NCBI GenBank assembly: GCA_963681505.1
Contig: OY811977.1
Location: 3,882,352 to 3,946,351, forward strand
Reading direction: 5' to 3'
DNA length: 64,000 bases
DNA from: Eunapius fragilis
Taxonomy: Eukaryota > Porifera > Demospongiae > Spongillida > Spongillidae
Part shown: positions 1-64,000 of the stretch, in pieces
Numbering within the stretch: the first letter of the stretch is position 1
Layout: every line of letters begins with the position of its first letter
Program-made: the position numbers and the translations under genes
The notes under the pieces: generated by a model
Databases searched by the model: none
Told to the model about the DNA's origin: nothing
What the model saw: the letters and a program-made list of their open reading frames with translations, nothing else

Positions 1-374
1 CGTACCTCCGCTGTGACAAGTTGCTGTAAGAGCAGCAAACGGTATTAGGCCTTCAATGCTTCGGCCCAGGCAGATAAGGACTTATGCAACGTGGCATAAC
101 AGTCAAACTTCACTAGAATGCTGAAACGGCGGAATGCAAAAAACTTTGTTTTGCGTACCCCGCGGTGTACAAACGTGTACCGCGGAGCACACCCAGGACA
201 TTAGACATTAAAAGTTTGAATGAAACATTCTGCAAGGCCATTAGTTGCCGGGTGGTAAGGGCTTGATTTGGTGTGCTTAATATTGTTAGCCTTTATGAAC
301 CTTGTGAATCCCTCCGATACAAACTGTGGACCATTGTCACTTACAACTTGCTGCGAAATTCCCCATCGTGCAAA

Positions 375-3011
375 TCAATTCCGCAGTTGGTCTATTGTCT
401 GGGTAGTTGTTGTTCCCTCCATCCTCATTACTTCGGGCCACTTCGAATATGCGTCCACAGCCACCAAAAACATTCTGTTCTCGAAGGGTCCCGCAAAGTC
501 AATATGAACTCGCCGCCAAGGCCCTTCAGGGAACTCCCATGGATGTAATGGTGTAAGCTTTGGATTCCGTTTCATCAATAAGCAACCTTCACATGATCTG
601 GTGATTTCTTCAATGTCCTTGTCAATGCCTGGCCACCATATGTGACACCGAGCCAAACCTTTCATCTTGATGACCCCTATGTGTCCACCATGCAGTTCCT
701 CCAACACTTTCTCTTGCAATTTGTTTGGAACTACCACCCGCATCTCCCACATCAAACAGTCCTGCTCTATTGTCAGCTCATCCTTTCTGTCCATGTATGG
801 TTTCAGGTCTCTTCCAGTTTCAAGGGGCCATCCTTGCAACACAAACTGATACACTTTAGCCAAAGTAGGGTCTCTTTGAGTGTTTATTCTTATGTCTTCT
901 GCCGTCACAGGTAATGGTTCAATTTGCTGAATCGCTAACAGCTTCACTTCTTCTTCTTCTTTGTTGGACCCCAAGTCCTGACTGTTCGTAGGTAGGCGAG
1001 ACAATGCGTCTGCATTACCGTGAAGTGTTGTGTTCTGGTATACTATGTTGAAGCTGTATCCTGACAAGAATACCCCATATCTTTGGAGACGAGCTGCCGT
1101 AGTAGTGGAAACACCTTTCTCAGGATTAAAAATTGCTGTCAGTGGTTGGTGGTCTGTTATCAGTGTGAACCGTTTACCATAGAGGTATTGATGAAAATGC
1201 TTTATCCCCCATATTAAAGCTGTAGCTTCCTTGTCAATTTGGGCATACTTCTGTTCTGATGCTGTTAGGGTACGTGAGGCAAAGGCTATTGGCCGTTCGA
1301 CTCCTTTTGAAACAGTATGCGACAGTACCACCCCCAGACCATAGGGGGTTGCATCACATGCCAATGTGAGGGGTAATTCCGGGTTGAAGTGTGTCAATAC
1401 TTGTTCTGATGTGATCAATGCTTTCACTTCTTCAAATGCCTCTTGGCATTTTGTAGACCACTTCCATGTGGTGTGTTTCTGTAGCAGCGCATATAAGGGC
1501 GTCAGCCTGGTTGACAAGTTTGGGAGAAATCGATTATAATAGTTCACAAGCCCTAAAAAGGACCGTAATTCCGTAACTTTGCTTGGCCTCGGTGCTTCTC
1601 TCACTGCTTGGATCTTGTCCAGCGTCTTATGTAAGACTTCCTTGTCAATCTGATGACCACAAAAAGTGATACTTTCCTGGAAAAAGGCACACTTCTTTGG
1701 GTTTATGGTGAGATTGTTTTTGTCCAGACGTTCCAACACTTGATTAAGTATGTTGAAATGTTCATCTTCATCTCTCCCTGCAACTACTATGTCGTCCAAC
1801 AAACATTGGGACTTCGGTATCCCTTGTAGGATCTGATCCATAGTCCTTTGCCACATCGCAGGTGCAGACGCTATCCCAAAAGCTAACCTGTTATACTGGT
1901 ATAAGCCTTTCTGAGTATTGATGGTCAAAAGTTTCTTTGCCTCATCATCGAGCTCCATCTGGGAGTAGGCTTGTTTTAAGTCAATTTTACTAAACACCGT
2001 ACTGCCTCCCAAACTAGCAAAGATGTCTTCGATCTTAGGAAGGGGGTATTTGTCGATTTTTAGAGCAGGGTTCACTGTTGTTTTATAGTCCCCACACAGC
2101 CTGATCGCTCCATCAGGTTTTGGGACCACCACGATTGGGGTAGCCCACTCACTCCACTCTATGGGGGTTATAATCCCAGCTTTCTGTAGCCGTTCCAGTT
2201 CAGCTTCCACCTTCGCTCTTAAGGAGTAAGGAACCGGTCTAGCCTTGAGGAAGACTGGTGTACATCCTTCCCTTATGTTCAGTTTGGCTTTTGTACCCTT
2301 TAAAACTCCTAATTCTTCTCTTTGCAGGTTTGGGTACCTTTCCATCAGTAATTTCAACCTTGTTGCTCTCTGATTCCCTTCTTTGCACTGTACCGTTTTG
2401 ATCATTCCCCAATCCAGTGGGATAATTTCCAACCAATTCCGCCCTATCAATGGTGGTCCCTGTCCTTCCACCACCAATAGGGGTAATGTCCACTCTTTGC
2501 CTTCCTTCTTCACTCTGACTTGCAACTCCCCCTTGAGGCTTATTTGCTCCCCTGTATATGTCCTTAACCGTGCCTTTGTCTTCTTCATGGGGATATGTGA
2601 AAACCTCTGTTGGTAGGTATTGAGGGGTATTAAGGACACTGCTGTACCGGTATCTAGTTCCATCTTTACTATTTGCCCTTCCACTATGATATCTATGCAC
2701 ATGGGTTTTTTAGAACTCCATTTCTTCCCTATTGTGTTGACTTGACCCCAGTTCACTTGATTTTCTTCTCTCCTTTCCTGATCTTCCTCCTCCTCCTTTG
2801 CAATTTCTTTTACCTTGCTGGCCTTAGATTTACAAACCTTTTCTATATGTCCCCTTTTGTTGCAGCATCTGCACAACTCCTTTTTAAAGTAACATCTATC
2901 TGGCCCATGCCCGTTGCCTCCACAACGATAGCAGCTATTGGCTACTCGGTCAAAGGAACGTTTTGGGTTGTGCGCAGGAATCTTATGTACTTCCGATACT
3001 CCTTCATGCAA
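375..3011 (-). CDS. gypsy Pol segment (zinc knuckle, PR, RT, RNase H, integrase N-part)
   Basis: Open segment of 878 residues with the domain order of Ty3/gypsy Pol. Two CCHC-like knuckles lie near residues 27-62. An aspartic protease site (LDTGTAVSLI) lies near residue 120. Reverse transcriptase fills about 270-450, including the KIDLKQAYSQM and NPKKCAF blocks. RNase H (ACDATPYGLG, TDHQPLTAIF, NADALSR) follows at about 540-680. The integrase zinc domain (HGGHIG then CEGCLLMK) and the first core strand (HIDFAGPF) close the segment. In life this polyprotein copies element RNA into DNA and inserts it. Here it is a fossil part of a broken element. Confidence 0.88.
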   Translation of the reverse strand: MHEGVSEVHKIPAHNPKRSFDRVANSCYRCGGNGHGPDRCYFKKELCRCCNKRGHIEKVCKSKASKVKEIAKEEEEDQERREENQVNWGQVNTIGKKWSSKKPMCIDIIVEGQIVKMELDTGTAVSLIPLNTYQQRFSHIPMKKTKARLRTYTGEQISLKGELQVRVKKEGKEWTLPLLVVEGQGPPLIGRNWLEIIPLDWGMIKTVQCKEGNQRATRLKLLMERYPNLQREELGVLKGTKAKLNIREGCTPVFLKARPVPYSLRAKVEAELERLQKAGIITPIEWSEWATPIVVVPKPDGAIRLCGDYKTTVNPALKIDKYPLPKIEDIFASLGGSTVFSKIDLKQAYSQMELDDEAKKLLTINTQKGLYQYNRLAFGIASAPAMWQRTMDQILQGIPKSQCLLDDIVVAGRDEDEHFNILNQVLERLDKNNLTINPKKCAFFQESITFCGHQIDKEVLHKTLDKIQAVREAPRPSKVTELRSFLGLVNYYNRFLPNLSTRLTPLYALLQKHTTWKWSTKCQEAFEEVKALITSEQVLTHFNPELPLTLACDATPYGLGVVLSHTVSKGVERPIAFASRTLTASEQKYAQIDKEATALIWGIKHFHQYLYGKRFTLITDHQPLTAIFNPEKGVSTTTAARLQRYGVFLSGYSFNIVYQNTTLHGNADALSRLPTNSQDLGSNKEEEEVKLLAIQQIEPLPVTAEDIRINTQRDPTLAKVYQFVLQGWPLETGRDLKPYMDRKDELTIEQDCLMWEMRVVVPNKLQEKVLEELHGGHIGVIKMKGLARCHIWWPGIDKDIEEITRSCEGCLLMKRNPKLTPLHPWEFPEGPWRRVHIDFAGPFENRMFLVAVDAYSKWPEVMRMEGTTTTQTIDQLRN

Positions 3012-3202
3012 TTCAGCAGCCTCTCTTTTTGCTCTCTCTGCTACCTCCGCAATTTCTAAAGTCTTCGCAAAGGTGAGGTCGGACTTTGTTAACAGACGCT
3101 TTTGTACGCCTTCGTCCCTGATTCAGCATACTAATCTGTCACGTAACATATCTGCTAAACTGTCACCAAAAGCACAATGCTCGGCTAACTTTTGAAGGCT
3201 GG

Positions 3203-3517
3203 CTACATACGCTCTGATTCCTTCTGGTCCCTTTTGTTAAACCTAAACCTTTCCGCTATTACTATCGGTTTCGGGGCTAGGTGTTTCGTTAGGGTCTCGA
3301 CCATTGCCTCATAAGTTTTGTCTTTTGGTTTAGCTGGTGCTACTAAGGCGCGAAGTAACCCGAAAGTCTCTTTCCCAATGCACGACAAAAATGCATATTT
3401 CTTTTCCTCGTCCCCTACTTTATTCGCCTTAAAGTAGTGCTCTAACCTTTCGGTGTAGCTGCACCAATCTTCAGTTGCTCCGTCGAATTCTCCAATCTTT
3501 CCTATGGCCGTCGCCAT
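3203..3517 (-). CDS. gypsy Gag segment
   Basis: A 104-residue segment starting just inside the primer-binding-like site. It begins with a short leader, then WCSYTERLEHYFKANKV and a helical stretch typical of the retrotransposon Gag capsid region. Its position between the leader and the zinc-knuckle/protease segment is the usual gypsy order. It is part of the same broken element as the Pol segment to its left. Confidence 0.7.
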   Translation of the reverse strand: MATAIGKIGEFDGATEDWCSYTERLEHYFKANKVGDEEKKYAFLSCIGKETFGLLRALVAPAKPKDKTYEAMVETLTKHLAPKPIVIAERFRFNKRDQKESERM

Positions 3518-3530
3518 GTCTTCTCATAAT

Positions 3531-3548
3531 ATCCCACCCTCGTCGCCA
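3531..3548 (-). other. primer-binding-like site of the gypsy fossil
   Basis: On the minus strand this reads TGGCGACGAGGGTGGGAT, directly upstream of the Gag segment. This is where a Ty3/gypsy element holds the tRNA primer site. The LTR should lie at higher coordinates (about 3549-3890), but I could not fix its outer edge because the partner LTR is off the window. Confidence 0.5.
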
Positions 3549-3550
3549 CT

Positions 3551-3890
3551 ATAGAGTTCGCGGGCAACCGAATGTTCAGGTATTCTCAAGAATTACACAA
3601 AAACCATCCACACGCGATGAATCAATACAAATCATAGAACACACATGCGCATAGCCACACCCTAATAGATATACAGCATAATCACTACATCACAAGAGTA
3701 AGTACATTTACCTCTGCAGATATTTATGCAAAGACCAGCTTTAACCTCAAGAAGTTCGCAATGCACCCCGATGGATCCTATATACATATTAAGTGTGCAT
3801 ATGCAAGAAGAGATGCTATTTCCCTCTCTCGGGAACGAATTCTGTGTAGTGGTCAATAACTAGTCGTCGTGTATATTATACCCGAATTTT
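3551..3890. repeat. probable LTR of the gypsy fossil, edges unresolved
   Basis: This gene-free stretch lies just outside the primer-binding-like site, where the 5' LTR of the minus-strand element should be. No second copy is present in the window, so identity and ends are inferred from position only. Confidence 0.3.
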
Positions 3891-3899
3891 TCCGGCTTA

Positions 3900-4970
3900 T
3901 GGCTTTGGTTGGACTTCCTGCTGGGTTGATCTGCCAGGTTTCTAAAGTCAACTTGAAGTAGTTCTGGTTTGTCAATACCCTAGGAGGTTCTACAGCAGAT
4001 TTGTCTTCGGTTACTACCTGCTTGCTGTCAACCGGGTTTCTAAATACTTATACTTCAAGTGGTTCTAGTTTGTCAATGCCCTGGAGGTTCTGTAATATTT
4101 GCTTCTTCTTGTGTAATTAGTGAGGGGAGACACCTATTTCTCACTTTCAGTTGGGTATTGGCTTCCTTCAATGGCATAGTTTCCCAATCCTCGTCATGCT
4201 GGACCGTGATTACCGCTTAAGGTCATGGCTTCCAGTAGAATTACACACGGCTTCAATCTATCAAAATGAACCACAGTATGCCTTCTACAAGAGTCCATGT
4301 ATTGAAGCAAGAGCAAAGCATCATTATTTGTATTAATGTCCTCTATTGGTGCAGCTTTGGTGATTTTCCCGAGGAACTGCTGGACAATGAAGCTGTACCA
4401 GATCATCCACCATGGACAGCCTACCGTTTGTAGCTCAATCATAAACATGTAGAACTTGTACGATGTTGTCTTTCTCGAACCCGTTGGTAGGCACTCTCCA
4501 AATGCAGCCTCATATCCAAGGCATACTTGTTGATCTATATGGGATTGGAAGAAGGGGCAAAACCATATTTGAACTCAGCAGGGAGACGTGCCTCACGACC
4601 TAACATTAAATAAGAGGTTGTGCATCTTTCACACTAATGCGGTAGGCCAGCTGTTCATTCTCTGACGCCGCTAGGCAGAGGTGAGCAAGCAGTGTACGAT
4701 TAAATCTTTCCACTAACTCGTTTAGGATGGTAAGGCGTAATACTAGTTTTAGTACACATATGCCTAGTAATTGGCATATATGTACTTCCTTTAACAAGGT
4801 AGATTCAAATTTTCTGGAGGTTACATCAATTACTTCCCTCAAAGCAGATGTGAACTCCGGGCCTGTATTGAGTAGTGGAGTGTGGTTACCTCTCTATGAC
4901 CAACGTTTGCCACGCCCATTTCCATTTTCACTATCTAATTCTAACACTCCCATAGTAGACTGCATGTAGT
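3900..4970 (-). mobile_element. old Ty3/gypsy remnant (integrase C-terminal part)
   Basis: Minus-strand fragments keep two hallmarks of gypsy integrase: LVERFNRTLLA around 4680-4720, and HFDRLKPC around 4220-4270. The second is the tail usually followed by a chromodomain-like end. A short duplicated segment (about 3945-3990 and 4045-4090) lies beyond it. The piece is heavily decayed, with many breaks, and is clearly older than the neighbouring element at 1-3550. Confidence 0.6.
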
Positions 4971-4997
4971 ATTAACTCAAGTGAACAATATGTTTAG

Positions 4998-5278
4998 ACA
5001 AGTAATAAAAACATTCTCCATACGAGAAGGTTGGTGGTATATAGGAATCAAAGGTGATGGTGGTGTAAAAAGCAAGGGAACAAGGTTTCTGATTGAAAAG
5101 GAAAAATGAAATAGACCTATATTGGCAACATTTTGTCATTTAAATGTGCATGCTAATATAAGTATTTCATTTTTCCTTTTCAATCAGAAACCTTGTTCCC
5201 TTGCTTTTTACACCAACATCACCTTTCATTCCTATATACTACCAACCTTCTCGTATAGAGAATGTTTTTATTACTTGT
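4998..5278. mobile_element. palindromic MITE (copy 1 of a family)
   Basis: A 281-bp near-perfect inverted repeat. The left arm starts ACAAGTAATAAAAACATTCTC and the right arm is its reverse complement ending at 5278. The arms include the stretch around GTGTAAAAAGCAAGGGAACA. A spacer of roughly 30-40 bp separates them. It has no coding capacity, which is the structure of a foldback MITE. Related copies occur at 36157-36619 and, more decayed, at about 32005-32800. Confidence 0.8.
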
Positions 5279-6440
5279 TTCCTAAATTTTTCTTGTGGAT
5301 TTGGTGTTGTGTTTAGTTCCTGAAATGTATAGAATCAGGTAGCAAAAACGTCAACTTGCGAATCATTTTAGAATCTGCAATTTTGTTGAGGTGTACCATT
5401 AAAATATTACACTAGTCCCCAGACTACCTCCATTGAGGATCAAGGTTAAAAGCATTGGCAAAAGTGAAGCCATATAATACATACCCAAAGTAAACTGATC
5501 TCACGCTATTATCAGATAAACCATGCACCGCAATACATGACCAAATTGACATAAACAACTTTGGCTTTATACACACATTTCAAACAGCACATATTACTAT
5601 AAAGCGGAGAGAGACGCAGTATCTACCGCTGAAACTACTGCAGAAACTATTCCTTCCATTTTAGCAATATACTATACATGCTCATCCCATCCAACATTTA
5701 TCGATGCTGGAACATACCTTTGGGTGGTCATTTTGTTGGTCCTTTCGGTACTGCGCTTGACATGCACTCATTTGGCAGATCTGGCAGCATCTGGATCTTT
5801 GAAATTCCACTTTTAGATGCTTGAGTGGAATCAGAATTGGCCTTGGATTGCATGGTAAATTAAGCCATCAAATTTGATATTGATTGGTTATTTTATAAGT
5901 GTGTCATGTACATTGTGATAGCTGATATAATGTGCTATTTTTAGATCAACACCAAATAAGGAACTACTCGCTTTAGTTAATTGCCTGATATTTAGGTGTC
6001 TAAAAGACCCCTGAAGATAACCAGCGGACACATCCTGAAGCGATTGGTACACTTGACGTGCTTTACAAATGTTCCTGTTATGAGATATGCTATCCCAAAG
6101 GAAGAAGAAGTCGACGACGACGAAGGAGAAATTTTAGGTGGGACTGGGTACGGATGATGGGGACGAGTATTTCTGTTCTCTAAAATTACACCGTCTTGTG
6201 GCACAGATACAATACAGAACTGTTCTCCTTTTTGATGTTGCTCGATTGCCACTAAGAGCGAAGTGACCCGACTCTTGGCTGTCCCGCTAGACGTGAGTGA
6301 CGTTTTTATAATACCTTTCATGATACTGCAGGATTCCTATATGGAACCTACTCGTGTAGGTTCCGATAAAATCATTTTTTTTTCGGGTGAGGTCTGAAGC
6401 TTGTCTTGGTCTTTTTCTACCTCTTCCATCCTGAAATTGC
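5279..6440. other. gene-free stretch, no supported feature
   Basis: AT-rich sequence with only short open frames. The one thing I note is a segment at about 6252-6305 that recurs in inverted orientation at 37692-37744. Confidence 0.4.
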
Positions 6441-6449
6441 CGACATCCA

Positions 6450-7350
6450 CTGGTTCTGCCAAAACACTTTGCACTATTTACGTTCTACACACATTTCTCG
6501 TGGATAGAGAAGTTGGTATGGCTACCTCAAAGTTAAAGGGTCCCTTGCAGATGGCAAAAGAGCATCTGCTCTTGTAACTCCATCCTGTCTGGATGTCAGC
6601 TTCTCTACTATACCACCATTCTAAAGATCTCGGCCATGTTCAGCGTTCTTTACTAGAAACAACATCACCCAACTCCATGATGGCCTGATCCTTAGCATTG
6701 TTTTGCATATCTTTCAATTCATTCAAATACTTGTTCAACCATTGTTTCCAGAAGTAATCAATCACTACCTTCATTTGTAGAAGGATCGCCGTTGTAGTAG
6801 ATGTGATGTGAAAGTTTGGATCACTGTTGTCATGTAGGCTTAGCAACTTATAACCAATCAATAAGTGTCATTTAGCAATTGTCTCACACAACGTGTCCAT
6901 ACATGAATACAGTGTAGGTACCTGTACAGTTGTATTGACATAATCTTGACTTAAGATTGTGCTTTCACAGTTAGCAGCTCATCTTATAAGACTGGCTCCA
7001 TTTTCACTAAGTGAATCATATTGTCTAGCATCCTGCCTCACTAGGGGACCTTACCAAGTACATGTAGTTCCAGATCAAATGAGTGTTGTAGAAATACCTC
7101 CTAGTTTCAGGTGACTCCAATAGCTTGGAGACGAGATGGATGACTGTCTGATCTAAACTTATTGTCATTGAATGAATACTCTTGATAGTACTCCATGGTG
7201 TGCTGTGAGTGTTTTGAGGGATGTGGTATATCTGCATTCGTCAGTCTCACTTCACATCTCCACAAACCAGACTAATCCATAATCAATTGCTGCTTCCATG
7301 TGTTGAACTGTACATTGCGTTCATGTCTGTGTTGAACTATCTTTATCTGT
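6450..7350 (-). mobile_element. BEL/Pao LTR retrotransposon remnant
   Basis: Two minus-strand pieces resemble conserved parts of BEL/Pao Pol. Around 7240-7290 the reading RCEVRLTNADIPHPSKH looks like the region ahead of the Pao integrase. Around 6640-6770 the reading FWKQWLNKYLNEL followed by LGDVV looks like the C-terminal DUF5641 region of Pao polyproteins. The element is ancient and broken in several places. No LTRs were recognised. The family call rests on motif resemblance by eye. Confidence 0.5.
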
Positions 7351-8171
7351 CTAGAATCTGTACTCGTGATGGTATGTTCAGTGTCTCCCTTAGAAAATCT
7401 AGCCAACACAATCTTCACAACATGGTTCTCAACAATTGTTTCAGTGTGCTAAAGTTCTTTCATTCAGTAGCCTGCACCATGTTCTATAGCAGATTGTGAG
7501 CTGACTCATCAGTTGGAGGCTTCCAGTCTTGCATTCTTCTGGAACTGAGTTTTCATAAGCAGATTGCAGAACAGTGGAACCACCAGAAGTTGCAGTTACA
7601 TTCAGGACTATAATCTGAAAGAGCAGCTTGGGTTTTCATCATCATTGTATCTGTCATGTCACGTCTAGGAGAAATTTTTTTTGCAATATCGCCTCCCCAG
7701 GTTGCATCTACGATTTCATCATCAATCACTGTGAAGATTGCAAGTTTGCCTTTGAGGGATGTCAAGCATTGGGTAAGTTTTGTGGCATTTCCTTCCCCAT
7801 CTGCGCTTGGGTGACAATGCTTTTAACATCACCGATAAATCCAGACCTCTAGCCTATCGTACTCATCTCTTTTAATACCATTTTCTGTCTATGATTTTAG
7901 TTCAGTCTCGATGGACCATGGATCTTAGGCCATACATGTACATACACTTATCCAAAATTACACAATCAAATTGACTAATTCTAATATGCCCCACCAAAAC
8001 ATTCGCTGGGAATAAAGGGATAAGCCGCATTCCAATGGCATGCTGTAACTAGGGTCCAACGAATGAGGCCAAAACCTAATGTACATATTTGCACACAAAG
8101 TGCACAAAATGAAACACACTAATGTACATGGCCCAATAATGTTTAATTTGAAATTTTCACTTACTCCACAG
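7351..8171. other. gene-free stretch ahead of the transporter exons
   Basis: Only short, unconvincing open frames. It could hold further decayed BEL/Pao sequence or intron of the transporter gene, but I see nothing firm. Confidence 0.3.
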
Positions 8172-8265
8172 AGAAGATTTGGAACACATCCATTTTTTTG
8201 TTTAGGTCTTTGTGCCTTGATGATTACACTTTGTTTATACATTGGAGCTACATATTACCCTCCAT
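8172..8265 (+). CDS. candidate upstream exon of the MFS transporter
   Basis: Follows a plausible acceptor (ACTCCACAG) and reads RRFGTHPFFCLGLCALMITL, then IGATYYPP and a stop. The hydrophobic run and the preceding basic/Pro pattern resemble the TM6 region of ZIFL-like MFS proteins. I found no good donor before the stop that fits the phase of the exon at 8385. This may be a decayed exon or chance resemblance. Confidence 0.25.
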
Positions 8266-8384
8266 AAATGATAAGCTTGGAGGATGTACGCATAATAATG
8301 AACTGTACCATTTGTACCTAGTAATTGGTACATTCAGAGGCTTTATTTATAATCTTTTTATTTCTACTTACTTTTTATCTACAG

Positions 8385-8759
8385 AAACAAACATGTAGAG
8401 GGATATACATTTAATTCTCAAGTTGCACATGATGTTTACACATCAACTGCTGATTCTATCTTGCCTGTAAGGACTGCGTACAATGATGACACAGTGTACA
8501 CCACAGAAAATGAAGATACTGAAATCGTTTCTGCTACTCAAAATGATATTGCTGACAATAATGAGCATGACCTTACCCAGTCATCAGAAACTATTAATAA
8601 TATCACTTCTATTTCTTCGAACAATGAAATTAATGATAATCTGCTTGAACATTCATCAAACTCTGTAATCGGACGACACAGGCTAATGATGGACAGATGG
8701 ACTATAGTTGTAAATCATGGTTCAAAGAAATTGATGAAGGATTTGAAGTACATTTTATG
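8385..8759 (+). CDS. MFS transporter exon: central cytoplasmic loop
   Basis: Acceptor TATCTACAG at 8384; donor G|GTTAGT after 8759. The frame gives about 124 residues rich in Asn, Asp, Glu, Ser and Thr, ending in KKLMKDLKYIL. This fits the hydrophilic loop between TM6 and TM7. The exon starts with one and ends with two spare bases, which fits the next exon. Confidence 0.6.
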
Positions 8760-11700
8760 GTTAGTGCAGAAAATCCTATTACGTGATTTCCCATGATGGG
8801 GTGATGCATATTGGATTATGTTACACATTCTGCAGTAATACATGTATGAGCTACTTAATAGGTGTCCGACAATCAAATAAAACTAACAAGCTTGCTAACA
8901 ATTCAATTGTTAATTAAATAGGAAGAAATTATGACATCAAAAATTATTTACCGTATTATGTTGTTTTATGTTGCACTGAGGAGTATTATTTCGTATCTCA
9001 TGATGATCTGTTAAGAAATCTGATGACATATCTGATAGAATTTTAATTGAATTTCATTAATTATTGTTGGTTATTGAATGTGGTCAAGTGAATGGTCCCT
9101 AATAATACGCCTCTCTCAACAGCAATAAGCCAACAATGTTGGCAACACTTTCACACTGCATACTGGCTGGTGGCGATGTAGGGCTTGACACCCTTTATGC
9201 TCTATGGAGTGCTACTGCTGTGAATATGGGTGTGTAATTTGCACTCATTAGTCTAAGCAAATTGTTATTAACAGATGCATTTACAATGGCAGATACATGT
9301 ACCACACACGCATTCTAATCAGTGAAAATATACAGTACATTTTTGCACATGTGTTTAATTACCACTATATTGGACAGATTACGTAAAAAATTTTATATCA
9401 CTATATATGGAACATTCTGTGAGAAAATGGGCATTGTGGATTTTATAGCTTTAGTAGTTTGTTAATTCAAACGCAGAGCATTTATATATATACCAAGTAA
9501 AATTCTTGCATGAATAGTTGTGCTAAAGTGCATGCATATTTTCACCCTCGATTTGCACCAATGGTTTACACACCGACCTTTACTTTTGATGGGACGTGGT
9601 TTGCCTAATTCATTGCCGGAAATCAAATGCATGCACTTCACACAGCTATACATTCCCTATCGATTGATGAATGAACAGATAAATCAAAAGCCATGAGATT
9701 CTTATACTTACATACTGATTTTGAAGCAATTTGAACTCCTCTGCAAAAAAAGGACGTTGAAGTCTCCAACACCTATGGGATATGCACCATTCGAAAAGGA
9801 CCTAAATGTGCCATACAGAAATGGTGTGGTAGGATGGGATGAAAATAATATGTCAATAGCTTTAGTAGTTTGGTAGTAGCGATTCAAATGGAGAGCATTT
9901 TAATAACTTGTGGCAAGGCCATCTTTTCCCGTGAACTGTTCCCGTCACATTTATTTTGTACTGTGGTGATGTTGTAGAAAAAATGTGCAGCATGCATAAT
10001 AGTGATGGTGTCAACAAATCAACATTGAGATGTTATCGGCAGAGATATCACAGAATATATTTAAGTAGTTGATGCAAGATTGGCTAACTTTATAAATGGG
10101 TAAATAGTGCAGTAAAAGTATTTCAAGGTGATTGCTAAACATGAATGCCTGAGTTCCAAATGTACGGAAAGTGTTGTACCAGTTTGGTATTTAATTACAG
10201 GTGGTGTGGGCTTCACTGTTAAAGAAATTGGCTTATCATCATCAATAAGTGCAGCACTCCTCACACCTTTTTCTCTAATTGCCTATCCACTGGTAAGCAT
10301 ATGTTGTGTATTTACTGATTCATCCACATCATTTTGCAACATACATCTATACATTTGGCTTGTGTTCAGCGGGATGTATTTGCAATACTAGAGGCCTGTT
10401 GCAGTTCTGCATACATTTTCATATGAGTATATCACCATTAATATTATTTTAAGGCGCATACAATGACATTTTCTTTTTCATGTTCATAGTTGTAATAATA
10501 TGCATGCAACATGCAGAGAGAAAAATGTGTGAACTTGAAAAAAGTAAGCCTGTCGCTGTCTGCGCATCATAGAAAAAGAATCAAAATTTGAAAGAGCCCA
10601 CTTTTTTTCTTATCAAACACAGCCTAGCCAGATGCTTAAGAAATGAACCCTGACGGATAGACTATCTACACATTTATAATTAGGTGCTGGGGCAAATATC
10701 TTTTAGCGTTAGAACTGGCACGTGATTTTGACTCTGGAGGCATTTCTATTACTAGTGGAGTCCCTTAAGTAAAAAATCGTTACACGGTGGATAAAAGCAT
10801 GAAAATTTAGAAATACATCTATTATAATGTGTAGAATCATTCTAGAAGGGGTGCCATTGACAATTTCTTATCTGAGTCGACATACACAGCAGGATTGATA
10901 ACGAGCGGGAGAAGCCATATATATCCGCAGCTTCGCGACGCTCCATAGCACCCGCATCGCTCCACAGCACCGAACAACCGAGATACAAGTAAGAAATGAC
11001 AGATCAGTGTGAACTCTTTGTTAAATTTTAGCTGAAATGAACGTATTTCAGTGAATCAAGTACATGTAGCCTCCTTCCCAAAAATTGAGAGAGGGACAGT
11101 GTAAGTGAATCAAGTATGCTGCATGAGTATACAAGTATATTCGTACATGCATGCATCATTGTGCATTTATTTCTATTCCTCTGGATCACATGAGCCGGTA
11201 CAGCTACACAATGCAGTGCACAAAAGACCGGCATTATGACATCGACACTTTCTTGAGCAGAGAGGCAGTGCTTTGCAGCCACACTTCAATAGTTCTCTGC
11301 ATGCTTGAGCAGCTTCAGGTAGAAGTGTCCAATGAGGTATCCATGTACTACTGCTCCTTGTCCAGCCAAATCCTTCTGGTGATGGTGCAGATTGCTGTGA
11401 TGTGAGGCTTTTCGCCCAGATACTTGTTTGGTACACTGCTCGATTACAATGCTCAAGGAGTGCAGCCTAGAAAAAGAAAGTAAAGTATAATGGCTGACAC
11501 ATTTTGTAATTATAAGATACTATATACCTGTGTAGGGGGCATGTTTTCCAATGCCTTGTCCTGCTCAAATGTGATGCTTTCAAAAATGAGTCAGCAGTTC
11601 CTGGATTTGCCACTGCTGCTTCACACAAAGCATTTGTCCAGCCAGAGTCCTCCAGAAGTTCTCCAATTGTGTTCCACAAGGTCATTTCAATGTGCAGACC

Positions 11701-14700
11701 ACCAAACATCACAACATAATGTTGCTCTCCATAGATGTCAGGAAATTGCCACTGCACATATTTTGCTAGTGCAAATAAAGGCTGGTCAAATGCTGTAACA
11801 GGAATCTGCCCAGGATTGAGATGTGCAGTGATCTGTCTCTGAATATCCATGCCATGCTTAATCATAGCAAATGTTGCAGCTTTCTCGTTAAACAAAGGCA
11901 ACAGGGAGATCAGGGCTGCAGGATCAGTAGTCTCTGGCTGACGAGATGCGAAATATGCTGCCCATGAAATTTTGTAATTCATCTTTCTGCATGAGCTGGA
12001 TTGCATGCTCAATCCACCTGTTCTCTTCTTTGGTGGCTTCAAAATCAACTGGAACGTCTGAAATCTTGATTTCAGGCACAGAAAGCTCAACAGATTTGCA
12101 AACTACTGCTGGAATCATTATGTACTTATCAGGGAGGGAGTGCATCTTGTGTTCAACATGTGCTTTGTCAAAAACTAATTGATCTCTGCATAGTCCTGCT
12201 TTAGAACTAGTGGGGAACTGAAAAACACTTATTCCTGTACCATGAAAAGAACCCTGGGCTGATGTAGATGAAGGATTATGATCAATATTATCCATAACTC
12301 CAACTGTGAAAAGACCTTTCCTCAGTATTGGGGGGCAAACCAAGCCTTCATCTTCAAAATGCTTGCAGTCTGTTGTAGCAAGGGAGTTCTCCAAATCAAT
12401 GACACATTGATAACTGACACTGATGCCTAGACTGTATAGCGTGTTAACCATTTTTCTGCTTCTGGTTTCTGTGTGAACATTAAGGCCAACAAACAGTGGA
12501 AGTGGAGGTTGACGATGTTTCACATGCCTTTCAGTAGCTCCCTGTGAGGGCCTGTTCTTCATATTAAAGAATATCAACTGCGCAATAGTAAGACATGGCT
12601 GAGATAGCACAGTTTCTTGGTTTTGCACATTACATCCATTTAGCAGCATAGCAACAAGAGCTTTTAGACTTGCTGGTACAGACATTTCTTGACATCCTGG
12701 TGGGAATTTTCCATAGAACTCATATTCGGCCCAATCAAGCATATCCTTTCTGATTGTCTTTACTAATTTTGTCATAGAAATTGCCTCAGATTCAATATCT
12801 CTGTTTGCCATGGCATCCAACAGGAGTTTCTGAAAACCATCATTAAACACTAGCAAAGTATTCCTTCCATCTGATGTTTCCTGGCAAGAATCAGAAAAAT
12901 GGGCTGCCAGTTGTGATTTGAATCTGGTCTTATTAACTGTTATGGTAATTCAAACACTCTGCAGACGGTTTTCATATATCATATGCAGTTCAAAAAGCTT
13001 AATGATGTTAGTTCCATTTTCCACTTCATTTTCATTATAAGCTACAACCTCTGCAAACACCAAAGCCTGCAGGCATCTGTTTTCATCCTTTTTACTGCAC
13101 TGACTAGCTGCTGCTCTCTGTGCACTTCTGAAAGAATTCTTGTACTTAACCAGGCACTCAATGTGATATTTGGCTTCAATGGCAACTATATCCCCCCTGA
13201 AATTCTAGCCAGCAATGTTGTATCATTGAGTTCTGTAGCCATATATCGGAGTTCAGTGTCAAGCTTCATTGTATAACACTGATGTAGCTTACCATCCATT
13301 TTGAAACAGAATATACAAGAGCTAATGTCGCTACAAATAGCTAGGCGCTTTGATTTCCGAGGGACTTCATCACTACATGTACGTTTGCCTGCAAAGCTTT
13401 CACGTATTCTGTGTAGTTTAGAGGGCGCAAACTTAAGGTGACAAGACTTGTGCCATTTTGCTCGGTTTCTGTGAAATATTTCAGCCGTACCATTCCCTTT
13501 GAAATCTATCTCAACTGGTAATGCATTCAGAGCTTTAAATTCGTCTACCATTTTTAGGAAGCTTGTGTACACTTCATATCCGTTGCTCTGAAGCGAGTCT
13601 TCTGGACATCTGAGATCACCGCCACCTTTTAAACAGATCACGCGTCGCCCAATCCATCAATCCACACGCGTAGGCTCGTTTGTTTTTTTTTTAATTTTCC
13701 ATGCAATGTATAGTTAGAGAAACGATTTCATGGAGCTTGAAAATCTTACATCTTAACACGGCGCCCACTAATTCACTGCTTTGCTTAACTCAGTACATTA
13801 CAATGTAAAAGTATATGAAGCTAGAATAGTGATGAGTGCACTCAATATAAAATTGACGAAGATACGTATACCTTAGCTCAGTGGAGAAGGTAATTTAAAA
13901 TCGAAAAATGTTGGCTGTCGGAATGATTTGCTTCATAAAACATGTGGAAGAAAGCGCTAAGACAGTGTGTGATTTTGAATATTACTTTTTAAAAGATAGT
14001 GTGCTAGATGTTTTCAGTTCCGTCAAAGAGGGCGTGGCACATTTCAAGGCGTTATTTCTCGGAGTGCACCATCCCAATTTTGTGGCACCCCTTCTGATAT
14101 CGATAGATATGTCCCAAAGAGCATGTACACCGGTTTTGGTGCTTTTATCCACCCTGTAACGATCTTGTTAAAAATTGCTGTTAACGGACTCTACTATACA
14201 CGCTCAGGTCATACGTACATAGTTATGTAGCAACGGAAAAACGCGAATAATTAAATGTTACATATTAAATACATGAATGCACACAATTTAACAGCAGGAA
14301 CACAGGGAAATAGGTGTGAAACTCAAAAACGTAAGCCCATCACTGTCTGTGCATCATAGAAAGGAGTCGAAAGTGTCCATTTTAGTCGAAAACGACCCAG
14401 CAAAACATTCAAAAAACAAACACAGGCGGCCATACTATCTGCGCATAGATTATACTAGTTGAATTTCCTTGTGGTTACAATATTATCACACAATTTGATT
14501 TCACATCTATGCACATTTGTTTTCTTTGCTCAAAGCATGTGTCACTTATTCATTGATATTTTCCCAGCTCTGCATTTTACTTATAAATATTATTTCAGTT
14601 AGAAAAGAAATTTGGTTCAATTCACACTTGTCAAATGAGTGTGATTATTCTGATGTTCTGCACGATACTCTTTCCCAATATTCATCACTTGACCTTGATA

Positions 14701-17700
14701 TCAGACCTGTGAGTGAACAGCAGTTTACATGTCATGTATGATGTATGTTACATGTAAATGGGCATTGAGTGATGCTCCACTAATACACATCTACACTACT
14801 TCGCATATTGTACATGGATCTGACATTAGGAGGTTGCAATAATGTTCTTGTATCATCATACATTGTACTTCCTCTGCATATGTAGAAAAAATTCTATTTT
14901 ATGGGATTTTATCCTTCGAAACATGCAGGCTTTTTTGCTATTTTGCAGTTTTGAACTGTTCAATTCTAGTGCCTTAAATACATACCTGCAAAATCAAAGA
15001 TTATGTAAAAATGAAGCATAGATGCAGCTGTATTCATGCGCATGTTTTCATGTATGTATGCAATATGATACTGGCACATGATTGGTTGGTGTGTATGTAG
15101 ATGTTCTGCGTCCCATTTATAAATTATATTCGTAAATTGATTATTACATGTACATGTGCATTAACTTCCTAGAAACCCTGCAGTTCTTTGGACTGTTCTG
15201 ATCATTTTCCGGCTGGTATCGATTGTGTTTCTAGAGACCTGTTTTGCAGCACAGTGTCTGCTAATCAATAACTCTGTCAGTAGTGACAAGCTTGGATCTG
15301 CCAATGGACTTGCTGTTTCTCTATCTGATATTTTCAGGTATTTATGTTTTGCTGTGGTCTGGAATGGTGGTTAGGTTACAGGTGGGGGTTGTATGTGTTA
15401 TGCCACATCTGGGAATTGATCATTATAATTAAACATCATTTTGAGTATTTTTGCAATTTTTTTACACTGTCAAACTTATTTCTAACATGTTGTGATTCTC
15501 TTTACTGATATCAGTACTTAATATAAACCCAAACTTCTTCAACTCATACACACACAAATACAATTTAAATCATACGGAATACAAATTACCAGCCGCACAC
15601 CAAGTAAATATAAGCATATATATATATACACAATGTATAAAACTTTAATGCCAGCCATGTCCGCGCATGTAATGGAGCCAAATAACTGTACAGATGACAG
15701 GAACAATCAGAATCAGCAACTACAACAGTAGCACAATATATGTACCTATGCTCACTTAATATGACACCTTTGACATGGCGGTCATACATATCTTTCCGAC
15801 AGAGTTGTTCCTGACGTGAACATTCCATTACTCTTGCATAGTCTTGCTGCAACTGCCTCTTTTATTCATAGCAGTACTGATGTTCTGATGTATAGCTCTC
15901 TACAGGAAGTGAGTACCTCACGTTTTCTGATAACCGAGGATCTCTTCCAAACATAGGGAAAAAGTTAGTAATCCCTGTAGTTTCGTGCTTGCATGGCCTG
16001 TAGGCAGGATGCAATGTTGAAAGCTGTAGATCTCAAATTATCGGAAACAACTATACTGAGCATGTCAATCAACGTTATTAAAACGTTCGACGTGGCCATC
16101 CAACTCAGGATGATAAGGGGTGGTCTGAGTCTTCTTCACACTGGTCAAGCTGTTGGCAGATGTCTCTGATAAGTCCCGACTCAACGTTCCTGCACTGGTC
16201 TGTTTTGAATACTATCTGGGATAACGGTTGGACAAATTATTTCATTCACAACCATCTGAGCAATCGACCTTGCTTCCATGTCGGCAAAGGGGAATGCTTC
16301 CTTCCACTTTGTGAAGTAATCACTTACAAGTATGTATCAATTACCTCATGAGATTATAGGGTTAGGTCCCATGATGTCCATGGTGATTCATTGCAATGGC
16401 CATTCTGTTCTGCTTCCACGCTGAGCTGCAACATTGTTCTGTTCTTCAATGGACTTCCTTGAGGTACACACAAGGCAGTCTGTACACTACTTATCAACCT
16501 CCTTCTGCCCTGGCCAATAAAAGTGAGCACATACCTTCTCCAATGTGAATTGCTAGGTTGAATTTGCTGGACGTTGTTATGGAGTGAACCTGACTCCAAC
16601 CACAGTCCTGAGATTGGCATCTGCTTCCTAACGATTCCTATTATCCTGATTGGGCTAACAAGGTAGAAAGGAAACTTCTGCTGCCATTATAACTTCTTCC
16701 TCTTCCTCAATCTCATGCAACTAACATCCTGTCCACATTGACAACACTGTCCGTGAGAAAGAGCATCTGCATTACATTGCTGCTTACCTGGTTGATATCC
16801 TACTTCATTGCAATGTTGAATTTGATGGACATTGGATAGCCACACTCTCCAGCCATCTTGCCACCTGGCCCTCAGGCTCTTTGAAACTACAATGCCATTG
16901 CAAGTCACCAAAATGATTATTTCGGATATATCAGTGGTGTGGTGTGTAGTAAATATGAACTTTATATATATAAATCCACAAGGCCCTTTTTCTTGTAGAA
17001 AGTTCCATATATATATATATATGGGACAGTTCACGAGAAAATGATAACTCGCTTTTATACTTATAATGTTATAAATTTTCCTTATGTTTGAATCGCTATA
17101 ACTTCCCAACGGTTTAGGCTATCGACCTCCTATTTACAACACTTCATACCACACCATTTCTCTATGGTAAAACAGATTTTGGTGTCTTGCACTTGCTCTG
17201 TACCAGTACTGCAACGTTCTATACCCCATCGGGTTCAAACCCGCCATAACTTTCTGTAGGAGTAATCAAATCGCTTCAAATTCGGTTTGTAGGTAGAAGG
17301 GTCCTACACCAATCGATTTGTCCTGTTCGTTAATTTTCATGTCATCCGTTACGGAGATACAGCGCCGCAAAGTTGGTACAAGTTTCCCGCTCGAATCGCG
17401 CCGTTGCATGTGCGTGAACCGCTTCCATTCACCGAAGCACATGAATATTCAACTATTTCCTGTGGGTTGGGACTTTGTTAACCTAGCCACACCTATACTG
17501 CACTGCGCTGGGTAAGTATTTTAAAAATCTATCGTCCCTGTCACTGTTGTTATTCGTTGTTCTTCGTTAGAGATAAGCGATATGCTGATGTATCAAACTA
17601 CTGAAGACGAGCTCGTAGTGCTTCATTCGGCGGACGTTTTCGATCTGTACGAATACGACGATCGATATTTTAAAAAGATACAATCAACGAAGATGGGAAG

Positions 17701-18473
17701 ATTGAGAACGGTAGTGATGACGGTCGTCCCACTGAAGATGCTGGTTGTAGGGAGTAGGTAGCCCCTAAATCACTAAAGGAGCCTCCAGCCCCACCCCCAC
17801 TTACGGGGCTATAGCTCCTTCACTGAAAAGTGGACTTCAAAGCCCCACATTGTACATCCAGACAGCAGCCCCACATAACCGTCCGATGCCATGCAGAGCC
17901 ACCAGCCAACTCGCAGTACCTATGGAACCACCTGCCCATATCAGACACTACACAGGGGCCACCAGCTAACCAATGGGGTCAGCCTCCACAATACCAGTGG
18001 TGACACCAGCCAAATGCATTTGGCAGCCCCCCCAATTTCAGGAGAGTCGTGAACTACATGTACTTGTACTAAGGGATTGCCACACATGTCCTCTCCCGTG
18101 TAACACTACCAGTGGGTGTTACATGTACATCTAGCAGAACCAGCTGTGTCCAGGGCCCCCCTTTACATGCACACACAATTTCAGGGTAGCCATGAGCTCA
18201 TGAACTGGCACCAAACATGCCGCTTAAGCAGCCCAGGGGCCTACCAGCTCTGCAATATCAGTGAACCACACTGCAAGTGAACATGATAGCCTCACACTGC
18301 ATGTTCAGTCAGCAGTACCTACACAACCAGCAGCTGCCACATAACCAAGATCCAATGGGGTCCTCACAACACTGCCAATGGAGACATCAGCAAGTGGAGG
18401 GACACTGAGGCCAGCCACAATGGCCCCCTATCGTAAAGTTGAGTCAGCAGTCCAGGAACCAATGCCGACCCCC

Positions 18474-18504
<31 letters not shown>

Positions 18505-19054
18505 ACACTCCGCACACACTACCTATGCAATGCCTCTACAATGCCAGTGGAAATTCTAGCCCTCTCACTGCAAGTTGATCATCAGCCCAAGTCTAGTCCC
18601 ACACAGTACAATCACTGCTCACTTCAATGGAGCCACCAAATCCACTACCTGTGTAACCATTAACCCCCACACTACAATTGGACTTACTGTCAAGGGAACT
18701 ATAAACTACTAGTAGAGCTACCAGCTCCTATTGGACAAATGAAAGCACTACAATTGTACATGTCTGTGTATCTGCACTTTGTGTTGTGGATCTGTTTGTT
18801 CATGTACAGAGTAATCTTATCTAGGAAGCCATGCATCAGTGGTGAAATAATTACCTGCCCTATCCGTACGATTGTGGTTGGTCTGCACCCGTGGTAGGTT
18901 TATCTAAACAAATGAACAAGGCTTGCTTTATACAAAACTAGTGCTTTACATGTAGCATTTGAAGTAGCATTTGAATGTCACATGAATTGTGCACAGTGAA
19001 GGCATCAGAATTAATGCACCACACAAGTTGAGTTAGCAGTTGGAGGCCCCTGAA

Positions 19055-19086
<32 letters not shown>

Positions 19087-22000
19087 AGCCTATATCAGTC
19101 GTAGGCATCTCCACCAGCTTGCATTATTGTGGTCCATGGACTATTGGAGAGGTAGTGGGCAGGAGAGGTTTTGGGGCTGGTCCCAGTGTGTGGGGCACAG
19201 TCACTCGTTCCTTCTGGCAGCCATATACCATCATTCTAACAGCATGCTTGTGCAGTCCTTCTGATGATAACAAGAGAAGGGAACTCAGTTATTTGCTCTA
19301 TAGGAAACTCAGGCACAGTATCACAACAAAACAAATTGATTGACCGTGGAGTGTTTTGGCAAATTGAAAAAAGCAGATTACAAAATGCCGCCTTTGTAAA
19401 TTTAAAATGCCACACATCTGTGTGGCGAGTTCTAAAAAGAACTTTATAAGGTGTCCCCTTAACGACACAAATGTAAGGTGTACAGGTGACCCCTTAACGA
19501 CACATACAAAAGGTGTACAGAGATGACCCCTTAACATGGTGTACAGATGACATCTTAACGACTCATACATAAGGTGTACAGAGATGACTCATAACAACAC
19601 ATATGTATGGTGTACAGGTGACCCCTTAACGACACATACATAAGGTGTACAGAGATGACTCTTAACGACACATGTGTATGGTGTACAGGTGACCCCTTAA
19701 CGACACATACATAAGGTGTACAGAGATGACTCTTAACGACACATGTGTATGGTGTACAGGTGACCCCTTAACGACACATACATAAGGTGTACAGAGATGA
19801 CTCTTAACGACACATGTGTATGGTGTACAGGTGACCCCTTAACGACACATACATAAGGTGTACAGAGATGACTCTTAACGACACATGTGTATGGTGTACA
19901 GGTGACCCCTTAACGACACATACATGTATGTAAGGTGTTCAGGTGACCCCTTAGCGACACATACATAAGGTGTACAGAGATGACTCTTAACGACACATGT
20001 GTATGGTGTACAGGTGACCCCTTAGTGACACATACATAAGGTGTACAGAGATGACTCCTAACAACACATATGTATGGTGTACAGGTCACCCCTTAACGTG
20101 AACTGTCCCAATTACACAGTTCACGCGAAAATGATAACTCGCTTTTGTGGGTTGGGACGTTGTTAACCTATAGCCACACCTACAAAGCAGGATACAATTT
20201 ATTTATCGACAAGCGGCGGTGAGTATATTGAATCTGTCCGGTCTTACCTATAGACATTTGTTATTCGTCATCTTCAATTCGTGTAGATAAAAAATATGGC
20301 GAAGTCTGACGACGAGCTCGTCGTGTATCATTCGAATGGCCGGTACGATAATTGGGATGTGGATGGTGATGACGGTGGCACCAATGCCGATGGAAGTTAT
20401 GATTTCGATGGCTATGGCTGTGAAAGCGACGGTGATGGTGGAAGCGACGGTGATGGTGGAAGCGACGGTGATGGTGGAAGCGACGGTGATGGTGGAAGCG
20501 ACGGTGATGGTGGAAGCGACGGTGATGGTGGAAGCGACGGTGATGGTGGAAGCGACAGTGATGGTGGAAGCGACGGTGATGGTGGAAGCGACGGGGACGG
20601 TGGAGGCGACGGTTATGGTGGAAGCGACGGGGATGTTACAAGAGATAGTGATGAGGGCAGAGGTGTACCTGCAAGAACAGCTCGTGGGCGATGTCGTCCA
20701 CGTCGCATGCTCAATGCCTACCTCACTAGAGGAGGGTGCTGCACAGACAGCTGCTTATTGAAGTACGGTGACTTGCCCAAAAGACGAGCACTCACATTAT
20801 CCAGATTGGACAAGAAAACCAGAAAGGCAGTCATTTTTGGAATGCTTGCTGTGATTCGGGACAAATCTGGTTCTCGAAATACATTCCAGTATCGCCTTGA
20901 CTGGTCCAGTCCTGTCTGCAAAGATGCTTTCTGTGCTGTCATTGGCATAAGTTACCCTACATTGCACCGTTGGATGAAGCAGGTGTGCTCTGACTCTGAT
21001 GTTGAGCCCCATCCCCATGGCAACTGTGGCAGGGCACCTCACCATGCCCTCTCTCGTTTGGACAAGAGCAGGGTGGTCTCATTCATTAGGAATTATGCTG
21101 CCATAAATGCCCTCCCTGACCCTGGTCGATTGCAAGGGACGATCAGAGACTATGTTCTGGAGAGTGGTAAAACACTAAAGTCTGTGTATGCCGAGTATTG
21201 CAAGGCCATGGAGTGCATATCAAACACCACACCAGCACCACAGCAACCTTGCCCTTACCGATTGACCACTCGGCTAAAGCGGCAGTACACCTTGCTCAAT
21301 GCTCCTCCAGCTCTTCCTACACCTACTGCTGCACGTGTGGTGAAGTATGTGTCATTTATTACACTCTGGCGCAGGTACTGCTATAACATCAAGATCCAAC
21401 CTGCACGAAGCGATCTGTGCGACAAGTGTGATCAGATGTTGGTCACGTTGAGGCACAGCCTTTCTGACGAGCAGCGCAAAACAATAAATGACAAATACAA
21501 CCAGCACCTCCTTAAGGCCAAGGCATTCCGTGATGCCTACAATGCAAACATTGAGGAGGCTAAGAAAGAATGGGGAAGTAAGGGACAGAAGGAGCGTCTG
21601 GGTGACTTGGAATCCAGGGCTCTGATGTCTCCCTTCACCTCACTCACCCACCTGGACATGCAGATGCAGTACTCCTTTGACTACTGCCAGCAGGTGTCAC
21701 TGACCTACAGCTCACAGCAAAGGGACACTTTTTATTTCAGGACACCTCGCAAGGTCCAGGTGTTTGGTGTGTGTTGTGAGCCGCTGTCCCGCCAGGTGTT
21801 CTTCCTAATTGACGAGGCAGAGCAGGTCGGCAAGGGTGCCGTGGTGGTGGTCAGCCTGGTGTATGCCTTCTTCCACCTACATGGACTGGGAGAGAGACGT
21901 GTAACACTTCAGGCTGACAACTGTGTGGGCCAGAACAAGAACACCACCATGATGTGGTACCTGGCCTGGTGGGTCATCACTGGGCAACATGACACCATCC

Positions 22001-25000
22001 AGCTGAACTTCATGGTACCTGGGCACACAAAGTTTCGACCAGATGCCTACTTTGGTCAGTTTAAGAAATACTACCGAAGACAGGACCATGTAGATGACAT
22101 GGACGACCTAGCGGACTGTGTCCGGCAGTGTGGCCAGAACGTCACATGTGTGCCACAGCTATACCAGGACTGGCAGTACTACGACTGGAACGCCTTTCTG
22201 GGCCAGTGGTTTAGTCCTTTGGCTGGCCTAGGCCGCTGCTACACATTTGAGTTTGACCGCAAACACCCTGGTGTCATGAAAATGAAGACCTTACCATCGG
22301 ACACAAACCCCACCGAGGTGGCCATGCTGAGGGCTGGAGTGGCCATAAAGGACATATAGGAGGCTTATCAGAGCCAAGTGATGCCACCTGTTATTAAACG
22401 CAGAGGATTATCCCTGACGCGGTCACTATACCTCTATGAACGTGTGAGGGAATACGTTCGTGACCCCCAAAAAAGGGACAAGGTGTGTCCAAAGCCTTCA
22501 CCAGGCACAGGGCCCGACTCTGGTAATGCTTCATCCCTACCGGAAAGCGACCAACCTGGACCGTCAAATGCCACTCCTCACTCACCTCCTGTTAAGGGTC
22601 ATGAGTCTGCAGAGGACACATACAGTGAAGTGCAAGACGGAGGTGATTGTTGTGTTTTTGGCAGGAGGAAACGCAGACCCAGGTCTGAACTGATTCTTGC
22701 CTACCAGTGCACTGTATGTGGCAAGAAATATGCCAGTGGCCCGGCCCTGTCCCTGCACAAAAGGAACACTCACAAGCAGCCTGCTGTTCCAGGTGATGAA
22801 CACGGTGGTGCAACTAAGGTGGACAATTCCAGTGGTGCCACTAAGGCGGACAATTCCAGTGTTGATGTAGGAAGCCAGGGTCCATCCAAGCGCACACGTA
22901 GGAAAAAATCTGAAATTGACAGGCCATTTTCCTGTTCTGTGTGTGGCAAGCAGTACGGCACCAGTGGCGCTCTCTACACTCACAACAAGACCAAGCATGG
23001 TTCATTGTAATGAACCAGATTGTGAGAAGCATGCTTTGTATGTAGTTTAAGGTCATCTCTGTACACCTTATGTATGTGTCGTTAAGGGGTCACCTGTACA
23101 CCATACACATGTGTCGTTAAGAGTCATCTCTGTACACCTTATGTATGTGTCGTTAAGGGGTCACCTGTACACCATACACATGTGTCGTTAAGAGTCATCT
23201 CTGTACACCTTATGTATGTGTCGTTAAGGGGTCACCTGTACACCATACACATGTGTCGTTAAGAGTCATCTCTGTACACCTTATGTATGTGTCGTTAAGG
23301 GGTCACCTGTACACCATACATATGTGTCGTTAAGAGTCATCTCTGTACACCTTATGTATGTGTCGTTAAGGGGTCACCTGTACACCATACACATGTGTCG
23401 TTAAGAGTCATCTCTGTACACCTTATGTATGTGTCGTTAAGGGGTCACCTGTACACCATACACATGTGTCGTTAAGAGTCATCTCTGTACACCTTATGTA
23501 TGTGTCGTTAAGGGGTCACCTGTACACCATACATATGTGTTGTTATGAGTCATCTCTGTACACCTTATGTATGAGTCGTTAAGATGTCATCTGTACACCA
23601 TGTTAAGGGGTCATCTCTGTACACCTTTTGTATGTGTCGTTAAGGGGTCACCTGTACACCTTACATTTGTGTCGTTAAGGGGACACCTTATAAAGTTCTT
23701 TTTAGAACTCGCCACACAGATGTGTGGCATTTTAAATTTACAAAGGCGGCATTTTGCAATCTGCTTTTTTCAATTTGCCAAAACACTCCACGGTCAATCA
23801 ATTTGTTTTGTTGTGATACTGTGCCTGAGTTTCCTATAGAGCAAATAACTGAGTTCCCTTCTCTTGTTATTATCAGAAGGACTGCACAAGCATGCTGTTA
23901 GAATGATGGTATATGGCTGCCAGAAGGAACGAGTGACTGTGCCCCACACACTGGGACCAGCCCCAAAACCTCTCCTGCCCACTACCTCTCCAATAGTCCA
24001 TGGACCACAATAATGCAAGCTGGTGGAGATGCCTACGACTGATATAGGCTCCCCCCCCCCCCCCCCCCCCCCCCAATTTCAGGGGCCTCCAACTGCTAAC
24101 TCAACTTGTGTGGTGCATTAATTCTGATGCCTTCACTGTGCACAATTCATGTGACATTCAAATGCTACTTCAAATGCTACATGTAAAGCACTAGTTTTGT
24201 ATAAAGCAAGCCTTGTTCATTTGTTTAGATAAACCTACCACGGGTGCAGACCAACCACAATCGTACGGATAGGGCAGGTAATTATTTCACCACTGATGCA
24301 TGGCTTCCTAGATAAGATTACTCTGTACATGAACAAACAGATCCACAACACAAAGTGCAGATACACAGACAGGAGCTGGTAGCTCTACTAGTAGTTTATA
24401 GTTCCCTTGACAGTAAGTCCAATTGTAGTGTGGGGGTTAATGGTTACACAGGTAGTGGATTTGGTGGCTCCATTGAAGTGAGCAGTGATTGTACTGTGTG
24501 GGACTAGACTTGGGCTGATGATCAACTTGCAGTGAGAGGGCTAGAATTTCCACTGGCATTGTAGAGGCATTGCATAGGTAGTGTGTGCGGAGTGTGTGTG
24601 TGTGTGTGTGTGGGGGGGGGGGGGGTCGGCATTGGTTCCTGGACTGCTGACTCAACTTTACGATAGGGGGCCATTGTGGCTGGCCCCAGTGTCCCTCCAC
24701 TTGCTGATGTCTCCATTGGCAGTGTTGTGAGGACCCCATTGGATCCTGGTTATGTGGCAGCTGCTGGTTGTGTAGGTACTGCTGACTGAACATGCAGTGT
24801 GAGGCTATCATGTTCACTTGCAGTGTGGTTCACTGATATTGCAGAGCTGGTAGGCCCCTGGGCTGCTTAAGCGGCATGTTTGGTGCCAGTTCATGAGCTC
24901 ATGGCTACCCTGAAATTGTGTGTGCATGTAAAGGGGATGGGGGGGGGGGGGGGGGCAATTCCACCTGTAGTGTGATGGCTGGCATCTCCACCAGCAAGTA

Positions 25001-28000
25001 TTATTGTGGGGGTCCACAATGACTCCCTGGGGAGATTGGCAGCTGGTGACTCCCCTGCCTGCTGGTAGTCTGATAACTCCATCTGTATAGCTGTAATACA
25101 TGTAGCTCCACAATGCTAACTGGACCTGCAGTGTGGGGCTATTTTAAGTTCACTTGCATTAATGGTTCCAATGATACTGTCCGCTTGCTGTAAGGGAGAT
25201 GGCCATCACTGTGGTCCTGGGGCTGTTGGACAGGTAGTGGGCAGGAGAGACGTGGGGGCTGGTTGCAGTGTGTGGGGCTTATGCAGTGAGGGCTAATGGT
25301 TCCACTATTTGGACAGGGGCAGGTGTATGTACAGTACATGAAGAACATGGCTTCGCCTGAAATTGTTCACGAGGACTACTTGTAGTATAAGGGCTGGCAT
25401 CTGACCTAATGACCCCTGCTGGCAGTGCAGGGTCTGGTAAATCAATCTGTAAGAGGTCTGGTGGCTAGTGTTTTCTTGGATAGTGGGGGTATGTGTGGTT
25501 CCAGTGCATGGTTTTCAAAACATTGTGGGGGGTGCCAATTCCACCTGCAGTGTTAAAGCTGCCATCACATTGTTGTGGGGGCCCCCAATGACCCCTGGGA
25601 AGTTTGACAATTGGTGGCTCCCAAGCTTGCATGCTGGCAGTCTGATAACTGCGTCTGAATCGGCTCCACTGGTGCTAACTGGATCTGCTTTAAGTCCACT
25701 TGCAAAAATGGTTCTACTGATACTGTCCGCTTGCAGTGAGAGAGCTGGTAGGGGTATGGCCCATTGGTACCTGGGCCGTTGAATCAACATACAGTGAAGA
25801 AATAGGTAGTGGGAGATAGGGCCATGGGCTGGCCCCTATATGTGATGGTTCCATGGGTTGAGGGCATGTGTAGCTCCAGTTTATGGCACCCTTGAAATTG
25901 TGGGGGTACTGATTTCTGATAACTCCATCTGTAATGGCTCCACTGGACCGGCAGTGTGGGGCTTGCATTAATAGTTCCAATGATACTGTCCACTTGCAGG
26001 GAGGGTACTCAGATAGCTGGATGGCCCCATTGGTCTTTGGCATGGGCTGTCGACTCAATGTGCAGTGAAGGACAGGCGGTGGGTAGGAAGGCTGTAAGGG
26101 GCTGGTCCCAATGTGTGGGGCAGGGCTAATGGTTCAACTGGTAGCATTTGGAGAGGGGCAGGTTAGTTGATGGCTTCTCCTGAAATTGTGGGGACTACAT
26201 GTAGTGTGAGAGCTTACATCTCTACTGGCATCATAACTATTCATCCAGGTGCTAGTCTGGGCAGCCCTGCTTGCAGTGGCTTTGGGTTCACTACTTGCAA
26301 TGTGGAGGTATTAAAAGTAAGTTCCCTTGCATCATGAGGCTGTTACGTTCCCTTGCAGTGATGGGGCCTGGTGGTTCTGCTGTGTGCGGACGGCTCAATT
26401 GGCCCCACTGGCTCCTTCAAATTGCAGTGAACGATCACTTGTATCATGCACCTGTAGTGAGAGGGCTGGTAAAAGCATGGCCCCTGGGCTGCTGACTCAA
26501 CTTGCAGTGAAGGATAGGTAGTGGGAGTTAGAAGAGGGCTAATGGTTCCATGGGTCGTGGGGGGCATGTGTGGTACTAGTTCATGGCTCCCCTGAAATTG
26601 TTGGGGGTGCCGATTCCACTTGTAGTGTGAGAGCTGGCATCTCCACAAGCATGCATTGTTGTGGGGGCTCCCCATGAACCCTGGGGAGTTAGGCAGTTGG
26701 TGGCTTCCCTGTCTGCTGGCAGTCTGATAGCCTCCTTCTGTAATGGCAGCCCATTGGTATTAACTGGCCTGCTGTGTGGAGCTAATAAGTCCATTTGCTT
26801 TAATGGTCGCAATGATACTGCCACATATTGCAGTGATGTGAGAATTGGTAGGGGGATGCCCCATTGTACCCTGGGCTGTTGACGCAATGTGCAGTGAAGA
26901 ACAGGTAGTGGGCAGGAGAGCCGTAGGGGCTGAGTGAGGGCTAATGGTTCCACTGGTATTTCTTGGAGAGGGGCAGGTGTACGTACAGTACATGTACTTC
27001 ATGGCTTCCTCAGTCTGAAATTGTGGGGACTGCTTATACTGTGAGGGCTGGCATCTCCTCTGATATAATACGTATTGACCCCTGTTTGTGTGGGCACCCC
27101 TGCAGGCAGTACAGGGTCTGGTAACCCCATTTGTAAGATGGCTGGTGGTTCTACTACTTGAAGTGTGGTAGGATTAAATGTAAGTTCAAACTATCGTGAG
27201 GCTATTAAGTTCACTTGCAGTCATGGTGGTTCTGCTGTGTGGGATGGCTCCATTTGCCTCATTGGCCCCTTGAACTTCCAGCGAATGATCAATAGTAGGG
27301 GTGAAGTGACCCCGGGGGCTGGATCTGGGGGGGGGGGGGGGGGGGGGGGGCCTGGACACAGCTGGTTCTGCTAGATGTACATGTAACACCCACTGGTAGT
27401 GTTACACGGGAGGGGACATGTGTGGCAATCCCTTAGTACAAGTACATGTAGTTCACGACTCTCCTGAAATTGGGGGGGCTGCCAAATGCATTTGGCTGGT
27501 GTCACCACTGGTATTGTGGAGGCTGACCCCATTGGTTAGCTGGTGGCCCCTGTGTAGTGTCTGATATGGGCAGGTGGTTCCATAGGTACTGCGAGTTGGC
27601 TGGTGGCTCTGCATGGCATCGGACGGTTATGTGGGGCTGCTGTCTGGATTTACAATGTGGGGCTTTGAAGTCCACTTTTCAGTGAAGGAGCTATAGCCCC
27701 GTAAGTGGGGGTGGGGCTGGAGGCTCCTTTAGTGATTTAGGGGCTACCTACTCCCTACAACCAGCATCTTCAGTGGGACGACCGTCATCACTACCGTTCT
27801 CAATCTTCCCATCTTCGTTGATTGTATCTTTTTAAAATATCGATCGTCGTATTCGTACAGATCGAAAACGTCCGCCGAATGAAGCACTACGAGCTCGTCT
27901 TCAGTAGTTTGATACATCAGCATATCGCTTATCTCTAACGAAGAACAACGAATAACAACAGTGACAGGGACGATAGATTTTTAAAATACTTACCCAGCGC

Positions 28001-31000
28001 AGTGCAGTATAGGTGTGGCTAGGTTAACAAAGTCCCAACCCACAGGAAATAGTTGAATATTCATGTGCTTCGGTGAATGGAAGCGGTTCACGCACATGCA
28101 ACGGCGCGATTCGAGCGGGAAACTTGTACCAACTTTGCGGCGCTGTATCTCCGTAACGGATGACATGAAAATTAACGAACAGGACAAATCGATTGGTGTA
28201 GGACCCTTCTACCTACAAACCGAATTTGAAGCGATTTGATTACTCCTACAGAAAGTTATGGCGGGTTTGAACCCGATGGGGTATAGAACGTTGCAGTACT
28301 GGTACAGAGCAAGTGCAAGACACCAAAATCTGTTTTACCATAGAGAAATGGTGTGGTATGAAGTGTTGTAAATAGGAGGTCGATAGCCTAAACCGTTGGG
28401 AAGTTATAGCGATTCAAACATAAGGAAAATTTATAACATTATAAGTATAAAAGCGAGTTATCATTTTCTCGTGAACTGTCCCATATATATATATATATAT
28501 ACATATCTACAGGGTTTATACAGGTTTTAGAATCCTGGAAAGGTTTGTACTAATCATTTAGATGTTTTCAAAGGCCCAGCAATGTTTGAAATATGCCTAG
28601 CCATGAACATATTTTTGGAAAAGGCCACTGCCGATTAACTTAAGGTAGTAGTACCCATAACGTGGTTTTTTTTGGAAAAAAAGTTGGTAAGATCCACCTT
28701 ATTGTTTAAGATATGCCACCTTGATATCATTTGGATAAGTAACGTATTTAACCGAGCGCAATGCCTTAAACTTAGGCATCCGCCATCTTGTAATTCGCGC
28801 ACGCATGCGCAGTTTGAGTCCGCCATGTATTTTGGGGTCTGAATTATTAAAATACGTCATCAACAATTGGTAGTTCTGTTCAAGTACCGTATATAATTCG
28901 GAGAGAATCCACCTTATTGTTTAAGATATGCCACCTTGATAGCATTTCAATAACGCGCAGAAACACTAGCACCGCTTGTTTTACGAGCACCTTGAAATAC
29001 GAACGGTAAAAACTCTTTTTCCTGCACATTCAGGACAACAGACCTTATGATCAAGTGCTGAGCATATTATTACGATAGGAGCTAAGCACCAAGAAGAGCG
29101 TACGTGTAGGAAAATATCTTGTCCTTGTTTTCAAAATAAGTTACTTTTTTCTAAATAGCCGAAAACCGAAAATCTATCTATTAATAACATTTCAATTTCA
29201 AGGTACAAATATGGCGTCCAGGGATGCGTAACTTTGTAAAAAATTGCTGTACATTTGTGGAAAAGGGTAGTAACGTTATCGATGCACCAAAAGGACAATT
29301 AAGTAATGAAGAACGTGTAATCACGATAAAGTAGCTGTTCTGGATTGCCCAGCATGACTAATCCATGAGTAGTCTAATTAGTTCACCCTGAAACGATGGT
29401 TAGTATAAGCTTTGGCACAAACCTACTGCTCCGTTTCGAAACGAATGCACCAAACGAAAGAAGATATTATTTCATATTTATCCTCCAAATTTGGTGATTT
29501 TTAAGCACTACAGTTTTCAACAAACCAATTATAAAGTTTTGTTCTTAGAATATTTGTACCATTTTTACTGCTCATCTAATAACTGTCAAAATGATACGGT
29601 CCTCTAAGATGCTCTCAGGCTACAAGCTAGTATGATTTTTTTTCAAATTCCAGGAGGGTACCCTATCACCTTAATGAATCATGCATGTGCGTTTTTCAGA
29701 TCTTGGTATTATTTAATAGAGAAACATTATTCTTTTCGAACGCGTAGAAAAGAAAGTGTTTTCTTAGTCGGTACTGTACTTGCAAACAGTACATCACTTT
29801 TCATATCCCCTACATGCAGTGCAGTTATACCTGGAGAATTTTAAAAAGCGCGAGTTGTGAGTGGCACTTCTATCGATTGAGCGTACCCTAGTTGATGCCA
29901 GTATCTGCGTTATTTGTAATAAGTTTTGTACCATATTTTTCCATGTTATAGTTGTGAGCTTGCAAGCGTGTGCCACAATGCCTGGGTTGTGTTTGTTTAA
30001 TGATGCTTGGCTAACAGAAGACGTCTTTATGATTGGGTTTGCAGAGATGTTGAAGACCAGCATGTTGCATTGTGTAAGGTTTGCAAAAAAATCTTTCTCA
30101 ATCAAAACGATGGGCCAAGCTGCTCTTCTTAGTCATGCTGAGGGGGAAAAACACCAGCATCTCCTTGCTTTAGCCTTACAGAGAGCACAATCAAGTATAG
30201 TTGACTTCCTTAGTAGTATTGCTGAGAAATCCGCTTTATCAGGAAATAGAGCTGAAGATCATTGAAGCAGAACTGAAATCTACGCTTGAAGAATTAAAAA
30301 CTTACTAGTCATCGTATGTCTTTCATCATCCAGATATTCAGTTCTGCTATTTTGGTACAAGGGAATGGGAGGGTACTGTTTTGGAAAACAGTTGCCGATA
30401 TTTGTGAATAGTTAAGGGAACATTAGAAATTAATAAATAAAAGAGCTGTACGAACCCTGTATCTAGCAAAACGAAATAGTGCATACTTTTTCTCATGTAT
30501 CAGAAAATGTTGAACAAAAAACTATGTGACAATCGTTGCCAACATTATCACAGCTCAGACAATGTAAGGGCCTAACAATCAATACTGAAACAGTCCAGAA
30601 TAATGATTGTACGAGTCTTTACTCAAATACATGTACATGAATACATAGGAACTCGGTTCACAATGTTTACTCGTTATTGGATCACCTATTTTCGGTACTC
30701 CTATTAAATGAGCCACCTATCTTTAGAGATGCATAATCTGTTTATCCATGCTGTAGTAATTGTTCAATATTGCCATGGCCCCCATATCATCAATGAGGGC
30801 CAGCACCTTCTTGGGAACCAGAGCTGGCCTCAGGCATCACGTACTGAAACCACTGGCAAGATCTCCTTCAAACTGATTTTCTCCTCTCCATCAGTTCGGT
30901 AACACATGGTAGCAACCCACCAGCTGAACACCTATAACGTCTGAATATACCTGACTTTTGCCTGATTCTGTTCCTCGCAACAGCACTAGGTCAAAACGAA

Positions 31001-31863
31001 AGAAAATTATATACTCAACCTGACATGGTGATGGTTCATGTGAATACCAGCTATTATTTAAAAATTGCACATGCTTCACCACCCAACTGGCTTTACCACC
31101 TTTGGTTGTTGCCTCGTCTACTAGATACAGAAACCTTGCTGAATTCATTCGCCGGGTGGATAGAATCCTAACCTTTATCATATTGCATGAGAACATGAAC
31201 TCTTATAATGTTACGCCATCCTTCCCAGCATCAGGTTTCTGCATTTCTTAATTTATAGTATGTTCAAAGGAATGTACATGTAGGTATATAACTGTGTGTC
31301 TTTAGTACCTTTACAACCTTTTATCTTACTGTTATACACAGAAAAGAACTGTCATTTTAGGTCCATTTATGTTAGCAAGGATTTTCCTTTAGCACATTTG
31401 ATAGCACAAAGGATTTATAGTGTATTTCATGAGATCAATTTTCTATCAAATTGGCTCCACCAAAAGCCAAATATTGTAGCTTAGAAAAACATGCTCGCAA
31501 ACACCTATCACTTCCAAACGTATACATTTAATAATTTGTTGTAACGATTATATTGTCAACCTTAATGACACCTCATTGATGTTATGTTTTTTTTTTTTGC
31601 TATATTGTTTCATTTCCCTTCTGAGTGTTTTCATATTACCTGCTATGTTAAATTTCAAGTTGATTTATGATTTCCTTATTTGTAGAGCTGTTTTTCTTGC
31701 GGTGACTGGAGGAATATACTCTGCGTCTCTTTCAATGGAGTCTTCAATAATTGGATTTCCATTGAATTACAATCTCACATTTGTTTTATATGGTGCATGC
31801 TTTCTTGTGATTTCATTCCTGACAGCATGTTTGCCTGATAGTGTGAATCGCAAGAAGATCTGA
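8385..31863 (+). CDS. MFS transporter gene, C-terminal half, six spliced exons
   Basis: Six exons (8385-8759, 9123-9229, 10201-10292, 14599-14708, 15173-15337, 31686-31863) have GT..AG borders, and the codon phase matches at every junction. Together they give 341 residues ending in TGA. The product starts with an acidic, polar cytoplasmic loop and then has about six membrane segments (TM7-TM12). Family-like signatures are LDTLYALWSA, GGVGFTVKEIGLS, INNSVSSDKLGSANGLA and FLTACLPDSVN. These resemble the ZIFL1-like/TetA-like MFS group of small-solute/proton transporters. Substrate is unknown. The N-terminal six segments must lie upstream and were not found. Introns hold four mobile elements; the last is 16.3 kb. 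Confidence 0.75.
9123..9229 (+). CDS. MFS transporter exon: TM7
   Basis: Acceptor CTCTCAACAG; donor ATGG|GTGTGT. The frame reads NKPTMLATLSHCILAGGD then VGLDTLYALWSATAVNM, matching TM7 and the following acidic loop of ZIFL-like transporters. Confidence 0.75.
9409..9955. repeat. decayed ends related to the giant inverted-repeat transposon
   Basis: Near 9410 the reading GGAACATTCTGTGAGAAAAT, and near 9930-9950 the inverted form TTTTCCCGTGAACTGTTCCC, resemble the terminal motif of the element at 17023-28482. Inside, the motif ATAGCTTTAGTAGTTTG is present twice as a direct repeat (9450 and 9857). The stretch before 9850 also keeps AGAAATGGTGTGGTA, which is found in the giant element's outer arm. 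It is probably a small non-autonomous relative. Confidence 0.5.
10201..10292 (+). CDS. MFS transporter exon: TM8
   Basis: Acceptor TTAATTACAG; donor CTG|GTAAGC. Reads GVGFTVKEIGLSSSISAAL then LTPFSLIAYPL. The GxGFTxKEIG block before TM8 is one of the clearest family signatures. Ends in phase 0, as the next exon requires. Confidence 0.8.
10470..10690 (+). repeat. left member of an imperfect direct repeat flanking a transposon
   Basis: About 200 bp, centred on GTCTGCGCATCATAGAAA, recurs in the same orientation at about 14255-14475. It lies just outside the TIRs of the element at 10753-14196. The copies are diverged. Confidence 0.5.
10753..14196 (-). mobile_element. unclassified DNA transposon with about 110-bp TIRs
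   Basis: Imperfect inverted termini: the left begins TAGTGGAGTCC and includes CGGTGGATAAAAGCA and AAGGGGTGCCA; the right is the inverted counterpart ending GGACTCTACTA at 14196. Between them lies one minus-strand gene in several pieces. It sits in an intron of the MFS gene. No clear target-site duplication was found. I cannot assign a superfamily. Confidence 0.55.
11173..13641 (-). pseudogene. transposon ORF of unknown superfamily with C-terminal CXC-type domain
   Basis: Several frames of one decayed gene, read right to left. An N-terminal Cys/His region (13641-13186, with WHKSCHLKF and CIFC) comes first. A middle region follows (12856-11924, with TVGVMDNIDHNPSS and GSFHGTGISVFQFP). The next region (12090-11467) has EKAATFAMIKHGMDIQRQI and FGGLHIEMTLWN. 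The end (11436-11173) is Cys-rich: CRELLKCGCKALPLCSRKC then CHNAGLLCTALCSC, resembling a tesmin-like CXC domain. I recall multi-copy uncharacterised proteins of this layout in cnidarians and sponges; the function is unknown. About three to four breaks, some of which may be introns. Confidence 0.6.
14255..14475 (+). repeat. right member of the imperfect direct repeat
   Basis: Same-orientation partner of 10470-10690, centred on GTCTGTGCATCATAGAAA and ending with the related ACTATCTGCGCATAGATT. Confidence 0.5.
14599..14708 (+). CDS. MFS transporter exon: TM9
   Basis: Acceptor TTATTTCAG; donor CCT|GTGAGT. Reads LEKKFGSIHTCQMSVIILM then FCTILFPNIHHLTLISD. LEKKFG is the usual basic turn between TM8 and TM9, and the phases match on both sides. 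Confidence 0.75.
15173..15337 (+). CDS. MFS transporter exon: TM10 and start of TM11
   Basis: Acceptor ACTTCCTAG; donor TTTCAG|GTATTT. Reads NPAVLWTVLIIFRLVSIVFL, then CLLINNSVSSDKLGSANGLA and VSLSDIF. The INNSVSxxxxGxANGLA block is strongly conserved in this transporter group. Confidence 0.8.
15580..17015 (-). mobile_element. Ty3/gypsy remnant (RNase H end to integrase end)
   Basis: Minus-strand pieces in normal gypsy order. The RNase H tail (NADALSHGQCCQCG) is at about 16730-16790. The integrase zinc-to-core region is at 16370-16620. A core segment with WPRRTF-like and HPLSS traces lies at about 16030-16200. An integrase C-terminal piece (QQDYARVMECSRQEQLCRKD) is at 15790-15850. The element is old and broken many times. 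It belongs to the same broad group as the young element at 38574-42348 and ends against the TA-rich border of the giant transposon. Confidence 0.65.
17023..19446 (+). repeat. left outer inverted-repeat arm
   Basis: The mirror image is 23693-28482, apart from about 2.4 kb present only on the right. It holds the terminal motif, a promoter-like and intron-like region (GTAAGTATTTT at about 17512 to CTTCGTTAG at 17570), a 59-codon ORF, then a G/C-run-rich stretch with a C22 run at 18469-18490 and a G29 run at 19058-19086. Confidence 0.8.
17582..17761 (+). CDS. 59-codon ORF, truncated paralogue of the transposase N-terminus
   Basis: Reads MLMYQTTEDELVVLHSADVF and ends in a TAG. The TEDELVVLHS segment matches SDDELVVYHS at the start of the transposase at 20296. 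Upstream lies an intron-like GTAAGT...TTAG stretch at the place where the transposase also has one. It looks like the relic of a second transposase copy whose body is gone. An identical-looking mirror copy lies at 27744-27923. Confidence 0.55.
   Translation: MLMYQTTEDELVVLHSADVFDLYEYDDRYFKKIQSTKMGRLRTVVMTVVPLKMLVVGSR
19447..20097 (+). repeat. 71-bp satellite array, left
   Basis: Tandem units of 71 bp, each made of two related halves: GGTGTACAGAGATGACTC then TTAACGACACAT, and GGTGTACAGGTGACCCC then TTAACGACACAT. The spacing is directly visible (unit starts at 19640 and 19711). About nine units, the first and last diverged. The inverse array lies at 23050-23692 on the other side of the coding centre. 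Confidence 0.9.
20098..20150 (+). other. internal copy of the transposon termini, end to start
   Basis: GTGAACTGTCCC (the element's right-end motif) is followed after a few bases by CAGTTCACGCGAAAATGATA (its left-end motif). Directly after comes GTGGGTTGGGACGTTGTTAA, as in the outer arm at about 17461. So the coding centre begins with its own terminus, abutting the end of another unit. Confidence 0.7.
20219..20286 (+). other. predicted 68-bp 5' UTR intron of the transposase
   Basis: GGCG|GTGAGTATATTG to TTCGTGTAG|ATAAA, ending nine bases before the transposase ATG. The outer arms carry the same donor/acceptor layout in front of the mirrored small ORF, which supports a real leader intron. Confidence 0.45.
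20296..22359 (+). CDS. DDE-like transposase of the giant element
   Basis: 687 residues from ATG, preceded by AAAAAAT. An acidic Gly/Ser/Asp repeat (18-bp unit GGAAGCGACGGTGATGGT) fills about residues 44-115, followed by a basic stretch and a helix-turn-helix-like region (SYPTLHRWMKQVC). A CxxC pair sits at 375/378. The catalytic-like core has D454 (HLDMQMQYSF), D541 (QADNCVGQNKNT) and D583 (GHTKFRPDAYFG), the pattern of the RNase H-fold domain I associate with DUF7869-type invertebrate proteins. It probably cuts and joins element ends. The triad assignment is inferred. The coding frame is intact up to TAG at 22357; the same frame continues into the zinc-finger ORF. Confidence 0.75.
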   Translation: MAKSDDELVVYHSNGRYDNWDVDGDDGGTNADGSYDFDGYGCESDGDGGSDGDGGSDGDGGSDGDGGSDGDGGSDGDGGSDGDGGSDSDGGSDGDGGSDGDGGGDGYGGSDGDVTRDSDEGRGVPARTARGRCRPRRMLNAYLTRGGCCTDSCLLKYGDLPKRRALTLSRLDKKTRKAVIFGMLAVIRDKSGSRNTFQYRLDWSSPVCKDAFCAVIGISYPTLHRWMKQVCSDSDVEPHPHGNCGRAPHHALSRLDKSRVVSFIRNYAAINALPDPGRLQGTIRDYVLESGKTLKSVYAEYCKAMECISNTTPAPQQPCPYRLTTRLKRQYTLLNAPPALPTPTAARVVKYVSFITLWRRYCYNIKIQPARSDLCDKCDQMLVTLRHSLSDEQRKTINDKYNQHLLKAKAFRDAYNANIEEAKKEWGSKGQKERLGDLESRALMSPFTSLTHLDMQMQYSFDYCQQVSLTYSSQQRDTFYFRTPRKVQVFGVCCEPLSRQVFFLIDEAEQVGKGAVVVVSLVYAFFHLHGLGERRVTLQADNCVGQNKNTTMMWYLAWWVITGQHDTIQLNFMVPGHTKFRPDAYFGQFKKYYRRQDHVDDMDDLADCVRQCGQNVTCVPQLYQDWQYYDWNAFLGQWFSPLAGLGRCYTFEFDRKHPGVMKMKTLPSDTNPTEVAMLRAGVAIKDI
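22381..23010 (+). CDS. C2H2 zinc-finger extension of the transposase
   Basis: 209 residues from ATG, in the same frame as the transposase and separated only by one TAG and seven further codons. It begins PPVIKRRGLSLTRSLYLYE, which reads like transposase C-terminal sequence rather than a fresh N-terminus. Two C2H2 fingers follow: C110/C113/H126/H131 (YQCTVCGKKY) and C185/C188/H201/H206 (FSCSVCGKQY), with a basic linker (KRTRRKK). These probably bind element DNA, possibly the satellite or TIR. Either the TAG is read through or bypassed, or one nonsense change has split a gene of about 900 codons. Confidence 0.7.
   Translation: MPPVIKRRGLSLTRSLYLYERVREYVRDPQKRDKVCPKPSPGTGPDSGNASSLPESDQPGPSNATPHSPPVKGHESAEDTYSEVQDGGDCCVFGRRKRRPRSELILAYQCTVCGKKYASGPALSLHKRNTHKQPAVPGDEHGGATKVDNSSGATKADNSSVDVGSQGPSKRTRRKKSEIDRPFSCSVCGKQYGTSGALYTHNKTKHGSL
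23050..23692 (-). repeat. 71-bp satellite array, right (inverted copy)
   Basis: Same 71-bp dimeric unit as the left array but on the opposite strand, starting about 40 bp after the zinc-finger stop codon. The array is of similar length (about nine units), so the coding centre is bracketed symmetrically. Confidence 0.9.
24956..27326. repeat. right-arm-only block of degenerate tandem repeats
   Basis: Lies between two G runs (24939-24955 and 27327-27350) and has no partner on the left, where a single C run at 18156 marks the same place. Phrases such as GAGGGGCAGGTGTA recur near 25315, 26153 and 26968, giving a period of about 0.82-0.84 kb. TGAAATTGTGGGG and CTGGCAGTCTGATA recur too. There is no coding signal; short frames here are chance. 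Confidence 0.6.
27744..27923 (-). CDS. mirror copy of the 59-codon transposase-like ORF
   Basis: Inverted counterpart of 17582-17761, reading MLMYQTTEDELVVLHS on the minus strand with the same stop. Both arms have kept it open. Confidence 0.5.
   Translation of the reverse strand: MLMYQTTEDELVVLHSADVFDLYEYDDRYFKKIQSTKMGRLRTVVMTVVPLKMLVVGSR
28483..29860. other. intron sequence with a short direct repeat, no gene seen
   Basis: Begins with the (AT)n flank. The motif ATCCACCTTATTGTTTAAGA followed by TATGCCACCTTGAT occurs at about 28690 and again at about 28913. Nothing coding is supported. Confidence 0.4.
29978..30265 (+). pseudogene. transposon-type zinc-finger N-terminal fragment
   Basis: 95 residues beginning MPGLCLFNDAWLTEDVF, then KKSFSIKTMGQAALLSHAEG and EKH. 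This is the layout of the FNxxWL...C..CxKxFSxxxMGxxALxSHxxGxKH finger found at the start of many animal hAT-like and related transposon proteins. One of the two expected cysteines is absent (HCVRFAKK). No body follows. It is probably a remnant lying in the MFS gene's last intron. Confidence 0.45.
30266..31685. other. intron sequence, no supported feature
   Basis: AT-rich intron of the MFS gene up to its last acceptor. A 101-residue minus frame at 30891-31196 has no recognisable motif. Confidence 0.35.
31686..31863 (+). CDS. MFS transporter last exon: TM11-TM12 and stop
   Basis: Acceptor TATTTGTAG after a pyrimidine-rich tract. Reads AVFLAVTGGIYSASLS then GFPLNYNLTFVLYGACFLVI, and ends in LPDSVNRKKI and TGA. 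The phase joins exactly to the exon ending at 15337 despite the 16.3 kb intron, so the two halves very likely belong together. Confidence 0.8.
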
Positions 31864-32004
31864 TGTAATTCATACATCTACTGGCTGTTTATATCTGTTG
31901 TATACATATATTACATCATATCAATTTCATTGATAGTTCTATAATTACATCGCTTTTGAAATATTGGATTTTTGCAGAAATGCATTTGTTTGGAAAAAGT
32001 AAAT

Positions 32005-32800
32005 GAAACATTACCTTTATTAAAGTCAGTAGGAGTCATATAGGATTGCAAGGCAATGGTGGTCAAAAAAGAACTAAAACAAGCACCTCTGAATGAATTG
32101 GACCTATTTTTAGCACTTGTACCTCTTATTGTATACATGTCTGTGTTCATGATACTAGGAGACTGTCATAATATATCACATCGATCGGCTGTTTCAATGC
32201 TGCATGTCATTCACCTCTAGTAGTGATAATTGTAACAAGAATATTTATCATGTGATTAAGGTACATCCAGACCTCCATATTTGTCTGGAAGTTATAGTGA
32301 GAAGAAGCCATGTGTGGACTTTGTGTACAATAAAAAATTTTTGCCAACATCACTTTGCAAATTCATACTGCACTACGTAAACTGTGAATGCTGCACCCCT
32401 CAGGTCCACAATAGATTTTCATAGGTGTCATGCTGGTAGTGCGTATGTGTCAGCAATCAGCATTTTTGTTCGCCATAGCTCACGAGATACCTTTTAAGCA
32501 TAGACGAACCTTGTTACAAGTACATTATTACGCGAAAGAGCGCTAGCTATTTTGAAAAAGCCAAAGCTTTGTGACCTCGAATGGAAAATAACCGGAAGTG
32601 ATATGGCAATCTACTTGGATACAAAATACTCAATCTAGATGTTAGGCTACATTATAGAAATAGAGGCGTAAAAAGTTATTGAAACTAAATTCTGGTCGAA
32701 ATGTTTTATATGCAGCTGAAATAGGTCTTTTTTACACTACACCACATTCTGCCTTCCAATCCTATATATGCCACTTTAATATCTCGTCGAGAATGGTTTT
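32005..32800. mobile_element. decayed copy of the palindromic MITE family
   Basis: The left portion (about 32020-32110, with CATATAGGATTGCAAGGCAA and TGGACCTATTTTT) and the inverted right portion (about 32705-32800, with GAAATAGGTC and CAATCCTATATATGCCAC) match the arm layout of the MITE at 4998-5278. About 600 bp of unrelated sequence separates them. Diverged and possibly interrupted. Confidence 0.45.
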
Positions 32801-32853
32801 GATTCATGTAAACTGAATTCAATATTGCACAATACATGCATACATTTATTCTA

Positions 32854-33822
32854 TTAAAGGACTAAAGCACTTGTTTCTCCAATGTTATCCGTAGGGAAGC
32901 TATAATAAGTATAAGATGGGACAGGAGGGCTGGATCCATCTTGGTGTGGAAAAACAATACTCCTCCTCTGACAACATTTTAATACAGCAATACCACCTCC
33001 AATATGTGCCAAGAGCATCAGGCATGATGCAAAGCTCCAGCCATCTGAACCTATGGAGTTCATTATTGTAAGGGCATAGCTTGGGCAGTGGGAGGTGTTG
33101 TATGCTGTTTTAATAACAGTTGGCATAAACAACACACTGGTAACGATGGGATATGCCAAGAGAGGAAGCATCTGCTTAAGCGCCTTTTTGTACTGCCTGT
33201 CCATTATCTTGTATTTTCCCGTTTGAATTCTACGTGCGAGCACCATCACCAACACTATAACACCCAGGGTGTTGCCTACCAATACGAGAAGCACGGGAGC
33301 AGTCCATAGGACAAAGCGTTCAATGTTTCCGCCATTCGCCTCGTGAAGAAACCAGCATCCTCCATCTTCCCCTATTCCATAGGACTGCGTTGCAATTGGT
33401 ATGACAGACAGTACCACGGACGCAGCTAGGGTGCTGAATACGTACAATATCTCCAGTTTTTTTAGATTCCTAAAGAACACGCTGAAGCAAAATAGATGAA
33501 ATGTCACCCAGGTGGCGAACAAAAGTTCGGCCCACGAAGAAAACTGAAGCATAGCACTGACTGTGATGCACAGAGGCTTGTAGACGCTTTCGTTTCTGTA
33601 GTAGTTGACGAAAAGGATCTGCAGAGCGTTTACGGAGCCCCGAAGAAAGGCACTCTGAATCTGATATAGAGCCAAGCGATATGAGAATTGATTGTACAGC
33701 CGTAGGGACAGCGCTGCACCGATTGCCAGAATGGCAGTCAACACGGTGAACGCGCTGATGGCCGTGTCGAGGTAGCGAACGCTTTCAAGCTCGTCATTAC
33801 TAAGTATACATGAGTTATTCAT
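32854..33822 (-). CDS. seven-transmembrane receptor (GPCR), intronless
   Basis: 322 residues from ATG at 33822. Seven hydrophobic segments lie at about 19-41, 47-72, 85-113, 122-145, 168-196, 215-240 and 255-281. Cys85 at the top of TM3 and Cys156 in the second outer loop (GGCWF) would form the usual disulfide. A possible N-glycosylation site is NNS at residue 2. The CW in loop 2 recalls the secretin/adhesion/cAMP-receptor side of the superfamily, but no large N-terminal domain is present. Ligand unknown; acts at the plasma membrane via G proteins. Related in plan to, but distant from, the pair at 50404-52823. Confidence 0.75.
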   Translation of the reverse strand: MNNSCILSNDELESVRYLDTAISAFTVLTAILAIGAALSLRLYNQFSYRLALYQIQSAFLRGSVNALQILFVNYYRNESVYKPLCITVSAMLQFSSWAELLFATWVTFHLFCFSVFFRNLKKLEILYVFSTLAASVVLSVIPIATQSYGIGEDGGCWFLHEANGGNIERFVLWTAPVLLVLVGNTLGVIVLVMVLARRIQTGKYKIMDRQYKKALKQMLPLLAYPIVTSVLFMPTVIKTAYNTSHCPSYALTIMNSIGSDGWSFASCLMLLAHIGGGIAVLKCCQRRSIVFPHQDGSSPPVPSYTYYSFPTDNIGETSALVL

Positions 33823-34217
33823 TCACAATGTATGTCCCGTCCTTTCAAACTGTATACAAGTAGTGTCGATCGCGAGTCGACGTTGAGTCCATAAAAAGTC
33901 CCCAGATCGCTATATAACGCAATATTGGAGTGCTTTAATGATGACGTATTAAATAACAAACCAGGCCCACGCACACTCAGTCGAGTCAGTGGGGTTCAAA
34001 AAGCTGTGCGCGCGTTTCACGATCTATGACAAAATAGGGTCCGGTGGTGGCGGTGGATGGAGAGATAAACAGACTGAGGCGCTTTTTAGGGTTCTTCCCC
34101 GGTGAAGGACAGTTGCGAAGACCTTCCTCAATCTAATTTAGTCTCGTACACGCAGCTGTGGGAAACAGGGTTTGGGTACGAGACTAAATCTAATTGCCTT
34201 CGTCCAGGTTTCCTTTC
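33823..34217. promoter_or_regulatory. upstream region of the GPCR gene
   Basis: The gene-free sequence before the receptor ATG must contain its promoter. Further out, a short inverted pair around GTCTCGTAC (about 34141 and 34177) is present. No specific control site can be named. Confidence 0.3.
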
Positions 34218-34551
34218 CAGAGGCGGATCCAGGGGGGGGGTTTTGGGGGTTGCAACCCCCCCTTTCATATATGGTAACGCCCCCTCTTCTGCTAAACAGC
34301 CCCTCCCCCTTCCCCGCTTTTTGTATCGGGCCTGAAGCGCCGGACAGTACCCCCCCCCCCCCCCCCCGCTTTTCGTGTCGGGTCTAAATAGTCTCGTACC
34401 CAGACCCACGCCACAGCAGCGGGTGGATTACATCACCGCTACGTGGAAGTAGGGTCTGGAGAATCTCTCGGCAAAATCGTGGCCAGTGGAATGTAATGAT
34501 TAATATTAATTCATACCACTGTCACGCGCTGCGGGTGACTAGGCAATTAAG

Positions 34552-34926
34552 ATGGCTTCATTGTGCGTTATGTGTGGCTTTCAGTCGGTGCCGAAGCAGA
34601 GAAGGTTATTGCACAGCACCTCTACAGTTTACGTATTACCCTTGCCGAGGCGACTAACGCACGATAGAATGGACGTCGATATCGATGTACCTTCCAGTGT
34701 GCTTTGTATAAGATGTTTTAGGTTGCTTGATAAATGCATCAAATTGAAGCGCGAACTAGATTTGGCGGAGCAAGAAGCAGCAGCTTGTGTTAAAGTGATG
34801 TCTGATACATATACAGCTCCTTCTGTCTCCTCTGAGGTTCATACTCCAGTGCAAAGAAAGAGGTCATCTGATAATCGTGGTGACCTAGTGGGTAATCAAT
34901 TGTCACCTGTAGTGTCGGTAAGATGA
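34552..34926 (+). CDS. ZAD-like zinc-finger first exon
   Basis: 124 residues from ATG. C5/C8 (MASLCVMCG) and C52/C55 (VLCIRCF) form a CxxC...CxxC pattern, followed by a helical basic/acidic stretch, like the N-terminal zinc-finger-associated (ZAD-type) dimerisation module. A strong donor sits at the end (TCG|GTAAGA at about 34920), suggesting this is a first exon whose downstream exons are missing or elsewhere. It lies inside the CTTTC-flanked element, on the strand opposite the RecQ fragment. Confidence 0.45.
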   Translation: MASLCVMCGFQSVPKQRRLLHSTSTVYVLPLPRRLTHDRMDVDIDVPSSVLCIRCFRLLDKCIKLKRELDLAEQEAAACVKVMSDTYTAPSVSSEVHTPVQRKRSSDNRGDLVGNQLSPVVSVR

Positions 34927-35656
34927 GTTGGATAAGCCTTCCGCTACCCTGCATGTCTAGTAGAAGGGCATCGCTGTTTGCGTCTCCTGCATACACTGCT
35001 GTAGCATCTCTCCTTGTTATGCACCTATCATTGTTACGTGAGACCCCCCTCCCCTGGGGCGAAGTCGGGATTAGGTGGGGATTTGACGCGTGAATATCAT
35101 AACTGGCCACACATTTGACCGTAGTCGGGCACGCGTTTGACCTTTTATCAGACCACGTAGTATAAACAATTGACCAGTTATTAACCCCCAACCAGGGGCA
35201 GTTTGCTTTAATAAAGGTCAAATCCGCCCCGGGGGGGGGGGGGGGGGGTCTCACGTAACAATGATAGGCGCATTAGTGCTTCGATCTGGTCCTTCATTAA
35301 CGCGTGCAAGGGACTAACAACGATGACTACTGACCCATCGGTTCTTCCCGCTCGTCTGTCGAACAGTGTACCAAACAAACTGATCATGAAAACAAGTTTG
35401 CTTGTCCCCAGTGTTTAGGGGGGCCAAGGTCTAATCGAATCCGGCGACCATGCGGCAACCTACGCAGCAGATATCTGCAGAAGGACTTCCCGCTTCCAGT
35501 TGGTAAAGAAACGAAGACATCACAACCACTCATAAAGGCTTCAATAGCTGCTCGCTGGTCAGGAGTTACACACTGAAAGCCAAGCTTGATTGCAGCGTAG
35601 GTGATCTCGTCTGAATCGACAATTACGAACGCGTGACTGTCAGGCGAAAAATTCAA
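34915..35656 (-). pseudogene. RecQ-family helicase fragment, interrupted by a MITE
   Basis: Starts at 35656. AAIKLGFQCVTPDQRAAIEA is the motif-0 region, and Walker A LPTGSGKS lies at about 35480-35510. Motif Ia (VVIVVSPLHALMKDQIEAL) is at about 35275-35335. Beyond the MITE, RDATAVYAGDANSDALL is at about 34945-35010. Only the first part of the SF2 helicase is present; motifs II-VI are absent. It is a captured or left-over fragment, with the MITE at 35020-35272 sitting within it and a small extra disruption after the Walker A region. Confidence 0.65.
35020..35272. mobile_element. 253-bp MITE with TTA target repeats
   Basis: The left end TGCACCTATCATTGTTACGT then GAGACCCCCC has an inverted partner at the right, GGGGGGTCTC ... 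AATGATAGGCGCA. TTA lies directly outside both ends (35017-35019 and 35273-35275). A 3-bp TTA duplication is typical of PIF/Harbinger-type elements; that assignment is inferred. The arms continue inward imperfectly (CCCCTGGGGCG against the G-run side). Confidence 0.7.
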
Positions 35657-36156
35657 TTAAAATCACTAATTGCGCATGCTCGCAATCCGATTGGAACGTT
35701 CAGATTCGAACGCCACTGGCCACGATTTTGCCGAGAGATTCTCCAGACCCTACTTCCACGTAGCGGTGATGTAATCCACCCGCTGCTGTGGCGTGGGTCT
35801 GGGTACGAGACTACACACCCCCCCCCCCCCCCGCTTTTCGTGTCGGGTCTAAAGCGGACAGCACCCCCCCCCCCCGTATTTCGTATCGCGGGTCTCAACC
35901 CCCCCTTTGGAAAACCCTGTATCCGCCCCTGCTTTCGCTTAACCGAGATATTCAGGCCGCGTAGATCTGAAAACTTGGTCCATATCAATGAAATTAACGA
36001 TGACATGCACGCTTATTAATTTGATATGACCTTGTCTATCCACAAGTGATCAACAACAGAACATAACAGCGTTTTACAGCGTACAGCAATCTAAAAAGGT
36101 CGCCTCTGGACCCCCCCCCCCCCCCCCTCCGGATTATTAACTTCTTATTCTTTGTA

Positions 36157-36619
36157 ACGAGTGATAAAAACGTTCTCTTATACGATAAGGTTGGTGGAAC
36201 AGGGGGGAAAAAGCGTCGATCATTTAGAATCGTTTAGAGATCTTTGTGTGATTGAACAGAGAATCACACAAAAATCAATAAAGCATTTAATTTTTGCGTG
36301 ATTCTCGGTTCAATCACACCAAGATTTCTAAATGATTCTAAATGATTCGACGCTTTTTTTTCCCTGTGTGGTTTATAAGAATGAAAGGCGATGGTGGTGT
36401 AAAAAGCATAGGAACAAGCTTAAGGCTTCTGATTGAAAGGAAAAATAAAATAGACCTATATTAGCAGCATGTTGTCATATTTAACAATAATATAGGTCTA
36501 TTTTATTTTTCATTTTCTATCAGAAGCCTTGTTCCCTCGCTTTTTACACCACCATCCCCTTTAATTTGATTCCTATATACCACCAACCTTCTCATATAGA
36601 GAACGTTTTTATCACTTGT
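36157..36619. mobile_element. palindromic MITE (copy 2), carrying a nested MITE
   Basis: The arms match the MITE at 4998-5278: left GTGATAAAAACGTTCTCTTA then AAGGTTGGTGG, right CCACCAACCTTCTCATATAG then GAACGTTTTTATCACTTGT. The shared core around TGGTGTAAAAAGCATAGGAA is continuous, except that the left arm is split by a second palindrome at 36198-36367. Confidence 0.75.
36198..36367. mobile_element. inner 170-bp palindromic MITE
   Basis: The inverted arms run from AACAGGGGGGAAAAAGCGTC at the left to CGACGCTTTTTTTTCCCTGT at the right, with ATCATTTAGAATC-type and TGTGATTGAAC-type segments mirrored. GTGG lies on both sides (36194-36197 and 36368-36371) and is probably its target repeat. It sits in the left arm of the outer MITE. 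Confidence 0.7.
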
Positions 36620-38573
36620 TGCATTCATTTTTTTTTATATTTTGTTATTCTCATACTTCAGTATGTTTAAAATTTTCATACCATGAAATCTTGGATGGCA
36701 TACTTGTAGTATCTGAAAAGTAATTACTCGTGCCCATACATGTAAAGCGGAATAGTGATGATAGTGTGTTGTTGGGCATACAGCAGTTGGTCATCGCTCT
36801 GATCAGATAGTGACCACACACACTATCTGATCAGAACATATAGCTAGCCTAACTAACAGTAATATTTTGAATACAACTCTCGTTTAAAAAAAATCGCGCA
36901 CCGCAGACTTAAAACTGTTTGTCTGATTGCCAACTGCTTTAGTTTTGTCCTCTGCATGGACTGGAGGCAACCGATGCGTAACGAATGTTTTTTTCTGCCG
37001 TGGCTAGTTGTTGCCGGGTTTTGTTTTCTGTAAGTGAAGTGGTGTGGGGGAGACAAATTTGTATCTGATCGCGTATGTAGTTCCACCGACGGAATTCAAA
37101 AGTTATACAATAAGAAGCTATATAGTAGAAATCTATTAGGTCAAAACAAATACATGCCGGCGATAGTGTCGGGTACTTACGTGTATGGTAGTTTTTGGCT
37201 TTCATTTGATGCTGCGTAACGAATGATAGAGTTGAGAGTAACGCACAGCGTCATGCTTAAAATGATACACCTTGAATTGAAAATGTGTTAGCAAGTTCAC
37301 GTGAGCTACAAGCAAACTGCTCTGCCATGAATTAAAATCTGTAAGCTCCAACAGTTAGAGGCTTCGCCCCAACCGCTTAAACTCCATTTAGCAAAAAGTG
37401 TACGTATTCCGCGCTATATACAATGTATGCACACAGCAAAAACTGATTAATTGATGCATCATGTCACTCGAAATTGTTCATAGGGCACTAGATTTTCGAT
37501 TTGCATGTAATGTTAATGAAATGATTGAAATAAATAGAATTCGATTCACAGCATGAACGTGTTATTGCTGCATGCATGGGTAAAAATCAATTGGTGGATG
37601 GCTTTGTGACGGACAGAGTTACATGTATGCCATGCATTCGCATAAAAATCTGCAAAGATAGAATATAGTGAATCAGATTATCAGTGTGCATAGCAAAACG
37701 TCATCCACATCTAGCGGGACAGCCAAGAGTCGGGTCACTTCGCTCTTATGTACTATAACTTAATCTTAATGCAAACATAAGCATGTGTACGCCTGTATTG
37801 GGCTGTTTATAATTTAAATGCATAGGAGAAAATGTTGCTTCAATTAACAATACCTTCAAGAGTGCATTGGCAACTCCAATTGCAATGGCGTCCTGGCGGG
37901 GGGGAGGGGGGGGGGGGGGGAGGGGGGGGGGGGGGGGTGATGCCACCCTCTAAATTGTGGGAACCATATTGGCAAGGGCGCCAAAATGGTGATCAATCAG
38001 AAAATTTTTATTTGACAGCTATACCTGCGAACATGAGAGTAATTCCTAAGTGAAATGTAGTTAATACCCGTCTCACTAATTATCATCCCCCAATGCACCC
38101 CTGGACCAACGGCAACGTCTCCCACTGTATATAGATACTTCCTGTTATATTACATGAATGATCGATATGTCCATGCAGCAGCATAGGCATGCAGAATATT
38201 GTCATTTATGGATGCTTTATAAATCCTCTGTGATCACGTTTGCTAAAATTACGATAGCGTTTCATGAGCTTAGACATTGTAAAGCATACATAGGGGGGGG
38301 AAATTGGGTCGAATCAAATTGTGATGACGTAGAAATTTCTGATAATGCATTATGTGTCGATAGAACATTAAAAAAAAGCAGAGGTGTTTGATTTCTGCGT
38401 GATTTTCTGTTCAACCATTATTCCAAGCGTTCTTTCCTTTCGTATTCCATAGCTGCCGCAGCCATACCTATTACTCAGCAGAGGGAAGAGCTAAACACCC
38501 CGGTGCCGGCCCGGGTTTATAGGGACCATTCCCTGCCCGGGCATTATTTATCAATTAGTTACGTCCTGAACTG
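36620..38573. other. gene-free stretch with hairpin and G-run
   Basis: Holds a 14-bp perfect hairpin (36799-36812 with 36821-36834, CTGATCAGATAGTG), a G-rich run at about 37897-37937, and the inverted copy (37692-37744) of a segment at 6252-6305. No gene is supported. Confidence 0.4.
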
Positions 38574-38693
38574 TGTAATATAATCACATTAGAGCAGTAC
38601 AGTCAGACTCAATAACATAGCAATGTCTCACTTTAAATAGTTCCAATCATACAATATAATTGGCTAGTTAGCAACTACAATTAAATCATTACA
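38574..38693 (-). repeat. 3' LTR of the young gypsy element
   Basis: 120 bp bounded by TGTAAT and ATTACA inverted tips; no difference seen from the 42229-42348 copy. Confidence 0.92.
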
Positions 38694-38707
38694 TTACTCC
38701 CCCTTTT
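38694..38707 (-). other. polypurine tract
   Basis: On the minus strand AAAAGGGGGAGTAA directly abuts the 3' LTR, the usual plus-strand primer site. Confidence 0.7.
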
Positions 38708-38823
38708 ATGAGAGTGTGTCCTCGCACTGCCTTCTCAACCAAAGAGATCTTCATCTTGTATGGTCTCAGGAATTTCAACTGATCACCATAGCGCATGGTA
38801 AGCCTTCTGACTCTGGTTGAACG

Positions 38824-40761
38824 TCATGGCCCTGGAACATCTGGAACTAGTTCAATAACAGGTTGTCTATCCTCAGGCTCCATTGGTACAATGGGAGGTT
38901 GAATATCTTCATTGTGATCACCAGCAAGATACCTTCTCTGCACCCATAGGGAAGATAGTTTCCAAGACACACCTCTCGGGCATTTGTCCGGGAAGGTATT
39001 CATCTCCAGCCAGCTGATCATCTGATGTAGGTCAGGGCCAGAACTCTGTTGATCCTTAATCTCCTCTTCAGTCCAAGCTGGTAACATGAGGTGTGATACA
39101 GCATTACAGGGTACGGTTTCATCCTCTTCCTCCTCCTCCAGTCCACACTGGCTGCACCTGCCACGTGATAATGCATCAGCATTTGTGTGTCGCTTACCTG
39201 CACGGTGCACCACTTTGTAGTCAAACTCAGATAGTACTTCCAACCAGCGGGCAACTTGCCCCTTCGGCTCCTTGAATTTGTGTAGCCATTGCAGAGAATG
39301 ATGGTCTGTTCGGAGAACAAACTTCTTCCCATAGATGTAGGGCCGGAAATGACGAGCAGCCCACACCAAGGCAAGCATCTCCCGTCTTGTGGCACAATAC
39401 TTCCTTTCTGACCTGCTTAACGCCCTGCTGGCGTATGCCAGTACCCGTTCTTCTCCATTAGTCATCTGAGAAAGCACAGCACCCAGACCATCCCCACTGG
39501 CATCTGTGTCTAAAACAAAATCCAAACTGAAGTCAGGCAAAGCAAGTATTGGTGATGACATGAGTGGTTTTTTTAGCTCAAAAAATGCATTATTACACCC
39601 TTCAGTCCATACCCACTGTGCACCTTTCTGAGTTAAGGCATGCAGAGGGGACGCCAATTGAGCAAAACTCCTTACAAAACGTCTGTAGTATGACGCAAAA
39701 CCCAGGAAACGTTGAAGGTCAGTCTTATTCCTTGGAATGGGCCAGTTGGCTACACATGATATTTTTGCTGGATCAGTCCTAACACCTTCACCTGAAATTA
39801 TGTGACCGAGGTACTGTACACTAGTCTGTAGCAATCGGCACTTTTTAGGCCTGATCTTCAGCCCCGCCCCTTTCAAACGTGCGAACACGTCACTAAGCTG
39901 CGCTAAGTGCTGTTCAATCGACTTACTAAAATTGATAATATCATCAAGATAGACGAGACACGTAGTCCAGTGCAGTCCAGCGAGAACTTGTTCCATGAGC
40001 CGCTGGAAGGTTGCTGGCGCATTGCACAACCCAAACGGTATCACGCGAAATTGAAAAAGCCCAAACGGTGTCGCAAACCCCGTCTTTTCCCTGTCCCGAC
40101 TGTCCACCTCAACTTGCCAATAGCCACTGGCCAAGTCTAAAGTTGAAAAGTAACAGGCTCCTCCCAAGGCATCCAACGTATCGTCTATCCTAGGAAGTGG
40201 TTGTGCATCTTTGCGCGTAAGATCATTAACCCGGCGGAAATCGACACAAAATCTAGTGCTACAGTCTTTCTTCTTTACTAATACGATAGGCGATGCCCAT
40301 GGCCCACAACATGGCTCAATAATTCCCCGGGACAACATGTCATCAATTAACCCACGCACTTCTCCCTGTTGATGGAATGGTAGTCGTCGAACAGGCTGGC
40401 GGACAGGAAGTGCATCTGACGTGTCGATGCGATGGCCCAGCAGTTGGGTACAACCTAGATCATTATCATTTAAGGCGATGACGTCTTGGTACTTCCACAA
40501 AAGTGCAGCCACGCTCTCCTGGACACCCGGCGCCAGACTGGAAGTCATCTGACCAATAGTATCCTTGATGGCCTGTTTAGGTCTCGACTGCTTGCGTGCA
40601 AGCTGTATCTTAGCACAATCAACAATAGAGTGCAACATACCTACCCTCACGTTTTCATGTACAGTGACAGGTGCAAAACGTGGGTTCATCACCTGGACCA
40701 TTGTGTGGTTGGCAACTGCATCTGTGATAGAATGAGCAACAAGAAGACCATATGCATGCAC
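38824..40761 (-). CDS. Pol (RT and RNase H) of the young gypsy element
   Basis: 645 residues. Reverse transcriptase at about 120-310 shows WASPIVLVKKKDCSTRFCVD, FSTLDLASGYWQVE, FGLCNAPATFQRLMEQVL and CLVYLDDII. RNase H at about 400-520 shows LDTDASGDGLGAVLSQ, YGKKFVLRTDHHSL and NADALSRGRCSQCG. The sequence after RNase H is Pro/Glu-rich. It copies element RNA to DNA. High similarity in plan to the remnant at 15580-17015. Confidence 0.88.
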   Translation of the reverse strand: MHAYGLLVAHSITDAVANHTMVQVMNPRFAPVTVHENVRVGMLHSIVDCAKIQLARKQSRPKQAIKDTIGQMTSSLAPGVQESVAALLWKYQDVIALNDNDLGCTQLLGHRIDTSDALPVRQPVRRLPFHQQGEVRGLIDDMLSRGIIEPCCGPWASPIVLVKKKDCSTRFCVDFRRVNDLTRKDAQPLPRIDDTLDALGGACYFSTLDLASGYWQVEVDSRDREKTGFATPFGLFQFRVIPFGLCNAPATFQRLMEQVLAGLHWTTCLVYLDDIINFSKSIEQHLAQLSDVFARLKGAGLKIRPKKCRLLQTSVQYLGHIISGEGVRTDPAKISCVANWPIPRNKTDLQRFLGFASYYRRFVRSFAQLASPLHALTQKGAQWVWTEGCNNAFFELKKPLMSSPILALPDFSLDFVLDTDASGDGLGAVLSQMTNGEERVLAYASRALSRSERKYCATRREMLALVWAARHFRPYIYGKKFVLRTDHHSLQWLHKFKEPKGQVARWLEVLSEFDYKVVHRAGKRHTNADALSRGRCSQCGLEEEEEDETVPCNAVSHLMLPAWTEEEIKDQQSSGPDLHQMISWLEMNTFPDKCPRGVSWKLSSLWVQRRYLAGDHNEDIQPPIVPMEPEDRQPVIELVPDVPGP

Positions 40762-40831
40762 AAACTCTTCGCTATACTAGCACCCCAGCTGCAGACTTAG
40801 GTCCCGTCATCTTTACAGGCAAACACATCTG

Positions 40832-42211
40832 TCAGTGACTGTTTGGTGGAACCGTTACCTTTTCACTCAGTGCAACAAAGCATACAGGGGTATTATGTTC
40901 AATACATACAGATGACACAAAATGTACAGGCCCTTGCTCTGTGAACATAATCTTCTGTTGGAGGTCTAAAACACAGCCATGACGCATCAAAAAATCTGCA
41001 CCAAGAAGACATTCCTGGTGTAGATTTTTTGCCACCAATACTACATGGTCTTTTGACAAGGGACCCACTGCTATCTGGACGGTGCATTGTCCAGTGATAT
41101 TTAGTTTTCCTCCATTTGCAGCAACAACCATATGTACTGGTGCCTCCAATTGACAAGCACCTCCTGATTTAGCCTCTACCCATACGTCTTCCCTCACTAG
41201 CGTAACCGCAGAACCGGTATCGACTAATATGTCCGTAACATGACCTTTAATGGAACCCTTAATCATTAAGGTGGAACTTACAGCCGCTGAATCCACTGAA
41301 CTCTTCTTCCTCGATGGACAATTTCTCTTCAAATGTCCTCGTTCTCCACAGTTCCAACAGACCGCACCTGGCTGCTTACGTGGATAGTTTGAAGGGCGTC
41401 TTCGCCTATCGTCCACACCTAAGCCTCGGCCAGGTTCCAACTGCTGGAGCTGCCTCTTTAGCTGTTGGACGAGTTTTTCAGACTCCTGCACCTGCCTCCT
41501 CAGCCTCTCCACAGTCTTATCTCCCTCTCCGCGTTCGACAGTCGCAGCTATCTCCTTGAAGTCACCGTCACATTTTGTCGTCTCCTTTTCCACCGCCAAT
41601 GTTTCCTGAGCGCGTTGTCTATACAACCTCTTTTGCGCTATCTCTACAGCTTCTTGCTGCGTCGCTAGCATAAGCGCTTCCTCGACTGACTCAGGCATCT
41701 CTTTCATTAGTCGCAGCTGCGTACTGGAGAAATGAACACCTTGAATAAACTGGTTTCTTACCAATTCAAGACGTTGCTCCATGGTCCACCCGGGATATGC
41801 TCTATCTGCCAACATGCGCAAATGTCCGACGTACTCTACCAGTTGTTCGCCTGAATTCTGCACGCGTCGCTGAAATTTCGCCTGCCATTCTAACTGGTTA
41901 CCCTCCGGAGCGTACTGTGCTCGGAGACACTGCGTCACCTCCTTGTAGTTCTCCGAAGCCACGAGGCCTTGTTGCGAAACAAGCCTGAACGGACCCTCTG
42001 CCAGCAACGGAAGAAGCTCCTTTGTCCACCGTCTCTCTGGTATCTCAGCTTGTGTCACATACATCTCGAAACGAGTCAGCCACAACACCAGGTCCGTCGC
42101 TTCTGTAAAGTGGGGGGGAGGCCTTAAGCTCATCCTTACCGCTTGTACTTCCGGAATTAGCCGTTCCTTGCTATCGGCCGAGCGCTCCGCCGTATCCATG
42201 GGTTCTACCAT
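40832..42211 (-). CDS. Gag-protease of the young gypsy element
   Basis: 459 residues. A Gag capsid-like region (LWLTRFEMYVTQAEIPERRW and FQRRVQNSGEQLVEYVGHL) is followed by a coiled-coil-like stretch (VERLRRQVQESEKLVQQLKR). Next come one CCHC knuckle (CWNCGERGHLKRNC) near residue 290 and an aspartic protease site (LVDTGSAVTLV) near residue 335. It starts just inside the primer-binding site. The downstream Pol frame differs, as in families that use frameshift or read-through expression. Confidence 0.85.
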   Translation of the reverse strand: MVEPMDTAERSADSKERLIPEVQAVRMSLRPPPHFTEATDLVLWLTRFEMYVTQAEIPERRWTKELLPLLAEGPFRLVSQQGLVASENYKEVTQCLRAQYAPEGNQLEWQAKFQRRVQNSGEQLVEYVGHLRMLADRAYPGWTMEQRLELVRNQFIQGVHFSSTQLRLMKEMPESVEEALMLATQQEAVEIAQKRLYRQRAQETLAVEKETTKCDGDFKEIAATVERGEGDKTVERLRRQVQESEKLVQQLKRQLQQLEPGRGLGVDDRRRRPSNYPRKQPGAVCWNCGERGHLKRNCPSRKKSSVDSAAVSSTLMIKGSIKGHVTDILVDTGSAVTLVREDVWVEAKSGGACQLEAPVHMVVAANGGKLNITGQCTVQIAVGPLSKDHVVLVAKNLHQECLLGADFLMRHGCVLDLQQKIMFTEQGPVHFVSSVCIEHNTPVCFVALSEKVTVPPNSH

Positions 42212-42228
42212 CCCACTTCTGACACCAA
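42211..42228 (-). other. primer-binding site
   Basis: Minus-strand TGGTGTCAGAAGTGGGA begins two bases inside the 5' LTR and immediately precedes the Gag start. This is a tRNA-primer type common in Ty3/gypsy elements. Confidence 0.7.
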
Positions 42229-42348
42229 TGTAATATAATCACATTAGAGCAGTACAGTCAGACTCAATAACATAGCAATGTCTCACTTTAAATAGTTCCA
42301 ATCATACAATATAATTGGCTAGTTAGCAACTACAATTAAATCATTACA
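42229..42348 (-). repeat. 5' LTR of the young gypsy element
   Basis: Partner of 38574-38693; unusually short for a Ty3/gypsy LTR. Confidence 0.92.
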
Positions 42349-42499
42349 ACTGTTTTCGGGGCCCTGACTATTATAACCGTTCGTAGCATATTTGCACTTC
42401 CGCTTGAGCCTCCAAAATTTACTATCAGATAAATTATTAATGCTGACCTTATCGGGTGGATTTATAATATTGAAAGCGGAGATCATGGTACTAGTTGTA

Positions 42500-42575
42500 A
42501 CGGTTTGCCCAAGATTATTACAACAGACAATGGCACAGAGTTTTAAAATGAATTGTACAAGCACCTAATTCCTCA
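42500..42575 (+). mobile_element. small integrase-core fossil
   Basis: The plus-strand reading PKIITTDNGTEF then NELYKHL resembles the second catalytic block of a retroelement integrase. It is a short, broken, old fragment of unassigned family, beside the target site of the young gypsy element. Confidence 0.4.
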
Positions 42576-44369
42576 AGGGGGTTGTGGGGGATGGACATGT
42601 CAGTGGACTCTTATTAGAATGGGATGTTCACAACTGGTTTGATAAATCACACTAAGAACAGTATATGGTGCATAAACTTTACCATGACACGTGAATACTT
42701 TACATGTGCTGTGTGCATATGACCCACACATCCATTCCCTACATATGGTTCCCGCAATATGCACAGGTGGGGGGGGGGGGCAGAAGGGGGTGCTTCATCA
42801 CTATGTACCCACACCACCACCCCCTCCTCCTCTCCTTATACCTCCTCCCCTTTACATCCTCTTATTTCTCCTCCTCCTCCTCCCTTCAGTTATTTGATGA
42901 TGCAGCATGGGGAAATGGGGAAGTCATTATCAAAAGAACTTCAGCTATTCTTCTAGACATGCAGTTAGAGTTATACACTATTGTAGTGAATCATTATAAT
43001 TCAAGGCATTCATCCAATTATCATTGCTTTTATATATACATGGTTATCGGAACAATTAATGGAATCAAAGGAATCAAATTTATATAGTTACTGAACATTG
43101 ATGACAGATTGACAACAGCTCCTCAATATAAGCATTGTAAATTCACCATTTCTTTCATCACATGCAGCATGTGTTTGCATCATGTATGTATTCACTGAGC
43201 ATGCACAATTAATTTAAACTTATATAATTCACCATCTCCCTTTATTTCATGTGGCGCCTTGAAATAAACTTACAATTATAATATTGTAAATAGAAAGACA
43301 GACACATTGTCCTCCAGCTGAAGACAAAAAAAGCTAGGACAGACTTAGCGTGTATAAATAACTACGATCTATATAGCGGACGGTTTTTGGCAAGGCAGGA
43401 CCATTTTTGGCGGACAAATATGGTCCGGGCGAACCAATGTAGGCGACCAAAAATGGTCCGCCGGGACAACTTTTAGGTAGTACTGGAGTTGAAAGAACAC
43501 GTGGTAAAAGAACTGGGGACGACAGATAAACCAACTTCCCCCTCATACCCAGTCCTCCGTGCGTATGCATAAATGAAGTTTCAAAAATGCTCAATAAAAT
43601 CCACGGGCTTCGATGATCCCGAATACGCATGAATAAACAGGGTGATTGGATAGTCGCGCAAAATCTTTGAATTGGTAGAACTGGTATAACTCCAGAGCTG
43701 AGCATGGAAAAGTTATATGCTATTGAACCAAAAAACATGCCAGTGATTAATAAAAAGCTATTAACTAGCATATCCAGAAATGGCCCATACATAGGCGGTC
43801 ATCTTACTTTTTTTTTCAAATTGAATTTTAAACCAGCCTATAATGTACTATAAATCGGTCCGATTATCGTATATGTTCTTCAAAAAATTATAGCATTAAC
43901 CATTCCGTAAATAAATTCAAGACAAAATATTAATTTCTATCGCGCATAATTTATTCATAAAGTATGTCATTGCGTAATCCATTCAATAAAATTATTGATA
44001 ATGGCGGGAGCTAGCTCACGAGACCTATAGGATGTCTATATATTTAATAATTATGCCAATACATTTTTAATAAATGTAACCCCCCCCCCCCCCCCCCCCC
44101 TCCCCACAAGGCTCCCCCTTATCTACGGCTTTGCAAACGTCAGTCTGGTTCTTTTTTTACTTCTATAGCGAACAGAATTCGCTAAGCGATCGAAATGCGT
44201 GGCCGGATTCAGCTGCCAGCTGCCATCGCCTTACGCAACACAGTATGTACTAGCCTATATAGCAGCAGTGAATACGCGCGCACATAACATCATTTTATAG
44301 AAATCGTGTGCCTGTCAGTTCAGTGCACTCCTTGCGTGCCCATTTATCGATGTACAATACTATAACAGA
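42576..44369. other. gene-free stretch
   Basis: Contains G and C runs (about 42769-42780 and 44080-44100) and a short inverted pair around 43405-43470 (GGACCATTTTTGGCGG against CCAAAAATGGTCCGCC). A 152-residue minus frame (43334-43792) has no recognisable domain. Confidence 0.4.
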
Positions 44370-44536
44370 TCCATGAGAAACGATGCATGGGGGAGGCGGG
44401 GTCGAGTTAAAATTACAGCTGGGCTGAAAAGTTTACGCTCTGCACGCACAGATGTATTAACCAACCACCACATCTCTCCGTTTTTTATTTCTTCTGCATG
44501 TTACACCCACTTGCAGATATATGTAACCCCTCCACA

Positions 44537-44604
<68 letters not shown>

Positions 44605-45014
44605 TGCTTGTGTGTCATAACCTCCACTACATGGTTTGATCTCAGTCTCCAACAACATGCTTGTGTCTTATTACATGCTTGTGTATCATCGCCTTCAGTA
44701 CATACCAAGTTTCATAGTCTCTACTACCTGCTGGTGTCACATAATCTCTGCTACATGGTCCTTGCTTATAGCATCCATTACAAGTTTATGTCTCATAGCC
44801 TCCATTCCATGGTCCTGTCTCATACATTTTTGTGTCACATAGCCTCCACTACATGCTCCTGTCCCATGACCTTCCTTCACTGTAAATTCTGAGTGGGGGG
44901 AGGTGCGGTTGAGTTAAACCACAGGTGTTATTTTGTGTTGGAATTTACTCTCTGAAAGCACAGATGGACTATATTTTAATTTCATCTGCATGTCACACCC
45001 TTGCAGCAATAGGT

Positions 45015-45080
<66 letters not shown>

Positions 45081-46210
45081 TAACATCCATAGCTCCCTAC
45101 ATGTGTGTCTCTTAACCTCCTGTACATGGTACTGTATTGCAGTCTCCACTACATTTTTGTGTGGGGGGGGGGGGTTCATACATCTGTGCGTGCAGAGCAT
45201 AAATCCCAACTAAAACGAAGGGTTGCTATCAGCATGGCAGTGGTTTTAACTCGACCACACCTCCCCCACTCTGAACTTATAGAGAAGGAAGGGCATGGGA
45301 CATGAGTGGAGGTTATGTGACAATACTTTAACTCGCATGTCACACCCCCTTGCAGATATACGTAAACCCACACACACACACACACACATTAACACTTATT
45401 AGACATGTACACAAACCTCACAGGCTTGTGTCTCGCGCAGGACTGCATGTATCTCATAGCCTCCACTACATGTCTCATATCCTCCCCTGAATGCCTATGC
45501 AGGTCTCCTAGGACCCCGAGGGGGGTGGGGGGGGGGAGGGAGGGAAGATGAGCCTGTACCCCTGTACCCCTTACTCCCTCCCCTTAAAATATAGTAGTTT
45601 GCTATGAGATTTTTAATGCCGAAACACCACAAATGCAGAGGCATATGGGGCATAGCCTCACCCAGTGAGTGAGCTTACAGCGTCCCCCCCCCACCTCATG
45701 CCTTATGCCATCCCCCTCCCAAATCAACCACTGCTTTGTGTCTCATCGTCTTCCACTACAAAGTCATGTGACCATGCCCTTGACAACCTTCACACACAGA
45801 CTAACACATGCATGTACAAACCATTCATGCTTGTGCTTCTCCATTACATGTTCCTATCTCATGCCTGCACTAAATGCTCATGTCTCATAACCTCCACTGC
45901 GTGCCCTTGTCTCATGCTTTTCACTACATGTTCATACTATATGGTGAAGCCATGGAAGTTTAAATGCTACATTCTCAGGGTGCTTGTCTTATAAACTTTA
46001 GTACATGTTACCGCATCTGATCTGATTGGGCAGCAATATTAATATTCACAGTCACTACAAGTCCCTGTACATGAAAGGCTTCATTATTGATATAAGTCTT
46101 GCCTGCACACTTTTCAAAATAAATTCCTGCCTATCACTTGTTCAGAAAGGCACCATGTGTAAGAATGTTACCATTGAGGAACAAAAAGTGTTACATCACC
46201 TTTGTACGTG

Positions 46211-46264
<54 letters not shown>

Positions 46265-47874
46265 CACTGAACTTGAGGACATAGCGAAGGAGTCACATGA
46301 GCATGTAGTGAAGGTGATGAGACACAAGCATGTAGCAGCCGTGGCGGATTCAGGATTTGGGAGGGTGAGAGCACAAGGTATGGGAGGGTCAATGCCCACT
46401 GGGGGGGTGGGGGGGGGGGGGGGAAACGGGGGGAACATTGTAAGCTCGCCCATCCGGAGAGGCTTTACCCCATACACTTTTACAATTGTGGTGTTTTCGG
46501 CATTAATAATCTCATACCAAACTCTCCCCGGGTCCATTACTATGTAGTGAGGACTAGGTGACCAGGGCATTTAGGGGAGGATATGAGACATGTAGTGGAG
46601 GCTATGAGATGCATGTAGTCCTGACCATGTTGTGAGACACGAGCATGGGAGGTTTGTGTGTGTCTAAGTGTTAATGTGTGTGTGTGTGTGTGTATTTACG
46701 TATATATGCAAGGGGGTGTGACATGCAAATTAAAAAAGTTAAAGTATGGTGGGGGTTCATACATCTGTGCATCTGTGCATGCAGAGCGTAAATTCCAACT
46801 AAAAAGAATGGTTGCTTTCAGCCCTGCAGTAGATGCTTGTGTCTTATAGCCTCCACTACACTGTCTTGTCTCATACATTTTTGCATCTCATAGCCTCCTC
46901 CCCATACCATTCCTTCACTATAATTACAGTGTTCCCTCTCCACTCCCTAGATGGGGACCCCTCTCACACCTTGTGGCCGCCCCCCCCCCCCCCCCCCCCC
47001 CTCCCAAATCCTGAATCCACCACTGTTACAATTTTAAAAAGTATCCATTGCATTTTACTATGAGATTTTTAATGCCGAGAACACCATAATTGAAAAGGCA
47101 TATGGGGCATAGCCTCACATGATAGGCGAGCTTTCAGCGTTCCCCCCCCCCCCCCCCTCCCCTAGCTACGGACCCAATGGAAGAGCTTATAGCATTCCCT
47201 CCACCCCCCTAGCTGTGAGCTTCTCTCACACTTTGTGCCCCCCCCCACCCTCACCCCCTCCCCCTCCCAAATCCTGAATCCACCACTGTTTTGTGTCTCA
47301 TCACCTCCACTACATGCTCATGTGACCATGCCCTTGACCATGTGCTCTAGTTCAGAGTGGGGAGGAGGCGTGGTCAAGTTATAGCCAAGCTGGAGGTGAA
47401 ATGCAACCCTTCTTTTTTATTTATTTATGCTCTTCACACACAGATGTATTAGCCACTCTCCATATTGTTTTTTTTTCAACAGCATGTCACACAGACAAAC
47501 ACAAATCATTCATGCTTGTGCTTCATAGCCTCCACTACATGTTCCTATCTCATGCCTGCACTATATGCTCGTGTCTCATAGCCTTCACTAGATCACTACA
47601 TACTTGTGTAACATGCTAGCCTACAGTACATGTTTGTGTCTCAAAGCTTGCACTAAGTTTACATGCTTGTCTCCTACATCTGATCTGATTGGGAGCAATA
47701 ATATTCACAGTCACTACATGTACTAGTACCTGTACATGAAAGGCTTCCATTATAGCCTGCACACATCTCTATAAATCCTAGAACTTACAGAACTTACTGT
47801 TCAGAAAGGACCATGTGTAATGGTACCATTGAGGGACGAAAAGAGTCACATCACCTTTGTACATGCACACATAC

Positions 47875-47908
<34 letters not shown>

Positions 47909-48090
47909 GTGAACTTGAGCACATAGTGTGAAGGGGTCACATGAGCATGTAGTGGAGGTAATGAGACAAAAGCATGTAGCAGTGGCGGATTTAGGATTTG
48001 GGAAGGTGAGGGCACGAGGTGTGGGAGGGTCCACTCACACTGCAACTAGGGGGGGGGGGGGGGGATGGGATGCTGTAAGCTTGCCCATTC
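44370..48090. repeat. microsatellite and interspersed-repeat block
   Basis: (CA)n or (TG)n tracts lie at 44529-44600, 45017-45080, 45369-45388, 46212-46262, 46674-46692 and 47877-47910. Most are attached to copies of one interspersed repeat. Its phrases are CTCTGCACGCACAGATGTAT, a GAGTTAAA start and GCATGTCACACCC before the CA tract. Copies lie at about 44390, 44895 and 47350 (+), 45170-45260 and 46700-46830 (-), with another at 53205-53300. Between them are units such as CATAGCCTCCACTACATG. Termini like GTGGCGGATTCAGGATTTGG occur at 46341, 47006 (inverted), 47266 (inverted) and 47982. No gene. Confidence 0.75.
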
Positions 48091-48098
48091 AGTGAGAC

Positions 48099-48835
48099 TT
48101 ACCATGGTGCCTTCACATGGGTACACTGGCTATGGTGCCTTCACATGGGTACACTGTAGCTAGCTATGGTGCCTTCACATGGCTACACTGACTATGGTGC
48201 CTTCACATGGGTACACTGGCTATGGTGCCTTCACATGGCTACACTGACTATGGTGCCTTCACATGGGTACACTGGCTATGGTGCCTTCACATGGGTACAC
48301 TGGCTATGGTGCCTTCACATGGGTACATTGGCTATGGTGCCTTCACATGGGTACACCGGCTATGGTGCCTTCACATGGGTACACTGGCTATGGTGCCTTC
48401 ACATGGGTACACTGGCTATGGTGCCTTCACATGGGTACATTGGCTATGGTGCCTTCACATGGGTACACTGGCCATGGTGCCTTCACATGGGTACACTGGC
48501 TATGGTGCCTTCACATGGGTACACTGGCTATGGTGCCTTCACGTGGGTACACTGACTATGGTGCCTTCACATGGGTACACTGGCTATGGTGCCTTCACGT
48601 GGGTACACTGACTATGGTGCCTTCACATGGGTACACTGGCTATGGTGCCTTCACATGGGTACACTGGCTATGGTGCCTTCACATGGGTACACTGGCTATG
48701 GTGCCTTCACATGGCTATGGTGCCTTCACATGGGTACACTGGCTATGGTGCCTTCACATGGGTACACTGGCTATGGTGCCTTCACATGGCTATGGTGCCT
48801 TCACATGGGTACACTAGTTATGGTGCCTTTGACAA
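48099..48835. repeat. 28-bp minisatellite
   Basis: About 26 units of 28 bp (GGTACACTGGCTATGG then TGCCTTCACATG), with a few short-unit variants near the right end (GGCTATGG directly after CACATG). Because 28 is not divisible by three and the unit has no stop, all three plus frames stay open, giving long spurious frames. Confidence 0.95.
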
Positions 48836-48869
48836 TAAAACACTTCAGGGTAAAAAATGCCAAGTGGAG

Positions 48870-49010
48870 AGATTAGCAACAACATCCACATCGTTACAAT
48901 GGAATCAGACACCATTTATAATTCCCAGCCTGCCTTCCTGCTGTGCATTACTAGTATCCTATGTATGGTGTGGCCACGCCCAAATCGGTCTCTGTGTCGA
49001 CTTCCGGTCC
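48870..49010 (+). repeat. direct repeat, left copy
   Basis: ATCGTTACAATGGAATCAGA then CACCATTTATAATTCC and CGCCCAAATCGGTCTCTGTG recur in the same orientation at about 49590-49740. Confidence 0.7.
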
Positions 49011-49198
49011 AGGGCAACGCCCAAATCGAGCTGTCATATAGTCATATGGTTACGTCATATTGCGTAAAGTTGACATCGCCCTGCTGCAAGCCTACTTAGT
49101 TATTGTACGTACGACGTAAGCAGGACTGGGACGAGGGCCCCAGTCCTCCGTACGTCCTGGCTTGCGAGACTAACTAGACGTACATAAGTATTAACTTA

Positions 49199-49630
49199 GG
49201 GAAATTATAAATAGTGTCTCATTCCATCGGAAATTGACATCGTCGTATCAACCCGAGGCTGCTAAATTTTGCCTTTAGCCTGCGACGTACACGCTTGTAC
49301 GTATAAGCTCAACTCCACACTCGGATCATGTGCCATCCCCCCGACATAGTTACAACGAATGGAGATTGAAAGCTTCTGGTACAACGCTCCTCACAACTCC
49401 TTGTGTGGAGCTTTGTATGCTCCCCCATAGGGGACCCCAGAAGCTTTGAATTTATAGCTGAGATGTTGCGCGATAATTATCAGGGGGGTGGCACGTGATC
49501 CGAGTGTGGCACTGAACTAATACTTACGTGCACGTCGCAGGCTAAAGGCAAAATTTAGAAGCCTCGGGTTGCTACGAAAATGTCAATTTCCCCATCGTTA
49601 CGATGGAAATGAGACACCATTTATAATTCC
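49199..49630. mobile_element. 432-bp palindromic MITE
   Basis: The left arm GGAAATTATAAATAGTGTCT with CTAAATTTTGCCTTTAGCCT is mirrored at the right by AGGCTAAAGGCAAAATTTAG and ACACCATTTATAATTCC. An inner pair (CCACACTCGGATCATGTGCC against GGCACGTGATCCGAGTGTGG) extends the fold. Its right end merges with the direct repeat that also lies at 48870. Confidence 0.7.
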
Positions 49631-50403
49631 AAGCTTGCCTGCCTGCCGTACGTTACTAGTATCCGACTTCTGGTGGGATCACGCCCAAATCGGTCTCTGT
49701 ATCGACTTCCGGTCCCAAATCGGTCTCTGTATTGATCTCTGTGTCATTTGCTCTATGTCAACTGAACTGCTGTTGCGACATACATTCAATTGTGAGGGCA
49801 CGTGACAGAGACAACATACTGATTCAATATGAAATACTTCTTCCTATTATGGAAGCCGATTTTTAAATCGGAAGACCTAGTTTTCAATACATATTATAGT
49901 TCTTCGATGTACTAAGTATGTGTTTCTCTCTTGGCAAAATAGGAAATCGTTAAGGTGTTGACACAAATGGTCGTGGAATATTGTAATGAGAAACGCTCCC
50001 ATTGACTACCTGTACATTGAGGACAATGTTATGACAATCCTAGGGAAGCGTAACCTTAAATAGGAAAAATACAGCGACCCCACTAAAAATCATGGCAAAT
50101 GTAGTGTACAAACAATCTCTCTTGCAAAAGCTGAGAAAAATCTGGTGCTTGGTATTGAAAAACTCCATACATGTCTATGGGAAAATATACGGGAATATTC
50201 GCTGATTCGCAAACCGCGAATTAATTACCCTTTCCCTTTGACCCCCCATTTCTGGATATGCGTTACTGCTCAGTTTATGTAAATATTCAATTCTGGAGTT
50301 ATACCATTTTGCGCTACTTCCCAAGCTTGACGTGCATGCGTTGACAAACGTGTATGGATTCATGTTATATTTGACCGTGCAAAAATTCAATGAACAAATT
50401 AAT
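49631..50403. other. gene-free stretch downstream of the receptor gene
   Basis: Right copy of the direct repeat (to about 49740), then AT-rich sequence that probably includes the 3' UTR of the minus-strand receptor. Confidence 0.4.
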
Positions 50404-51429
50404 CTAATGCGCTAAAAGAGCATCCCTTTCATACCCTTCACTTTCCGAACTTTTCCAGTTTATCTCGAAAAGCTTGGACCTGGCCGACCAGAACTTGTCC
50501 ATAACATTACGAATTTGGGATTTCGCTTTCGTTAAATAACTTGGGTGCCCAAAAACCATAAGAGGTAGCACAGTAGTAGAAAACTGAAATATGCAGCTTG
50601 ACATGAGCGCTATCACCGCGGGTTGCACTTTTTCTTTATTAAGCATCATGTACACGTGCAAAGCGCAGCTCAAAATGGTGACCACGCAGTTCAACATGGC
50701 GTATATCAGTAGCGGGATGACTTCCTTCAGCGCCATCCAATGCTGTGGTTTCAGGTAGCGCCGTCTGATCCTCCAGAGGAATACGAGACCTACCCAGCAG
50801 AGCAAAATCAAACCAAGGGCGAGGACGAGTGCAGCTGGGAGGGACGATATAAACAGCTGCATCATGTGTCCAACCATTGGCATTTTATCTGTACATGCGT
50901 CAATGATCCAACACGCGTAAGATCTTGGGGAGAATCCATATCGGTGATTTACCAATGGTATCCATGAGATCAAGAAAGGCAAAAGAAGTATTAAACACAA
51001 TCCTGCAACGTGATATTTGGTATTCGCCATAGAGACTTGAAGTACGGAGAGAGCAAACACGTATATGCAGATCCAGGCTACCGTGAACACTTGAACGAAC
51101 CATAGCGTCTGATAGGCGTAGGCTATTGCAACACACACTCCCTCCCACTCTTCAAATCCCACAACACTTATGTTATTGTGGTAAATATAGGCAGTGGGTA
51201 GCGTCTGGAATCCGATAGAAAGTTCAAGGCAGAACGTACTGATCGCCAAATAAAGCATAAGGCGGTAAACAAACGAGCTGTGAGCCTTAACGCCCAGGAT
51301 GAGAAACACTGCTATAAGGCAACTGATCATCCCCAGTAACGAGAAAGCCGTGTTGATCCATCTCAGGTTCTTCAAAGTATCTGGATTGAGGGCATTGTCG
51401 CAGGAGGAGTTGTTCGATGAACCATCCAT
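50404..51429 (-). CDS. seven-transmembrane receptor (GPCR), left member of a head-to-head pair
   Basis: 341 residues, intronless, ATG at 51429. The outer N-terminus has NNSS (glycosylation candidate). Membrane segments lie at about 27-47, 54-80, 97-130, 139-160, 185-218, 232-262 and 270-293. Cys99 (TM3 top) and Cys173 (loop 2, YACWII) make the likely disulfide. The C-tail carries basic and Ser residues (SARSK, WKSSESEG). It shares long near-identical stretches with the receptor at 51768: SFVYRLMLYLA, AYAYQTLWFVQVFT, CWIIDACTD and LFISSLPAALVLA. The two are duplicates pointing away from each other. Plasma-membrane signalling; ligand unknown. Confidence 0.85.
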   Translation of the reverse strand: MDGSSNNSSCDNALNPDTLKNLRWINTAFSLLGMISCLIAVFLILGVKAHSSFVYRLMLYLAISTFCLELSIGFQTLPTAYIYHNNISVVGFEEWEGVCVAIAYAYQTLWFVQVFTVAWICIYVFALSVLQVSMANTKYHVAGLCLILLLPFLISWIPLVNHRYGFSPRSYACWIIDACTDKMPMVGHMMQLFISSLPAALVLALGLILLCWVGLVFLWRIRRRYLKPQHWMALKEVIPLLIYAMLNCVVTILSCALHVYMMLNKEKVQPAVIALMSSCIFQFSTTVLPLMVFGHPSYLTKAKSQIRNVMDKFWSARSKLFEINWKSSESEGYERDALLAH

Positions 51430-51767
51430 ATTTACGCATACTCGCCTCCCACTCTGATCAATTATTTGTGGAGCCTTTTATGGATACTCATGTGCTAAAA
51501 ATAACTACATGCCCATGCCCATACCAACGCCCATGTCCATCTGTGTGTTTGTGATGATACAATTAACGAAACCCGTAAAAGACTAGTATTAAGGCAACTC
51601 CCCAGCTCAATTGTTGTTGCCGATGTCACAATCATATTCATTATTTTCTCCCACTCTGCCAGGTGATCGTGGTGCATGTGACTTGTGGAACGTGACGAGC
51701 GGCCAAAAACAATACCTCCCACCTTCATCTCACGGCGGTCCACCTCCATCCCTCGGCGATCTTCATC
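51430..51767. promoter_or_regulatory. 338-bp shared upstream region of the divergent receptor pair
   Basis: The whole gap between the two ATGs. It must hold both promoters and may act bidirectionally. No TATA box or named site is evident. It contains CCCATGCCCATGCCCAT-type short repeats near 51510-51535. Confidence 0.5.
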
Positions 51768-52823
51768 ATGGATAGCTTGAATAATACCACTGATCCCTGT
51801 ATGGGGGCACTGGACCCCTCAAAAATGGAGACACTGATCTTCGTCAACACCGCGTTTTCGGCAGTTGGATCTTTGTCTTGCATTCTGGCCATTGTTCTCA
51901 TCCTGTCGGTCAAAGCCTATCACTCCTTTGTTTACCGGCTGATGCTGTACTTGGCATTTGTTACGCTCTGTCTCGAAGCAACAATCGGGCTTCAGGCACT
52001 GCCCATTGAATATGTCACCTTCGACAACGAAAGTGGCGCCGGAATTTATGATGTGAGAAGAGGTTGGGGCGGAATTTGTACCGGAATAGCTTACGCCTAC
52101 CAAACGCTCTGGTTCGTCCAAGTGTTCACCATAGCCTGGATCTGCGTCTACATCTTCGCCCTCTCTGTACTAAACGTGGCCTTGAAGGAACGCAACCATC
52201 AGGTAGCGGGAATTTGCTGCGTTATTTTATTACCATTATTGATATCATGGATACCTTTCGTCAATCAACGATATGGATTCACTCGCCGATCGTACGTGTG
52301 CTGGATCATTGACGCCTGTACTGATTCAGATATAATGGTCGGACACTTGATGCAGCTGTTCATATCGTCCCTCCCAGCTGCCCTCGTCCTCGCCATTGGT
52401 TTGGGGTTGCTCTGCACTGTAGCCATCAAATTTTGCAAGAGGTTCGGGCATCGCTACCTGTGGCCCCAGCACAAGATGGCGCTGAAAGAGATTTCCCCGC
52501 TACTGACCTACGCCATATTTAACTGCGTGGTCACCATTTTGGGCTGCGTTTTGCACATGTACATGATGGGGGAAATGACTGGTCACAGTCTACACCCGGC
52601 GGAAATCGGGTTGATATCCAGCTGCTTGTTCCAGTCATTGACAATTATTCTGCCACTTGTTGTTTTATTCCATCCTAGTTACTGGAAAAAAACTATCTCT
52701 AAGTTGCACCTCCTGCTGGGTAAATCAAAACTAACATCTACTAATACAACGACTACCGTAAGACATGAAACGAAACGCGAAGCCAGTGAAAAGGATCCGC
52801 TAATTAAAAACTCCGTAGCCTAA
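51768..52823 (+). CDS. seven-transmembrane receptor (GPCR), right member of the pair
   Basis: 351 residues, intronless. N-terminal NNT (glycosylation candidate). Membrane segments lie at about 28-48, 55-81, 104-136, 146-166, 190-222, 238-268 and 276-300. Cys104 and Cys178 (YVCWII) form the expected disulfide. The tail is Ser/Thr/Lys-rich (STNTTTTVRHETKREASEKD). The paralogue at 50404-51429 keeps the membrane core and differs in the tail and in a loop before TM3 (NESGAGIYDVRRGWGG here, shorter there). This points to duplication with inversion, then divergence at the outer and tail surfaces. Confidence 0.88.
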   Translation: MDSLNNTTDPCMGALDPSKMETLIFVNTAFSAVGSLSCILAIVLILSVKAYHSFVYRLMLYLAFVTLCLEATIGLQALPIEYVTFDNESGAGIYDVRRGWGGICTGIAYAYQTLWFVQVFTIAWICVYIFALSVLNVALKERNHQVAGICCVILLPLLISWIPFVNQRYGFTRRSYVCWIIDACTDSDIMVGHLMQLFISSLPAALVLAIGLGLLCTVAIKFCKRFGHRYLWPQHKMALKEISPLLTYAIFNCVVTILGCVLHMYMMGEMTGHSLHPAEIGLISSCLFQSLTIILPLVVLFHPSYWKKTISKLHLLLGKSKLTSTNTTTTVRHETKREASEKDPLIKNSVA

Positions 52824-53545
52824 GAAATTGTATGCATCCTTGTGCTGATGCATGTACGTAAATGCATGTATACAGGAGCAATGGGTGACGTTGTATATAC
52901 AATGTATTATATACGAAGCAAATGCACGTGCCATTCCCATTCTCCACCATAAAAGTGAACCATAAAACTAATGAGATTTTTCGCCTCTTGCAAGCCTCAG
53001 CCTGGTTCCTTGTCAAATTCTCTAGCGCACAGAAGCAAAGATTGTGCAATCAAAATGGGATTCAGCTGCCATCATCTAGCTTACGTACTCGACACGATAT
53101 GTATACAGCAATTAAAGCGCACACAACATCATGCATGACAACTCTTTGGGTGCAACTCCTTGCATGGCTATTTACTTCAGAGCCTGAGATAAAGTCGGTG
53201 TATCAACAGAAGTGGCCACGTGGTCGACTTAAAGTCACACCTGGGCTTAAACCCTTTGTTTACGCTCTGCACGCACATATAACTTACCATATTACAGCGT
53301 ATTTTATTTTTTCACCCTATAGACCCCTTATTCCCAATGGTGATGGCTGTATACTTCATCTCACTCCCCCATTGTGATGGCTGTACACTCACCCTATGGA
53401 TCCCTCCCTCCCCGTGGTAATGGCTATATACCACTCACCCCTCCCTCCATACCCCATGGCTGTACTGTACCACTCACCCTAATGTAGATGGATCCCTCTT
53501 TTCCATTACACAAGAGGCCCGTTGAAACTCTGCATGCATTTTTTA
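52824..53545. other. downstream region of the receptor, with an interspersed repeat copy
   Basis: At 53205-53300 lies another copy of the repeat found in the 44-48 kb block (GTTTACGCTCTGCACGCACA), followed by loose repeats of CCCTCCC and ATGGCTGTA phrases. No gene. Confidence 0.5.
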
Positions 53546-53564
53546 TGTGAGTATGTTCCACCCC

Positions 53565-53725
53565 GATGCTCAACTTGCCCGGTTGCAAAACCGGCTACCG
53601 GTTAAGCAACCGGGCGTCCCGTTGCTCAACATCGACCGGATGCATAACGGGATACCCCGTAGTGCAACGGAACGACCGGTTGTACAACGGTTGAGCAACC
53701 GGGTAGCCGGTTGTGCAACAATTAA
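53565..53725. repeat. CCGGTTG-rich multi-palindrome
   Basis: The motif CCGGTTG/CAACCGG occurs repeatedly in both orientations. The outer arms (CCCGGTTGCAAAACCGGCTA at 53577 and TAGCCGGTTGTGCAAC at about 53705) and inner arms (AGCAACCGGGCG, GTTGAGCAACCGGG) can fold back. It is far more GC-rich than its surroundings and has no coding signal. Confidence 0.7.
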
Positions 53726-54689
53726 CGGACCAGCTCTTATAGTTCTCCAGCAGTAACGCTGAAGGTCATCTTCTCATTTTATCATACATGCCATTCATCA
53801 TCAGTCGTATAGTATACAATTCCGAAACACAAAAAGTGAATAAATACATCATTGCAGTATACGTAATGCATTCACAGGGCTACAGTGTTAACCAGGATAT
53901 AAAAAAGCAATGAGAGAGTAACATGCAGACTTCAAATTGAATGTTGACTGAAATTTAAGGCAGCCATCACTTTTTACATATGTCATAAGACCACATCAAT
54001 TTCTTGTTAGTTATGAACTTTTTTGCCACTGAAACGCATGTTGTACGGAACCACTCTTTGCATTCAGAGCATTTGAATCACTGTTGATCAAGTGGCAAAC
54101 ATAGTATACCAAAATTTGTTCTGTATATTATTTGACTCAACATGCTCATGTGGAAAGGGTGTTACGTCTCCAACTTTAATGCAGCTAATCAGATTTGCCT
54201 TATTTTGCATTCATCATATTAAGCAACTTCAGTGGGGTCTTGTGGTGCACACAATGATGCTCCAAAAGCCAGTGCAAAGATGCCACAGTTGCCTTGTTTT
54301 TTTTTTTTTTTTTGCTTCTGCACATTGATGTACTTCACTTCAATGGTATGGTACTGAGACTGCATTATGTGAGCAATATATTTTTGGTAACTTCATATGA
54401 AGACTGTCATATATGTTGATGGTAGACCATCCAATGTGACTCGCTGGTATTTATTACTTGGAAAAAGTACCTCTTTGTGGTTCCATGTTGTAAATGTCTC
54501 AGACAGGAGTTTTGACTGAAAACCATTCATAGCTGGATACTTTGTTCAGAAGAAATTGTACTGCATTAATCACTTCATCATCCAACCATTCAACTGAGAA
54601 ATGCAACATATTCTTATGGTTATTCTTTAACAAACTAAAAGTTTATCCATAATGTCTCATTCTCTACAACATGCAGAAGATATAGCATT
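53726..54689. other. AT-rich stretch, no supported feature
   Basis: May contain further decayed sequence of the YqaJ-type ORF that follows, but no motif is readable. Confidence 0.3.
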
Positions 54690-54955
54690 CGCTTAAAAAA
54701 AGGAAAACTCATACTTCTATCAAGTGCAAACCCAAATCTTTTGTGTCAAGCCCAATTTGCACACTTTGCCATATGGACACCAAAAGGAATCCACATTGAA
54801 TGTATTTTTTAAAACCAGAGGAGACTGGCAAAGGCTGGGACAATCCTGCCTGTTTAATTGAGTGGTATCATATGGCATGCACAAATATGGAGTTGGTTCC
54901 GAGAGGAAAACGGTATTGTCTTGATTGTGAACAGCAATTGAAAAAGTAATGACTC
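54690..54955 (+). pseudogene. YqaJ-like recombinase end plus PHD finger fragment
   Basis: At about 54730-54795 the reading AQFAHFAIWTPKGIHIECIF resembles the C-terminal YqaJ exonuclease block of animal transposon proteins. At 54838-54948 the reading NPACLIEWYHMACTNMELVP then RGKRYCLDC is the second half of a PHD finger, ending LKK and TAA. The combination is known next to DDE transposases of the ISL2EU type, as I recall. The rest of the gene upstream is unreadable. Confidence 0.5.
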
Positions 54956-55019
54956 ATGTATGATATGCATGCATGTATTAATTGAATGGTACAACAGATT
55001 CACGCTTGATACATAATTT

Positions 55020-56170
55020 AGAACATGCAGTTAGCATACAATTAATTGTACAAATATCATCAGAGTTGTTCTTTAGTAGTGAAATTGGAATGACTCCCTT
55101 CTGAATTGTATACTTAGCTTTTAGGAGTGAAATGACACGTTCAACATGAATCCTCCCATGTGATATTTCTCTTGACCAATCTACCTCATGCCTGCTGAAT
55201 TATTTTTTGCCTTTAGTAAATGGAGGGAAAATAACTTGAGCACAATAAAGACCCACTGAGTCTTCAATAGTGAAGCCACGATCAGCTAATATGATGTCAC
55301 CAGGGATCAGGTTTTCTAAAATGCCAAATTGTTCAGTAATAAATTTATCAGATGCTCTTCCACCCCATGCTTTTGAAAGGAAAGAAGCATTGCACTGAGG
55401 ACTAATTCCAATAAGTACATTAATGATATTGTGGTGTTTATAATTACTCCGCGTTTGACCATGCTACAAGATCATTTGGTCTCTCAATAAATATCTCTGT
55501 ACAGTCAAGTATACAAAATGCATCTGCCATAAAACTTTTATGGCATACTCTTCGTAACTTGACCTCTAGAAGGCCACTAAAAAAGGAGGCTCAGCCATTG
55601 AGCCATGATGTAAATCCATCTGTTAAAGAAGTGTGAAACAGTTGAAAGAGACACCACAAACCTACATGTCAGATCCAGTTCATCTTTCACAGTTCAAACT
55701 TAGCTTCATTATTACCAGTAGAATCTGCTGAAAAACAGACACCTTTCTGCAATTATTGTCTGTTATGATCGATGACAGAAACTGAACTGTAAGTTGAATT
55801 GTTGCAAAGTTGGGGAGACCTGTATAATATTTAACTTTTTAATCATCACTATCCATCGTTTCTTCTTTTAGATGTATGACCTGTAAACACCTCTGTAGTT
55901 TTACCATCTGCTTTTTCATCCTTCTGTTTTCTTTACACTCATTATTTGGAGCAATTTGTTCTTTATATATTCACCAATGTCCTCATCGTTAATTTCATTG
56001 CCTTATCTTCATAATTAAAATCCATGTGACAACCTCGTGTCAGTGCTAATCTCTTCAGTGATTCAGAGTTAAAGTAGGATCTATCGGCTGCTTCTGAGCT
56101 TTGGCTGTTACCCAAACCTACAGCACAGAATGATTTGTTTGTGTCAGTGAAAGCCCAATCTTCCATGGAT
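55020..56170 (-). pseudogene. DDE_Tnp_4-type transposase pseudogene
   Basis: Minus strand, in broken frames. LSTVSHFFNRWIYIMAQWLS (55610-55670) is the helix-turn-helix/linker region. [20 protein letters not shown] (about 55455-55525) is the first catalytic strand with D and [21 protein letters not shown] and ASDKFI follow at 55335-55430. [15 protein letters not shown] (about 55268-55312) has the second D. RIHVERVISLLK (about 55130-55170) has the last catalytic E (HVER). Upstream, 56166-55963 gives a plain N-terminal frame. Several frameshifts and stops make it inactive. It faces the YqaJ/PHD fragment convergently. Confidence 0.7.
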
Positions 56171-56407
56171 TTGAATGAGGCGATTCACACGCTGAATGTC
56201 GGGTGTGAGCAATCCCTATTCAGTGATTCAGATCATAATTGTTGGTGTCTATATTATTACGCACTCACCATAGAGAGGTGTAAAGTCCTCGTGTATAAAA
56301 ATACACATGCACACCGTGCGTTTGAGGGGGGAATAAAAGAAGGACCATTGGTTTAATACCGTTTAGTAGGGAGAGCGTAGTTGACGTGACATTGCACTCT
56401 ATCACAG

Positions 56408-56907
56408 CAGCGGCGGATACAGGTTTTGGGGGGGGGGGGGGGCACGGATGGTGGGTGTGGCTGGGGGTGGGGTCGGCTTCTGGCCCGATACGAAAAGCGG
56501 GGGGGGGGGGGGGGGGGTGCTGTCGGTTTATGGCCCGATACGAGGAGCGGGGGGGGGGGGGGGGGGGGGTGCTGTCGGTTTATGGCCCGATACGAGGAGC
56601 GGGGGGGGGGGGGGGGGGGTGCTGTCGGATTCTGGCCCAAAACGAAGAGCGGGGGGGGGGGGGGGGGGGGGGTGCTGTTGGTTTCTGGCCCGATACGAAG
56701 GGCGGGGGGGGGGGAAGTATGATCGCGTATCGGGGGGCCCGGGATATAGTACAGTAGTAGAGTTCATGCGTGCGGATATCAATAGACAGCGCAATCGTGC
56801 AGCTATATTATAAAATGCGGCCCGAAAAGTTATGAATTTATTAATGAAGGGGGGGGGGGGGGGGGGGGGCACGTGCCCCGAGTGCCCCCCCCCTGGATCC
56901 GCCGCTG
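56408..56907. mobile_element. 500-bp G-rich TIR element with CACAG target repeats
   Basis: The ends CAGCGGCGGATACAGG and CCTGGATCCGCCGCTG are inverted repeats. CACAG flanks both (56403-56407 and 56908-56912), a 5-bp target duplication. It has the same terminus and target-repeat length as the element at 34218-35931, so one family. The interior carries a VNTR and long G runs. Confidence 0.75.
56478..56715. repeat. VNTR of GGCCCGATACGAAGAGC plus G-run
   Basis: Five units of about 55-65 bp: GGCCCGATACGAAGAGC-like, a run of 9 to over 20 G, then GTGCTGTCGGTTTAT-like. The unit occurs once or twice in the related element at 34218-35931 (GCTTTTCGTGTCGGGTC, inverted). Open frames here encode only Gly- or Pro-rich artefacts. 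Confidence 0.85.
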
Positions 56908-56912
56908 CACAG

Positions 56913-57437
56913 TGTTCCAACTTCTACAGCTGTCCCCTAATTACTACGTGTTTCATTGATAGCTGCCATTATTTTTTAATGGACACGAATTAAAAAACAC
57001 AAGCACACTAGCTATATGTTTGTATCTTCCATATTTGATGGTAACTGCTCCTCTGCAGAAAGACCAAAACGGAAATTTAGTCGATTAGTAGGAGACGGTT
57101 CAGATGTTGCAGGTGATCCTCGACCAGTCACTATTTCAGGTTTGTTGTGTATATGTGAAACTGCCATATACCTAATGTGACATATCATGTAGTGGGAGTA
57201 CAGTATAAATTTTCGGGGTATCGATGGAAGTTAAACATGAATAACTCTGCAACAGAATGTAATCCAAACATGCTGTAAGAAGATGCAAAAATTAGAACCT
57301 TCCAAGTAGCCTATTTTACTCTTCTTTATCAATAGATCTAAGAGCACGAGGTGCAAAAGAGAGCACAATTTACACTGTTTCACGCCACAAAAACGAAAAT
57401 ATATGCCTGTTGGCTAATTGCAGGTATTACAGAGATG
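56913..57437. other. stretch with one possible micro-exon
   Basis: A short frame from 57016 (MFVSSIFDGNCSSAERPKRK) contains a good acceptor (CCTCTGCAG at about 57056) and donor (TTTCAG|GTTTGT at about 57138). It could be a small exon of an unknown gene; the support is weak. Confidence 0.2.
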
Positions 57438-60030
57438 TAGAGGGGGGGGGGGGGGGGGGGGGGGGGCAAGGGCCCCCCAGTTTTCCCCCTGATCATGAAT
57501 ATTTTAATTATGTGTTCATTGCTTATCAATAAATTTATATCTACACAAAAGATCCAAAGATATGCATTCAACTTGCGTTTCGAGATACAAATTCGTTAGC
57601 TATATCAGCTATCTCTAATTTGTCAGTTCTGTCTTTGTGGACATGTAACACCATGTACCAGTTAAGCCTTTGCTGAGCTTCTGTAGCACAAAGCCACGTT
57701 TTCAATCGCCTTAGTGCACTGAAACTTCTCTCACTTTGTTGCATTGGTTGCTGGCATAACAAGAATTAGCTTCACTAGTTTGATTACTTCTGCAAAGTAT
57801 TCTCGATTTTCTGAATATATAGAGATTGTAAGTAGAGTACAATGGACTTCAGATTAATATCTTCATCTTTCATAGCTGATCGCAGAAGAGTTAACTGCAT
57901 TCCTAAAGCATCAACGCCCCTGAAATCTGATGCATAGAACTTAACTATCTCTGAGAGGTTGCAAGAATCACCTGAAAATAATACTGCTTCAAGTTTTTGA
58001 AGCATTTGGAACCCTTCCTGATCGAATCTGTTTTTAATTGTTCCAATAATGGTGTCTATCGCCTCGAAGTAAATTGCTCTGTAATGGGGTCTTCAAGTGA
58101 ACTGAATTGTTGTTCAGAGGCAGCATCACCAATTTCTAAGCGCTTCGGAACTTATTTATGCCTTGCAAGAACTGGGAAAGATATCCTTCAACCTTTGACC
58201 TGCGTTGTTCAACATAGTGCCAGAAGAGCATATAATCGTTGTCAGTTTTCATCAGCTGAAGGGCACTAAGTGTTATATGTACAAGTTTTTGTCCATCTGA
58301 TGCACACATATACTTCGCTTGCAATGATCGCGATAAATTATCCACCATGTTTTTCTTCCCAGCTCAAGTCCATAAAATTTTTCCATCTGAGCAGCAACTC
58401 CTGACATCCTTGCTCTGACCTCTGTATCAGTTGTAGCTTCCCTAGCTGCATCCCAGGTCTGTTGTAGAGTTATGTAGTTCTTTGAAACTGATGCAAGAGA
58501 CTCAGCTGGTACAGTCCATCGAGTAGGACAAAGCAAACGTATTCCTGGGCCATCGTTTGAAACGTCATGCTTTATGTTTTAAAAATGGAGTCACATTTAG
58601 GCGATTGTTTAATCAGCTTGGTGTACAGTTTCAAGACATTTCTCCATCACTTTAATGCTTTGAGCATATCTTGAACAGCCAAGTTTAGGGCATGCCCGTA
58701 AAAATGTGTGTATAGAGCCCTGGACTCAAGGTTAATTATTTTGGCTGCGAGACCTGACCTTATTCTAGCCATGTTGCCTGCCCTGTCGTAACACTGACCT
58801 TGACAGTTGATAATATTTAGATTCATACGCAGCATTATGTCCTGAACTGCTCTCAAAATGTTGCTAGCATCAGTGGATTCAAGGCTGTATAGTCCAATAA
58901 ATTATTCGTGAACATCGAAGATACCATCCACATAGCGCAAACAAAAAAACCATCTGCTCTACATTTGAACTATCTGTCGCCTCATCAATCATAATGCTTT
59001 AATACTTCCCTGCAACCTCATTCGATATACTACGTAAAACAGAAAGTGCCATGATGCGAAGGATCTCATTTTGTATGTCTGGGCTGGTGTATTTGTCTTG
59101 GCTTTTCAACATCCATTTTTTGAGGCCCTCGATATCTTCAACACGTAGATACAAGAGTTGTAGAAAATTTGAATCTAATTCTCCCTTTTCGCCTGTGTCT
59201 TGACTTACAGCGACCACGCAATGCGAGTCCCTGTCTGCCAAGATAACGAACTGTAGTCAATATGGTTGATAACATTTTCCTGTTCACTGTCTTTTCTTGA
59301 GCATGGATTGAGCTTCGCATTTCACCAACGTCCTTTGTGCTGCTTGGTGTTGTTACTAAAATATCTACCGCTTCATGGTGGGAATCGGAATTTTGATGTT
59401 TTCAAATCTTTCAAGGGCCTTTTTCCACTGCGAATAACCCGTCATTGTAAATGTGTCATCCGTATTACCACCTTTCAATAGATCTCGGTTTTCCGCTGTC
59501 ATGCAATAATAACAGAGAGCTGAATCAAGTTTGTTCTTGATAGTGGAGCCATTGATAATTATCATACCAAGCTGAACGGAAAGAGCGTTGCTTTTTTTTT
59601 CCAAATTTTCTCTTCGGAAAAGAGGTCAATTTAAGCTGGTGAGGACACGAAGGAAAAGACGCTGGTGTTGCAAAGCTGGCTTGTCGATTAAGCAAGCTGT
59701 GACACTTTTACTTGCTGAAGGTGCATCCAGAAAATTGCAATCAAGCTGCTAAAAGACACTGTCGCGATCAGCACAGCTATCACTGCAAATGTCTGTTTCG
59801 ATGTTGCCAGTTGAATTGTTGACAGTGGGTTTACTTGGATTTAATGCAGTATGACTGTTGCTAGCTTCAGATAGCACAACATCACCGGAGATGGCGGAGT
59901 GACTTTGCCGCACAGCTTGAGAAGAGTTAGACAATAGCGACATGTTACGGCAATGAATATTTAATTAGTGGTCATGTGGTTCAAATTTGGGCCCCCCCCC
60001 CCATTTAAAAAAAAGTTGTCTGCGCCGCTA
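57438..60030 (-). mobile_element. hAT DNA transposon, decayed
   Basis: The candidate ends TAGAGGGG at the left and the inverted TAGCGGCGCAG at the right bracket a ZMYM1-like transposase. Long G and C runs abut both ends. No convincing 8-bp target duplication was found, so the exact edges are tentative. Confidence 0.5.
57568..59943 (-). pseudogene. ZMYM1-like (DUF4371) hAT transposase pseudogene
   Basis: Reads from 59943 down. A Ser-rich N-terminus comes first. A TTF-type finger region follows (ALCYYCMTAENRDLL, FTMTGYSQWKKALERFE). Then YTSPDIQNEILRIMALSVLR, and GQCYDRAGNMARIRSGLAAK with YTHFYGHALNLAVQD (catalytic-domain block). LCPTRWTVPAESLASV and a helical insertion come next. The hAT dimerisation tail QQSERSFSALRRLKTWLCAT closes it. 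The order matches the full protein of about 800 residues, but it is split into roughly eight frames, so inactive. Such transposases cut and paste their own element. This is a plain DNA-transposon relic. Confidence 0.85.
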
Positions 60031-60469
60031 CGGTAAGGTAAAAAATGGTTTTTGGCGCAATCTACGACCATGCTGTTCTAAACCTCATTTTTTTAACCGC
60101 TTCGGCAGAGGTAAAACAAGCTAATACATTGCGTACGGCGGCGATCAAAACTCATGCAGAGCGCCACGCTGTACAGATAGAACATACATCTTCATTCTTG
60201 AAGGTTTTAAGCATGTGTAAATAATATCCAACCCAACGGTACTTTCGTTTACCTCGTAAATCTGTGAGTCTTAATAGTAAAGTAACACGCTGATCACGTG
60301 ACAATATTCATTTAAAGTTGAAATACTTGGCTAATAATGTTTTAACTTCACTTGATTTTGTTTATCACTGGTGCAAAAGTAAAGAATGACAAACGCAGAA
60401 ATTCATTTTGAATGGAGAAATTAATTTTGAAAGTAGCAATGTGAATCTGAAAGGACCTTGGTGATTAAG
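60031..60469. other. AT-rich stretch, no supported feature
   Basis: Nothing recognisable between the hAT relic and the palindrome. Confidence 0.35.
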
Positions 60470-61871
60470 CCACCCCACTCTCAATCCACTTCTTCGTTTA
60501 ATTTTCTGCCTGAGGATCGAATGATTTCTAACAAATTTAAGTATGCGACTAACACATCAATGTCTTTACCTTTTCAGTCTTATGCGTCCAACTTTCGTCT
60601 CGATCAATCGTTACGGTTTAAAACTGCAAAATGTACTATTATTGTTACCGTTTTTTCCCGTCGATTTGTGCTCTCCAGCAAGTGCGGAATCGCTCCGAAT
60701 TTTCACTATTAAGCGAGCAGTGTATTGTATATAGAATCAGCCTCCTTACGTACTTGTATCGTTCAATGCAACGTACAAAAACAGCTAAAAGTTGAAAGCA
60801 GCTTGGTAACGTCGCCATTTTGAGTTATTAGCAAATGAATATAATTATATTACTCGTAAACATTAATAACTATTGATGCTATCATGGCTGAGGGTGGTGC
60901 CGAGGACATTGTTTTGGGCGATCGAAACGGTTCTTTTCAGAACCAATCAGAGGAAGCTTCAACTAGCAAGCGAAGCTCTAGGCCGCTAGTATCTGCGTGG
61001 GCAGAACCTAAAAAAAAAAAGGAAATCTCCACGAGGAAATCGCACGACTGGAATTACAGTACTGAACACCAGCAGGCAGAGAAAAGAAGGAAGAGGGGCA
61101 AGCTGACTATAATAGATGCATCCGCGGAAATTATTGATGAGACACCATCGCTCAACTCCAGGTATTACATACGCAAAGTAACGATCTTTGTGGAGTCAGC
61201 ATGATCAGGCATGAATTCAGACAAGGCATCCAGTTGTTCCGCAGATGCATCTTTAATTTATAGTCAGCTTGCTCCTCTTCCTTTTTTCTCTGCATGCTGG
61301 TTCGCATGCAGTAATTCCAGTTGTGCGATTTCCTTGTGGAGATTCCCTTCTTTTTAAAGTTCTGCCCACGCAAACACAGTTTCCACGCTAGCGCGCCTGG
61401 AGCATCGCTTGTAGCTTCCTCTAAAAAGAACCGTTCAAAACAACGTCCTCGGCGCCGCCCTCAGCCATGATAGCATCGATAGTTATTAATGTTTACGAGT
61501 AATATAATTGTATTAATTCATTTGCCAATACTCAAAATGGCGGCGTTACCTAGGTGCTTTCAACTTTTAGCTGTTTATGTACGTTGCATTGAACGATACA
61601 AGTATGTAAGGATGCTGATTCTATATAAAATACATCGCTCGCTTAATACTGAAAATTCGGAGCGATTCCGCACTTGTTGGAGAGCACAAATTGACGAACA
61701 AAAACGGTAACAAAAATGGTACATTTTAGTGTTTTAAACCGTAACGATTGGTCGAAAGTTGAACGCATAAGACTGAAAAGGTAGAGGCAATGATGAAGTA
61801 TCTATAAACCTAATTTAGCTGGAAACAACCCAATTTTCAGGAAGAAAATCAATGAAGAAGTGTGGCAACTA
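60470..61871. repeat. 1.4 kb imperfect palindrome
   Basis: The left arm (60470 to about 61125) and right arm (about 61240-61871) are inverted copies. Examples are CCTTTTCAGTCTTATGCGT with its inverse at about 61770, the AATATAATTATATTACTCGT and CATGGCTGAGGG segments with inverses near 61465-61505, and GATGCATCCGCGGAA against TTCCGCAGATGCATC. The spacer is about 100 bp. It is probably a transposon with very long TIRs or an inverted duplication. Confidence 0.75.
60884..61204 (+). CDS. 106-residue ORF in the palindrome's left arm
   Basis: Starts MAEGGAEDIVLGDRNGSFQN, then a Ser-rich stretch and a basic region (AEPKKKKE, AEKRRKRGK). A donor-like site follows the Ser of LNS (AG|GTATTAC at about 61161), so the true exon may end there. 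A diverged, broken copy lies inverted in the right arm (about 61470-61215, with STRKSHNWNY). I do not recognise the family; it may be the first exon of a transposon protein. Confidence 0.35.
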   Translation: MAEGGAEDIVLGDRNGSFQNQSEEASTSKRSSRPLVSAWAEPKKKKEISTRKSHDWNYSTEHQQAEKRRKRGKLTIIDASAEIIDETPSLNSRYYIRKVTIFVESA

Positions 61872-62039
61872 ATTTTTTTAATTATCAAATAACTTATATT
61901 AATAAATAATTTCATTTTTCAAGTTCACATTGCTAAGTGTTTTTTGTATGCAACTGCATAATTTTTTGTCTTCAGCTTTTACAGTTGGTGATAAAATTAC
62001 AATCAAAGAGGGTACATATGAAAAAGATCATTAGGCCAA

Positions 62040-64000
62040 GTATGATGTTCTCAACTATATGCGTGTGCATAAGGTCTATCCATCCGGCTAGGCATTTTCT
62101 GCCTATTAGATTAGTAAGTGCATGCATATTCTTCAGTGGACCATGTATCGCGCTGCCTGTATGTACATGTAAGATATAAAATCACTGGTACATGCCAGGA
62201 ACGGCAGCGTTCACGCTTAGTGCATGTTTATCGCACACCTAACGTTATATCTCCTCCGCATAGTGCAGGAAGTACTGCCACATTTAATGTGCCCTTAGCA
62301 GCTCAGTGAGGAGCGTTTCTTAGGCTTGCCACACATTGCACGAGCCCACCGCCTTAAGATCAATTGTCATGTTTACAAAGAGACGCAAGAAGTTATGTTG
62401 AGTCCGTGCCTTAATTTAGAAACCAGAAACCATTTAAAGCCCAGTTTAATACAGTAAACAGGTCCTGAACTGGGTTTGTTGGAGGATTGCAAGGCAATAC
62501 TTCCTTTTTTATGCCACACTAATTATATATCACTGTAATCATCCAACTTTTTAAAAGATAAACACAAGTGTCGACTATGGCGCGGGTAGGTGTGCCTGTT
62601 TACATGTAAGCACTACTGGCCAGTGGTCAGTATAACACCTTTCCTACAGCTGGTAATCACATGGTGGCAAAAAGCAGATTTCATACGTTTAAATAGGATT
62701 ACTACCTTGTAGGTCTATCCAAATACGGTCGCTATCGCTATTCTGTCAACAGAACAGTGTTATTAGCGCAGTGCCAATCGTATTCATGACACCCTAGATG
62801 GGAGGACGTTCCAACAGGTGTTGATTCTGATGAATCGGAATCATACTTCCGATAATTGATTCAACAAAATTCATTTGTTATTCGATCCAACAGTGATACT
62901 ATTAACCTCATCCGTCCGCTTTGTACCAAAATGATCTCAGCTCTGGGCAACACTGCGAGAAGTATCAGATTCGTTTATGTGTGTGCATAAGGTCTATACA
63001 TCCGGCTAGGCATTTTCTGCCATATTAGATTAGTAACCAATAGTAAGTGCATGTATATATTCTTCAGTTGACCATGTATCGCGCTGCCTGTAAATCACTA
63101 GCTGGTACAAGCCAGGAACGGCAGCGTTCACGCTTAGTGCATGTTTATCGATATCTCCTCCGCATATTGCAGGAAGTACTGCCACAATGTGCCCTTAGCA
63201 GCTCAGTGAGGAGGGTTTCTTAGGCTTGCCACACATTCACACATTGCACGAGCCCGCCGTTTAAAGATCATGTATTATGTTTACAAAGAGACGCAAGAAG
63301 ATACGTTGGGTCCGTGCCTTAATTGAAACCAGAAACCATTTAAAGCCCATGCAGTTTAATACAGGTGTGCCAGTTTACTACTGAGAACTACTGGCCAGTG
63401 GTCAGTAACACCTTTCCTACAGATGGTGGCAAAAGGCAGATTTCACTACTTTCACTATGTTTAAATAGGTTTACTGCCTTGTAGGTCAATCCAAATACGG
63501 TCGCTACAGTTATTGAGTCAACAGTATATTGGCAAGTGTTATTAGCACTGTGTCAATCGTATTCATGACACCCTAGGTGGGAGGACGTTCCAACAGGTGT
63601 CGAGTTCTGATGAATCGCCACGTAATGAAATCATACTTTTGATTCAACAAAATTCATTTTATAGTCAATTCTGAAATTTAAGTTTTATCGAACAGTGATA
63701 CCATTAACCCCATCCATCCGCTTTGTACCAAAATGACGTCTATGCAGCATTGCAAGAAGTATATGTTGATGCAATGAACAGCAGTTTTAACAAGCACTAT
63801 ATCTTGTAGGAAGGTAAAATAGTGCCCCTCCTTGCCTTTTAAAAATTCAACAAAATTCATTTGTTATTCGATCCAACAGTGATAATAGTATCACTGTTGG
63901 ATCGAATAACAAATGAATTTTGTTGAATCCGTCCGCTTTGTACCAAAATGATCTCAGCTCTGTGCAGCACTGCAAGAAGTATATGATTCATTTATGTGTG
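62040..64000 (+). repeat. tandem repeat of about 0.93 kb, running off the right edge
   Basis: GTGCATAAGGTCTATCCATC at about 62066 recurs at about 62985. The order of segments after each is the same: GACCATGTATCGCGCTGCCTG, TTTCTTAGGCTTGCCACACA, GGTCAATCCAAATACGGTCG-type, and CATCCGTCCGCTTTGTACC. The end of the window (GATTCATTTATGTGTG) is the start of a possible third unit. Copies differ by small indels. No gene. Confidence 0.8.
63845..63928. repeat. perfect 40-bp hairpin
   Basis: ATTCAACAAAATTCATTTGT... at 63845-63884 and its exact reverse complement at 63889-63928 are separated by ATAG. The first unit holds only one arm of it (about 62864), so the inverted copy arose within the second unit. 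Confidence 0.9.

Follow-up and report, generated by a model that had tools for sequence, protein, structure and literature searches.

Layout of the element at the locus

The window, a stretch of 64,000 nucleotides from Eunapius fragilis, contains at 17023-28482 a genuine DNA transposon copy, here called W (Table 1). Its termini are formed by GGGACAGTTCACG, starting at 17023, and by the reverse complement of this motif, finishing at 28482, as the original prediction had read them. The mirrored arms, predicted at about 3.1 and 5.4 kb, measure about 3.0 and 5.4 kb (3033 and 5431 bp after chaining), the difference being about 2.4 kb found only on the right. The outer alignment pairs 16994-18161 with 27344-28511 at 99%, including 29 bp of TA-rich flank, and the inner one pairs 18158-20098 with 23041-24940; the two aligned segments, 1168 and 1928 bp long, contain 19 mismatches. 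The two opposed 71-bp arrays bracket the coding centre as predicted. Closing the left arm are two further element ends, paired inside the element and absent from the original prediction.

Table 1. Features of copy W, with positions in the window
Feature	Position	Strand	Description
Whole element, copy W	17023..28482	+	11460 bp, flanked by TA runs, ATAT on either side
Left arm	17023..20109	+	GGGACAG at 17023, CTGTCCC at 20109; ~2.4 kb of the right arm missing
Outer terminal part of left arm	17023..17410	+	351-389 bp align at 72-78% to both ends of nine further copies compared
Gene-start remnant inside left arm	17464..17660	+	TEDELVVLHS..., cf. SDDELVVYHS at 20296
Left 71-bp tandem array	19458..20084	+	Opposed to right array
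Internal end-to-end junction	20097..20125	.	CGTGAACTGTCCC-AATT-ACACAGTTCACG
Transposase ORF	20296..22359	+	687 aa; acidic repeat N-terminus; DUF7869 at residues 488-665
C2H2 ORF, two fingers	22378..23010	+	210 aa
Right 71-bp tandem array	23047..23679	-	Inverted relative to left
Right arm	23041..28482	-	5.4 kb

The DUF7869 core and C2H2 tail proposed for the coding centre were both recovered, the first by a profile search that placed PF25273 in the 687-aa ORF (E 3e-16, 60 bits, curated cut-off 26) and the second as two fingers in the 210-aa ORF. The W transposase frame stops at an in-frame TAG, a point at which two further copies, B and C, are open; in B the DUF7869 region and the stretch matching the C2H2 ORF of W share one open frame, through both fingers. 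The PF25273 match is present in 7/7 aligned proteins, in which six aspartates are invariant; 344, 423 and 465 were picked among these by context, and weak-scoring matches to the sequence contexts of 423 and 465 are also present in distant DUF7869 genes. We infer that the DUF7869 transposase is probably an RNase-H-type enzyme with a chemistry based on three catalytic aspartates, whose C2H2 fingers would serve for DNA binding.

Alignment A1 had 59 pattern matches in a scan of viral contigs and 14 in one of contigs from prokaryote genomes, none of which tblastn confirmed as a relative; in the control, 0 of 14 genomes were positive. Against solved structures, the single protein matched just four chains, all of antibody or galectin type and all weakly, and the search with the alignment gave matches which, among the 60 of 72 listed, all fell at the zinc-finger end of the profile and none at the core. 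No paper on DUF7869 was found in a literature search by domain name, and nothing in one for GQNKN with transposase; a search on composite transposons or macrotransposons yielded a single paper, on maize.

Copies, target sites and arms across the genome

The exact end motif occurs at 403 places (181+222) in the 219-Mb genome, and the reversed-pattern control at 1+0, so the motif is not due to chance. Among the first 100 of these places, those listed and to which the pairing count is restricted, 52 form 26 convergent pairs of less than 20 kb, whereas 500 runs of random placement averaged 0.87 pairs and never exceeded 4. From these 26 pairs, 16 were read whole (L039-L054), D was read in two stretches, T1, which is one of two head-to-head copies on C1, whole, the partner of T1 partly, and 7 were not read through; L039-L054, W, B, D and T1 make up the 20-copy set used for the counts of arms, arrays and duplications. 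A genome search for further copies with the same ends, set beforehand as a check, thus yielded several at different loci. The W subfamily itself has three copies at separate loci, which are W (C7:3899374-3910833), B (C7:6838674-6852141, read whole) and C (C3:12300817-12314171, with ends and centre read and arms taken from search matches).

The ends are well defined, and the flanking 4 bp agree in all 20 copies read at both ends. Outside TA runs the duplication is exactly 4 bp in 7/7 copies and 3, 5 or 6 bp in 0/7, with 8/42 in the swapped-flank control; six of these seven read AATT, ATAT or ATTT, of the form AWWT, and one is AAAG. The other 13 of the 20 insertions lie inside TA runs, a location that may reflect a target preference, and in 12 of those 13 a length of 4 bp is indistinguishable from longer even lengths. 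B and L039 are poor evidence for the duplication because their flanks are mirrored.

A relative, D, of 16384 bp, has recently multiplied, with an intact frame and arms of 384 bp. Its subterminal 5'-3' marks are spaced by 15595, 15595, 15594 and 15760 bp at C3, C6, C6 and C7, and its gene stretch differs from four other copies at 0, 9, 0 and 1 positions out of 3537 bases. The 3' subterminal 691-bp sequence of D makes up 12 mirrored pairs at the 40 places that were scored out of 514 candidates. On C6, a roughly 15.1-kb tandem repeat contains one D-type gene.

Inverted repeats in the 20 copies range from 384 bp to 5.2 kb, the latter in B together with an open transposase frame. The 71-bp unit is present in 6/20 copies and was not found in 14/20; it is two-sided in W and B and one-sided in L040, L047, L051 and T1, in all four of which the array adjoins the gene 3' end. 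The view put forward earlier, that giant arms with inverted satellites distinguish a new group, is not supported, since arm length spans this whole range.

Comparison of arm sites between W and B gave 10 copy-specific and 0 arm-specific sites. In 9 of the 15 pairs compared, copy-specific sites occur with zero arm-specific ones, for example L039/L046 (72 to 0) and L048/L039 (59 to 0). Five of the 15 go against likeness within a copy, with copy-specific to arm-specific counts of 3 to 70 (L041/L045), 13 to 69 (L045/L050), 31 to 33 (L043/L050) and 2 to 11 (L040/T1), and with 9 copy-specific sites vs 39 at which opposite arms agree in L044/L046; L041/L043 is mixed (37 to 27). The 15 comparisons are not independent, because pairs have copies in common, and they rule out arm homogenisation as a universal rule. 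Copy-specific sites would be equally expected if each lineage had duplicated its arms afresh. In two groups the arms look like repeats of the element's 3' part, a reading favoured by the one-sided arrays at the gene 3' end and by the mirrored pairs of the 691-bp D sequence; this claim does not extend to arms of the L039-L046 type, for which no transposase-bearing parent was read.

The mirror continues into host DNA in two of the 20 copies, over 300/300 bp read in B and 52 bp in L039, and the flank sequences concerned are also found elsewhere, at 7 and 10 places, without a mirrored partner, so that a palindromic parent repeat behind them is unsupported. The flanks of C are unmirrored (exact run 4 bp). 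After B and L039, the longest exact runs are those of D (19 bp, with GGG from neighbouring ends included) and L043 (18 bp); the mean run is 14.2 for own vs 6.2 for swapped flanks, largely owing to TA runs. A general rule of palindromic targets does not stand: mirroring well past a TA run is confined to B and L039 among the 20 copies. On C1 (C1:24133179-24157331), two copies stand head-to-head across 16 bp of AT, forming a perfect 7535-bp mirror.

Origin of the giant arms

We consider it likely that these copies belong to a cut-and-paste DUF7869 transposon family whose giant arms are secondary, with a head-to-head composite at their origin and with recombination or repair keeping or making the arms alike. 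The DUF7869 transposase would cut at the GGGACAG ends, and insertion would take place into 4-bp A+T-rich targets, often ATAT within TA microsatellites. A deletion derivative may have landed head-to-head beside a transposase-bearing copy, after which the joined pair may have started moving on its outer ends, and the arms of the W subfamily would be two copies of the element's 3' part, one of them inverted. The likeness seen between the arms of many copies would be kept or made by recombination or break repair between them, and the mirroring of host DNA would arise where copying sometimes overruns the element end.

A head-to-head composite of this kind is suggested by the two element ends that meet inside the element around AATT. 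The genome contains the arm-side joint of this pair three times, once each in W, B and C; the inner worn 5' end was located in W and B and not in C, and the genome search found no separate parent carrying the arm-side junction. The missing parent also speaks for arms that grew within a single element, internal DNA having been recruited during break or excision repair as proposed for Galileo and with no second element, an origin that we regard as quite possible though short of probable. Arm growth of this kind is reported for Galileo in the available part of PMC3573991, arm length varies widely among the 20 copies, and copying beyond the end is suggested by the mirrored host DNA next to B and L039; however, the outward pair of ends around AATT (20097-20125) is common to W and B and is expected from two elements, not from plain recruitment.

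Fold-back reads could yield the mirrored flanks of B, of at least 300 bp, and the perfect mirror on C1, but a mirror symmetry due altogether to assembly or reads is very improbable, given that W, B and C have the same arrangement around the transposase centre at three loci, that the flanks of C are unmirrored, and that the arms of W differ by 19 mismatches and a 2.4-kb deletion. Misassembly is unlikely at W and C; B, whose flanks are mirrored too, is less certain. Passive spread of the copies by segmental duplication, in place of transposition, is extremely improbable: the C6 tandem repeat points that way, and among the D copies the outer flanks were read for the C3 copy only, yet the 4-mers match at the exact ends in 20/20 copies and the flanks vary between copies.

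With these copies DUF7869, a domain of unknown function, gains a likely function (transposase), defined ends and a target duplication. In a single genome the arms range in length from 0.4 to 5.2 kb, their likeness can be counted at individual sites, and in two cases the mirror reaches into host DNA; the origin of Foldback-like arms thereby becomes directly testable, and transposons may be tied to the birth of palindromes.

Relation to known transposons

Sola transposases carry the DDD label. We lean slightly towards the element belonging to Sola2, with little unusual except its arms. The conserved aspartates in the seven aligned proteins favour this placement, as do the AWWT duplications in 6/7 copies outside TA runs, of the kind described for Sola2, whose 4-bp A+T-rich target duplications include ATAT and ATTT in the available part of PMC3627910. 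On the other hand, one of the seven duplications is AAAG, and the Sola2 inverted repeats cited there are of 12-21 bp, whereas the shortest here is 384 bp and the longest 5.2 kb. The comparison is one of described features; the available parts of PMC10294476, PMC8227079 and PMC5199201 hold no Sola sequence or end motif usable for comparison. It seems rather doubtful that DUF7869 with C2H2 fingers represents an undescribed lineage which repeatedly builds or renews giant arms by end-onto-end fold-back repair, at times palindromising host DNA.

According to PMC3573991 (in part), different superfamilies have gained long arms convergently, and the trait is changeable. Galileo, of the P superfamily in Drosophila, has the same long inverted repeats of very variable length, with tandem repeats inside them, and arms that extend by inverted recruitment. 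Its longest arms, according to the same portion of PMC3573991, measure about 1.26 kb and are not found in any copy that is close to complete, whereas B has 5.2 kb with the frame open; duplications are of 7 bp there and 4 bp here, and the transposases differ. The P superfamily is recognised by a P-type transposase with THAP, and no THAP or P-element family is among the Pfam matches listed. Tetris, a Foldback element of Drosophila virilis, likewise has tandem repeats within its inverted repeats; its units are of about 220 bp, its duplications of 8-10 bp, and no transposase-bearing copy was found in what is available of PMC4079207, in contrast to the 71-bp units and transposase gene here. The Mutator-superfamily Foldback elements combine 8-10-bp duplications with a MULE transposase, whereas the duplication here is of 4 bp and no MULE family is among the Pfam matches listed. 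MuTAnT, a Mutator-like element of Medicago, also inserts in TA microsatellites (PMC4486113, in part), with a mudrA-like transposase there and DUF7869 here. Foldback-type elements are recognised by long inverted repeats that contain tandem repeats, a combination present in W and B. The transposon takes a known habit of such elements to an extreme, in an unusually readable form, and is not a wholly new kind.

Structure and mobility of the element

Chained alignment puts the two arms of W, the copy in the window, at 3033 and 5431 bp. W carries 71-bp arrays of opposed orientation and encodes a product that matches by profile a DUF7869 protein with C2H2 fingers. The frame is closed in W by a TAG at 22357-22359. 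In B, a copy of the same subfamily at a separate locus, it is open through the end of both fingers, and in a third such copy, C, it passes the point of W's TAG and stops early, without the fingers.

Features and related copies (positions without a contig name are those of the window)
Feature	Position	Strand	Description
Element W, whole	17023-28482		inverted ends
LTR-retrotransposon-like ORFs	38824-42211	-	gag zinc knuckle with protease; reverse transcriptase with RNase H
ORF	375-3011	-	reverse transcriptase, RNase H, integrase zinc-binding domains
28-bp minisatellite	48104-48829		~26 copies
50-bp repeat	56463-56714		long G runs, ~5 copies
C1 head-to-head pair (L057, L058)	G000:C1:24133179-24157331		two 12-kb copies across 16 bp AT
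Relative D (L055, L056)	G000:C3:740701-757084		16.4 kb, intact 889-aa frame

The genome searched comprises 219 Mb in 24 contigs, with the window at G000:C7:3882352-3946351. In it the 13-base end motif occurs 181 times forward and 222 times in reverse, against 1 and 0 for a reversed-pattern control. The first 100 of these places include 26 convergent pairs, 0.8-16.4 kb apart, while random placement gives a mean of 0.87 pairs and a maximum of 4. Duplication was scored on both flanks of 20 copies (the sixteen further copies L039-L054, with W, B, C and D); the flanking four bases are identical at the two ends in all of them, and agree in 8/42 swapped-flank controls. In each of the 7 copies that lie clear of TA runs, exactly four bases match (three AATT, two ATTT, one ATAT and one AAAG). 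The remaining 13 of the 20 sit within a TA run, where, except for C, a length of four is indistinguishable from longer even lengths. The runs beside L041, L045, L049, L052 and D are bordered by sequences that resemble other elements' ends, for instance TGTCCC(AT)n or (AT)nGGGACA, so a single TA run may be shared by a cluster of insertions.

The DUF7869 protein and the relative D

All seven aligned proteins match the DUF7869 profile and share six invariant aspartates, from which those in SFD, ADNC and PGHTKFRPD were chosen by context as the likely catalytic three. The last two contexts are seen again, with weak scores, in distant DUF7869 genes (LQxDN..NKN and GHT...D..FG). The fold and chemistry of this putative transposase are ones that we infer. 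The genome holds at least 90 DUF7869 matches, each exon counted separately; a second, distant gene group (L009-L017, L023 and L037) has matches broken by stops or introns.

D measures 16384 bp, with an inverted repeat of 384 bp and its ORF intact. Its subterminal 5' and 3' marks stand at matching distance on contigs C3, C6 (twice) and C7; C6 also shows one tandem copy, and C12 the 3' mark alone. The gene stretch of D differs from four other copies at 0, 9, 0 and 1 positions per 3537 bases. The matching distances and near-identical gene stretches show that short-armed D multiplied recently, the outer flanks having been read for the C3 copy alone.

Possible origin and renewal of the long arms

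Among 20 measured copies (L039-L054, W, B, D and T1, a head-to-head copy on C1) the inverted repeat ranges from 384 bp to 5.2 kb. T1 contains a stretch 65% similar to the LTR-retrotransposon-like ORFs of the window. The outer 351-389 bp of W align at 72-78% identity with nine compared copies, and the inner arms are common only to members of the same subfamily. In two groups the long arms are repeats of an element's 3' part. In one, the 71-bp array is one-sided, adjoining the 3' end of the gene, in L040, L047, L051 and T1 and two-sided in W and B. In the other, the 3' subterminal sequence of D forms 12 mirrored pairs, L042, L049 and L052 among them, when 40 of the 514 candidate places are scored; this reading covers those two groups and not arms of the L039-L046 kind.

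Between the arms of W and B ten aligned sites are copy-specific, alike within a copy and different in the other; another ten are private to a single arm, and no site is arm-specific. Fifteen pair comparisons, overlapping in the copies used, gave copy-specific sites without any arm-specific site in nine (W/B, L039/L046, L048/L039, L047/L051, L042/L049, L042/L053, L052/L054, L042/D and L040/L047); L042/L049 has one site agreeing between opposite arms. L041/L043 is mixed, with 37 copy-specific against 27 arm-specific sites. Five of the 15 speak against within-copy likeness: L041/L045 (3:70, copy- to arm-specific), L045/L050 (13:69), L043/L050 (31:33), L040/T1 (2:11) and L044/L046, with opposite-arm agreement at 39 sites against 9 copy-specific. 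The arms are thus homogenised, or renewed, episodically.

W and B have the same sequence where the left arm ends towards the centre, ...CGTGAACTGTCCC-AATT-ACACAGTTCACG..., a junction of two outward element ends around AATT, a word that recurs among the target duplications. The joint on the arm side is found at three genomic places, one each in W, B and C, and the second junction end in W and B only. We propose that a deletion derivative and a transposase-bearing copy would have formed a head-to-head pair, and that this composite would now be mobile via its outer ends. A further head-to-head pair is present on C1; 7535 bases read of its second copy are a 100% mirror of the first, and the pair is either a real palindrome or a read artefact. 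A separate parent of the composite was looked for in the genome and none was found, so that growth of the arms inside one element is a serious rival to the composite origin. The flanks of B are mirror images over all 300 bases read per side and those of L039 over 52 bases, and unpaired copies of these flank sequences, with no mirror image beside them, lie at 7 and 10 further places. Repair copying past the element end would account for the mirrored host flanks in both; an artefact is possible for the flanks of B.

Comparison with known systems

Published accounts describe internal tandem repeats in the arms, and growth of the arms, for Galileo and Tetris (PMC3573991, PMC4079207), insertion into TA microsatellites for MuTAnT (PMC4486113) and the A+T-rich 4-bp duplication for Sola2 (PMC3627910). 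No paper visibly on such a combined element appeared in the literature covered, which leaves most subscription journals and Repbase outside. What seems to be new is that three features occur together: a transposase of the DUF7869 type, arms of 5.2 kb in a copy whose transposase frame is open, and host flanks that mirror each other.
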